Source of the DNA: Owenia fusiformis
Lineage: Eukaryota > Annelida > Polychaeta > Sabellida > Oweniidae
Assembly (NCBI GenBank): GCA_903813345.2
Contig: CAIIXF020000009.1
Coordinates: 35,023,759 to 35,087,758, forward strand
Direction of reading: 5' to 3'
DNA: 64,000 bases
Under the pieces are notes generated by a model that ran no database searches, was not told where the DNA came from, and was given only the letters and a program-made list of their open reading frames with translations. Both the position numbers and the translations under genes were made by a program. Shown piece after piece: positions 1 through 64,000 of the stretch. How positions within the stretch are numbered: the stretch's first letter is position 1; each line of letters begins with the position of its first letter.

Positions 1-259
1 AACCATATCAGAACTCTATAAATACAGTAGAAAAACACTCTCTCTCAAAGAAGATAACGAGTCACACCCAAATGTCATTCTACATGTTATAATCCTAATA
101 CAGCCCTCTCAACATCATGAGGTTGATCATCTCTAATTTCTTTGTTTTTCAATATATCTTTTATGAAAGTACATAATGTGCAGCATAGAATGTCTTATTA
201 ATCTAGGAAAAGATATTTAGTGTAGCAGAAATATTAAATTCCCACAGTATTATACCAAA

Positions 260-350
260 ACATACCCCTTCTGGTAGAGTGGAGTGAGTCTTATTATACT
301 TGGACATACCCTTTCTAGCAGAGTGAGTGTTATTTTACTAGAACATACCC
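260..350 (-). repeat. imperfect triplication of an exon end and its 5' splice site
   Basis: A segment of about 40 bp spanning the last bases of cadherin exon 9 and its donor is repeated twice downstream in the intron. Each copy reads ACCAGAAGG or CTAGAAAGG followed by GTATGT on the minus strand. The GT dinucleotides sit at 348-347, 309-308 and 265-264. The second lies 39 nt after the first, so using it adds 13 in-frame codons. The third adds 83 nt and shifts the frame. Confidence 0.75.
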
Positions 351-468
351 CTTCTGGTAAAGTGAGTGTGTACATCTCCTCAGTAAAGACGGGGTCTTGG
401 TCATCAGCATCTGTAACTTCTATAGTTAAAGTGGTCCAGTTGCTCTTAGGGTTTGGAAACATGCCATC
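349..468 (-). CDS. cadherin exon 9: end of repeat 2, start of repeat 3
   Basis: This 120-bp phase 0-0 exon encodes WTTLTIEVTDADDQDPVF, the repeat-closing motif, and then the first strand of repeat 3 (MYTLTLPEG). Its 3' end lies in a local triplication, so two further GTATGT donors follow at 309-308 and 265-264. Confidence 0.9.
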
Positions 469-3400
469 CTGGAAATACAGAAAAGATATTTTTGATCATT
501 AAATAATGGAAACAAATTTTTGATCATTAATTCATAGACGAGGAGTGCTCATTAACCTTACATGATTTATTTCACAAATCCAGTTTACTAAAGTTTTGTG
601 AGTTAAATCAATGACTTAATTTTTTGATAATTTGAGTTTTTCCAGAACTGTATAAGTTTATGACAACTGATACTAAAGTCTAATGAAGCATTTTAACATT
701 TGAGTCTCTAAAATCAAATATAAGAAGCTTACGTTAGCTGTTACATTAAGTGTGTATGATTTATCTCCATAATCGTAGTCTAATTCCCCAACAAGATCTA
801 TTCGGCCATCTTGTGCTGAAGCAGACCGCATTGCAAACTTGCCAACCGTGCCACTCTGTAATATAATAAAGAGGTTATTAATCATCACATATGTACCCAG
901 CCTTTGGATAAATATTTATTATTAAAAATATTTTATTCATCTATATATTACATTACATACATTTTATTGATACAGTTTAACGAATGGGATTGGACAAAAG
1001 GCTTTCGCCTATTCTAAGTCCTCTCCTGGATAGATATTTGAGGTGCAGACCAAAAGTATACCTTAAATACGCCTTACTTGTTTTCAATACTTTATTTCAT
1101 GAAAAATATAAGTTTACATAAGAACATTTTTTGATGAATTAATTTTTAACATTTGTTAATTGCTTCCTCTATTGTGGATTTATTTACAATAAAGTAACAA
1201 ATAAATGTAAAATTTTCCAAAAACTTAAAAAATTCTTCCAAGACACATTATTTTCTACACTCCATAGGTTGGATCAAGTAAGCAATCATTATTTCAACCA
1301 TTTAATTTTATGCATGTATTAGATATGCTTAAGCTTTCAAAACAAAGCAATATTGTATCTTAGTTGATAACTAAATCAACTAAATTGAAGTGTTTGATCA
1401 TGTTCTCAATATTTTTGTATAAATTGTCTCAATGAGAACTAAAAATTTCAAAATGTATACTCTCAGCTCTGGGTCAGTTTTTGTGCTTGTGCGTGAATTT
1501 TTCATTTAATTTTCAATGTATCTTCTTCCATGTACCACAATCAAAAAATATTGATTAGGCGCTAGGCGTAATATGTTTCTTCAAATCATTTTATAGACTA
1601 TTCTAAAACCAAAAGTATGGGCGACAATAACTGAAAAGAATAGGTTGTCTATGGCTGCTTGTGCTTAAACAATATCAATAAAGAAAATATTTGGATATAC
1701 TACTTAAGGTACCCCATGCAGATAATAATAATTATTGTTTAATATCTCATAAAACGTATGATGCAAAAATATGATACATAATATGATATATAATATGATA
1801 CATATAAACCTTTAAGAAAGAATTAATATTCCAAAAAATTACAAATCACATAAAAATCAAATTGATAAAAGGCTGTGAAAGAAAAATTAAATACAAAAAG
1901 TATGCAGAAACCTCATGAACCCCTTTTATATTTAATATATTCATTTAAAAGAATTCTTTAAAGACAATCTGATCAGTAATTACAAATACAAAATGAAGCT
2001 ATAGCAATGTGTAATGGCAGTTACATGTCAATATAAATACATGTACATGTACATGCACATGTATAATATAAATACATGTACATGCACATGTATAATATAA
2101 ATACATGTACATGTATAATATAAATACATGTACATTGTACATGTGCCTGTAAAATATAAATACATGTACATGCACATGTATAATATAAATACATGTACAT
2201 GTGCCTGTGCAATTACTTTTAATACTTTACCATTAATGCCTATGGAAGCCAAATTGAGATATCATATACATTATACAGTATACAGAGTTACAAATATTAT
2301 AATTATTTGCAGAATTTACCAATGAATATAGTATTTCAATAGCTATTTTTAGAATATGTATAATACTCAATAAAATCTATGTCAAGAATATTATGAAATG
2401 TCAATCAATAACACAACAAAAACTAGATAACGGCAACTCCGCGGAGTAGCAAATCCCAACGAACAAAATATCAATTACCGAATTCCAATCAATTATCAAT
2501 TACTTTGGTTGAAAATGAAAAAATTAGATTTTAAAATTGCGAATTCCTGCAAAGCAGCCATTTTGAATTTTCTGAGGTACAAATCTGAAAAATAATACCA
2601 TAATTGTGATCTACTCCAAAATTCCTTCAATTTGAGTATAATATAGCCATACTTTGAAGGGATCGAAAAATTATTGCGAAATCGTACATTAGACGGCCAT
2701 TTTGAATTTTACGAGGCTCCAATCAGAAAAAAGATACAATATTTGCAATCTACTCTTAATTGCCTTTCATTTGAGTATAATAAAGCTATACTTCAGAAAG
2801 ATCTAAAAATTAGCGAAAATTTCTGTTTTCCTGTCCCCCCATACATGGCCCCTGGGGGTCAGGATGAAAGACACGGAATATATGTGAAATAGATAAATGT
2901 TGTGAATACACTACCAAAATTTCAAACAATAATATTAATTACTTTGGTTTAGAATGAAAAATTTATGATTTTTGCGAAAAAGTCCCGTCATTTTTAAAGC
3001 GGCGGCCATCTTGAAAAAATTTTTTTTTGCATAAAACTATTCACCAATATACATCTTTCCACTAAATATGAAGAAAATCTGTCAACTAGTATTTGAGTTA
3101 TCTTCCGGACAGACGGACGGACTGACTGACTGACTGACGGACTGACGGACTGACGGACAGACGGACAGACGGACGGAGGGCTTCACTATATCCCTAACGA
3201 ACTTCGTTCGTTGGGATAATAAAGAATTACAATGGTAGGTGCCAATAAGTACCACAATACAATGTAAAAATCATTCATTATGGAGTATGATTTTGGTAAC
3301 AGAGATAAAAAATATTGTCTTCTAAAATTCAAACAATCAGCTGTACATAATTCACTAAACAATTCACTAAACTTTTAACTGTTGATGCAGTGTACTTTCA

Positions 3401-6400
3401 AATATCAACTACTACTACTAACCTCTCTCTGACCAATTAAACGTCATTATTCACATAATGGTGCTCATAAAACATATTGTACTTACAGGTTCTCCAAAAC
3501 CATATGACATTGGACTCTCAATTTCATAATCGTCATCAGTGGCCAGTCCTCTCAGAGTAAATACAGGGGAACCAACAAGAGTTTGCTACAATAGTAAACG
3601 CGCACATTTAAGATTATGGTGAAAATATCAGACAGTATGCTCCTTAAGGAGAAAGAGGGAGTTAAACTACTAATACTGAAATATATCAGAGTATTATATT
3701 ATAAAGCTAAATCCATCTCCTGCAGAAGATAATGTAACACATTTTAATAATCTACTCATAGATTGAAAAGCAATTTACAGGCATCAAGCAGTAAACCTGA
3801 GATTCATCAACTCTCAGCAATTAATGGATGAGATATCTCATCAAATGGACATAATCGTTGAAGTCTGAGGACAAGTAAATCACACATGAAAATCAAATGT
3901 GATCCAGGATAACATGCATGTGACAACTCTATTCCACTCGTGCAAGATGTTAGTAAAAAATTGTAAATGATGGGAGCAAATTCTCTCCTCTGGTAAGAGT
4001 AAAAGACGCAGATGTACATCAAATAGTCTACGATGAATATCGATAGCATGTGGAGTGGAGTGAAGAAGAGATATGTTTTTGGGTGGCATTGTCCATTTAT
4101 AATTTTCACCTTTCACTTAATTTTACAAAATTTGAGCGGAGCCTTTCGGCTCAGTTAAGATTAGGAATTTTACCCCTGCACATAGAAACAGGGCGATTTA
4201 GAGGAGAAAAAGTTGAAAATAGAATTTGTACTTTATGTAACAATAATGAGGTTGAATCAGAGGCCCATTTCCTATTTTATTGTGAGGTATATAAGGACCT
4301 TCGGGAGAAATATTTTGGTAATTTGAATCATCATGTACAGCCTAATGGCTTAAGAATTAAATATCTTTTTGAAAATGAGACTTGTAAAATTGTTAAATAT
4401 ATTAGAGAGGCATATGTAAGAAGACAGCAGCTGATTTATAAGGATCCATGAACCTGTAACTTATATTTATATTTTGAATTTGTTATTAAATGTTATTTGA
4501 AGTGGTTAATGGGTTGTTTTACATAAACTTATTTTGTTTGACTTTGTTGTATAGACTTACCACTATAAATAAAAAATAAAAACAAACAAACAAACATATA
4601 ATTGATAATTGCCCATCTCTCAAAGATTCTTTCATGGCTTTATCCACTCCAAAATGTTTCTAACGTGATAATACTTTTTATACCCTGATATATAAATATA
4701 TATATTGATATCAACCTTGTTCTAGAACTTACCTCGCTGATCTTTTTCACATAAGGGGCGCATTGGAAATATGGGGCATGGTCATTCAAATCTGTTATAG
4801 ACATGATTATAGAGGAAGAGATTTCAATAGGATCTCCCTAAAATATAAAAACAAAATCTATTTTTTCATCAACACTGTTTAGAGGTATATTTTTAAAGTG
4901 AAATGGATGGATAAATGTTTTACATTTAATCTTAAAGAGGGATGTTGGGATAGGAAAGCACAATCAAGACCCCCCCTGGAAATCCATATGTTATCTGATA
5001 AATTAGTTTATCAGTATTGGTTATGTGACCACCAAACGAACTCCGTAAATGGCAGTTCTGGATATTCTAAAAGAAATTGACAACTAGCTTTGAATCTGAT
5101 TGGCTGCCTGGCTCAAGCCGTGTGGCTGGGGGGAAACCCAAGGTGTAATTTATCTTTAATGTAATTCAATTTTTGGTCTAGTACATAAAAGACATTCATA
5201 GTTATATACTCCTGATTTCTGTTTTTTAATTTAGTACCCCCCATCTCCAACAAAGTTAAAAATTCTGTCAGATTTAGGAAACTTACCAGATTTTTACACT
5301 TAATTTTGTATTGCACTCGTTTCACATCCTAAAAAATAATAAAACAAAACCTTTAATAATTAACAGTCTCTTCAAACACGACCATGCTCTAATTGAATTT
5401 CTCAACCAATCAGAATGCAGCATAGCCAATAATGAATGTTCTCTGTTTCTCCATACATGCACGACCGTTCTCTATTCAATCTGCTTCCAGGAATCTATGT
5501 ACATGTATTGTGTTACATTATGACGTCACACCTGGGAATGGCAAAAATAACAGTTTTGGTCCCAATTCTCTGAATAAGGTTTTCATTTTTATGTTTGAAT
5601 GGGAATAAATAATGATAGTCCATTCAATATGGTGAAATTCTACACTCAGTGGACAGAATGTCAGTACAAATGCACTCACCTTTGGTTCGTGCTTTGTACG
5701 GCATTTCGTCCAACTCATGCTGAATTTCACCATATTGAATGGACTATCATCATTTATTCCTTAATTGATAATTATTTCATGATTAGCTCAATGATGAGCT
5801 AAGAAAACTTCAGTAGTATATGTTACAGAACATAGGTGATGTTAACGAGGAGCTAGATCAATCTCAGGAGGTAATGCCTCGGTCCTACACAAAAATCAAA
5901 ATATCAAGAATTTGGAGGAAAAATGGACACCATGGAACACAAGCGGGCAATGTTACTTCAAAATGCTTGTTAGTTTACAAAAATGGTACTTTCTACTTGC
6001 GCACAATGACACTAGTGTAAGACATGTTTTGCAGCTATATAAATTATTCATGACAAGTCTGAGTTGTACTTACTTTATCTGGGGTTCTGTCAGGAATTCC
6101 TGTGTAATTGCATGGTAAATCTTCACTTGTGGTTGGTTTCTGAATTGAAAATGAAAATAATATTAATATTAATAATAAAATAACTAAAAACTCTAACGTC
6201 TGTGCTCCCGCCAACAAATTAAAAAAAAAATTCAGCAAAAAGTTCTAATTTACCACAAGAACCAAAACATTAGAAACACAATAAAAACATGAATTTGATT
6301 TGTTAATCCACTTGGCATTTTTGTCAAAATTACAATACTGTATGGCAAATATAAAACCCTCTAAGTGGAATTCATTTGGTTTCTCTAAAAAGTGTTCTAC

Positions 6401-9400
6401 TTGGGAGGTGTTCCACTTATAGAGGCTTCAACATCAAGTCAGTTGGTCTTTGGACTCTGAAGTGTTCCACTAACAAAGGTGTTCCACTTCAGGTGTTCCA
6501 CTAAACAGATTTCACTGTACATTTTTTTCCAACTTACCGCACGGGGTCTACTTGGATTGAGGTCATCAAGAAGCAGGGATCTTGCGAGTCGTACATGTTG
6601 AATAGGCTCGTCAAGTTCTGTTAATTCTAAATATCCATTAGGATCTTCAGGTCTTGGGTCCCAATCATTATCTGGTTCTATAGTTAAGTTCACAAGACTT
6701 GTATCGACCGTCAAATTAAAGAGAATAGAGCCTGGAAATAAATTAAGAAATCAAAATATATAAATTTATAACAAAAAAAGATTTTTGACATTACAAAATC
6801 TGAACAGAGAAGATTTTTCAATTTTTTAAGAATTCTACCTCATGTTGCCTGGTGACATTTATAAATTATAATAAATCAAAATATGAGTGATTTGCTAAAT
6901 GCTATGATATATAATCAATCCAAAATCTTACCTATAGGATGATCTTCACGAAACGTCCCAAGGAATAAACCCGATGGACATTGCTGCTCTATAAATATAT
7001 AAGAGGTTACATATATAATAACTCATTTACATAAACAAACAAAATACAAATTAATACATAATACATATATCTGGGGTATAGCCAAAAAGGAGAATTTCAA
7101 TTGCCGAGGCAAATAATACTTTGATTGTTTCAGTTTCAGTAGAATGGAGAGAATTGTTATTAGATATCTAAAATGTAGTCAAAGTAATAGCACATTTGTA
7201 ATCTTAATTCATACTTTGCTATAAATATATTTTAAATTACAATTATATAAGGTTTTGGAAATTGTCATTGAAAATCTCGGGAGATTTTAAACCCGCTGAA
7301 TTCTACAGTCACCAGAATCATACCATATTGTACTATAATCTGAACTAAACCAGAATTATACAATAATATTGCACCATAATCAGAACTATACCGGAATTGT
7401 ACAATATTCAGAGTTATACCAGAATTATACTAGAATTACACTAGAACTACTTGCAATAGGCAGTGTGATATAATAATTTGAAAAACACTTTTTTTATACT
7501 TTATCATAGTGTATATAATAATATATAATACTATGTTTATCTGATCATAAGATGAAATCCCAAAACAATGCAGGCCCGTAGCCAGAATTTTCCAAGGGGG
7601 GGGTTCGTTTTTCTAAAAAATTCTAGTGGGGGTTCACTTTGGCAAATATGGCCAAAAATCACTCAAAAATTAGTCAGAATGGTGAAAAACTGCATGATTT
7701 GGAAAGAAATTTTGGCCAGGGGGGGGGGGTCGTCCGAACCCCCCAAACCCCCCCCCCCTGGCTATGGGCCTGCAATGGATATGCAACATGTATACAGGGG
7801 TTAAGAATGGGTACTTATAAACAAAATCACCATGTAAGCTAAACACTTCAGCTGCTATGATAGACATCATGGTTAAATGTTGAGTACCAGTACAAAGTGT
7901 TGTCTTAACCTCATAAATGTCAGTGTATTTTGTTAGAAAAACTCTTGCAAGTGCAATGTGATTATATTCTGATTATAAACTTTAATTCATCACTCTCTAC
8001 AAAACAATGCAATGCAATCAAATTATCAGAGAATAGAATCCAAAACAATAAAATATCTCTCCTTGAATTATTCGCTGGTGAAATAAAGTATACACATTTT
8101 TAACCTTGTCATTTTCTTAAAACACAAACATATTTTATAGGTAGGGAACTGTATAATACTCCAGGCAAAACAACTCAAATGCAAATTAACATGAGACCTT
8201 TTGTATAAATGTACTTAGGTTTTCGTCAGAAGAAGTTTTTATTGTAATGAGGTATTTATTCATTGTTTTAATTATAGGGACTCACAATTATGTAAATGAA
8301 GGATGTATAAGTGTTATATATCATTGTAAAGCATTGGATACAACATTTTGAAGTCAATTTAGTCTGAATGTCTAAGCTTTTTTAAATTACTTTGTATGTT
8401 TATAGTTTGCCAAATTTTACTCCATGTAATATATCAATGCTATAGAAAACATTTTTGCTTTCAAATGATACCAAACATACAGTGTACTGAGTAATTTTTG
8501 GAAAAAGCTTCATATTAAATTTTGATCTCAAGATTTTGAAGACAGGACTTGAACTCATACAAAACTGCTGCTGCTGTATGTTATTGAATTATTCGTTTTA
8601 AAACATTTGGGAATTGCACATTCTTGAGAGAGATCAACTCTGAATTTGACAACTTCCTTACCAGTAAAACACAAGTGCCTGACTTGCTGATAGCATTGTC
8701 TCCTCAACTGACATTGACTACTCATCCCAACAAGGGAGGCAATACCCAGAAAGCAATTCTTAATATGGTCACAAACCAGATTCAAGCCTATCATACAAGT
8801 AGACACGGTATTAACATCTAAAATGTCACTACCTACCATTTGTTACAGACACTGAACAGACCACTTAACTCCATACACCAACTGCCATCACCAAAAGTTG
8901 GAGTTTGAGACCATCTAACAATATGTCAACACTTGTGGTGGTGACATAACAAACATACTTGACTGGTCCAAAGATTCTAAAAATTTAAGGTTTATTAATA
9001 TAACTGTAAAGTTCATTGTATAGGTTCATCACTAGCTAGGACTATTAAAATATTCACTACACATGCACTTTTCCCATACACAAAACAAATTAACCTTTGT
9101 ATTGTTAAAATGAACTGAGAAATGAGTATGCGTAGGAATTTCAAATTTGAAAATGAAATAGTGAGATCCGTTAACATAAGAGTACGATTTCTGATTAGAA
9201 AGGATATCAATTTCTGCATGTATGAGAATTGAGAATATCTTTAATGCCTTTGTTTGATACCTACTAATTAAGACCTAGATCACATTACACAATGTAATAT
9301 TCCTAAACCAATTTGTACATACACTGTGATAGAATCAACAATGTAACATATCATGATATGCTACATATCAGTAATTAATCAGAATTTTCGATTTACTGTT

Positions 9401-12400
9401 TATGATTAATGTTCAAGATTCTTCAAACAAGGCTACACAATCTATTTAACATATTGAAGGAGTATTATGTATTATGTGGACAGGTCCCCTTTTAATTGAT
9501 TTTAAAAAATTCAAAGGGTGAACCAACGGTTGATCACTCAGATTCCAAAATTCAAATTCAAACATGATGATGAATACAGATTAAGTGTATTGTTTACAGT
9601 TGCCATGGTAACAGGTGCTGCTCAACTGTTCCCTGCCTTGTTACGTCTTCATACGCACCAGGTCTACTGAGAAAATCAAGAATTTCAGTATTCAAGAACT
9701 TTATTAAAACACAAATAACTCTTGAGGGAGACAATGATATGAAAAGAACTGTACTAGCACTGCAATCATCATGACAACCAATCACCATGACATTTCATTT
9801 CTTCTCAGCCCTGAGTATCAGAATGCACTGCAATGATTAATACAGTCTCAGCCCTGAGATGTTTCAGGTGAAACAGAAAGATGCTATGAGTATCAGAATG
9901 CACTGCAATGATTAATACAGTCTCAGCCCTGAGATGTTTCAGGTGAAACAGAAAGATGCTATGAGTATCAAAATGCACTGCAATGATTAATACAGTCTCA
10001 GCCCTGAGAAGTTTCAGGTGAAACAGAAAGATGCTATGAGTATCAGAATGCACTGCAATGATTAATACAGTCTCAGCCCTGAGATGTTTCAGGTGAAACA
10101 GAAAGATGCTATGAGTATCAGAATGCACTGCAATGATTAATACAGTCTCAGCCCTGAGATGTTTCAGGTGAAACAGAAAGATGCTATGAGTATCAGAATG
10201 CACTGCAATGATTAATAGTCTCAGCCCTGAGATGTTTCAGGTAAAACAGAAAGATGCTATGATATATCAGAATGCACTGCAATGATTAATAGTCTCAGCC
10301 CTGAGATGTTTCAGGTGAAACAGAAAGATGCTATGAGTATCAGAATGCACTGCAATGATTAATACAGTCTCAGCCCTGAGATGTTTCAGATGAAACAGAA
10401 AGATGCTATGATATATCAGAATGCACTGCAGTGATTAATACAGTCTCAGCCCTGAGATGTTTCAGGTGAAACAGAAAGATGCTATGAGTATCAGAATGCA
10501 CTGCAATGATTAATACAGTCTCAGCCCTGAGATGTTTCAGGTAAAACAGAAAGATGCTATGAGTATCAGAATGCACTGCAATGATTAATACAGTCTCAGC
10601 CCTGAGATGTTTCAGGTGAAACAGAAAGATGCTATGAGTATCAGAATGCACTGCAATGATTAATACAGTCTCAGCCCTGAGATGTTTCAGGTGAAACAGA
10701 AAGATGCTATGAGTATCAGAATGCACTGCAATGATTAATACAGTCTCAGCCCTGAGATGTTTCAGGTGAAACAGAAAGATGCTATGATATATCAGAATGC
10801 AATGCAATGATTAATACAGTCTCAGCCCTGAGATGTTTCAGGTGAAACAGAAAGATGCTATGAGTATCAGAATGCACTGCAATGATTAATAGTCTCAGCC
10901 CTGAGATGTTTCAGGTGAAACAGAAAGATGCTATGATATATCAGAATGCACTGCAATGATTAATACAGTCTCAGCCCTGAGATGTTTCAGGTGAAACAGA
11001 AAGATGCTATGAGTATCAGAATGCACCGCAATGATTAATACGGTCCAAGCCCTGAGATGTTTCAGGTGAAACAGAAAGATGCTATGAGTATCAGAATGCA
11101 CTGCAATGATTAATAGTCTCAGCCCTGAGATGTTTCAGGTGAAACAGAAAGATGCTATGAGTATCAGAATGCACTGTGATGATTAATACAGTCTCAGCCC
11201 TGAGATGTTTCAGGTGAAACAGAAAGATGCTATGAGTATCAGAATGCACTGTGATGATTAATACAGTCTCAGCCCTGAGATGTTTCAGGTGAAACAGAAA
11301 GATGCTATGAGTATCAGAATGCACTGCAATGATTAATAGTCTCAGCCCTGAGATGTTTCAGGTGAAACAGAAAGATGCTATGATATATCAGAATGCACTG
11401 CGATGATTAATACAGTCTCAGCCCTGAGATGTTTCAGGTGAAACAGAAAGATGCTATGAGTATCAGAATGCACTGCAATGATAAATACAGTCTCAGCCCT
11501 GAGATGTTTCAGGTGAAACAGAAAGATGCTATGAGTATCAGAATGCACTGCAATGATTAATACAGTCTCAGCCCTGAGATGTTTCAGGTGAAACAGAAAG
11601 ATGCTATGAGTATCAGAATGCACTGCAATGATTAATACAGTCTCAGCCCTGAGATGTTTCAGGTGAAACAGAAAGATGCTATGAGTATCAGAATGCACTG
11701 CAATGATTAATACAGTCTCAGCCCTGAGATGTTTCAGGTGAAACAGAAAGATGCTATGAGTATCAGAATGCACTGCAATGATTAATACAGTCTCAGCCCT
11801 GAGATGTTTCAGGTGAAACAGAAAGATGCTATGAGTATCAGAATGCACTGCAATGATTAATAGTCTCAGCCCTGAGATGTTTAAGGTGAAACAGAAAGAT
11901 GCTATGAGTATCAGAATGCACTGCAATGATTAATACAGTCTCAGCCCTGAGATGTTTCAGGTGAAACAGAAAGATGCTATGAGTATCAGAATGCAATGCA
12001 ATGATTAATACAGTCTCAGCCCTAAGATGTTTCAGGTGAAACAGAAAGATGCTATGAGTATCAGAATGCACTGCAATGATTAATACAGTCTCAGCCCTGA
12101 GATGTTTCAGGTGAAACAGAAAGATGCTATGAGTATCAGAATGCAATGCAATGATTAATACAGTCTCAGCCCTAAGATGTTTCAGGTGAAACAGAAAGAT
12201 GCTATGAGTATCAAAAAGCACTGCGATGATTAATACAGTCTCAGCCCTGAGATGTTTCAGGTGAAACAGAAAGATGCTATGAGTATCAAAAAGCACTGCG
12301 ATGATTAATACAGTCTCAGCCCTGAGATGTTTCAGGTGAAACAGAAAGATGCTATGAGTATCAGAATGCACTGCAATGATTAATACAGTCTCAGCCCTGA

Positions 12401-15400
12401 GATGTTTAAGGTGAAACAGAAAGATGCTATGAGTATCAGAATGCACTGCAATGATTAATACAGTCTCAGCCCTGAGATGTTTCAGGTGAAACAGAAAGAT
12501 GCTATGAGTATCAGAATGCACTGCAATGATTAATACAGTCTCAGCCCTGAGATGTTTCAGGTGAAACAGAAAGATGCTATGAGTATCAAAAAGCACTGCG
12601 ATGATTAATACAGTCTCAGCCCTGAGATGTTTCAGGTGAAACAGAAAGATGCTATGAGTATCAGAATGCAATGCAATGATTAATACAGTCTCAGCCCTGA
12701 GATGTTTCAGGTGAAACAGAAAGATGCTATGAGTATCAGAATGCACTGCAATGATTAATACAGTCTCAGCCCTGAGATGTTTTAGGTGAAACAGAAAGAT
12801 GCTATGAGTATCAGAATGCACTGCAATGATTAATACAGTCTCAGCCCTGAGATGTTTCAGGTGAAACAGAAAGATGCTATGAGTATCAGAATGCACTGCA
12901 ATGATTAATACAGTCTCAGCCCTGAAATGTTTCAGGTGAAACAGAAAGATGCTATGAGTATCAGAGTGCACCGCAATGATAAATACAGTCTCAGCCCTGA
13001 GATGTTTCAGGTGAAACAGAAAGATGCTATGAGTATCAGAATGCACTGCAATGATTAATACAGTCTCAGCCCTGAGATGTTTCAGGTGAAACAGAAAGAT
13101 GCTATGAGTATCAGAATGCACTGCAATGATTAATACAGTCTCAGCCCTGAAATGTTTCAGGTGAAACAGAAAGATGCTATGAGTATCAGAATGCACTGTA
13201 TTGATTAATACAGTCTCAGCCCTGAAATGTTTCAGGTGAAACAGAAAGATGCTATGAGTATCAGAGTGCACCGCAATGATTAATACAGTCTCAGCCCTGA
13301 GATGTTTCAGGTGAAACAGAAAGATGCTATGAGTATCAGAATGCACTGCAATGATTAATACAGTCTCAGCCCTGAGATGTTTCAGGTGAAACAGAAAGAT
13401 GCTATGAGTATCAGAATGCAATGCAATGATTAATACAGTCTCAGCCCTGAGATGTTTCAGGTGAAACAGAAAGATGCTATGAGTATCAGAATGCACTGCA
13501 ATGATTAATACAGTCTCAGCCCTGAGATGTTTCAGGTGAAACAGAAAGATGCTATGAGTATCAGAATGCACTGCAATGATTAATAGTCTCAGCCCTGAGA
13601 TGTTTCAGGTGAAACAGAAAGATGCTATGAGTATCAGAATGCACTGCAATGATTAATAGTCTCAGCCCTGAGATGTTTAGGTGAAACAGAAAGATGCTAT
13701 GAGTATCAGAGTGCACCGCAATGATTAATACAGTCTCAGCCCTGAGATGTTTCAGGTGAAACAGAAAGATGCTATGAGTATCAGAATGCACTGCAATGAT
13801 TAATACAGTCTCAGCCCTGAGATGTTTCAGGTGAAACAGAAAGATGCTATGATATATCAGAATGCACTGCAATGATTAATACAGTCTCAGCCCTGAGATG
13901 TTTCAGGTGAAACAGAAAGATGCTATGATATATCAGAATGCACTGCAATGATTAATACAGTCTCAGCCCTGAGATGTTTTAGGTGAAACAGAAAGATGCT
14001 ATGAGTATCAGAATGCACTGCAATGATTAATACAGTCTCAGCCCTGAGATGTTTCAGGTGAAACAGAAAGATGCTATGAGTATCAGAATGCACTGCAATG
14101 ATTAATACAGTCTCAGCCCTGAGATGTTTAGGTGAAACAGAAAGATGCTATGAGTATCAGAATGCACTGCAATGATTAATACAGTCTCAGCCCTGAGATG
14201 TTTCAGGTGAAACAGAAAGATGCTATGAGTATCAGAATGCACTGCAATGATTAATACAGTCTCAGCCCTGAGATGTTTCAGGTGAAACAGAAAGATGCTA
14301 TGAGTATCAGAATGCACTGCAATGATTAATACAGTCTCAGCCCTGAGATGTTTCAGGTGAAACAGAAAGATGCTATGAGTATCAGAATGCACTGCAATGA
14401 TTAATACAGTCTCAGCCCTGAGATGTTTCAGGTGAAACAGAAAGATGCTATGAGTATCAGAATGCACTGCAATGATTAATACAGTCTCAGCCCTGAGATG
14501 TTTCAGGTGAAACAGAAAGGTGCTATGAGTATCAGAGTGCACCGCAATGATTAATACAGTCTCAGCCCTGAGATGTTTCAGGTGAAACAGAAAGATGCTA
14601 TGAGTATCAGAGTGCACCGCAATGATTAATACAGTCTCAGCCCTGAGATGTTTCAGGTGAAACAGAAAGATGCTATGAGTATCAGAATGCACTGCAATGA
14701 TTAATACAGTCTCAGCCCTGAGATGTTTAGGTGAAACAGAAAGATGCTATGAGTATCAGAATGCACTGCAATGATTAATACAGTCTCAGCCCTGAGATGT
14801 TTCAGGTGAAACAGAAAGATGCTATGAGTATCAGAATGCACTGCAATGATTAATACAGTCTCAGCCCTGAGATGTTTCAGGTGAAACAGAAAGATGCTAT
14901 GAGTATCAGAATGCACTGCAATGATTAATACAGTCTCAGCCCTGAGATGTTTAGGTGAAACAGAAAGATGCTATGAGTATCAGAGTGCACCGCAATGATT
15001 AATACAGTCTCAGCCCTGAGATGTTTCAGGTGAAACAGAAAGATGCTATGAGTATCAGAATGCACTGCAATGATTAATACAGTCTCAGCCCTGAGATGTT
15101 TCAGGTGAAACAAAAAGATGCTATGAGTATCAGAATGCACTGCAATGATTAATACAGTCTCAGCCCTGAGATGTTTCAGGTGAAACAGAAAGATGCTATG
15201 AGTATCAGAATGCACTGCAATGATTAATACAGTCTCAGCCCTGAGATGTTTCAGGTGAAACAGAAAGATGCTATGAGTATCAGAATGCACTGCAATGATT
15301 AATACAGTCTCAGCCCTGAGATGTTTCAGGTGAAACAGAAAGATGCTATGAGTATCAGAATGCACTGCAATGATTAATACAGTCTCAGCCCTGAGATGTT

Positions 15401-18400
15401 TCAGGTGAAACAGAAAGGTGCTATGAGTATCAGAGTGCACCGCAATGATTAATACAGTCTCAGCCCTGAGATGTTTCAGGTGAAACAGAAAGATGCTATG
15501 AGTATCAGAGTGCACCGCAATGATTAATACAGTCTCAGCCCTGAGATGTTTCAGGTGAAACAGAAAGATGCTATGAGTATCAGAATGCACTGCAATGATT
15601 AATACAGTCTCAGCCCTGAGATGTTTAGGTGAAACAGAAAGATGCTATGAGTATCAGAATGCACTGCAATGATTAATACAGTCTCAGCCCTGAGATGTTT
15701 CAGGTGAAACAGAAAGATGCTATGAGTATCAGAATGCACTGCAATGATTAATACAGTCTCAGCCCTGAGATGTTTCAGGTGAAACAGAAAGATGCTATGA
15801 TATATCAGAATGCACTGCAATGATTAATACAGTCTCAGCCCTGAGATGTTTCAGGTGAAACAGAAAGATGCTATGATATATCAGAATGCACTGCAATGAT
15901 TAAACAGTCTCAGCCCTGAGATGTTTCAGGTGAAACAGAAAGATGCTATGAGTATCAGAATGCACTGCAATGATTAATACAGTCTCAGCCCTGAGATGTT
16001 TCAGGTGAAACAGAAAGATGCAATGATATATCAGAATGCACTGCAATGATTAATACAGTCTCAGCCCTGAGATGTTTCAGGTGAAACAGAAAGATGCTAT
16101 GATATATCAGAATGCACTGCAATGATTAATACAGTCTCAGCCCTGAGATGTTTCAGGTGAAACTGAAAGATGCTATGAGTATCAGAATGCACTGCAATGA
16201 TTAATACAGTCTCAGCCCTGAGATGTTTCAGGTGAAACAGAAAGATGCTATGAGTATCAGAATGCACTGCAATGATTAATACAGTCTCAGCCCTGAGATG
16301 TTTCAGGTAAAACAGAAAGATGTTATGAGTATCAGAATGCACTGCAATGATTAATACAGTCTCAGCCCTGAGATGTTTCAGGTGAAACAGAAAGATGCTA
16401 TGAGTATCAGAATGCACTGCAATGATCAATACAGTCTCAGCCCTGAGATGTTTCAGGTGAAACAGAAAGATGCTATGAGTATCAGAATGCACTGCAATGA
16501 TTAATACAGTCTCAGCCCTGAGATGTTTCAGGTGAAACTGAAAGATGCTATGAGTATCAGAATGCACTGCAATGATTAATACAGTCTCAGCCCTGAGATG
16601 TTTCAGGTGAAACAGAAAGATGCTATGAGTATCAGAATGCACTGCAATGATTAATACAGTCTCAGCCCTGAGATGTTTCAGGTGAAACAGAAAGATGCTA
16701 TGAGTATCAGAATGCACTGCAATGATTAATACAGTCTCAGCCCTGAGATGTTTTAGGTGAAACAGAAAGATGCTATGAGTATCAGAATGCACTGCAATGA
16801 TTAATACAGTCTCAGCCCTGAGATGTTTCAGGTGAAACAGAAAGATGCTATGAGTATCAGAATGCACTGCAATGATTAATACAGTCTCAGCCCTGAGATG
16901 TTTCAGGTGAAACAGAAAGATGCTATGAGTATCAGAATGCACTGCAATGATTAATACAGTCTCAGCCCTGAGATGTTTCAGGTGAAACAGAAAGATGCTA
17001 TGAGTATCAGAATGCACTGCAATGATTAATACAGTCTCAGCCCTGAGATGTTTCAGGTAAAACAGAAAGATGCTATGAGTATCAGAATGCAATGCAATGA
17101 TTAATACAGTCTCAGCCCTGAGATGTTTCAGGTGAAACAGAAAGATGCTATGATATATCAGAATGCAATGCAATGATTAATACAGTCTCAGCCCTGAGAT
17201 GTTTCAGGTGAAACAGAAAGATGCTATGAGTATCAGAATGCACTGCAATGATTAATAGTCTCAGCCCTGAGATGTTTCAGGTGAAACAGAAAGATGCTAT
17301 GATATATCAGAATGCACTGCAATGATTAATACAGTCTCAGCCCTGAGATGTTTCAGGTGAAACAGAAAGATGCTATGAGTATCAGAATGCACCGCAATGA
17401 TTAATACGGTCCAAGCCCTGAGATGTTTCAGGTGAAACAGAAAGATGCTATGAGTATCAGAATGCACTGCAATGATTAATAGTCTCAGCCCTGAGATGTT
17501 TCAGGTGAAACAGAAAGATGCTATGAGTATCAGAATGCACTGTGATGATTAATACAGTCTCAGCCCTGAGATGTTTCAGGTGAAACAGAAAGATGCTATG
17601 AGTATCAGAATGCACTGTGATGATTAATACAGTCTCAGCCCTGAGATGTTTCAGGTGAAACAGAAAGATGCTATGAGTATCAGAATGCACTGCAATGATT
17701 AATAGTCTCAGCCCTGAGATGTTTCAGGTGAAACAGAAAGATGCTATGATATATCAGAATGCACTGCGATGATTAATACAGTCTCAGCCCTGAGATGTTT
17801 CAGGTGAAACAGAAAGATGCTATGAGTATCAGAATGCACTGCAATGATAAATACAGTCTCAGCCCTGAGATGTTTCAGGTGAAACAGAAAGATGCTATGA
17901 GTATCAGAATGCACTGCAATGATTAATACAGTCTCAGCCCTGAGATGTTTCAGGTGAAACAGAAAGATGCTATGAGTATCAGAATGCACTGCAATGATTA
18001 ATACAGTCTCAGCCCTGAGATGTTTCAGGTGAAACAGAAAGATGCTATGAGTATCAGAATGCACTGCAATGATTAATACAGTCTCAGCCCTGAGATGTTT
18101 CAGGTGAAACAGAAAGATGCTATGAGTATCAGAATGCACTGCAATGATTAATACAGTCTCAGCCCTGAGATGTTTCAGGTGAAACAGAAAGATGCTATGA
18201 GTATCAGAATGCACTGCAATGATTAATAGTCTCAGCCCTGAGATGTTTAAGGTGAAACAGAAAGATGCTATGAGTATCAGAATGCACTGCAATGATTAAT
18301 ACAGTCTCAGCCCTGAGATGTTTCAGGTGAAACAGAAAGATGCTATGAGTATCAGAATGCAATGCAATGATTAATACAGTCTCAGCCCTAAGATGTTTCA

Positions 18401-21400
18401 GGTGAAACAGAAAGATGCTATGAGTATCAGAATGCACTGCAATGATTAATACAGTCTCAGCCCTGAGATGTTTCAGGTGAAACAGAAAGATGCTATGAGT
18501 ATCAGAATGCAATGCAATGATTAATACAGTCTCAGCCCTAAGATGTTTCAGGTGAAACAGAAAGATGCTATGAGTATCAAAAAGCACTGCGATGATTAAT
18601 ACAGTCTCAGCCCTGAGATGTTTCAGGTGAAACAGAAAGATGCTATGAGTATCAAAAAGCACTGCGATGATTAATACAGTCTCAGCCCTGAGATGTTTCA
18701 GGTGAAACAGAAAGATGCTATGAGTATCAGAATGCACTGCAATGATTAATACAGTCTCAGCCCTGAGATGTTTAAGGTGAAACAGAAAGATGCTATGAGT
18801 ATCAGAATGCACTGCAATGATTAATACAGTCTCAGCCCTGAGATGTTTCAGGTGAAACAGAAAGATGCTATGAGTATCAGAATGCACTGCAATGATTAAT
18901 ACAGTCTCAGCCCTGAGATGTTTCAGGTGAAACAGAAAGATGCTATGAGTATCAAAAAGCACTGCGATGATTAATACAGTCTCAGCCCTGAGATGTTTCA
19001 GGTGAAACAGAAAGATGCTATGAGTATCAGAATGCAATGCAATGATTAATACAGTCTCAGCCCTGAGATGTTTCAGGTGAAACAGAAAGATGCTATGAGT
19101 ATCAGAATGCACTGCAATGATTAATACAGTCTCAGCCCTGAGATGTTTTAGGTGAAACAGAAAGATGCTATGAGTATCAGAATGCACTGCAATGATTAAT
19201 ACAGTCTCAGCCCTGAGATGTTTCAGGTGAAACAGAAAGATGCTATGAGTATCAGAATGCACTGCAATGATTAATACAGTCTCAGCCCTGAAATGTTTCA
19301 GGTGAAACAGAAAGATGCTATGAGTATCAGAGTGCACCGCAATGATAAATACAGTCTCAGCCCTGAGATGTTTCAGGTGAAACAGAAAGATGCTATGAGT
19401 ATCAGAATGCACTGCAATGATTAATACAGTCTCAGCCCTGAGATGTTTCAGGTGAAACAGAAAGATGCTATGAGTATCAGAATGCACTGCAATGATTAAT
19501 ACAGTCTCAGCCCTGAAATGTTTCAGGTGAAACAGAAAGATGCTATGAGTATCAGAATGCACTGTATTGATTAATACAGTCTCAGCCCTGAAATGTTTCA
19601 GGTGAAACAGAAAGATGCTATGAGTATCAGAGTGCACCGCAATGATTAATACAGTCTCAGCCCTGAGATGTTTCAGGTGAAACAGAAAGATGCTATGAGT
19701 ATCAGAATGCACTGCAATGATTAATACAGTCTCAGCCCTGAGATGTTTCAGGTGAAACAGAAAGATGCTATGAGTATCAGAATGCAATGCAATGATTAAT
19801 ACAGTCTCAGCCCTGAGATGTTTCAGGTGAAACAGAAAGATGCTATGAGTATCAGAATGCACTGCAATGATTAATACAGTCTCAGCCCTGAGATGTTTCA
19901 GGTGAAACAGAAAGATGCTATGAGTATCAGAATGCACTGCAATGATTAATAGTCTCAGCCCTGAGATGTTTCAGGTGAAACAGAAAGATGCTATGAGTAT
20001 CAGAATGCACTGCAATGATTAATAGTCTCAGCCCTGAGATGTTTAGGTGAAACAGAAAGATGCTATGAGTATCAGAGTGCACCGCAATGATTAATACAGT
20101 CTCAGCCCTGAGATGTTTCAGGTGAAACAGAAAGATGCTATGAGTATCAGAATGCACTGCAATGATTAATACAGTCTCAGCCCTGAGATGTTTCAGGTGA
20201 AACAGAAAGATGCTATGATATATCAGAATGCACTGCAATGATTAATACAGTCTCAGCCCTGAGATGTTTCAGGTGAAACAGAAAGATGCTATGATATATC
20301 AGAATGCACTGCAATGATTAATACAGTCTCAGCCCTGAGATGTTTTAGGTGAAACAGAAAGATGCTATGAGTATCAGAATGCACTGCAATGATTAATACA
20401 GTCTCAGCCCTGAGATGTTTCAGGTGAAACAGAAAGATGCTATGAGTATCAGAATGCACTGCAATGATTAATACAGTCTCAGCCCTGAGATGTTTAGGTG
20501 AAACAGAAAGATGCTATGAGTATCAGAATGCACTGCAATGATTAATACAGTCTCAGCCCTGAGATGTTTCAGGTGAAACAGAAAGATGCTATGAGTATCA
20601 GAATGCACTGCAATGATTAATACAGTCTCAGCCCTGAGATGTTTCAGGTGAAACAGAAAGATGCTATGAGTATCAGAATGCACTGCAATGATTAATACAG
20701 TCTCAGCCCTGAGATGTTTCAGGTGAAACAGAAAGATGCTATGAGTATCAGAATGCACTGCAATGATTAATACAGTCTCAGCCCTGAGATGTTTCAGGTG
20801 AAACAGAAAGATGCTATGAGTATCAGAATGCACTGCAATGATTAATACAGTCTCAGCCCTGAGATGTTTCAGGTGAAACAGAAAGGTGCTATGAGTATCA
20901 GAGTGCACCGCAATGATTAATACAGTCTCAGCCCTGAGATGTTTCAGGTGAAACAGAAAGATGCTATGAGTATCAGAGTGCACCGCAATGATTAATACAG
21001 TCTCAGCCCTGAGATGTTTCAGGTGAAACAGAAAGATGCTATGAGTATCAGAATGCACTGCAATGATTAATACAGTCTCAGCCCTGAGATGTTTAGGTGA
21101 AACAGAAAGATGCTATGAGTATCAGAATGCACTGCAATGATTAATACAGTCTCAGCCCTGAGATGTTTCAGGTGAAACAGAAAGATGCTATGAGTATCAG
21201 AATGCACTGCAATGATTAATACAGTCTCAGCCCTGAGATGTTTCAGGTGAAACAGAAAGATGCTATGAGTATCAGAATGCACTGCAATGATTAATACAGT
21301 CTCAGCCCTGAGATGTTTAGGTGAAACAGAAAGATGCTATGAGTATCAGAGTGCACCGCAATGATTAATACAGTCTCAGCCCTGAGATGTTTCAGGTGAA

Positions 21401-24400
21401 ACAGAAAGATGCTATGAGTATCAGAATGCACTGCAATGATTAATACAGTCTCAGCCCTGAGATGTTTCAGGTGAAACAAAAAGATGCTATGAGTATCAGA
21501 ATGCACTGCAATGATTAATACAGTCTCAGCCCTGAGATGTTTCAGGTGAAACAGAAAGATGCTATGAGTATCAGAATGCACTGCAATGATTAATACAGTC
21601 TCAGCCCTGAGATGTTTCAGGTGAAACAGAAAGATGCTATGAGTATCAGAATGCACTGCAATGATTAATACAGTCTCAGCCCTGAGATGTTTCAGGTGAA
21701 ACAGAAAGATGCTATGAGTATCAGAATGCACTGCAATGATTAATACAGTCTCAGCCCTGAGATGTTTCAGGTGAAACAGAAAGGTGCTATGAGTATCAGA
21801 GTGCACCGCAATGATTAATACAGTCTCAGCCCTGAGATGTTTCAGGTGAAACAGAAAGATGCTATGAGTATCAGAGTGCACCGCAATGATTAATACAGTC
21901 TCAGCCCTGAGATGTTTCAGGTGAAACAGAAAGATGCTATGAGTATCAGAATGCACTGCAATGATTAATACAGTCTCAGCCCTGAGATGTTTAGGTGAAA
22001 CAGAAAGATGCTATGAGTATCAGAATGCACTGCAATGATTAATACAGTCTCAGCCCTGAGATGTTTCAGGTGAAACAGAAAGATGCTATGAGTATCAGAA
22101 TGCACTGCAATGATTAATACAGTCTCAGCCCTGAGATGTTTCAGGTGAAACAGAAAGATGCTATGATATATCAGAATGCACTGCAATGATTAATACAGTC
22201 TCAGCCCTGAGATGTTTCAGGTGAAACAGAAAGATGCTATGATATATCAGAATGCACTGCAATGATTAAACAGTCTCAGCCCTGAGATGTTTCAGGTGAA
22301 ACAGAAAGATGCTATGAGTATCAGAATGCACTGCAATGATTAATACAGTCTCAGCCCTGAGATGTTTCAGGTGAAACAGAAAGATGCAATGATATATCAG
22401 AATGCACTGCAATGATTAATACAGTCTCAGCCCTGAGATGTTTCAGGTGAAACAGAAAGATGCTATGATATATCAGAATGCACTGCAATGATTAATACAG
22501 TCTCAGCCCTGAGATGTTTCAGGTGAAACTGAAAGATGCTATGAGTATCAGAATGCACTGCAATGATTAATACAGTCTCAGCCCTGAGATGTTTCAGGTG
22601 AAACAGAAAGATGCTATGAGTATCAGAATGCACTGCAATGATTAATACAGTCTCAGCCCTGAGATGTTTCAGGTAAAACAGAAAGATGTTATGAGTATCA
22701 GAATGCACTGCAATGATTAATACAGTCTCAGCCCTGAGATGTTTCAGGTGAAACAGAAAGATGCTATGAGTATCAGAATGCACTGCAATGATCAATACAG
22801 TCTCAGCCCTGAGATGTTTCAGGTGAAACAGAAAGATGCTATGAGTATCAGAATGCACTGCAATGATTAATACAGTCTCAGCCCTGAGATGTTTCAGGTG
22901 AAACTGAAAGATGCTATGAGTATCAGAATGCACTGCAATGATTAATACAGTCTCAGCCCTGAGATGTTTCAGGTGAAACAGAAAGATGCTATGAGTATCA
23001 GAATGCACTGCAATGATTAATACAGTCTCAGCCCTGAGATGTTTCAGGTGAAACAGAAAGATGCTATGAGTATCAGAATGCACTGCAATGATTAATACAG
23101 TCTCAGCCCTGAGATGTTTTAGGTGAAACAGAAAGATGCTATGAGTATCAGAATGCACTGCAATGATTAATACAGTCTCAGCCCTGAGATGTTTCAGGTG
23201 AAACAGAAAGATGCTATGAGTATCAGAATGCACTGCAATGATTAATACAGTCTCAGCCCTGAGATGTTTCAGGTGAAACAGAAAGATGCTATGAGTATCA
23301 GAATGCACTGCAATGATTAATACAGTCTCAGCCCTGAGATGTTTCAGGTGAAACAGAAAGATGCTATGAGTATCAGAATGCACTGCAATGATTAATACAG
23401 TCTCAGCCCTGAGATGTTTCAGGTAAAACAGAAAGATGCTATGAGTATCAGAATGCACTGCAATGATTAATACAGTCTCAGCCCTGAGATGTTTCAGGTG
23501 AAACAGAAAGATGCTATGAGTATCAGAATGCACTGCAATGATTAATACAGTCTCAGCCCTAAGATGTTTCAGGTGAAACAGAAAGATGCTATGAGTATCA
23601 AAAAGCACTGCGATGATTAATACAGTCTCAGCCCTGAGATGTTTCAGGTGAAACAGAAAGATGCTATGAGTATCAGAATGCACTGCAATGATTAATACAG
23701 TCTCAGCCCTAAGATGTTTCAGGTGAAACAGAAAGATGCTATGAGTATCAGAATGCACTGCAATGATTAATACAGTCTCAGCCCTGAGATGTTTCAGGTG
23801 AAACAGAAAGATGCTATGAGTATCAGAATGCACTGCAATGATTAATACAGTCTCAGCCCTGAGATGTTTCAGGTGAAACAGAAAGATGCTATGAGTATCA
23901 GAATGCACTGCAATGATTAATACAGTCTCAGCCCTGAGATGTTTCAGGTGAAACAGAAAGATGTTATGAGTATCAGAATGCACTGCAATGATTAATACAG
24001 TCTCAGCCCTGAGATGTTTCAGGTGAAACAGAAAGATGCTATGAGTATCAGAATGCACTGCAATGATTAATAGTCTCAGCCCTGAGATGTTTAAGGTGAA
24101 ACAGAAAGATGCTATGAGTATCAGAATGCACTGCAATGGTTAATACAGTCTCAGCCCTGAGATGTTTCAGGTGAAACAGAAAGATGCTATGAGTATCAGA
24201 ATGCACTGCAATGATTAATACAGTCTCAGCCCTGAGATGTTTCAGGTGAAACAGAAAGATGCTATGAGTATCAGAATGCACTGCAATGATTAATACAGTC
24301 TCAGCCCTGAGATGTTTCAGGTGAAACAGAAAGATGCTATGAGTATCAGAATGCACTGCAATGATTAATACAGTCTCAGCCCTGAGATGTTTTAGGTGAA

Positions 24401-27400
24401 ACAGAAAGATGCTATGAGTATCAGAATGCACTGCAATGATTAATACAGTCTCAGCCCTGAGATGTTTAGGTGAAACAGAAAGATGCTATGAGTATCAGAA
24501 TGCACTGCAATGATTAATACAGTCTCAGCCCTGAGATGTTTCAGGTGAAACAGAAAGATGCTATGAGTATCAGAATGCACTGCAATGATTAATACAGTCT
24601 CAGCCCTGAGATGTTTCAGGTGAAACAGAAAGATGCTATGAGTATCAGAATGCACTGCAATGATTAATACAGTCTCAGCCCTGAGATGTTTCAGGTGAAA
24701 CAGAAAGATGCTATGAGTATCAGAATGCACTGCAATGATTAATACAGTCTCAGCCCTGAGATGTTTCAGGTGAAACAGAAAGATGCTATGAGTATCAGAA
24801 TGCACTGCAATGATTAATACAGTCTCAGCCCTGAGATGTTTTAGGTGAAACAGAAAGATGCTATGAGTATCAGAATGCACTGCAATGATTAATACAGTCT
24901 CAGCCCTGAGATGTTTCAGGTGAAACAGAAAGATGCTATGATATATCAGAATGCACTGCAATGATTAATACAGTCTCAGCCCTGAGATGTTTCAGGTGAA
25001 ACAGAAAGATGCTATGAGTATCAGAATGCACTGCAATGATTAATACAGTCTCAGCCCTGAAATGTTTCAGGTGAAACAGAAAGATGCTATGAGTATCAGA
25101 ATGCACTGCAATGATTAATACAGTCTCAGCCCTGAGATGTTTCAGGTGAAACAGAAAGATGCTATGAGTATCAGAATGCACTGCAATGATTAATACAGTC
25201 TCAGCCCTGAGATGTTTCAGGTGAAACAGAAAGATGCTATGAGTATCAGAATGCACTGCAATGATTAATACAGTCTCAGCCCTGAGATGTTTCAGGTGAA
25301 ACAGAAAGATGCTATGAGTATCAGAATGCACTGCAATGATTAATACAGTCTCAGCCCTGAGATGTTTCAGGTGAAACAGAAAGATGCTATGAGTATCAGA
25401 ATGCACTGCAATGATTAATACAGTCTCAGCCCTGAGATGTTTCAGGTGAAACAGAAAGATGCTATGAGTATCAGAATGCACTGCAATGATTAATACAGTC
25501 TCAGCCCTGAGATGTTTCAGGTGAAACAGAAAGATGCTATGGGTATCAGAGTGCACTGCAATGATTAATAGAGCACTTTCATTCATTTTAAGAGTTATTG
25601 TTTCATTAGGAAATTGCCTCTACATCTACAGTGTATGTAATGTAACATTTTTTATCAAGTAATCTAATGAAATATTCATGATATAGATATTAAAATGATG
25701 AGCATCCTTTCTCATTACTAGTTGATTCAGATAGCATGCAATATAAGTGTACTATATCATGAACATGTACTAGCATATAAAATAAAAAAATCTTCCAATA
25801 CAGATATTATACATGCTCGAATGACAAACGCCTCTGATATTACTTGCAAAATAAATCATTGTTTTTTATTTGTTCAGAGTTTATTAAAATAATTCCCTTG
25901 AAAATATACTCTATCTTATATGACTTTGGTTATCTGATTAGTGATAGATTCAAAATGAAAATATGAAAGTTACAGAATTTGGCTTTCTCACAACAAGGTA
26001 TGGTTGGCTCTGAGCGACTTATGAGGTTTCTCTTAAACTTAAGACAAAGCTAAAGACAAGATACCACTGAGGATTTGATTGATCCTGTAAAACACATTTG
26101 TAAAATACCTCTATATTCTTGGTAATCTAGACAAGCTGATCCCAGTGGTGTAAGGCAAATCATCAATAATAGATTTAACACAAATAGTCTCAGAGATGAA
26201 AGGATCTCTTGAAGTATTATACAACAGGAAATGTTATCCTAAATTATTGATTATAGGGCCATTATAGATCTCTAATCAAACTTGATTTGAGTGGGGGTAC
26301 TTCAGTCAATGATCATTGCATTGCGAAGGTTCATTTATTTATTAAGTAAATGTTGGGTCAATGACTTAATTAGCTCAAATCAGATTGAATCATACCAAAC
26401 TATGTGGTCATCATATTTTTGAACTGATATTGAGTAACTCACCAAATACAAATATATTGTCAAACCATCTCTGTGATGGACAAGCCTGTCAACCACTTTT
26501 TAAGTACATGTACCTCTATCTATGGAAGAGGGGATCTGTCTCAATGGAGATAAGTATACAGGAAGGAAATTGCAATTATCAAACATTATATTAGGTTTCA
26601 TTAGACTTGATTTGGCTTCTAAATCACATTACTGATAAAATTCATAATATATTTGGAAGATATCTCTAATTCCTCAAATACAGTACTGTGATACATTTTC
26701 TTGATTAATCTATTCAAAGAATTTTCTTTTAAAGTTCTTAATTTGAAATGATGTCATATCTATAGCCTTATTTAGAATGTTGATATTCAAGTTATTTGAA
26801 GTGTTTATGTAAAGTTTTTTGGCTCACAAGAATACTTGAGACCCTGACAGTTATCTTAACTCAATCCTGTCTTAAAGGGACAACAAGGCCTGGAGAGAGA
26901 ACATTTGGAAATTTTTTCCTTTTTCTGAGCTATCGGGGCAACATTTGGCTTAACATCTTCTTTGATCTACCTATTTTCTTAAAATATATGGATAAACTAT
27001 CAATTTCAGCATTAAGAAGTGTAAATTCAGTTCAAAGCTTCTATAAAGGGAGTCCCAGCTTTTTAAGATCCAACATGTTACAAGAGGAATATCAGCTGAA
27101 ATATCCAAACTTAAATATATTTTGACACTGGTACCATTATCTTTGAATGGCGCCTCTGCACTAATTGTTGCACCTTTAAACTCTTTTTTTTATTTCAACA
27201 TTTCCTATATGGTGTTATCTTATCTTGAAGACACTTAAACACAAAACAATAGATATCAGACACACCTAATCAACATGTTCAATACATATCAACAACTTTA
27301 CCTAAATACAGCCTCAAGAAATGCCCTAAATGTAAGGCTTTCCTACAGTCATATGCATAAACCAATAAATCTACAAAAATTCAATTTAATTCGTTTTTGC

Positions 27401-30353
27401 ACATTTTGTGAATCTCTCTCATGTACAAAAAACGGATCTGCGAAATATAATTACAACTGCCACCGTGGCAGTTTTATTTTATGTACGAGTACATCCCATT
27501 TGATGAAATAAATGGTTATTATTGGATATTATATAAAAATGTGCCTGTGCTTAAAACTGTATATTATATTGGCTTACATTATATTCTAATAGACCAAGAT
27601 CATCAGCTAAATAAAGAATATTGAATAAGTATTTTGTTTCAATGGTGTCCTTTGTTTCTTACATCAGGAATTCCTTTCAATTTTTGTTATTGATTATTGA
27701 TTCAGTTTTGAATGCTCGTCTCTAAGTTGAGTGTCATCAGAAGCTACTTGGCAAATTTAAAACATATTTATAAAATTATTAGAAATGTAAGAATGGCCTA
27801 CATAGTGAAGTAAGATATATATCTGATTAATGTACATACTCTATGTGAGTCTTACAAAGAAAATGACTATGTGAGGTTAAGCTGTACAATAGAGGGGTTC
27901 CAAAATCAAGAGGGGGGGGGGGGTAATTCAGGGCTGTTAAATCAAGTGGCATGGAATAAAGGGTTAGCATGATGAGGATTTGGGGATCAATAATTTGCTT
28001 TAGAAATAATTTCATAATAGGCTATTCATCAATCATAAACATATTGATGAGTATATAAAACTCCAGATAAAGGGAATCAGATCTCAATTTTTACTGGTTC
28101 AAAACAATTGGTTAAATCACAACAAATAAAACTTATCCTGACTAGTCGAGTCAAAGTAAAGCGAACATCTTTATTAGTTACATTCAATATGCTGTGGGTT
28201 AAACATCATAACATTGAGTAAACAACCATAGGTCGCTCATTAAAAAACCTCCCATAGCCTAGAAACTAATAATTATGTGATCCAAGATTATTACATTGGC
28301 ACACAGTCTTATATCATGTCTAGAATATTTTATTTGATTGGATAATAAATATTTTTGTTCAAATAAAGAAATGAATCTTAACGTTAACAAGAAAATCATG
28401 TTTAACTCATTGACTTATACTTGAAGGTTAAATCATCACTTAAGAATCATATTTAGGTATTATTTAAATTGATTATTACATGCTTTATCAGCTAAGTAAT
28501 GAATGATTAATAACTTTGATCAATAATCCTATTTATTTATCTGGAAAGTCAATCAAGGTTGATATCTGATTTCCAACAACTGAACATATGTCTGTTCTTC
28601 TGACTCAGTCTTCAGTAGAGACAATAAGGGAGGTACCCTATACGCAGAGTCATAGTTATAAACTACCCTCTGAATAGTACCACGCTGACCCTTTCTCAAC
28701 CAATCAGCGAGGTGGAAGGAACATGTGCTAGATACGTGCTCATTAACTATGCGGTGATGTCAGAGGAAATGACCAACTCTGATTGGGCCGATGAGATCAG
28801 AGATTTATTGTAAACTGAATGAGTGAAGATGAAGCTCTCTTTTAAGAAGTGAAGTCAAACGAATTCAAAGGTTATAAGGGAGGAGGGCAAAGATTGAGAA
28901 AAACAACATTCAATGACAAGGCATTAACATGACAAGATGTTAGACGATGAACTCTGAACAAGGACTGTCGAACACCAAATGCTGAAGACTGTCCACAAAA
29001 AAAGTTGGAGACTTATAACAATATATCACCACTTCTGCTAGTGGTGGTAGTGACATTATTATGAAAAACATGTCATGAAAGACATAACTGAGTCATGTTT
29101 AATGTTTTATTTTAACATTTACCCTTTCTCCATTCTGATTTATCGAAGTCCCCTTTATCTTAAAAGCTTGTGAGAGATCCTCTGCTCTCTTCCTATAGTA
29201 AAGGCTATAGGAACCCACAATAGTTTGATTTCGATTTTTTAAAAGATAGCTACGTGCCTAATGAGATATGCTGTAACCCCCAGGGCAATATGACGATGTT
29301 GTATCAGAATGTCAGGGTATATCTCTCTTTTGATACTAATCACTGTTAAAAAATGTAGAAATATTTTTGGAAACCACAATGGATACATACCAAAATTGTT
29401 GCATATAAATTTATCAGAGGCATAACTGCACCATTTCCAGTCAGTAAATAAGCAAGAAAATCATTTTGAACTCATTGACGTATACATGAAGATTTTAAGA
29501 ATCATATTTAGGTATTATTTAAATGAATTATTATATGGACATGCTTTTTCACTAAAATAATAGTGTCTGTCTGGGTGTATTTGTCATGGAGTGCCCATTG
29601 TTAAAAACATTGAATGTCGACCAATGGTTAAGTGACTAATTATGCACCTACAGGTTAGACAGGTAAGATAATACACAGGTACGTGATGACTACATGTAAT
29701 TGCCAGCTTCCACCCATTGTCTTAATACAGGAAACAATTGTCTCGAATCTCATAACTGTCAATATTGAGGAACTATGTACATTGTAGATATTTATTTCCG
29801 TAAGGTTCAGAGGCTACCAATTACATACTACCTATTGATAAAGCTCTCTTTTTTTTAGAAGAGCAACCGATCCATTAAAAGGATAAATATTATCTATATA
29901 GATGTATAAATATTTGCTGTACATCACATTGATTTTATGATTTATGAATTATAATCTTTAGAATTGTTCCACATAATTTCATCAACAATCTTAAAAGTAG
30001 AGAGAATTGTTTGATCAAGCCTAGACAATCCATCGTGATAACTGAACCCCTTCGTCTTAAACTTTCCAAGACAGATAAGAAGGGGTCTGGTAAAATTAGA
30101 ATACAAGTATAAGTAAAACAATCACAACATAACATTTTTCTGCCTATAAGTAGCTAATATTCATCTCATATTCAAACAAACCAAACTCCTGTATAAAATG
30201 TCATGACATTTGAGGTCACTGAGACCATATTGGCATCAAAACTGTAAAATCTCCATGAAACTCTCTGGTATAAATTCAAATAAAGATTTTACCTGTAAGG
30301 TGTGTACTCCAAAACAGCAACATCAAAGCCAAGCAGTGTTTGAAGTAATCCAT
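349..30353 (-). CDS. cadherin-superfamily protein, N-terminal part (gene continues beyond the left edge)
   Basis: Cadherins are secreted or single-pass membrane adhesion proteins built of calcium-binding extracellular repeats. Nine minus-strand exons join in phase: 30293-30353, 6932-6988, 6538-6731, 6074-6139, 5287-5328, 4733-4837, 3487-3585, 733-855 and 349-468. All have GT-AG borders. The product starts with a hydrophobic signal peptide. An atypical first repeat follows, opening near GLFLGTFREDHPIGS and closing with the canonical linker DLNDHAPYF. The second repeat has VGSPVF, the calcium-site acids ATDDD, LDYDYGDKSY and the closing motif DADDQDPVF; a third repeat then begins. Several N-x-T sequons fit an extracellular protein. 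The remaining repeats, membrane segment and tail lie off the left edge. I cannot assign an orthologue: the first repeat lacks the usual LDRE and A-x-D-x-D signatures. A large protocadherin or an atypical cadherin are both possible. The 23.3-kb first intron carries a 15.8-kb satellite. Confidence 0.88.
733..855 (-). CDS. cadherin exon 8: middle of repeat 2
   Basis: This 123-bp phase 0-0 exon carries GRIDLVGELDYDYGDKSY followed by TLNVTAN. It corresponds to the G-x-I-x-L...LDYE...Y-x-L-x-V-x-A-x-D signature, with DYD replacing the usual DRE/DYE. Confidence 0.92.
2031..2205. repeat. AT-rich tandem repeat of TACATGTACATG-type units
   Basis: Units of about 28-35 bp built from ATAAATACATGTACATG and CACATGTATAATAT recur about five to six times. 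The TACATGTA and ACATGT cores are self-complementary, so the tract can fold into hairpins. Apparent open frames of Met/Tyr/Cys/Ile repeats here are artefacts of this composition. Confidence 0.8.
2423..3219 (-). mobile_element. non-autonomous Helitron-like element, copy 1
   Basis: Read on the minus strand, the 797-bp element begins TTATCCCAACGAACG. It ends with the perfect palindrome ACTCCGCGGAGT, then TGCCGTTAT and CTAG. Its flanks are A and T with no target duplication, as expected of Helitrons inserting between A and T. A second copy at 44272-45070, whose empty site is known, fixes both ends. It contains a GACGGACTGACTGAC-type simple repeat at about 3110-3177. It has no Rep/helicase coding. 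The 5' terminal dinucleotide TT rather than TC is non-canonical. Confidence 0.75.
3487..3585 (-). CDS. cadherin exon 7: start of repeat 2
   Basis: This 99-bp phase 0-0 exon encodes QTLVGSPVFTLRGLATDDDY and on to YGFGEP. It shows the strand A/B core and the A-x-D-x-D-like calcium acids of a canonical repeat. Confidence 0.9.
4050..4451 (+). pseudogene. LINE ORF2 C-terminal fragment with CCHC zinc knuckle
   Basis: The product includes RSLSAQLRLGILPLHIETGR and then the zinc-knuckle arrangement C-T-L-C ... H-F-L-F-Y-C. This layout is typical of the extreme C-terminus of invertebrate LINE reverse-transcriptase proteins. The first 20-25 residues after the Met do not look like the family and probably precede the insertion junction. 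The frame is intact to its TGA stop. It is intronic and antisense to the cadherin gene. Confidence 0.7.
4050..4597 (+). mobile_element. 5'-truncated non-LTR retrotransposon (LINE) 3' end
   Basis: The element lies in the opposite orientation to its host gene. An open frame at 4050-4451 covers the C-terminal tail of a reverse-transcriptase polyprotein. An untranslated tail follows, ending in A-rich (AAATAAAAAC and AAAC) repeats at about 4567-4597. No upstream reverse-transcriptase or endonuclease domain is present, so it is a dead truncated copy. The exact 5' junction is not clear. Confidence 0.7.
4733..4837 (-). CDS. cadherin exon 6: end of repeat 1
   Basis: This 105-bp phase 0-0 exon contains IIMSITDLNDHAPYFQ, with the hallmark D-x-N-D-x-x-P-x-F calcium-binding linker. 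It then opens the second repeat (APYVKKISE). This is the clearest single proof that the gene is a cadherin. Confidence 0.93.
5287..5328 (-). CDS. cadherin exon 5 (microexon)
   Basis: This 42-bp phase 0-0 exon encodes DVKRVQYKIKCKNL, a typical beta-strand segment of a cadherin repeat. Acceptor ATTTTTTAG and donor GTAAGT are good. Its tiny size makes it easy for gene finders to miss. Confidence 0.8.
5602..5760. mobile_element. fold-back MITE with 39-bp inverted arms
   Basis: The arms 5602-5640 and 5722-5760 are inverted copies with one visible mismatch (core ATAGTCCATTCAATATGG). They are separated by about 80 bp. I see no transposase and no clear target duplication. It lies in the cadherin intron between exons 4 and 5. 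Confidence 0.75.
6074..6139 (-). CDS. cadherin exon 4
   Basis: This 66-bp phase 0-0 exon encodes 22 residues, KPTTSEDLPCNYTGIPDRTP plus DK. It has a single Cys and an N-Y-T sequon. It may pair with another Cys of the first repeat, such as those in exons 2 or 5. The exon is symmetric and so could be skipped without a frameshift. Confidence 0.8.
6361..6520. repeat. cluster of GTGTTCCACTT decamers
   Basis: Five variants of GTGTTCCACT or GTGTTCTACT occur within about 140 bp, together with the inverted forms CTCTAAGTGGA and TCCACTTATAGAG. This looks like the relic of a short dispersed repeat. It sits in the intron just downstream of cadherin exon 3. Confidence 0.45.
6538..6731 (-). CDS. cadherin exon 3
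   Basis: This 194-bp exon runs from phase 1 to phase 0 and continues the first repeat with SILFNLTVDTSLVNLTIEPD and an acidic DNDWDPRPEDPNG segment. Two N-L-T glycosylation sequons are visible. It ends at NPSRPRA before donor GTAAGT. Confidence 0.88.
6932..6988 (-). CDS. cadherin exon 2
   Basis: This 57-bp phase 1-1 exon lies between acceptor TTTATAG and donor GTAAGA. It encodes the start of the mature protein, QQCPSGLFLGTFREDHPIG, which resembles the first beta strand and 'edh/edtpvG' turn of a cadherin repeat. Confidence 0.85.
   Translation of the reverse strand, partial: SSNVHRVYSLGRFVKIIL
7571..7772. mobile_element. CAG...CTG MITE with 5-bp target duplication CAATG
   Basis: The terminal inverted repeats CAGGCCCGTAGCCAG and CTGGCTATGGGCCTG match at 14 of 15 positions. 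They are directly flanked by CAATG at 7566-7570 and 7773-7777. The interior is rich in G and C homopolymers, and open frames across it are not genes. A 5-bp duplication with CAG ends fits the hAT5-type of hAT elements; that assignment is inference. Confidence 0.75.
8823..8947. mobile_element. dispersed short repeat, copy 1 of 3 (ATGTCACCACC family)
   Basis: The repeat starts ATGTCACTACC and ends GGTGGTGACAT, giving short inverted ends. Inside are CTTGTTACAGACACC-like, AAAAGTTGGAG and CAATATGTCAACACTTGT blocks. These blocks recur near 28960-29056 and 59123-59232. Confidence 0.65.
10725..17088. repeat. 6.37-kb higher-order block, copy 1
   Basis: Diagnostic variant units repeat at a constant offset of 6366 bp between this block and 17091-23454. 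Examples are the AAAAAGCACTGCGATG units, ACTGTATTGATT, AAAGGTGCTATG and CGGTCCAAGC. All long minus-strand open frames of this block have identical products in the second copy. The left border lies between about 10725 and 10790, where GCACTGCAATG in copy 1 faces GCAATGCAATG at the matching point. Confidence 0.85.
17091..23454. repeat. 6.37-kb higher-order block, copy 2
   Basis: This is the second copy of the block at 10725-17088. The match is lost again near 23455, where GCACTGC replaces GCAATGC. The near-perfect identity means either a very recent unequal exchange or an assembly duplication. Confidence 0.85.
28960..29056. mobile_element. dispersed short repeat, copy 2 of 3 (partial)
   Basis: This copy has CACAAAAAAAGTTGGAGACT, ACAATATATCACCACTTCTG and the end GTGGTGGTAGTGACAT. 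The left end is degraded. It belongs to the same family as 8823-8947 and 59123-59232. Confidence 0.55.
30293..30353 (-). CDS. cadherin exon 1: start codon and signal peptide
   Basis: The ATG is at 30353-30351 and the exon ends at donor ACAG|GTAAAA in phase 1. The 20 residues begin MDYFKHCLALMLLFW, a short n-region followed by a hydrophobic core as in a signal peptide. An in-frame TAG lies 12 bases upstream, so this is the first possible Met. The context has G at -3 and G at +4. The phase-1 end joins exactly to the exon at 6932-6988 (codon GAG), despite 23.3 kb of intron. That join is the main support for this exon. Confidence 0.8.
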
Positions 30354-30361
30354 ATCTATTT

Positions 30362-30411
30362 TCTAATAATTATCCTCCAGTTATCCTGATGTTATCCAGT
30401 TATCCTCCAAT
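30362..30411 (-). repeat. short GGATAACTGGA direct repeats just upstream of the cadherin start codon
   Basis: Four TTATCC cores, in the forms TTATCCTCCAG and TTATCCTGATG, occur within 50 bp immediately 5' of the ATG. On the transcribed strand they read GGATAACTGGA and GGATAACATC. This may be 5' UTR or proximal promoter. I cannot identify a TATA box or an initiator. Confidence 0.5.
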
Positions 30412-30606
30412 TTGAGTTTTTCAAATTATTTTCAACCTTCATTTGTATGCTGTTTGACCTGAAATGATTCAATCTATTGTTGTACATATACTTTTATTGC
30501 ATATCTACAAGTATTACTTAAGCACTAAGTTAAAGCACACTATGCATACACTCATATATCTCTTATCATTAAAAATACATGTTAAATTCTTCTTGTTTTT
30601 TTGTAG

Positions 30607-30663
30607 GCGATAGCTGTTGTAAAAACACCCAGGAGAAAAAAGCAAAGGCGTTCATCCAAGTAG
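30607..30663 (+). CDS. possible terminal exon of an unidentified plus-strand gene
   Basis: A strong polypyrimidine tract and AG (TTCTTGTTTTTTTGTAG) precede an open stretch of 18 codons, AIAVVKTPRRKKQRRSSK, and a TAG stop. A basic tail like this is common at C-termini of nucleolar proteins. However, I find no matching upstream exon, and a second frame is also open for 39 codons after the same acceptor. It would lie just upstream of the cadherin start on the opposite strand. This is a weak call. Confidence 0.2.
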   Translation, partial: AIAVVKTPRRKKQRRSSK

Positions 30664-33279
30664 AACAATATTTGACAATGTTTGGGATTTTAAATGCACT
30701 CTCTGCCCATGTGGTATACTTTAAATAGCGTCTTTGTATTTAATTTTTGATGGTTAACATTTTTCTGCATGTGAGTGAATACAGGGCATTTTAATTAGCA
30801 TTTATCATTCTTTGATCTCTAACTTCCTATAAATGAGGATCGAAATTTACATGCAATCAACTGATCAATATACATACCCATCCTCCAACTAAAATGTCAT
30901 GAACTAATTTGACTTTGAATTGAACCAATATAAGGTAAAAATGTTATCCTTATCATTAAATCCTTGCATAGCTCTTTTCCAATGTATCCAAACCCCCTTC
31001 CTCTCTTCATAATCCACTTTGAATGTGTATACCAACATATAGATTAATCTATCCCACGTTTGTATAAATAGGCATTTATAGAAATATAAAGGTTTATTAT
31101 GTATGAATCATGTTGTATCAAAAGTAAGGCATACAATGAATGGCAGATTAAATGAACTTAACCATATAATTTATTGCATTTCCCATACACAGCATAACCT
31201 CTTTTCTATTTAGTGAAAATACCTTTATTATTGAAAATATTCCATTGACTCCCATCTATGTCAGCCCGTCCCTTTTATGCTTCAGTATATATTTATTAAG
31301 ACACCCTACTTATCAAATGAACCCATCTCTTCAGTTATCATAATTAAGCATCCATTTTCTATAATACAGATTTTATTGAATAACTATTTCAGATTGTACC
31401 TGTACATGTAATAACCAGCATGAATGGAATCTACAAAGTTGCATGCAATGTGTATTTCAGTGTATACCAGCAGTAATGAACCTGGATTCACGAAGATTAC
31501 AATAAATACATGTAGATCACATATTGAATTCAATTTATACACAAGCATAATACTTTATAATTTTATAATAGGATTTTTATTGTTTTGTTTAATAAACATT
31601 CTGAGCAATTGTTTACAACTTTTCATTGCTGGAGGTCTAACCCATGTTAAGTTGTTGCCCCCCCCCCCCACTTTCTGATATTCTAATGTTCAGTAGCATC
31701 TCTTACTGCATCGCATAAGGAGTGAGTTGGAAAAGGTGTGTTTTACCATAATGCTCTCTGATGACTGATATTGAACTGTGACCATAGCTGTGACTAATCC
31801 AAAATCAAAATAATTCATCAACATGATGTTATGTAACAGTCTCTTATATGGAGGTGATAGTTGTGTTGCTAAAGAAAATTCTCCAAGGTAATAGACTCTA
31901 TTCATTATTGATAAAACTTTGGTCTATGGTTTCTCATATTATTATCCTTTGACAAATCCCGAACGAAGACTCTGCAAAGTCCGAGATATGACAAAGTCAA
32001 AGAGGATGGGGGGGGGTTAAAAACTAATTGAGGATGAAGGCACAGTTCGACAATATGGCAAAAAAATGTGTGTCTTGTAAAATATAGCAATCATGATTCA
32101 TGAATAAGATAACTTACCTTCAAGCCTCTGCAGAAGTCATTTCTAATTTCTATGGCAATATTTTGACTTTGAGTCTGAGATAATTTTCAGTTTCATCATT
32201 GAATGAATTCATGGCCGTCGCCAGGGGGTCGCGTCGGGTGCGCTTGCACCCCCCCTTGAGTTTTGCCTCGTCGCTTTTTACAAAATTTGACTCGTCACTT
32301 TTTTTCAATTGCCTCAGAAAAAACGTGAATATTTTGCCTCAAGTTATTTGTAGCACTTTCTCCATGGCTTTGACGCCACTTTCCATACGAGAACCTGGAA
32401 TGTCACTCTGATTAATACCCAAGATCTATTAAAAATGAGAGAGAGAGAATGTTTCGTTCTCATAAACTTCCGGTTGTAGCATTGCGCGAATAAATTTGAC
32501 CATGATACTTTTAGTGTATTGCGCAACCTTTTCAAATTTGCGCAAGAAATTTTATCCCCCCTTCAACACTGAACGAAAAGCACAGCCTGAGCACAAATCT
32601 TCTGTAAATGCTCCAATTTATTTCTACAGATTAGTACGATATAATTTGGATTAGTTGTGAGAGGATGATTTGTAGAGGTGATGAATGTAAGTAATAGTTA
32701 CTTTTTGAGCGTAAAAATACTGAAAAAATAAAAACCAGAACAATAGGAACAAGACGATTAATTTTCAAGTTTTTTGAGAAGAATATTGCTGTGTTAGCGT
32801 GGTCGTGTCCATTATTAGTGTGGGGGTGGAAGGATTCGTTAAAAATTCTCTCCTCTTCTGTTGATGAATAATCAAGATGCATACACCCATTTTTAACAAG
32901 ATACATTTAAATAAACATGTTTCGCATATTTTGCGTATTTATATGGAAGAAGCCAATCACTCAAAAGTTGTCTGCTAAGCTGACACCCCTTTCTCTTAAA
33001 TATATTTCCCCCATTCCTGAATTTCACTTTTCACGATAGATTGTGTATTTTTACAACTGCCACTTATTAAAATATTCGCCAGAGTTGTGTCTCTATAGGT
33101 ATGGAACCAACACACCTGATTCTTTGAAGCCTATTTCACTTTATTTTCCTTTCGTCATGTGCTGAACTCTCCTGTATTTGATATAGATTATCTATATACA
33201 AATCATATTCCCGGGATTTACCTCATTAAAGGCTGGGCAAGTGCGTCAGCATTTGAAGGCGTTTGCCAGGATCAGAACC

Positions 33280-33495
33280 CAGTGATCTCCCCATGTCACT
33301 TTTACCAGGGGCTCCCCCTACTTGAAACCAAAGGCCCGCCAGTTGGCACCCAGTTGGAATCTGCACTTCAACTTCTGATTTGAAAAATGAGTGAAGTAAG
33401 CACATACACTGAGATATTGTGAGGGTAGCGAGTGCTGATTTTTTCAGGCTTGAAATCTTGCACCCAGTTGAAATTTTTTTTTGGGGAGAACACTG
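33280..33495. mobile_element. CAG...CTG MITE family A, copy 1, target duplication GAACC
   Basis: The termini CAGTGATCTCCCC and GGGGAGAACACTG are inverted repeats with one mismatch. GAACC flanks the element on both sides (33275-33279 and 33496-33500). The interior shares CACCCAGTTG blocks with the copy at 38258-38470. It abuts the hAT transposase relic at 33501. Confidence 0.75.
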
Positions 33496-33500
33496 GAACC

Positions 33501-33656
33501 ACAATGACAGAGGAGAGACTTTCAGATTTAGCTATGATATTTATTCACTATGACCATGACATTTCTTTGGATAAAGCATGGACAGTAGCAGATTTATTTG
33601 CATTGTTGCATCCAAGGAGGTTAAAACTGACCAGTCTTTGTATGAGTGAAGAGTAA
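33501..33656 (+). pseudogene. hAT transposase C-terminal dimerisation relic
   Basis: The 51 residues include EERLSDLAMIFIHYDHDI and then VADLFALLHPRRLKL, ending in a TAA stop. This matches the pattern of hAT-family C-terminal dimerisation segments (R-L-S-x-L-A-x-x-x-I-H ... R-R-x-x-L), as in ZMYM1-like or THAP/52-kDa-repressor-like transposases. The rest of the transposase is absent upstream, where a MITE is inserted. No TIR pair is visible for it. Confidence 0.5.
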
Positions 33657-36600
33657 CGATAGATTCAGATCTAGGAAGAAGTCACTGTCTACAAAAAATT
33701 GTCTCAATTTTACCATGCTCATATCATTCCTTTTCATTTATATTTTGGGAGTTTTATAACAGATTGTAAGAGATACATTTTTTTGTTTTTGTAGTTTTGT
33801 CACTTCTTATAGATCTGATTCTATCTTTAACTATGTGACTAGTCAAACAACAGTATTATGGTGGTTTCTTTAGAATATGTTGGTGCTATTTACTTACATA
33901 CAATACATGTAACAAGTTACAGATTGTAAGTGAAAATATCTGTAGAAAACTTTGTCAACTGTTTTGTCAAAATATTAGTAAGACATATGTCCTAGCATTG
34001 ACTGATATATCACCAGTCAATTCATTAGTTATATGTAACATGACTTTTTGTTTGTTGTCATCTAAAAGCTATATAAGGCTGAATTGAACATCCTCAAGTT
34101 GATGTCAAATTAAAGGAATTTTCAGTATTTAAAGGTTGTACATATACTGCATTGCATTAAATTGCCATGATATTTAAAATGTCATTTCCTTGTAAAATGA
34201 TATTTAAGATCTTGATCCTTTCCTTTTAAAATGCTTTTTTTGTGAAATGTAATCTTTAATAATATTGCAATGGTGCCATGGGGTGCCAAATCAGTGAGAC
34301 TTACTGTAACAGAGTATGGGGTGCCAAATCAGTGATACTGTTACAGAGTACATAGCCTTGCAATGGTATCTATACAATTTTGTTTTGATTAAGACTCATT
34401 GTTAGGTCCATTTAAAGAATTATATAGAGGTTAAAAAGAGTTGCCAATATTCAGTATTTTACTGCATTGTCATGACATATAAGATTATCTTTTCATTCCT
34501 TATTATTTAAAGGTATTTATGTTTTTAAAAGTTGTGTTGCAATGCCATGATACCAAAGATCTTGTTTAGTCAGTCATTAAACAGAATATTATCGGTTATT
34601 TAAAATGTTTTTTATTGAGACAAGTTTTGATTATTATGGCTGTTCAAAAGAGTATAACATGTCCAAATAAACCATATCTAACAATGGTTAATCACAATGT
34701 GATATCTAAAATGGCTAATAAATAAAACAGTTTGAAATATTAGTAATCTAGATGATGTGAATGTTACTTTATGCACTATACATGATGTGTGAGTAGATTT
34801 TGTCCCATTGACACTTTTTGCCGCGCTTTCGATTTTTTTTTGCCTCATTGAAAGAAAAAATTTGCCTCATTAATCTGAAAAATTTGCCTCATGCACCCCC
34901 CCTTGAGAAATCCTATCTACGCCAGTGGAATTTATTAGAAAAGTAAATTGTAACTGTAAACTGCACCCTTACCTGTTTTTTCTTTTTCTCCACTATCCTA
35001 CAGTAATGATTATACTCCTTTTCATTGATGTCTTTATCATACATCACCAATTCATCTGATATTCACACTTTGTCTTTACTAAGTTTTGAACTTTTGCAGT
35101 TTCAATATTGAGGCTGTCTCATTTAAAAGGGGTGTCGGGTTATTTCCGGGAATTTATTCGTATTTACGCATTATTCCTTACTTGAGTGAAGAGAGTGATT
35201 GCTATGGTTATTGATAAGAAATGACTGCATAACGATTGGGTAAAATAAATGAGTGCAACAGTAAAAAGGAGGTTGAACCTTAACATGCATAAAAACTTTT
35301 TAAAGCCTTCATCCCTATTACAGTAGCTGATAGACTCGTTCAATTTCCAAGCTATTGCGATGACATCTATTTAATGTATTATAAAATAAACATTGTTATA
35401 TTATTTTTCAATATCAAATCTGCATGATTGTTGGCTCTTGGAAATCTCCTCGTATAGACTGAATATAGAAAACTTTCTTTCTGGCGATGAAAACCCTGGT
35501 TGGCTTGGCTAGTTCAGAGGTTCCTCTTTTAAACTTACAGAGAGAAGACACAGTGGGCAATTTAAAAAGCAGTGTCAAGCAAACTTGCCCAGGGACATTC
35601 TGGTATGTCACAGCTCCTCTTACATGTATCTGATGTTTGCGAGAAAAAAGGAGAAGGGCAAAGTTAATTATCACGATGGTCCAGGATATAGGATATCAAA
35701 CTCTATGTCAAGTTAAATAAGTGTAATGGTGAACAATTGAAATCGTCAGATACCTAACATTTTGGGAGGTCTTACACCTTATCACAAGAAATAATCCCAT
35801 TTGAGTTTAAATTTTCATCATGTAACAAGGTTCTAAAAGATGGCTGCAGAGTCTCTGCCTGTTGTTTTAAAAAAAAAGTTTAATTTAATAATGTCAACAA
35901 AACATAATAATCATATTTATCAGTTTATGACTTTATTTTTAATTTGCCTCAATAAAATATACAATTTAATAAATGCAAGTTGTTTTACTATGCCATGCAT
36001 ATATAATATTTTCTAAGCACTAATAAAAGTGGTCCATGTATGAAATAAAATATCAAATGTTAGAACTTGATGTCATTGTGGAGCTTTTAATGTGACAAGA
36101 AAAACAGGAGAAGTATGAATAGGAATCAAATGAAAGATAGGGCCAGAAAATGCTCTCAAATACGAGGTAATACTTCATTTGTGTGTACATAGATGCAGGA
36201 TGTTATTCTCATTTTCTAGTACAATGTAGCATTGCCACTAATTTTCATTGACATGTGTTAAACAATAAATATTAATGTGTCAAACCTAGATTTGTTTCAA
36301 CCTCTCAAAAAGTCTAAAATTCTTATTTTTATTCTTAAGAAATATCCAAAACTGGTAAATATATACAGTTTTTAATTTTAGGAGGTTCTGCTTTCTTGGT
36401 TAAAGGGAAATTTCCAACTGGGTATGTCCAATACAATAGATCACTACATTTGTACTTACAGGGCAATCAGAGGCTTACCACTGGCAAGATGCAATATTCA
36501 AGATTCACCAGTTATATAATTGTGTCCTTTTGTCATTGGTATGACATCAGAGACATGTATGTATTGTTGAATTTAGTATACATAAAATTTGGAAATACTT

Positions 36601-38005
36601 AGTTCTGCTGTTTTTACTCAAAACCATGGGCATTCAATATCTATTGAAAGCCCATGTCAAAACCCACCTTTTCATATTTTTCAAGATTCCGTTTCCAAAC
36701 TTCATTCCTTGATGACGAGTCAAAAATTAATGATTCCAACCTCTAGAGAAAACTGAAGCCTCTAATTTTGAATCTGTAAAATACTTCTCTCATACCTGTA
36801 TCATACATGTATAAGGTGCAATGATTAAATGAATTACTTTTGTCACTAAAACAGACAATATATTATCAAATCAAATATATCATTATATGAAGATAAATTT
36901 CACATTCACATTGACATGTTTTACTGTATTTCCATGAAGCTTGACTTATATCTTTCATGCTGACAGATGGTCTATTCATAAACTCAGAGGTTCATAAATA
37001 TAAGGACATCTCATCTGGTACACCCTGTATTAAATGAACACATTTCTATAAGTCTCTATAATGTCAATTATATTTTATTTCTATGGTGATTTGAGAAACA
37101 TTCTCCTTTATACAAGGCCAGCAATGTCCAGCATTATACAATATGATTTAAATTCATATCTACAATTTACATTTAAAATAAAACACTACTGAAGTGAATA
37201 GATGCCTAAGATGGCCATCTCAAAAGTAATTCATCCATGTTATATTCTATTTTCTTCATTACAGCAGTTCACCGTTTCTTGATGAGGGTAACAATTAACA
37301 TTGAATTAACAATTTGGCCAACAATTAATCTGATGTATATATTTGTTGTCATGGGTGCAGCCAGGCATGAGGCAGATGACAGATGAGGCAATTACTTCGC
37401 CAGATGTTTGTAGAAATACATTTCCAGACATTTTTTTTCAACTAAAAATGTGGAAATGAGCTCCAAAGCCTTACTCTGCCTTGATTGATTTCAGATCCTG
37501 GCCACACCCCTGTTTGCAAGTTCATATTGTAACACATGTCCTTGCTCACAAATTGAGATACATCCACTAATAAACAGTCAGTCAGGACCCAGTTCAAAAT
37601 GGCAAACAAGGTGGTCTCTAATTAACTATCATAAATGATCATAAGCATCACCTGAATGAGCCATTTTTGGGGGCCATGCACTGAATTGTAAATATTTCAA
37701 GGTCAGTGTTTACATAATGCTGTCAATAGTATTTACAATAATACTCCTTATATTCAAATAAATAAATAATGTATTTTTGGTGCAATAATTTGAGCCTTTG
37801 TGGCTGTTCAATTAGAAATAACTACTGAAACATGGTATAGCTGACTATTCTATTTTTTACATCTTCAGTCATACAGTATTTTAACTCCAAGGGTGTCTCT
37901 CAAAGCATACCGGGTAGTTTTATAATATACTAATAAATGTGTCCATATCTTTTCAAAGCAATATGCAAGAAATGCACTTAACAAGAGCAAGTTATATGTG
38001 TCACC

Positions 38006-38092
38006 TTTATTAGCAGCTAGATCTATGCGCCATCTTTATTAGCAGCAAGATCTATGCGCCATCTTTATCAACAGCAAGATCTTTGCGCCACC
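38006..38092 (-). promoter_or_regulatory. tandem poly(A) signals in a 29-bp repeat downstream of SEC31
   Basis: A 29-bp unit (GCGCCATCTTTATTAGCAGC core) is repeated about three times. Two copies contain TTTATT (38006-38011 and 38035-38040), i.e. AATAAA on the SEC31 strand. The third has TTTATC. A further AATAAA lies at 38222-38227. These are candidate 3' ends for SEC31, 430-650 nt after its stop. Confidence 0.4.
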
Positions 38093-38257
38093 TATATCTC
38101 ATAAACAATCCTATGGCACAGTCATACACACAACCACATTTACATACACAACAAAGCATCTTTCAAAGTTTTCATAATGCCATGGAATTACATTTCAGTA
38201 TTTGATGTACTCTACTAAGAGTTTATTCAGGCTACAGGATTTACTGACCACATAACC

Positions 38258-38470
38258 CAGTGATCTCCCCAGGATATTCTATTAACTGGGTGCTAAATTC
38301 TCATTCGATCTGTTTTTTTGTCAAAGTATCTCAATATTTCACAGTTTTGGCAGGGTGCAGAGATTTTCAACTGGGAGCATGTCATTTTCAGATTTCCAAC
38401 TGGGAGCATGTCATTTTCAGCTTTTCAACTTGGAGCTGCACCCAGTTGCTCAATGCTGGGGAGATCACTG
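38258..38470. mobile_element. CAG...CTG MITE family A, copy 2, target duplication TAACC
   Basis: The perfect 15-bp inverted repeats CAGTGATCTCCCCAG and CTGGGGAGATCACTG are flanked by TAACC at 38253-38257 and 38471-38475. An internal 29-bp segment containing AACTGGGAGCATGTCATTTT is doubled. The element is probably inside the SEC31 3' UTR. Confidence 0.85.
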
Positions 38471-38654
38471 TAACCAATGTTAAATATACAGCCAGGTGTG
38501 GTGCTTTCTCGGATGGACTGCATTTCCATCTCTCATGTTTCTTCAAATATGTTTGTTCATGAGAGTATATAAAGTACTGGTCCTTACTGCTTAGTAAACC
38601 ATGACCATGATGAAAAGTCTGAAAGTAGGGTAATAATTTCCTATGTCACACTCC

Positions 38655-38843
38655 CTATTGCACGTATACTTGTAGATTAGAGGCAGCCTGCATGAGCACC
38701 TTAAGTCCAGGCATAAATGAGCTGATCTCAGAGAAGTTTCCTTGAGTTATCATCTGAGTATGTATAGATAGTCCAGTTTGGTAATCAAACTGTTGTATAG
38801 CCTGGATTATCTGGTGAAGACCTAGCGTCACATTGGAAGATAA
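38655..38843 (-). CDS. SEC31: SEC31 terminal exon
   Basis: Splicing to acceptor ATTTCAG (38845-38844) gives 62 codons and TAG. The product is LSSNVTLGLHQIIQAIQQ, FDYQTGLSIHTQMITQ, GNFSEISSFMPGLKVLMQ and a short tail. It aligns along its length with the end of vertebrate SEC31A (LSPTITSGLH ... SNFSETSAFMP-LKV). This is the only copy of the exon that continues into the true C-terminus. Copies further upstream stop after the first 28 codons. The next three acceptors (38960, 39077, 39194) are in the same frame. Confidence 0.93.
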   Translation of the reverse strand, partial: LSSNVTLGLHQIIQAIQQFDYQTGLSIHTQMITQGNFSEISSFMPGLKVLMQAASNLQVYVQ

Positions 38844-41800
38844 CTGAAATGGGAAAGCATATATTGTAACATTGGCATGTATAGATAGTCCAGTTTGGTA
38901 ATCAAACTGTTGTATAGCCTGGATTATCTGGTGAAGACCTAGCGTCACATTGGAAGATAACTGAAATGAGAAAGCACATATTGTAACATTGGCATGTACA
39001 GATAGTCCAGTTTGGTAATCAAACTGTTGTATAGCCTGGATTATCTGGTGAAGACCTAGCGTCACATTGGAAGATAACTGAAATGAGAAAGCACATATTG
39101 TAACATTGGCATGTACAGATAGTCCAGTTTGGTAATCAAACTGTTGTATAGCCTGGATTATCTGGTGAAGACCTAGTGTCACATTGGAAGATAACTGAAA
39201 TGAGAAAGCACATATTGTAACATTGGCATGTATGTATAGATAGTCCAGTTTGGTAATCATACTGTTGTATAGCCTGGATTATCTGGTGAAGACCTAGCGT
39301 CACATTGGAAGATAACTGAAATGAGAAAGCACATATTGTAACATTGGCATGTATGTATAGATAGTCCAGTTTGGTAATCATACTGTTGTATAGCCTGGAT
39401 TATCTGGTGAAGACCTAGCGTCACATTGGAAGATAACTGAAATGGGAAAGCATATATTGTAACATTGGCATGTATAGATAGTCCAGTTTGGTAATCAAAC
39501 TGTTGTATAGCCTGGATTATCTGGTGAAGACCTAGTGTAACATTGGAAGATAACTGAAATGAGAAAGCACATATTGTAACATTGGCATGTATGTATAGAT
39601 AGTCCAGTTTGGTAATCAAACTGTTGTATAGCCTGGATTATCTGGTGAAGACCTAGCGTCACATTGGAAGATAACTGAAATGAGAAAGCACATATTGTAA
39701 CATTGGCATGTATGTATAGATAGTCCAGTTTGGTAATCAAACTGTTGTATAGCCTGGATTATCTGGTGAAGACCTAGCGTCACATTGGAAGATAACTGAA
39801 ATGAGAAAGCATATATTGTAACATTGGCATGTATAGATAGTCCAGTTTGGTAATCATACTGTTGTATAGCCTGGATTATCTGGTGAAGACCTAGTGTCAC
39901 ATTGGAAGATAACTGAAATGAGAAAGCACATATTGTAACATTGGCATGTATAGATAGTCCAGTTTGGTAATCAAACTGTTGTATAGCCTGGATTATCTGG
40001 TGAAGACCTAGTGTCACATTGGAAGATAACTGAAATGAGAAAGCACATATTGTAACATTGGCATGTATGTATAGATAGTCCAGTTTGGTAATCAAACTGT
40101 TGTATAGCCTGGATTATCTGGTGAAGACCTAGCGTCACATTGGAAGATAACTGAAATGGGAAAGCATATATTGTAACATTGGCATGTATAGATAGTCCAG
40201 TTTGGTAATCATACTGTTGTATAGCCTGGATTATCTGGTGAAGACCTAGTGTCACATTGGAAGATAACTGAAATGGGAAAGCATATATTGTAACATTGGC
40301 ATGTATAGATAGTCCAGTTTGGTAATCATACTGTTGTATAGCCTGGATTATCTGGTGAAGACCTAGCGTCACATTGGAAGATAACTGAAACGAGAAAGCA
40401 TATATTGTAACATTGGCATGTATAGATAGTCCAGTTTGGTAATCATACTGTTGTATAGCCTGGATTATCTGGTGAAGACCTAGTGTCACATTAGAAGATA
40501 ACTGAAATGGGAAAGCATATATTGTAACATTGGCATGTATAGATAGTCCAGTTTGGTAATCATACTGTTGTATAGCCTGGATTATCTGGTGAAGACCTAG
40601 TGTCACATTGGAAGATTACTGAAATGAGAAAGCACATATTGTAACATTGGCATGTATGTATAGATAGTCCAGTTTGGTAATCAAACTGTTGTATAGCCTG
40701 GATTATCTGGTGAAGACCTAGCGTCACATTGGAAGATAACTGAAATGGGAAAGCATATATTGTAACATTGGCATGTATAGATAGTCCAGTTTGGTAATCA
40801 TACTGTTGTATAGCCTGGATTATCTGGTGAAGACCTAGTGTCACATTGGAAGATAACTGAAATGGGAAAGCATATATTGTAACATTGGCATGTATAGATA
40901 GTCCAGTTTGGTAATCATACTGTTGTATAGCCTGGATTATCTGGTGAAGACCTAGCGTCACATTGGAAGATAACTGAAACGAGAAAGCATATATTGTAAC
41001 ATTGGCATGTATAGATAGTCCAGTTTGGTAATCATACTGTTGTATAGCCTGGATTATCTGGTGAAGACCTAGTGTCACATTAGAAGATAACTGAAATGGG
41101 AAAGCATATATTGTAACATTGGCATGTATAGATAGTCCAGTTTGGTAATCATACTGTTGTATAGCCTGGATTATCTGGTGAAGACCTAGCGTCACATTGG
41201 AAGATAACTGAAATGAGAAAGCACATATTGTAACATTGGCATGTATGTTGTTGTATAGATAGTCCAGTTTGGTAATCATACTGTTGTATAGCCTGGATTA
41301 TCTGGTGAAGACCTAGTGTCACATTGGAAGATAACTGAAATGAGAAAGCATATATTGTAACATTGGCATGTATAGATAGTCCAGTTTGGTAATCATACTG
41401 TTGTATAGCCTGGATTATCTGGTGAAGACCTAGCGTCACATTGGAAGATAACTGAAATGAGAAAGCATATATTGTAACATTGGCATGTATAGATAGTCCA
41501 GTTTGGTAATCATACTGTTGTATAGCCTGGATTATCTGGTGAAGACCTAGCGTCACATTGGAAGATAACTGAAATGAGAAAGCACATTTTGTAACATTGG
41601 CATGTATAGATAGTCCAGTTTGGTAATCATACTGTTGTATAGCCTGGATTATCTGGTGAAGACCTAGCGTCACATTGGAAGATAACTGAAATGAGAAAGC
41701 ACATATTGTAACATTGGCATGTATAGATAGTCCAGTTTGGTAATCATACTGTTGTATAGCCTGGATTATCTGGTGAAGACCTAGCGTCACATTAGAAGAT

Positions 41801-44800
41801 AACTGAAATGAGAAAGCACATATTGTAACATTGGCATGTATAGATAGTCCAGTTTGGTAATCATACTGTTGTATAGCCTGGATTATCTGGTGAAGACCTA
41901 GTGTCACATTGGAAGATAACTGAAATGAGAAAGCACATATTGTAACATTGGCATGTATAGATAGTCCAGTTTGGTAATCATACTGTTGTATAGCCTGGAT
42001 TATCTGGTGAAGACCTAGCGTCACATTGGAAGATAACTGAAATGAGAAAGCACATATTGTAACATTGGCATGTATAGATAGTCCAGTTTGGTAATCAAAC
42101 TGTTGTATAGCCTGGATTATCTGGTGAAGACCTAGCGTCACATTGGAAGATAACTGAAATGAGAAAGCACATATTGTAACATTGGCATGTATAGATAGTC
42201 CAGTTTGGTAATCATACTGTTGTATAGCCTGGATTATCTGGTGAAGACCTAGCGTCACATTAGAAGATAACTGAAATGAGAAAGCACATATTGTAACATT
42301 GGCATGTATAGATAGTCCAGTTTGGTAATCATACTGTTGTATAGCCTGGATTATCTGGTGAAGACCTAGTGTCACATTGGAAGATAACTGAAATGAGAAA
42401 GCACATATTGTAACATTGGCATGTATAGATAGTCCAGTTTGGTAATCATACTGTTGTATAGCCTGGATTATCTGGTGAAGACCTAGTGTCACATTGGAAG
42501 ATAACTGAAATGGGAAAGCACATATTGTACATTGGCATGTATAGATAGTCCAGTTTGGTAATCATACTGTTGTATAGCCTGGATTATCTGGTGAAGACCT
42601 AGCGTCACATTGGAAGATAACTGAAATGAGAAAGCACAAATTGTAACATTGGCATGTATAGATAGTCCAGTTTGGTAATCATACTGTTGTATAGCCTGGA
42701 TTATCTGGTGAAGACCTAGCGTCACATTAGAAGATAACTGAAATGAGAAAGCACATATTGTAACATTGGTATGTATGTATAGATAGTCCAGTTTGGTAAT
42801 CATACTGTTGTATAGCCTGGATTATCTGGTGAAGACCTAGTGTCACATTGGAAGATAACTGAAATGGGAAAGCACATATTGTAACATTGGCATGTAAAGA
42901 TAGTCCAGTTTGGTAATCATACTGTTGTATAGCCTGGATTATCTGGTGAAGACCTAGTGTCACATTGGAAGATAACTGAAATGAGAAAGCACATATTGTA
43001 ACATTGGCATGTATAGATAGTCCAGTTTGGTAATCATACTGTTGTATAGCCTGGATTATCTGGTGAAGACCTAGCGTCACATTGGAAGATAACTGAAATG
43101 AGAAAGCACATATTGCAACATTGGCATGTATAGACAGTCCAGTTTGGTAATCATACTGTTGTAAAGCCTGGATTATCTGGTGAAGACCTAGCGTCACATT
43201 GGAAGATAACTGAAATGAGAAAGCACATATTGTAACATTGGTATGTATGTATAGATAGTCCAGTTTGGTAATCATACTGTTGTAAAGCCTGGATTATCTG
43301 GTGAAGACCTAGTGTCACATTGGAAGATAACTGAAATGAGAAAGCACATATTGTAACATTGGCATGTATAGACAGTCCAGTTTGGTAATCATACTGTTGG
43401 ATAGCCTGGATTATCTGGTGAAGACCTAGCATCACATTGGAAGATAACTAAAATGAGAAAGCACATATTGTAACATTGGCATGTATAGATAGTCCAGTTT
43501 GGTAATCATACTGTTGTATAGCCTGGATTATCTGGTGAAGACCTAGCATCACATTGGAAGATAACTGAAATGAGAAAGCACATATTGTAACATTGGTATG
43601 TATGTATAGATAGTCCAGTTTGGTAATCATACTGTTGTATAGCCTGGATTATCTGGTGAAGACCTAGTGTCACATTGGAAGATAACTGAAATGGGAAAGC
43701 ATATATTGTAACATTGGCATGTATGTATAGATAGTCCAGTTTGGTAATCATACTGTTGTATAGCCTGGATTATCTGGTGAAGACCTAGTGTCACATTGGA
43801 AGATAACTGAAATGAGAAAGCACATATTGTAACATTGGCATGTATAGACAGTCCAGTTTGGTAATCATACTGTTGTATAGCCTGGATTATCTGGTGAAGA
43901 CCTAGTGTCACATTGGAAGATAACTGAAATGAGAAAGCATATATTGTAACATTGGCATGTATAGACAGTCCAGTTTGGTAATCATACTGTTGTATAGCCT
44001 GGATTATCTGGTGAAGACCTAGTGTCACATTGGAAGATAACTGAAATGAGAAAGCACATATTGTAACATTGGCATGTATAGACAGTCCAGTTTGGTAATC
44101 ATACTGTTGTATAGCCTGGATTATCTGGTGAAGACCTAGTGTCACATTGGAAGATAACTGAAATGAGAAAGCATATATTGTAACATTGGCATGTATAGAT
44201 AGTCCAGTTTGGTAATCATACTGTTGTATAGCCTGAATAATCTGGTGAAGACCTAGCATCACATTGGAAGACTAGATAACGGCAACTCCGCGGAGTAGCA
44301 AATCCCAACGAACAAAATATCAATTACCGAATTCCAATCAATTATACTCATTACTTTGGTTGAAAATGAAAAAACTAGATTTTAGAATTGCGAATTCCTG
44401 CAAAGCAGCCATTTTGAATTTTCTGAGGTACAAATCTGAAAAATAATACCATAATTGTGATCTACTCCAAAATTCCTTCAATTTGAGTATAATATAGCCA
44501 TACTTTGAAGGGATCGAAAAATTATTGCGAAATCATACATTAGACAGCCATTTTGAATTTTACTAGGCTCGAATCAGAAAAAAGATACAATATTTGCAAT
44601 GTACTCTTAATTGCCTTTCATTTGAGTATAATAAAGCTATACTTCAGAAAGATCTAAAAATTAGCGAAAATTTCTGTTTTCCTGTCCCCCCATACATGGC
44701 CCCTGGGGGTCAGGATGAAAAACACGGAATATATGTGAAATAGATAAATGTTGTGAATACACTACCAAAATTTCAAACAATAATATTTATTACTTTGGTT

Positions 44801-47800
44801 TAGAATGAAAAATTTATGATTTTTGCGAAAAAGTCCCGTCATTTTTAAAGCGGCGGCCATCTTGAAAAAAAAATTTTTTGCATAAAACTATTGACCAATA
44901 TACATCTTTCCACTAAATATGAAGAAAATCTGTCAACTAGAATTTGAGTTATCTTCCGGACAGACGGACGGACTGACTGACTGATGGACTGACAGACTGA
45001 CGGACAGACGGATGGACGGACGGACGGAGGGCTTCACTATATCCCTAACGAACTTCGTTCGTTGGGATAATAACTGAAATGAGAAAGCACATATTGTAAC
45101 ATTGGTATGTATGTATAGATAGTCCAGTTTGGTAATCATACTGTTGTATAGCCTGGATTATCTGGTGAAGACCTAGTGTCACATTGGAAGATAACTGAAA
45201 TGGGAAAGCAAATATTGTAACATTGGCATGTATAGATAGTCCAGTTTGGTAATCATACTGTTGTATAGCCTGGATTATCTGGTGAAGACCTAGTGTCACA
45301 TTGGAAGATAACTGAAATGGGAAAGCATATATTGTAACATTGGCATGTATAGATAGTCCAGTTTGGTAATCATACTGTTGTATAGCCTGGATTATCTGGT
45401 GAAGACCTAGTGTCACATTGGAAGATAACTGAAATGGGAAAGCACATATTGTACATTGGCATGTATAGATAGTCCAGTTTGGTAATCATACTGTTGTATA
45501 GCCTGGATTATCTGGTGAAGACCTAGTGTCACATTGGAAGATAACTTAAATGGGAAAGCACATATTGTAACATTGGTATGTATGTATAGATAGTCCAGTT
45601 TGGTAATCATACTGTTGTATAGCCTGGATTATCTGGTGAAGACCTAGCATCACATTGGAAGATAACTAAAATGAGAAAGCATATATTGTAACATTGGCAT
45701 GTATAGATAGTCCAGTTTGGTAATCATACTGCTGTATAGCCTGGATTATCTGGTGAAGACCTAGTGTCACATTGGAAGATAACTGAAATGGGAAAGCACA
45801 TATTGTACATTGGCATGTATAGATAGTCCAGTTTGGTAATCATACTGTTGTATAGCCTGGATTATCTGGTGAAGACCTAGTGTCACATTGGAAGATAACT
45901 TAAATGGGAAAGCACATATTGTAACATTGGTATGTATGTATAGATAGTCCAGTTTGGTAATCATACTGTTGTATAGCCTGGATTATCTGGTGAAGACCTA
46001 GCATCACATTGGAAGATAACTAAAATGAGAAAGCATATATTGTAACATTGGCATGTATAGATAGTCCAGTTTGGTAATCATACTGCTGTATAGCCTGGAT
46101 TATCTGGTGAAGACCTAGTGTCACATTGGAAGATAACTGAAATGGGAAAGCACATATTGTACATTGGCATGTATAGATAGTCCAGTTTGGTAATCATACT
46201 GTTGTATAGCCTGGATTATCTGGTGAAGACCTAGTGTCACATTGGAAGATAACTTAAATGGGAAAGCACATATTGTAACATTGGTATGTATGTATAGATA
46301 GTCCAGTTTGGTAATCATACTGTTGTATAGCCTGGATTATCTGGTGAAGACCTAGCATCACATTGGAAGATAACTAAAATGAGAAAGCATATATTGTAAC
46401 ATTGGCATGTATAGATAGTCCAGTTTGGTAATCATACTGCTGTATAGTCTGGATTATCTGGTGAAGACCTAGTGTCACATTGGAAGATAACTGAAATGAG
46501 AAAGCACATATCGTAACATTGGCATGTATAGATAGTCCAGTTTGGTAATCATACTGTTGTATAGCCTTGATTATCTGGTGAAGACCTAGCGTCACATTAG
46601 AAGATAACTGAAATGAGAAAGCACATATTGTAACATTGGCATGTATGTATAGATAGTCCAGTTTGGTAATCATACTGTTGTATAGCCTGGATTATCTGGT
46701 GAAGACCTAGCGTCACATTGGAAGATAACTGAAATGAGAAAGCACAAATTGTAACATTGGCATGTATAGATAGTCCAGTTTGGTAATCATACTGTTGTAT
46801 AGCCTGGATTATCTGGTGAAGACCTAGCGTCACATTAGAAGATAACTGAAATGATAAAGCACATATTGTAACATTGGCAAGTATAGATAGTCCAGTTTGG
46901 TAATCATACTGTTGTATAGCCTGGATTATCTGGTGAAGACCTAGTGTCACATTGGAAGATAACTGAAATGAGAAAGCACATATTGTAACATTGGCATGTA
47001 TGTATAGATAGTCCAGTTTGGTAATCATACTGTTGTATAGCCTGGATTATCTGGTGAAGACCTAGTGTCACATTGGAAGATAACTGAAATGGGAAAGCAC
47101 ATATTGTAACATTGGCATGTATAGATAGTCCAGTTTGGTAATCATACTGTTGTATAGCCTGGATTATCTGGTGAAGACCTAGTGTCACATTGGAAGATAA
47201 CTGAAATGAGAAAGCACATATTGTAACATTGGCATGTATAGATAGTCCAGTTTGGTAATCATACTGTTGTATAGCCTGGATTATCTGGTGAAGACCTAGC
47301 GTCACATTAGAAGATAACTGAAATGGGAAAGCACATATTGTAACATTGGCCAACACATCACAAACCCCTTAAAACATGTTGAATTATATAAAACAATACA
47401 AAAAGTCATGAGAATAATGAAATGAAAGTGATTCATTTGTCTTGAAATATACTAACACAAACACCAGCATATGGTTAAAGCAGATATGAAATGATATATT
47501 TGACCTAAAGGAATCAAAATAATTTTTTGATAAATGTATTTGGACATGTTTTCTCATCAGTATTGTAAAAATTGTTTCACTCTAACGATCGTTATAGCTG
47601 CTTAATAAGCACTATTCGAATTGGTTGTGACATTATTGGCCCCCACGTGATCTCTCACTGGCCCCCACGTGACCTGCTCTGGTCCACTGAATATGACGTC
47701 ATTTGTTTTAGTAACGCCTTAGCAACTCTACTGCCGCCACTCTATGTTTACAAAATGCCGCCATGCATACTTTGTGATGTAGTCTCAGTAAACATACAGC

Positions 47801-50800
47801 CTTATTATCCTACGACCATGTACTGTACCCTATTGAACAATGTGCCCCTATTACAGTAGAGACGTTGGGTACGATTGCTGTATCATATTGCATTTGAACG
47901 GCGATACGGCAATTTAAATTTAATGAAATATTTTGTCCTAGATATCGTTTCTTTGTACCCCACGGCACAAGGACCGATTATAGCATATTTTCCCCAAAAC
48001 TGTGAAATTGAAATGTTCATCATTTCGGCAATATTAAATGTAGAAATAGCATCAATTTTTTATTCATATTGGAAGAACATATACAGAGTAAACATTTCCT
48101 CGCGGTCATTTAAATTCCACCGTATGCAATTACTTTTGTAGGTTTGTAATTTAAATTTTCGCTTATTTCGGGCAAAAAACAAAAATGAACTTTGGGGTTG
48201 AGGTACTCTCTAGAGGCAAGAATTACATAAACTAGACACGCTTTTAGTTTTAGGTTTATCGTCTTGCACAAACTTTTGGGTTTAGATTTATCCTAACACT
48301 GATGTTTTAGGTATGTTAGTCTCAGGTTTTAGTCATTGCTAGATCGCGTCAAAGTGCTAACATGGCTAAGTCCCGTTTGCATTACCATGGTCCCCAGACG
48401 GGCAATGATGCCATCGACGATTTAGAAATCCATCCAGAAACAAAATAGAGCTAGAACTTTTAAGTGCCATTTAAAAAAAATCTTTTTTTCTTGACGAAGA
48501 CACGTACATCATACAAACATCATTCAATTCCATGAAGAAATAAACTCAAATAAAAGTTATCGAGAAATTCTCGAAACCTTTATTGCAAGGTCGTTATTGC
48601 AATTCCAAGTGCGCAAAGAAGGCTTTATTTTGTTCCATAATACATATCAACTACATGCCTTCATGTACCTTAGACTGGCAAGATAACATTTTGAGAGGGA
48701 TCATCCGATCTAATATTATATCAAAGTTTTATTTTTCCTTGGATACCGACAAACCTACAAGTTCCCGTAAAAAAACTTTTCTCCCAAGGAAAAATGTATC
48801 GTTTTAACTGAATCTTTCAAAGAAATCATATCGAAAACAAACATTATGTGCAATATTATTGACATTTTTTGTTAAATATACTGGTCATACTTATTACTTA
48901 GTAATGTATCTTGTCGGTACACGATGTAACCAGACTTTGTTACTTGTGCCTATTTTCGTAATTCAAAAGATCAGTGAATTGTAATTTGAAGTACTGTTTA
49001 GCCAAATGTAAAATTGGTTGTCTGGGTAGGTATCAAACATCATTCTTTCAAAATAAAATAAGAAATGTATTTCAACGCATTGATCGCAGTACACAATGGT
49101 TATTTTTAAGTTACGCTGGAAGTTATTCAAATGACTTTTTATCATCACAAGATTAAATTTCGAATTATAATATTTGCTTGACTAGTTGATCCGTTGTAGG
49201 CTGTTGTATCCGAGCACAGTCAATATGCAGTTATGATTTTGGCCAAGCCCAAATCATCAAGTCTAAAGAAGAAAATATAGATCATGATTTGAGCTTGCCC
49301 AAATCAAATGCATACCGACTGTGTATCCGGACTATAATAAAAAATTTGTTCTCTATTTGTTGGCACAACAATCGTGCGGTTGCTATGACTTCGCAATTTC
49401 CATGATCTCTAAGAAATCAAACTAGAAATAATTATGGCGTCATTGATCACGTGGGGGCCAATCTGTTTAATCTGTTATTTTATTATACCGTTATTAAGAG
49501 CATTAACAGGTGTTTATCATTTACTTTTAAATGGTTAACGGGAGAAATCCACGTTCGGCTTACAATGCAGAAAACCGCATTTTTCTAGCTGCAAGTTAAG
49601 AAAACCTATTTCATTTGTCCTTTAACCTTTAGCATGCTACCGGCGAGCGTAGTCGCCCGTGCTTAACAATCCCCGGCAACTGCCGGCGACTCCAGTCGAA
49701 TTTAAACTTTCAAAAACTTAACTTTTTCCCGCCGGTCTTATGATCCAATCAGATTACCCGATTTATTCAGTCCTTACGTGGGGACTTCCTGTTGACCTAG
49801 AAATGGCGATGTTTCGAAAAATATTTCTCAATTCAACGATTTAAACAGTGTTTAAGTCGTTTTTAGTGAACAAATCGTACAAAATGGCGGCCAAATACGA
49901 TCACAACGAACATGTGGAGGAAATGGATCGCGGTTTCGAGCTCTTTAGGCTCTTGGAAGCCGATAATGGTAATCGAAAATAGAAACTAGAATATTTTCTG
50001 AACTGAAAAATGAACATTCGATCGCTGCAAATTCAGTTTTGGATTCTGACCAGACGTTGAATCTCCACAGGGGCGAAGCGGCGGATTCCGGAGGAGTAAT
50101 CATGGTATATTTATGGCCAGTCCTGTTTATTTATGTAAAAAATCCATGAGAACATTTTTTTCACGAGCCAGGCCAATGTATCTTCTCTTTGTGAAAATTT
50201 TATCGAGATTCATTCAGTAGTTATTGAGATATTAATTATTTAGTCCAGGCATATCATTTTTTGCACTCTTTGAAGAATAAGTCAGTCGCGTGGGATATAT
50301 TTGCTGAATTAAGTTAGCATGCAGAAGGTTAATATGTAGAATTTATAAGTGAAGTATCTATATTAGAATCAATATCATTCTTAAAAACTTGAAATGAAAC
50401 CTCCAAAAATGTAAAATCCACACTAATGTACATACCCTATTTTCTCGTAATCTATCATAAAGGGCTTCTAATTTCTTATTTACATCATCTAGTTTCCTCT
50501 TCATTTGCTGAAATAAAGACAGAAAACTATAAATGATAAACTCAAAAGTAAATGTATCAAAAAATGTAAGATTTTCGTCTCATTATTATTTTTAAGAAAA
50601 TTTTTCCTACAACATGATGCAAAGCCTCGGTGTATATAGATAGATACACTACATAATGGGATATCAACAAAATTAATCCAAAATAAAAGTGAAAAAAGTG
50701 AATCTATTCATTAAGAATTTTACAGATGTAGTTATCATATGAATATCTATTTTCATTTGTACTTACTGCATTGCTAGCCTTGCCCATGCATTGCTTTGCT

Positions 50801-53800
50801 AGATTCTCAAATATATCATGTAGGATTTGGTGTTCTGCTGGTATAGGTGCTTTAACAACAGGTTTTGGGGGCTCTGGGGTAGGGGCCTGTAAATACAAAT
50901 GTAGTTTGAACAACTATGCAATTACATTCACGATGTAATTGTGGACCATGAGGCCTAGAAAGAAATAACAATGGGTATATCACTATAACAGAAGCAAGCT
51001 GCAATATCTTCTTTTAAACACATCCTTTGATATATTCAAACTTAAATTCATCATTTTGATTTATCGGAGCCACTTCCATCTATTGTATTCACATCTGTGG
51101 GGCAAGAAGTTCATAAGATCAAGCACTGCTTGGGAAGGCGACACTAAATTTACGAAAATGAATTATGATTTAAACCCATTATGAAACAAAATCAGGAATT
51201 TCCAAATCAAGCTAGTTTTAAACTGTTAATGAGAAAACGAAGTCCTTTACTGTCTAAATGCAGTATTTGATACTTAGCATTGATATGATATGATTCTTTA
51301 TTTCTTCATTTTACACCTTTGCATAGAAACAAATTCAGTTAACAAACAAAATAACATTAACAAAGAAAATGAATTGAAATTCAGCTGAATGGCAGAATAT
51401 TTCAGGCCAGTTATAGCTTTATATCGAAGCTAAGCTGTACACTTAATTATATGACATAATTTACATTAATATAATTTTAATTTTCAGCAAGCAAAATTAA
51501 TTCATTAATATGTTTACATTTGTTACTGAAGCACCACATCATTGCCATGCAATGTTTTTTTACATTTTAATATGCAATCTTATCAAAACCGCAACCGCAA
51601 ACCTTCACCAAAATTCCAATATCTTAAATATTCTGAGAATTGTACATTCTTTACATAACTAACAATATCATATTCTAACAGACTCTTTAAACATGAAATG
51701 TGTTTTATCACAGTTATAAGTAGGATTTGTGCAATGTGCAAAAGGTTTATAGTTAGCTTGTATTCGTGAATGCAACTAACGCCTGTTGGCTACCAGATTA
51801 ACCTAGTTAACCTATTTAGTTGCATTCGCGAATACAAGTCCAGTTTTAGACATGTTGCCACCACCTTGTACAACTTATCAGACTTGGTATATGCTACAGT
51901 ATTACATTCCTAGCAATGCCATTGTAGTGGAGTCCATTACAAAGTAGAAGACCTCTACAGGATTATACAGCACACTTTCATTTAACTATATACTAGTTAA
52001 CTATGACGTGAAGTATGCCCTATTTCACACCCAAATATAGTCTCCCAAAGATGGCCCATACAGTCAAAATTCTGGCATATTTCAAAGCATAGTTACAAAA
52101 TCTTTAAGTAAAACCTATCTCAAATATTTCTAGCCTTTTTTGTTGAACACAGAAGTAAACACATTTTAACCCAAAGATTGATAGTCTTATATCGGCATCC
52201 TCCTAAGCAGGTGTCCAGAATCCGTACCTCCTTCTTCCCCCTGCTATAAGCAGTTAGCATTTCCCCGATTAAGAACTCGCAATTTGATTGGCTGTCGCAA
52301 CACTGCGACAGCAATCATGTATACGTCATCGGCGCATAATTAGATCACGTGATTCAGTTTAATCGGGTGCGTCCAACTTGGTTATAGCAGGGGTAAAAAG
52401 AAAGAAGATATTCTGGATTTTGAAGACCTGTGATTGGAGGATGTATATCGGAGAAATAAGGACATCTGCATAGCAACAAGAATCCTAACTGAGAAAATAT
52501 TGATACATCTACAAAGACTGATGAAAAGGAGGGGGCAGATCTTTTTCGCTAGCCAAAACATTATCAAATACTCAAGAATTTCACAATTTTTTATGAAGCC
52601 ATAGAATTCAATTCACTATCCAAACATTATCAAATACTCAAGAATTTCACAATTTTTTATGAAGCCATAGAATTCAATTCACTATCCAAACATTATCAAA
52701 TACTCAAGAATTTCACAATTTTTTATGAAGACATAGAATTCAATTCTTTACCCAAAATGTAATACTTTTAGAAGGTTTAGTTAAGTGTAATTCCGATTTC
52801 AATATTTCCAAAGTCGTGAGAGAGCAACAGCAAATAAAGTCAGCAATGCTAAATAGGTCAGCACCATTCTCTCTAAAAATACATTAGTGATTTATTTCCA
52901 TGCCAATCCAATGCCAATTCCACTCTTCGTATCAAAACAGATCTCCATTTATACAAAGGATGTGTCAAGCTGACTTCCGAAAACTGGGACTATTTTTCGT
53001 ACCATTCCACAGAACTTCAAATTTTTTACCCATTTTTTAAGATTTTTTTAAGATCAATTTGACATCATAAAACGTTTCAAACTTAAAGATAGTTAAGTGA
53101 TTCAAGTTTAGAGATAATTCTGATAATATGAAAAAGGTAAGAAAAATCTTGAAATCTCTATTTTACCCGATAGAACTATTTTCACTCAGTGGATTGTTAA
53201 AGGGCTATAACATGTAGCTTTTCATGTCAAGTAAGGGACATCTTAAGTTTCTCGTTTAACTCTACAAATAATCTATGCCATCATGAGCAAAACCACCCAC
53301 CCTTGTAAACAAATATGACTTTTTAAATATGAAAAAATACTCTTAAATTTTCATACTTTTCATTTAACACAATGGCCTTATTCACTCAACCATGAAACTG
53401 ATTATGTGTAGAATTAGTTTCAAAACATAAGACGACGCGTAAAGTGTAAGGAAAGATTCAAGGTCATGCAAGCAGGTTCGTTGTTTGACTCTTACTCTCT
53501 CAGTTGGTGGAACACTCCCTTTAGGAGGAGCTTGGAACTGCCCCGTTGACATAAGTGGCGCCTTCATTCATTAAATAAAAAATGCAATTTAAAGAACCAC
53601 ATACAACTTGTATTTATTAATGTATGTGGTAAGAGGTATTAAGTTTGGAAAAATTTGGAAAATTAAAGCGAAGTGACACTGACAAGTGATATATTGATAA
53701 GTGACACATTGATAAGTGATATATTAGAAGTGATATATTAACAAGTAAGACTTAGGAAAGAATATATAGCTGAACATATAATAAGATAATGGAAGATTTT

Positions 53801-54049
53801 TGAGAAGCAGTGAGAATTGAGATTGATAGCTCCAACCCATGCTGGAGTACACAAGGACTTCTAAAGCAAAGCCACGCCTACTGAATATAACACTGTACTT
53901 ATAATGAACATGAACAATGAATATGCAAGAATTTCTTTTTACAATGTCAAAACTTCAGCATTTTGTGACTTATGTCAATGGATCATTTTTCTGATAATGC
54001 GACCCAATTAAAATAGAAGAAACAATGTCAACTCCCAGCATGCTTACTT

Positions 54050-54080
<31 letters not shown>

Positions 54081-57000
54081 GGATTGATAACCCTGCTGTT
54101 GTTGTTGGTAACCCTGTTGGGAGTACTGCTGGGGGTTATAGATCTGCTGCTGGTCCCCGTAGGGAGCCCCTGGAGGACCCTGTTCTGGCATAGCTGACCC
54201 TGGGAAGGGGGATGTGATGGGAGCTTGAGCTTCATACGTCGATACAGCCTGCATGAAGCATATTTTGTCATAAGGTTTATAGTTGATAGTAGAATAGTGG
54301 CATGATTGAAGAGTAAGCAATATAATACAAGGGTTCTGAAGCTCAGTTCATGAGATTTTGAAATATTCTGAAGACCTAGGCTAGAAAATCCTAGAAAATC
54401 TACATTGTACTGCTTATTCCTTTATTTCATCTATAGATTTTGGAACTGAGGCATTACTCACTCCTATGATGATGCATTATGGAAAATATCAGGGGAAGTT
54501 CTTACCACTTTTTTCTTGCTCTCAGTTGGGGGAGGTGGATCATTCCATCCGCTTTTGGGGGGCATTTCTTGATAAGAGGGCATTGGTGGTTCAGATGAGG
54601 ATGAGGGCTGTCTGGTGTTTGACATATCTGGAGCACCTGAAAAATGGGTTGTACACTGTAGTCAAGTCTTGTTAAAAATGATACAGTGGAAGATCTTTTC
54701 TTAGCTACAGTGCTCATTTATTGATGATTTTTTATTTTATAATTGACCAATCCCTAAAAACAATTCAAAAAAAAAAGAAAGCATTTTTCTACATCTCATA
54801 CCAATTGAGACATCAAACACGACCCTTCCTGCCAAGATGTATACCATGTAAAACCTTTAAAACATATCTATAAACATATATATTTTGTTCTGCAACATAT
54901 AAAATAAAACAACTGCCTTATAAGTGGTTGATGTATATACAGGGCTTGCATTAACGGCGTCCCGTACATGTTAAGGACTCAAAAATAATTTGTAGGACGC
55001 AAAAATTGAAAATATTTCCGTTTTTTGGACGTAATCTTTTAGGTCAATACTACAATGTGTTTACAACGATACCTAACAAAAACAAATAATTATGATCTCT
55101 CACCTTTATTTGAATCGTAAATAAGGCTCAACATGTTGAATATTTACAAATAATCATGATTCTCTCGAATTTTTTCGACTTTGTTTATTTTTAGATTTGA
55201 AACCATGACACGCCACAGTTTTTCCTATTCAGAAACAAATATTAGGTTATTCATAAAATAAAATGTATTCATTGTCAAATGAACGAACATGCATTTATTC
55301 AGTCCGTACTTAACGTTTACTTCCGTTTTAAATTCGCGGCAAGAAATCAAAAACTGAAAATATGACTAGAAATAGGGGACACAGTTTTTTTTTCAAAGGA
55401 CACACTTTTTTAAAAATAATTGCGTCCTTGGGACTCACAAATTTTCTAACCTAATGCAAGCGCTGATATATGACATGTGTTTAGTGATGATATGAAGTGA
55501 ATGTAACGAGGCAAAGTAAAACATTAATTCTCATTAAGAGTCATAATCTAACATGTCTAAGAGAGTAAGTGTATCAGCAATGCACTAGACTATGTGCAGT
55601 ATGGTGAAGAAGATATTCTAGAGTAAAATGCTGAAACCAAACATTGCTATGTGTGATATTATCCAATATCAGACCAACCTAGCTCCTGGTCCATGTGTTT
55701 ACTACTCCTGCGTAAACTTTTTACGATGCCATCTTGCAAAACAACAACAGAATGGAATTAATTTTGGGATGCGTATTGTGAGGGATGTAATATAATGAAT
55801 GTTTCATGAGGAAGTAGAAAAATTCTGTACATGACTTGACATTAAAATAACTTATAAATTCTATTATGGACTTTTAAATTATTACATTATACTCATTCAC
55901 GGCAATGTCTACAATTAAGATTTGCAATTTCACATCAAACCACGTGTATGTATGTTGATAGTAAAATGGAAAACATATAAAGAAACTACATCACTGAAAA
56001 TGTGACAAAACAAAATGTACGAATCATGATCTATGAAAATTAAAATTCTGAATTAAGTATTAAGTACTAGAAAAAATAACTTGACAAAATCTATAATTGT
56101 GTTTCAAATGTGACACAAAAAACTCAATTCGTGACAACAATAAACTATGGCACAACAATGAAAGTGTGAATGAATCAGCATTGATGTTTGACCTGCTGCC
56201 TTTCCCGACTGACGGAACAATTTCCTGAGACTCTCGGCTCCTCCAGAGTTGGAAAAAGCATCACGGAGACTCTCAGCGTAAAAATGGCCATCCATATCTA
56301 GTTTTGGAGACTCAGGAACTAAGCATGCATGACAATGAGAGAAAACAACTAAGAACACCTGTAACAATGATTTCAATTGTTGACATTTTTTGTACAATAT
56401 GTGCTCCTGTATCCTAAGCCAACTGATATGCCTAATATTTGTTAAATTCTCTTTTTTATACCTCTTATGGTATTGATACTAATATAAATTGAACATTGGA
56501 AAATCCTTACCTGGAGCCATAGGGTTATAAACCTGTGGTTGAGAGGTGGTGGCAGCGTTGTTATAGCCCCTATATCCCCCCATAGTGTCTTGACCATACA
56601 TGTAGCCAGATGTGGAGTAAGGATTGGACGTAGCAGGCTGCTGTCCCGCACCTGCATAGTCGTTGGGGTTGTAGACATTGCCATAAGAAGAGGCAACACT
56701 TTGGGCAGATACTGGGGGGTATCTTTGACTTAGTGGACCTGCAAATAAAATATGAAGGTAACAGTTGTACAAAGATAAAGGCAACATTAAGACAGCAAAT
56801 CCAATTGGACATCCAATAAGCATCCAACAAGACTGCTAAAAATCATTCAGACCACCATTATTCCAGATAAGTTTCCAAATGAAACATGCTTACACATAAA
56901 ATATAAACAAAAATCATTCTAATACTTTTTAAGTTATAAAAATGTAAAATAACACTTTAAAATGGTATTTTTCAAAATGGCCGACATATTTACAAAACAA

Positions 57001-60000
57001 ATGCCTCAAGCATTTAATCTTTTAAAGGGCACATAAAACATATTGCCCACAGCTATATATTGTTAACATAGCTGTACATATTGGTTAACTCCACTCACCT
57101 TTAGAGGCCTGTGTTGCAGCAGGGGCTGTCTGATTATATTGTGTTGACTGGGCACTGAAGGTTGGTTGTGGTTGTGCTGAACCATTAAACTGTGCATACT
57201 GAGCTTGGGTGTTGTAGTTGTATGTAGAACTAGGTGTAGTGGTTGTACTAACATTCCCCTTGGCTTGAGTCTAGGAACATACAAAAACAATACATGAAGA
57301 CATTGAATGAATTGGACAAGGGTCCTTGGAGCTTCAAATATGTCTTCATACCATTTGTTACACTCTGACATGGCAAGTAGAAGTAGTATATCATGGAAAT
57401 TCAAGATGGTCACGAGCATAACCAGGTAAAATATTTCTCTACAGTAACCCCAGAATTTTTTTCAGAATGGTCATTTGTCCAATGATATGAATATGGATTT
57501 TTTGCATTGATAAGTCGAGTAAAATTCATGTGGCATACAAAGCAATTTACCTGGTAGAAAGGTTGTGTAGCCTGTGGCTGGTTCCTTTGCTGCGAGTGTG
57601 CTGGTTGCTGTGCAGCTTGGGGTTGTTGCACAGGTGCTGCCCTCTCTTTCTGTATGTTATACCTCTGGAAGGGGCAAGCAGGGGCCTGCACACCAGGGAC
57701 TGTTTGCCCAAGGGACTGGTAGAGTCGATCACGTAGAACCAGCAGTGTTGACTGTAATGAAGAGATACAATGTGCTATTGTCACCTTTTGGCTCAAGTTC
57801 ATTCGAATTTGATTCATTTGTGCAATGAAATAAACTCAATATTTATTAATATTCATGTCATGATCTCTTATATCTCAGATTAAATCCAAAAACAAGACAT
57901 TTTCTGGATCTTTACTCCATTAAACAAATCGTTGAAAATAATTTTTACTGTACAGAGTAACAAGTCCTTTCTAATTAAAAAATCAGAATATAACATAAAT
58001 AAATGTTCCCAATGTAAATACCTCATTAGAATTTCCCAGATATCCCATGGCAGTTGGGAGGTTGCCTTGGGCAGCTAACAACTCAGCATAGAGACTAAGT
58101 TTCTTCGCTAGGATTCCACTAGATATGTCTGTTTGTCCCCGAGCAGTCTCAACTGCTTTGCGCAATATCATTACTTTCTCAACCAAGTCCTGAAAAGGAG
58201 ATTTTAAAATCGATTCAGTTGAATACATTGGTGCTGGTCCATATAGTTTCATCAGAGAAATATATCACCTTAGACCTGCTTCAAATGAAACAGTCTTTGA
58301 GCTTAAAATGCAGAGGATAAAAACTTTGTGTTATTGAATTTTTGATCTAATGTACATTAGATCTAGATAAGAGAAGTGACTTCAAATCTCGATCAAATCA
58401 AATGTAAAGAGGATGAAAGAAACATGACACACTGACCAAAAGTTCATACAGTGCTTTTGGGATGCATGATAATCTTACCTGTAAAGCTTCTGGGCTGTTA
58501 TTGTTCTCTGTATTTTTCTCCCAGCAGTCAACGAGTCTCTCAACGTTACCGGCACAGATGTAACACAACATTGCATGAATTGATAGGCGGCCATGTTGCT
58601 CAGACTCTAGTCTTGAACCCAAAATATCTGAAGAAAAGTATGAATAATTTAATTTTTGTTTTTCATCTGACAATAGACCGTTTCATATTCAAAAAAATTT
58701 TCAAAGTAAAAATTACCTTCTTCAATAAGGAAATCTTTATAAAACATGTATACTTGAAGGACTATTAAAGGTGGGAAACAAGTTTTGAAATGTTTTGTCG
58801 TAAATGGCCAAAATCGAAAAAAACACTAAGGAAGACGCTTATTTTGGATCCGTAAAGCTCAAATCCTGTCTATGACTAATTTATGGGTTTATGACCCTTG
58901 TAACTACAGTTGTACATACCACATAGAGTTGAGAACTCATCAGCACTGGCATAAGTGAGAGCTGTGGCTAGAGCCTCTTTCCAATTATCTAGGTCACATG
59001 TTCTCACAACATGCTCCCAGTCTCGTGTCACAACAGAGGAAATCAACTGTAATAAACAGAAGTTATGTAATTTTTTTGTCAGTTCTTTATATCACTTATT
59101 TAATTAAGCATTAGCAATGAAAATGTCACCACCTCCCACTTGTTACAGACACCAAACTTTAAATGCTAACCACCAACAACGTCCAAAAAAAAGTTGGAGA
59201 CTACAACAATATGTTACAACTTGTGGTGACATCATAAAACTAAAACATGTGAATGTGATGATGCCTAGTTCTTTTTATGTCTTTGTAGCATTGAAAAACT
59301 AAAATGTTCCAAGTTTAGAGAATCATTTAAAAAACCTACCCTGGTCAAATTACTCTTATTAGATCTGAAGTACTTTTTCTGTGTTCTCGCCAGCAGTTCT
59401 GGTCCTCCTGCGATAGCCAATAGGATTGCTTCAGCCATTCTGTCGTCATGGAGACATACATCTACAGCAGCTTCAAAATTTCCTGCCAAAACTGCTTGAC
59501 TAATCAGGCCATCTGAATCTGTGAAAAAAACATTAGAATATATATACAGTATATTCTTTTAGAATATGTTACTATTGTTATCATATTTTTCCGAGTTGTA
59601 CTTGTTTTAAAAATATGATAATAATACATCATGTAAAATATCTGGAAAGTTATAATTTTACCATCTAAGATTTTCTTGGTGATATAAGATTTGTAAGTCG
59701 TGAAGAGTAAGTCACTTGTCTTGAAATTATAATGTGTGCCTCCCATGATTTCAATTCCCACGTTCAAAAAGTAATCTAGTCTACAATATGAATTAAAATA
59801 AGTGCAACCCTCAAGCCCTATTTTCTTTCCATAAAGTAAAGACACAATGCATTTACATGTAATTGCATCGACAGTAAACCCAAAGTGCTCACAAACATTA
59901 GCTTGTCTTTCTGTGCAGAGTAGTGACTTAATGAACACAATCCATATACTCACACTTGAAAACTGAGAAATGAATCAATTATTTATTATTCAATTTTGCA

Positions 60001-63000
60001 ATTTAATTAATTCATCATGGAAAAACACATGGATTGGGACAGACAATCCAGTGTAATTTAAACAATTAAAATAACAAAAGATAAGATATTCAATCCAGTA
60101 CCATTTTGTCCAAAATATTTTGTGCCTCATCGTCTAAAACCTTCTACAATGATAACTTACAATTTTATTAAACCTTTGAGAAATTACTATGCTGTATACA
60201 ACTAATAAAATATCTATAATTTTGGGGGAATTTCATTAATCCATAAACAAAAGTGTTGCATTCTTTACTGAATAACAGTTAACATACCATCTTTTGTACT
60301 GATGGTAAATGGGGAGGTTGATCGGGAGTCTTGGCCCATATCAGCAGCTATTTGATCAAATGCACTGCTGCCCTCTGCACTTATGGAGTCTGTATCAGGA
60401 GTCTAAAATATACAAGAAAGCATTGTGAATATTCAGTATTACAGGAAACTATGGGGTGGGATTTTGCCATTACCAACAACAATGTATTCACAAAATATAA
60501 ACACACAAGTAGGCAATTCATGACTCATTCTATTCTCTATTTCAAAACAAAATCTTCAACTGTAATTCTTGGTGATGCATCTTGTTAAAATATGAAATAT
60601 GGAATAATATGACAAAATAAGGTAATATCTGGACTAAGCACCCCATTAAGGTAAAAACCAGGGGAGATAACTAGATATAGTAGTAAAATATAATACCAAT
60701 GTTATGTGCCAATTCTATGACTTGTTTTATAATTACAAGTTGAAATAAAGCACTATTCATGCAAATGTAACACTAGACATTTAAAGCTAACACTAGAGAT
60801 GAGACACTACAACACAAAAATTATGCAAGTTTTTGGAAACTTACACAGGTCTTTAAATAGTTCACAAAAGCAACACAATGACACAATGGAGATGGTGCAC
60901 AACAATACTAAAGACACTAATTGTGCTATGAATTAACAAGTAAACATGTGATGCATGTGTAAACAGGTCAAGTAAACATGTGAAGCATGTGTAAACAGGT
61001 CAAGTAAACATGTGAAGCATGTGTAAACAGGTCAAGTAAACATGTGAAGCATGTGTAAACAGGTCAAGTAAACACGTGAAGCATGTGTAAAAAGGTCAAG
61101 TAAACATGTGAAGCATGTGTAAACAGGTCAGTCATATTTTTGAATACGACATTGACACAAAAGTTAGAGTTCACCTTAGAGAAGCTTGCTGTGACACAAC
61201 ACGAAGTACATGCAAAGACAAAACGCAATGGCTCATTTGCTCAAAATAAGCATGCAAAACAATCAAATGAGAAAATACCATATTTTCTAAGTATAATGTT
61301 CAAAGGTTACTACAGCATTCATCTTGGCTTGATAGTCTTACAGGCAAAAATGTAAGTGACTAGCTAACAGGTGTTAAAAGATTGTAAACAAACAGGTTTA
61401 TTTGCACACATATGGGAAACAAGGGTGAGTATAGAGGATTTCTGAGCTACTGACTGGTCAACATTTTGAATTATTATATACCCAATATGTAACACTAATC
61501 CTGATTGGTCAATACCTAGTCACGTGTTCCGAAATAGATTTACTATTTCCCTCGGAAAGTTATATTCCCTCAAATGTGATGTCAGCGGGAATATACATTT
61601 GAACTATTGCCCGCTGACGTCACAATTGCAACTTCTATTACCCTTGGAAACGTCTGCGCATCATCACTGCGCAGACGAAAAACAGAAAAATGGAGGATGA
61701 GCACAAACACAAATCAACTCCGTTCACCATGACAGACGTGCATGAACGATACAATATAAGCAACGTGTATAAAGTTCCCTAAGCTCAATACGTCTGTGTA
61801 ATTTCAAGTGTTATGATAATCTATTCCGCGTGTTAAACGCGATTGAATTTGTCAAGTGAGAGTCTCAGAGGCAAAAATTTCTGTTGAGCATCTGATGACG
61901 TCACAGCTTATAATGCTACTATGGACCCGGGGAGGGGGCTTTCTAAGCCTTTTTGGCCTTCGCAGAGGAAACGGGACAAGAGTCAGTATAGGGTATATAA
62001 TAAAACAAATAGTGACTGCCTAATTTCGAGCAATAGTGTAAATGATTTCCCCTTGGGAATATCCTCTACAATGTACTATTCCCTCAGCCTGCGGCTTCGG
62101 GAATAGTACATTGTAGAGGATATTCCCTCGGGGAAATAATTTACACTATTGCCCTCAATGGCAGTCACTATTTGTATACTAGTGGCTAATTGTGATGGTA
62201 TAGTCCTTAACTACAGGGTGTCAAATGGCGTTGTGCCCCCCTTCCACAGCATAAACTAGGAGAAGTACACATACATTATATATATCATTAGAAAGAGCAT
62301 TCAATTCTGGATAAAATGAACCCAAGATGACCAGAGTCAGATGTTGCTACAAAGTTTCATAAGCATTTGAAATGCACCAGTAGAGTGCTATTTTATTGAT
62401 TTTTAAAAATTCCTGCATAGACCTTTTTGGTATTGGTGAATACCCGAGCAACAACTCTGACTTAAATGCTTCAGTTCAAATTGAGCCCATATAAATGGAT
62501 AAAACAGAGCTACTTATGGAAGTTGAAGCTGTAGAGAACAGATATTCTATAGATACCCTCCAGGAGAACCTCAAAAAGTATTGAGATCTCTGCTCAAGAC
62601 ATTGCTCTTTTCAATGCCCTTTTAACTTGATATCCAGCCTGACTGTCAGCTGTTTAAAGCTGCCGGGGATGGTCAAACTCTCTTTTAAAAGTTGATTCAA
62701 ATTATGTATTATTTTCTATCATCCATCTTCATCTTTTCACACTCTAAGAACAATTAAATGCTCTTTCCAATGGTATATAGTATGTATGTGTACCTCTTCT
62801 AGTTTATGTTGGGGATAGGGGGCACAACGCCATTTGACACCCTGTACAACATGCAGTAATCATCAACTGGTGTTGAGTCAAACTCAAAATGAATAAGGAT
62901 GTGAAGGGTTCATTGTCGAGGAATGAATGGCCAATCATGATTTGAAAGAGGTCACAGTTTGATGAATAGTTTGCTTTAATGAATGTGACCTGTAACTACT

Positions 63001-64000
63001 CTGAAACCATGTTGACCATCGACCTCAGATTGCATCGACTCATTTCACTGGGAGTAATAAAGATATATAGAGACCAGTGTGTGCCTTGATTAAAACTAAG
63101 CTCTAAAAGGGAGTGCATGGGGAAACGCATCACCTTTGATTCCATTACATTGGGGGAGGCAGCCCCGCTAGACACAAAATCTCCACTCCCTGGGCTCTGA
63201 AAGATCAACCATGAAGAGATATGCAAACAGTCTACAACCAACACCAGTTTAACATGGGTTATCAGTTCCATTTTTCATTTGATTTTTTGAACTCTATATT
63301 TACTCCAAAATATCATCCTGCAGATGAATAACATCAAACTGCTTGCACTTTTGATCATTGAGAAATTATATCTACCATGAGATATCTTGATATGCGATGA
63401 CTTACATATAAATGAAAAATCATAAATAATTTAACAAAGCAAAATTAAATCTCTGCTCTACATTTCAGATCTATCCAGGCTAAGAATTAAATAACCATTT
63501 TCAAGCATAATTAAAGCATGCAGAACTTGAAAATATCATTTCAGAAAAATAAGAGTTATTTAAACTTGGAATAAATATCTATTAAATAAAAAATAAGATA
63601 TAATTATTGAAAAATGATCAATATTTATTGAATAAATATTATATGCCTACCAACGTATTGAGATCATTCATCTTCTGTGCCAACTCACTGGCATCTACTC
63701 CCTCCACATTTGAAGAGTTCGCAGGAGTGCCGATAGATTCCGCGACCTTTCTAGACAATTGAGATGGATTGTACCCTAAGAGTTCTAAAAATCTGCTACG
63801 TGAATCTTTCTCAAAGTTCACCTGAAAAAAAAATATACAGCTGTATGTGGAATAAGTCGAAGAAGATTAAGATTTCATCTTAATAATCTGATCTTCGATA
63901 AAAAAAAACTTAAAATGAATTTACCTTCAAAAAGTTCCACTGGCTTTCCTCGTTGGCTGTCTTACTATTTGCCAGCTTAAGAGCGCAGAATTCTGCATAC
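38655..64000 (-). CDS. SEC31: SEC31, COPII outer-coat subunit, C-terminal ~850 residues (gene continues beyond the right edge)
   Basis: SEC31 pairs with SEC13 to form the outer cage of COPII vesicles at ER exit sites and stimulates SEC23-SAR1 GTPase activity. Eighteen exons join in phase: 63924-64000, 63651-63821, 63134-63196, 60288-60402, 59340-59518, 58920-59046, 58479-58627, 58022-58189, 57551-57751, 57099-57270, 56511-56738, 56193-56318, 54506-54636, 54048-54248, 53496-53561, 50767-50886, 50436-50507 and 38655-38843. Domains in order are: the end of the SEC13-contact region (VNFEKDSRSRFLELLGY), the alpha-solenoid (LAGNFEAAVDVCLHDDRMAE; LARTQKKYF; LCYICAGNVERLVDCW), a Pro/Gln-rich linker with GWNDPPPP, and the C-terminal SRA1-like helix bundle (PIPAEHQILHDIFENL; LGLHQIIQAIQQ; FMPGLKVLMQ). 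These segments match animal SEC31A closely. The N-terminal WD40 propeller is off the edge. The last intron contains about 66 copies of a piece of its own terminal exon. Confidence 0.97.
40090..41267. repeat. 589-bp higher-order duplication inside the SEC31 array
   Basis: Marker variants such as GAAACGAGAAAGC (about 40388 and 40977) and CATTAGAAGAT recur at an offset of 589 bp. This equals four 117-bp units plus one 121-bp unit. The block appears twice. Confidence 0.75.
44272..45070 (-). mobile_element. non-autonomous Helitron-like element, copy 2, inside a SEC31 array unit
   Basis: This 799-bp element is closely similar to 2423-3219. Removing it rejoins GGAAGA and TAACTGAAAT to the standard unit without a gained or lost base. 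This proves insertion between A and T with no target duplication. It ends in palindrome ACTCCGCGGAGT and CTAG on the minus strand. It sits 3 bases inside the exon part, next to that unit's splice acceptor. Confidence 0.85.
45413..46474. repeat. 354-bp three-unit higher-order repeat, three copies
   Basis: A set of three units (116, 121 and 117 bp) with markers AACTTAAATGGG, CATACTGCTGTATAG and TTGTACATTGG is repeated three times at a strict offset of 354 bp. Confidence 0.8.
47635..49462. mobile_element. 1.8-kb element with GGCCCCCACGTGATC inverted ends
   Basis: The 18-bp sequence ATTGGCCCCCACGTGATC at the left and its exact inverse at 49445-49462 bound this region. The left end has a second GGCCCCCACGTGA about 24 bp inside. 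A long imperfect fold-back lies at about 49204-49332 (CAGTC...AATATGCA arms). There is no recognisable transposase and no clear target duplication, so the superfamily is unknown. Confidence 0.5.
49622..50332. mobile_element. piggyBac-like element, internally deleted
   Basis: TTAA stands at both ends (49622-49625 and 50329-50332). Inverted termini CCTTTAGCATGCTA and CCTTCTGCATGCTA follow inward. TTAA targets and CCTT/CCCT ends are the mark of piggyBac. At 711 bp it is far too short for a transposase. The higher GC interior contrasts with its surroundings. Confidence 0.75.
49884..49968 (+). pseudogene. possible first exon of a piggyBac-type transposase
   Basis: An ATG in good context (AAAATGG) opens 28 codons, MAAKYDHNEHVEEMDRGFEL and FRLLEADN, before a GTAATC donor-like site. 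Read through, the frame stops after four more codons. The acidic, charged start resembles piggyBac N-termini, but the catalytic domain is absent. Function is not claimed. Confidence 0.35.
50436..50507 (-). CDS. SEC31: SEC31 penultimate exon
   Basis: This 72-bp phase 0-0 exon reads QMKRKLDDVNKKLEALYDRL plus RENR. It is the second helix of the SRA1-like domain (K-R-K-L-D-D ... L-x-x-L-Y-D-x-L-R-E). The donor GGGTATGT must splice to one of about 66 candidate acceptors beginning 3 kb downstream. Confidence 0.96.
50767..50886 (-). CDS. SEC31: SEC31 exon, start of the SRA1-like C-terminal domain
   Basis: This 120-bp phase 0-0 exon reads APTPEPPKPVVKAPIPAEHQ, then ILHDIFENLAKQCMGKASNA. It contains the conserved P-I-P-x-E-H and the first helix of the C-terminal bundle. 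Confidence 0.96.
51757..51838. repeat. 22-bp-arm inverted repeat
   Basis: CTTGTATTCGTGAATGCAAC at 51757 pairs with GTTGCATTCGCGAATACAAG ending at 51838, with a 38-bp loop. It is probably a small fold-back element. Confidence 0.6.
52197..52442. mobile_element. imperfect fold-back element
   Basis: The outer arms ATCCTCC/GGAGGAT, CAGGTG/CACAGGT, CCAGAAT...CCCTGCTATAA and TTATAGCAGGGG...ATTCTGG pair along about 80 bp. The centre contains the hairpin GCTGTCGCA/TGCGACAGC and the pair CCCGATTAA/TTAATCGGG. No target duplication is clear. Confidence 0.55.
52556..52752. repeat. 66-bp tandem repeat, about 3 copies
   Basis: The unit contains AAACATTATCAAATACTCAA, GAATTTCACAATTTTTTATG and AATTCAATTCACTATCC. 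The first two copies are nearly identical and the third is diverging. Confidence 0.85.
53496..53561 (-). CDS. SEC31: SEC31 66-bp exon
   Basis: This phase 0-0 exon reads APLMSTGQFQAPPKGSVPPT plus ER. It is a Pro-rich linker with good splice sites (AAG acceptor, GTAAGA donor). Being symmetric, it is potentially skippable. Confidence 0.8.
54048..54248 (-). CDS. SEC31: SEC31 polyglutamine exon
   Basis: This 201-bp phase 0-0 exon reads AVSTYEAQAPITSPFPGS, keeping the conserved PITSP. It ends in a Gln tract of 11 codons (six CAG, then mixed CAA/CAG) that runs right up to the donor GTAAGC. The tract is a pure CAG run only in part, and its length may vary. Confidence 0.93.
54506..54636 (-). CDS. SEC31: SEC31 active-fragment exon with GWNDPP
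   Basis: This 131-bp exon runs from phase 1 to phase 0 and contains PPKSGWNDPPPPTESKKKV. In vertebrate SEC31A the Trp-Asn pair of this motif inserts at the SEC23-SAR1 interface and stimulates GTP hydrolysis. Both residues are present here. Confidence 0.95.
54637..56192. other. SEC31 intron with a CAG...CTG element
   Basis: This 1.6-kb intron contains the element at 54940-55465. The remainder is unremarkable AT-rich sequence. Confidence 0.7.
54940..55465. mobile_element. CAG...CTG DNA-transposon relic, target duplication ATATA
   Basis: The ends CAGGGCTTGCATTAA and CTAATGCAAGCGCTG are inverted with 13 of 15 matches. ATATA precedes the left end (54935-54939) and follows the right end (55466-55470). 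Subterminal GGACTCAAAAATAATTTG and ATTGCGTCCTTGGGACTC extend the symmetry. There is no transposase. Confidence 0.7.
56193..56318 (-). CDS. SEC31: SEC31 126-bp cassette exon
   Basis: This phase 1-1 exon reads VPESPKLDMDGHFYAESLRD, then AFSNSGGAESLRKLFRQSG. Unlike the surrounding linker it looks helical and charged. Its donor GTCAAA is weak, which fits regulated inclusion. It could be a lineage-specific optional segment. Confidence 0.65.
56511..56738 (-). CDS. SEC31: SEC31 linker exon, Y/G/N-rich
   Basis: This 228-bp phase 1-1 exon reads GPLSQRYPPVSAQSVASSYG and GYMYGQDTMGGYRGYNN, ending YNPMAPG. It is symmetric. Tyr/Gly-rich disorder of this kind is common in the SEC31 linker. Confidence 0.88.
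57099..57270 (-). CDS. SEC31: SEC31 linker exon, Q/T/S/Y-rich
   Basis: This 172-bp exon runs from phase 0 to phase 1. It reads NVSTTTPSSTYNYNTQAQYA and later QPTFSAQSTQYNQTAPAATQ. It is low-complexity and predicted to be disordered. The exon is supported by splice sites and phase rather than by homology. Confidence 0.88.
57551..57751 (-). CDS. SEC31: SEC31 exon, start of the Pro/Gln-rich linker
   Basis: This 201-bp phase 0-0 exon begins STLLVLRDRLYQSLGQ (the conserved L-R-D-R-L helix). It then becomes rich in Q, P and A, ending QATQPFYQ. Confidence 0.93.
58022..58189 (-). CDS. SEC31: SEC31 solenoid exon 4
   Basis: This 168-bp phase 0-0 exon reads DLVEKVMILRKAVETARGQ, then LAKKLSLYAELLAAQGNL and PTAMGYL. 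It closes the alpha-solenoid. The donor GTATTT is weaker than its neighbours. Confidence 0.95.
58479..58627 (-). CDS. SEC31: SEC31 solenoid exon 3
   Basis: This 149-bp exon encodes DILGSRLE and LCYICAGNVERLVDCWEK, ending SPEALQ. LCYICAGNVE is essentially invariant in animal SEC31. Confidence 0.97.
58920..59046 (-). CDS. SEC31: SEC31 solenoid exon 2
   Basis: This 127-bp exon reads LISSVVTRDWEHVVRTCDLD, then NWKEALATALTYASADEFS. Its W-x-x-x-V-x-x-C-D-L-x-N-W pattern is that of the ACE1-type solenoid. Confidence 0.95.
59123..59232. mobile_element. dispersed short repeat, copy 3 of 3
   Basis: The inverted ends are ATGTCACCAC and GTGGTGACAT. The interior CTTGTTACAGACACC and AAAAAAGTTGGAGACTACAA matches the copies near 8823 and 28960. 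It lies in the SEC31 intron between two solenoid exons. Confidence 0.7.
59340..59518 (-). CDS. SEC31: SEC31 solenoid exon 1
   Basis: This 179-bp exon encodes DGLISQAVLAGNFEAAVDVC, LHDDRMAEAILLAIAGG and LLARTQKKYF. It is the most conserved block of SEC31. An alpha-solenoid of this kind forms the rod-shaped dimer of the cage edge. Confidence 0.97.
60288..60402 (-). CDS. SEC31: SEC31 exon, loop before the solenoid
   Basis: This 115-bp exon runs from phase 0 to phase 1 and reads TPDTDSISAEGSSAFDQIAA onward to SPFTISTKD. FTIS aligns with the FNIS that precedes the first solenoid helix in vertebrate SEC31A. Confidence 0.9.
60938..61129. repeat. 32-bp tandem repeat, 6 copies
   Basis: The unit is AAGTAAACATGTGAAGCATG plus TGTAAACAGGTC. 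Six units fill exactly 192 bp, with a few substitutions. Confidence 0.9.
62005..62175. repeat. long hairpin-forming inverted repeat
   Basis: ACAAATAGTGACTGCC at the left pairs with GGCAGTCACTATTTGT at the right. CAATAGTGTAAAT..TTTCC, ATATCCTCTACAATGTAC and TATTCCC pair with their inverses around a short GC-rich loop near 62092. A separate perfect stem CGTCTGCGCA/TGCGCAGACG lies at 61648-61674. Confidence 0.75.
62212..62846. mobile_element. Tc1/mariner-type MITE with long inverted ends
   Basis: TA CAGGGTGTCAAATGGCG at the left is mirrored by CGCCATTTGACACCCTG TA at the right. The similarity continues inward through GCACAACGCC and CATAAACTAG to about 100 bp per arm. The flanking TA dinucleotides are the expected target duplication. 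There is no transposase in the 631-bp body. Confidence 0.8.
63134..63196 (-). CDS. SEC31: SEC31 63-bp cassette exon
   Basis: This phase 0-0 exon encodes SPGSGDFVSSGAASPNVMES plus K between AG and GTGATG. It is short and lies in a poorly conserved loop. It may be alternatively spliced. The sites are acceptable but there is little homology support. Confidence 0.65.
63651..63821 (-). CDS. SEC31: SEC31 exon with VNFEKDSR motif
   Basis: This 171-bp phase 0-0 exon opens with VNFEKDSRSRFLELLGYNPS, highly conserved in SEC31. It is followed by a variable Ser/Asn/Glu-rich stretch ending MNDLNTL. The donor is GTAGGC. Confidence 0.95.
63924..64000 (-). CDS. SEC31: SEC31 exon (partial, first in window)
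   Basis: Reads YAEFCALKLANSKTANEE and then SQWNFLK before donor GTAAAT. This is the segment between the propeller and the solenoid that precedes the conserved VNFE motif. The exon is cut by the window edge. Confidence 0.9.

Follow-up and report, generated by a model that had tools for sequence, protein, structure and literature searches.

The window, a stretch of 64,000 nucleotides, carries on its minus strand a gene that we identify as SEC31, an essential gene (Table 1), in agreement with the original prediction. This identification draws on the exons as read, on a Pfam SRA1 match to the last three of them (25.5 bits against a cut-off of 23.3), and on a weak collinear match of the same exons to the C-terminus of yeast SEC31 (residues 1164-1266; E 0.034). 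The identification is based on this C-terminal part, the gene continuing in the direction of the window's end. A genome search with 283 residues of the SEC31 exons gave 71 matches, all at this locus, and found no second SEC31. Searches of the genome with two families also gave no match: that for SRA1 is uninformative, as the family was detected in none of 14 controls, and that for COX1 was accompanied by detection in 8 of 14 controls. The terminal exon starts at 38843 in phase 0, an AATAAA lies about 430 bases past its stop codon, and the exon upstream of the last intron was found where it had been predicted.

Table 1. Features of the SEC31 locus (positions in the window) and splice-site or whole-exon arrays in sampled stretches of the same genome (L numbers; positions within each stretch)
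Feature	Position	Strand	Unit or size	Details
Penultimate SEC31 exon	50436..50507	-		sequence QMKRKLDDVNKKLEALYDRLRENR; donor AGG/GTATGT
Last SEC31 intron	38844..50435	-	~11.6 kb	contains all of the array but the real exon copy
Real terminal exon (coding part with stop)	38655..38843	-		28 codons common with the array, then TQMITQGNFSEISSFMPGLKVLMQAASNLQVYVQ and stop; SRA1 match
Array	38760..47350	-	66 units of 33 bp (intron end) plus 84 bp (exon start)	TRF and unit-by-unit count
Real unit of the array	38876-38760	-		runs into the C-terminal codons
Open frame, last four units and real end	38658..39194	-	179 codons
High-copy interspersed element inside one unit	44272..45070		799 bp	3 bases after that unit's acceptor
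Transposon-like stretch, same SEC31 intron	47635..49462			between 18-bp perfect inverted repeats
Sodium/nucleoside transporter acceptor array	L006 and L019		179-bp unit	PDB match 8tzd, E 7e-10
MSP-domain gene, donor-side array	L010 3884-4513		39-bp unit	GT in 17 of 18 donor copies; Pfam Motile_Sperm, E 4e-10
MSP-domain gene, second donor-side array	L010 4-1797 with L020		87-bp unit	20 and 5 copies
Glycosyltransferase acceptor array	L017 5124-5500			4 copies; E 3e-9
Homeobox array	L026 8719-9195		28-bp unit	starts at the exon's donor, otherwise intronic; 18 GGTGAG; Homeodomain, E 9e-9
Whole-exon arrays	L018; L021			VWC (L018); TSP1 (L021)

The last intron contains a tandem array whose unit straddles the 3' splice site. 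In its 117-bp form, the unit consists of 33 intron bases and 84 exon bases (28 codons), with neighboring units joined at CTATACAT/GCCAATG. This composition, both breakpoints and a copy number of about 66 had been predicted, and all were borne out, the last by a unit-by-unit count; the predicted bounds were 38755-47349, and TRF corrects them to 38760-47350. Sixty-five copies are whole, and one is split by a 799-bp element. The array records comprise 44 of 117 bp, 15 of 121 bp (with an additional ACAT), 4 of 116 bp, and one each of 127 and 1037 bp; the longest holds two units, the second being the one that is split. The acceptor AG is intact in all 66 units, the intron part ends in TTTCAG in most of them, and position -3 holds C 59 times, T four times and A three times. 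The 65 records compared differ on average by 2.8% in pairs, a likeness far beyond chance, and block copies of three and five units are visible. This low divergence, the shared variants and the block copies fit homogenization, yet the edge copies are no more diverged than the rest, both ends being about as near to the consensus as the middle. The array is flanked by unique intron at its start and by the unique remainder of the exon at its end. A genome search with the unit placed 67 of 67 matches in the SEC31 array and found it nowhere else, a missing match being no proof of absence; thus, the unit is not spread over many loci as that of a dispersed satellite would be.

The array is read from one assembly, and repeats are hard to assemble; misassembly could have expanded the copies. 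On the other side, the copies differ by ordered variants and show a block structure, a single insertion sits in one copy, and other loci have a like anatomy with different units. We regard an artifact as the least probable of the explanations considered here. The insertion also bears on the age of the array. A first look in the genome gave 2202 candidates for the 799-bp insert, of which 40 were scored, and the scored matches outside the locus are 97-98% identical. It is thus a high-copy element, and at least the unit that it splits predates its arrival.

Where each acceptor would lead was judged by translation that began at it in the real intron's phase. The original prediction held that a single copy continues to the true C-terminus; by translation, four acceptors lead there in frame (39194, 39077, 38960 and 38843, yielding 179, 140, 101 and 62 residues), and these add zero to three extra 39-residue repeats. 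From the other 62 of the 66 acceptors, a premature stop follows after 0 to 451 residues, the units lengthened by four bases and the 799-bp insert being among the frame breakers. If the next three acceptors were used occasionally, the product would be longer by 39, 78 or 117 in-frame residues. That the unit length is divisible by three and its intron part is open is not remarkable, with a chance near 0.2 by our own arithmetic. A structure of the four-repeat product predicted by single-sequence AlphaFold2 was uninformative (pLDDT 44.7) and was set aside, and Pfam matches of the bare repeat fell below their cut-offs and were dismissed.

Variation among the copies was counted leaving out the split unit, unit bases 1-8 and the last three exon bases. 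Among 65 units there are 25 distinct variants, 11 of them in 25 intron sites and 14 in 81 exon sites. Variable sites are fewer in the exon part (13/81) than in the intron part (9/25; Fisher P 0.047), which could hint at constraint on the exon copies and would tell against the reading that we prefer below. Of the 14 exon variants, six are synonymous and eight are not, including one stop (P 0.09-0.19 against random change). Neither these counts nor the comparison of intron with exon variability gives a firm sign of selection on the array copies.

Acceptor strength was scored with a matrix built from 11 of the 14 SEC31 acceptor contexts, chosen by eye. In leave-one-out scoring, the matrix acceptors range from -0.9 to 13.8 bits with a median of 9.3, whereas those of the array have a median of 4.2 (range -2.6 to 6.4) and the real acceptor scores 2.5. 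Both the real site and the typical copy are thus weaker than most other SEC31 acceptors, and sequence strength does not single out the real site. In the upstream region, 63 of 885 AGs score at least the array median, which makes the score a blunt tool. On the donor side, the best GT of the unit matches 6 of 9 consensus positions against 7 of 9 for the real donor, and no unit GT reaches 7; with this best GT one position short, the copies may yet see exon-like use, a point that also counts against the preferred reading.

It is possible that the array affects splicing or the C-terminus of the protein. In the stronger version of this idea, the array is used: leaky acceptor choice would yield SEC31 isoforms with one to three extra 39-residue repeats, or truncated C-termini and transcript decay, and so tune COPII output. 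The fully conserved AGs, a unit length that in most copies divides by three and leaves the frame open, the in-frame junction of the last four units with the real end, and acceptors that are overall no worse than the real one are what such a role would draw upon. However, stops intervene ahead of the real end from nearly all of the acceptors, clear coding constraint is lacking, and the predicted fold of the four-repeat product offers no help. Further, intact AGs are expected at the observed divergence: with 9 of 25 intron sites variable, we calculate a chance of about 0.4 that two given sites would be spared. We therefore think a functional array unlikely.

Another possibility concerns the 799-bp insert, which contains the only AATAAA or ATTAAA on the gene strand of the array, at 44791. 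This hexamer may furnish upstream acceptors with a terminal exon of their own, which would again weigh against the preferred reading. Acceptors at about 45073-45428 would then be joined with it to give a short SEC31 isoform. The hexamer sits 282 bases below the acceptor at 45073, and a GT-rich stretch follows it, but such hexamers are frequent by chance at 35% GC, and the upstream part of the same intron has nine other AATAAA or ATTAAA motifs. An alternative terminal exon of this sort seems to us very improbable.

In our judgment, the SEC31 array is probably a giant example of the mirage-type arrays known from lancelets, a neutral local amplification of the boundary whose decoys are mostly ignored. 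Three traits of such arrays are present: the unit is part exon and part intron, the AG persists throughout, and the authentic section stands at the edge, joined to the remainder of its exon. The 117-bp segment across the last intron/exon boundary would have been tandemly duplicated in place, and the unique flanks at both ends are as expected from such an event. Growth to 66 copies may then have proceeded by unequal exchange or slippage, including the copying of multi-unit blocks. Duplication in place would keep the outermost copy attached to the rest of the real exon; with that copy whole, the gene would survive and the amplification would be tolerated. From the layout of the sequence, we infer that splicing goes mostly to the outermost acceptor. 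Exon definition is an established principle, and by it this acceptor would be favored, because no other sits on a terminal exon that is complete and has a polyadenylation signal close by. The 65 upstream copies have no complete-exon context, apart from that offered by the AATAAA of the insert, and would mostly be ignored.

SEC31 does not stand alone in this respect; the same genome holds splice-site arrays in other genes. The sample consisted of 28 arbitrarily placed 10-kb stretches, taken at round coordinates across 12 contigs, in which we kept TRF arrays with a period of at least 25, at least 2.5 copies and a span of at least 150 bp. Among the 23 arrays so obtained, five take in an authentic splice site of a gene other than SEC31, and two more are whole-exon arrays (Table 1). 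Four of the five, all but the homeobox array, are one-sided junction arrays that carry a sizeable exon part; in each of these, the authentic copy sits at the edge and continues into the complete exon. Genome searches with the transporter unit (L006) and with the 87-bp unit of L010 matched their own loci only. For the transporter exons no Pfam match passed the cut-off, and they are identified through the PDB match; the exon in the 87-bp unit likewise lacks a Pfam match and was assigned by gene context. Four ambiguous arrays were counted as non-junction (L011 1-612, L011 4377-4838, L025 1153-2460 and L017 8555-9262). The first of these resembles an exon end with a donor GTAAGT, its Pfam matches being below the cut-off. 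Elsewhere in the sample, one interspersed element accounts for both L009 and L012, the flanks of its two copies being alike, and L029 resembles a repeat inside a coding exon and has no Pfam match. The window's second large array (9812-25570, 75 bp) was rejected as a junction array and left uncounted: its unit matches 39 scattered places at 41-47 of 75 bases (39 scored of 569 candidates, the array itself lying outside the scored rows), which makes it at least partly of interspersed-repeat origin.

These arrays raise the question of whether the boundary is a preferred origin, in that some factor linked to transcription or splicing would cause arrays to arise at exon boundaries in this genome. 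This would add to the preferred account of SEC31 rather than oppose it. Under random placement of arrays and an assumed 200,000-500,000 exon boundaries, 0.96-2.39 of the 23 would span a boundary. The probability of at least five is then 0.003-0.095, and that of at least seven, with the whole-exon arrays included, 0.00006-0.011. A stricter count of four arrays with a sizeable exon part gives 0.017-0.22; further, the boundary number is an assumption, one gene contributes two of the arrays, and the classification was made by eye and after the fact, with four arrays ambiguous. A preferred origin at boundaries is, to our minds, somewhat less probable than its absence, and it is likely enough to pursue. 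Scaled from 280 kb to the genome, five arrays correspond to about 8,900 (about 2,900-20,800 as the Poisson range), and the strict four to about 7,100 (1,900-18,200). That splice junctions are the preferred birthplace of private minisatellites, with decoy acceptors or donors arrayed at thousands of places in this genome and SEC31 as the extreme case, is a conjecture to which we give the same tentative standing. If it were true, use of the outermost copy would reveal exon definition operating across the whole genome.

The SEC31 array poses the question of how splicing tells a real site from decoys, and it offers a natural experiment in how a splice site is chosen: one intron holds 66 near-identical acceptors, which differ mainly in what lies downstream. 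The acceptor used would directly test whether a complete terminal exon, as opposed to acceptor strength or transcription order, is the decider. The presence of boundary arrays in other genes as well suggests that they are more than a peculiarity of lancelets, and they could feed the evolution of exons and introns.

The original prediction knew of no described case, but the kind is known from the lancelet mirages, and in humans a VNTR of ABCA7 takes in a splice donor (PMC5954066); in the literature searched on such arrays, a SEC31 case was not found. As far as the available parts of these reports go, lancelet mirages are likewise tandem units across a splice boundary, part exon and part intron, on the acceptor or donor side, with AG or GT kept in many copies, the authentic section alongside, and comparable unit sizes (10-72 bp in Adh3, 150-160 bp in globins). 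PGBD5 and TnC were added as cases, and regular splicing is reported to be undisturbed (PMC3902484). The SEC31 array differs in its extent (66 units and 8.6 kb, against 6 and 3 units in BflGb6 and 3 in PGBD5), in its position at a terminal exon and probably in taxon; further, the edge copies of BflGb6 are set apart, whereas those of SEC31 are not.

The VNTR in intron 18 of ABCA7 is likewise a tandem array within an intron and likewise contains a canonical splice site; it reaches about 427 units, and its alleles can exceed 10 kb. Skipping of exon 19 rises with its length, and retention of one unit was seen in cDNA (PMC5954066). In contrast to SEC31, its unit is 25 bp long, the array lies on the donor side, with the first two unit bases forming the donor GT, and the portion of the description available mentions no exon part, against 84 exon bases here; the homeobox array of L026 is nearer to it. 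Two further accounts are related. In potato RdRp, a tandem duplication across an intron-exon boundary produced a new intron (PMC4974935); it crosses the acceptor and inherits splice signals, as in SEC31, but was a single duplication with no array. In human segmental duplications, internal tandem repeats at exon-intron boundaries likewise alter gene structure, with novel introns that have RNA support (PMC2812944), although these lie within recently duplicated gene families. By its sequence anatomy, the SEC31 array is best described as a mirage, an extreme case of a known oddity. What is new, relative to the published descriptions so far as they were available, is its size (66 units against at most six), its place at a terminal exon, and the recurrence of such arrays in one genome.

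Elsewhere in the window, a 75-bp unit is repeated about 210 times at 97% identity. Among the matches listed, 41-47 bases of this unit are found at scattered places in the genome, and the array thus has an interspersed repeat as its source, at least in part. The last intron of SEC31, which holds the gene's array of 117-bp units, also contains a 1.8-kb stretch that is flanked by perfect 18-bp inverted repeats and appears transposon-like. What looks like one and the same high-copy element, with a 139-bp internal repeat and a CGGA-rich stretch, is present in the window in two copies, one of them located within the SEC31 array.

Coordinates of the repeats, local to each arbitrarily sampled 10-kb genomic stretch (L labels) or to the window
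Feature	Location	Details
75-bp array	window 9812-25570	15.8 kb
Inverted-repeat-flanked stretch	window 47635-49462
High-copy element	window 2557-3177; 44406-45028
39-bp array, donor-side	L010 3884-4513	18 copies; GT in 17/18, GTAAGTG in 12
87-bp array, donor-side	L010 4-1797 with L020	25 copies; GTA donors in the 20 copies listed
179-bp array	L006 6607-10000 with L019	~5.6 kb; acceptor and exon start, sodium/nucleoside transporter gene
Whole-exon array, VWC domain	L018 2225-3214	tandem
Whole-exon array, TSP1 domain	L021 3422-5065	tandem
225-bp repeat	L025 1153-2460	six copies
28-bp minisatellite	L026 8719-9195	GGTGAG 18 times

Both donor-side arrays, whose tandem units include a real splice site, lie in a single MSP-domain gene. 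In the VWC array the donor reads GTAAGT at the edge copy, whereas the other copies listed have GTTCGTT. The first copy of the 225-bp unit contains AAACAG|GTTGCTAGAACCATTGGAGAG|GTATG, by its sequence a candidate 21-base microexon. Finally, the 28-bp minisatellite starts exactly where a homeobox exon has its splice donor, and it resembles the human ABCA7 VNTR, an intronic array that likewise includes a splice donor.
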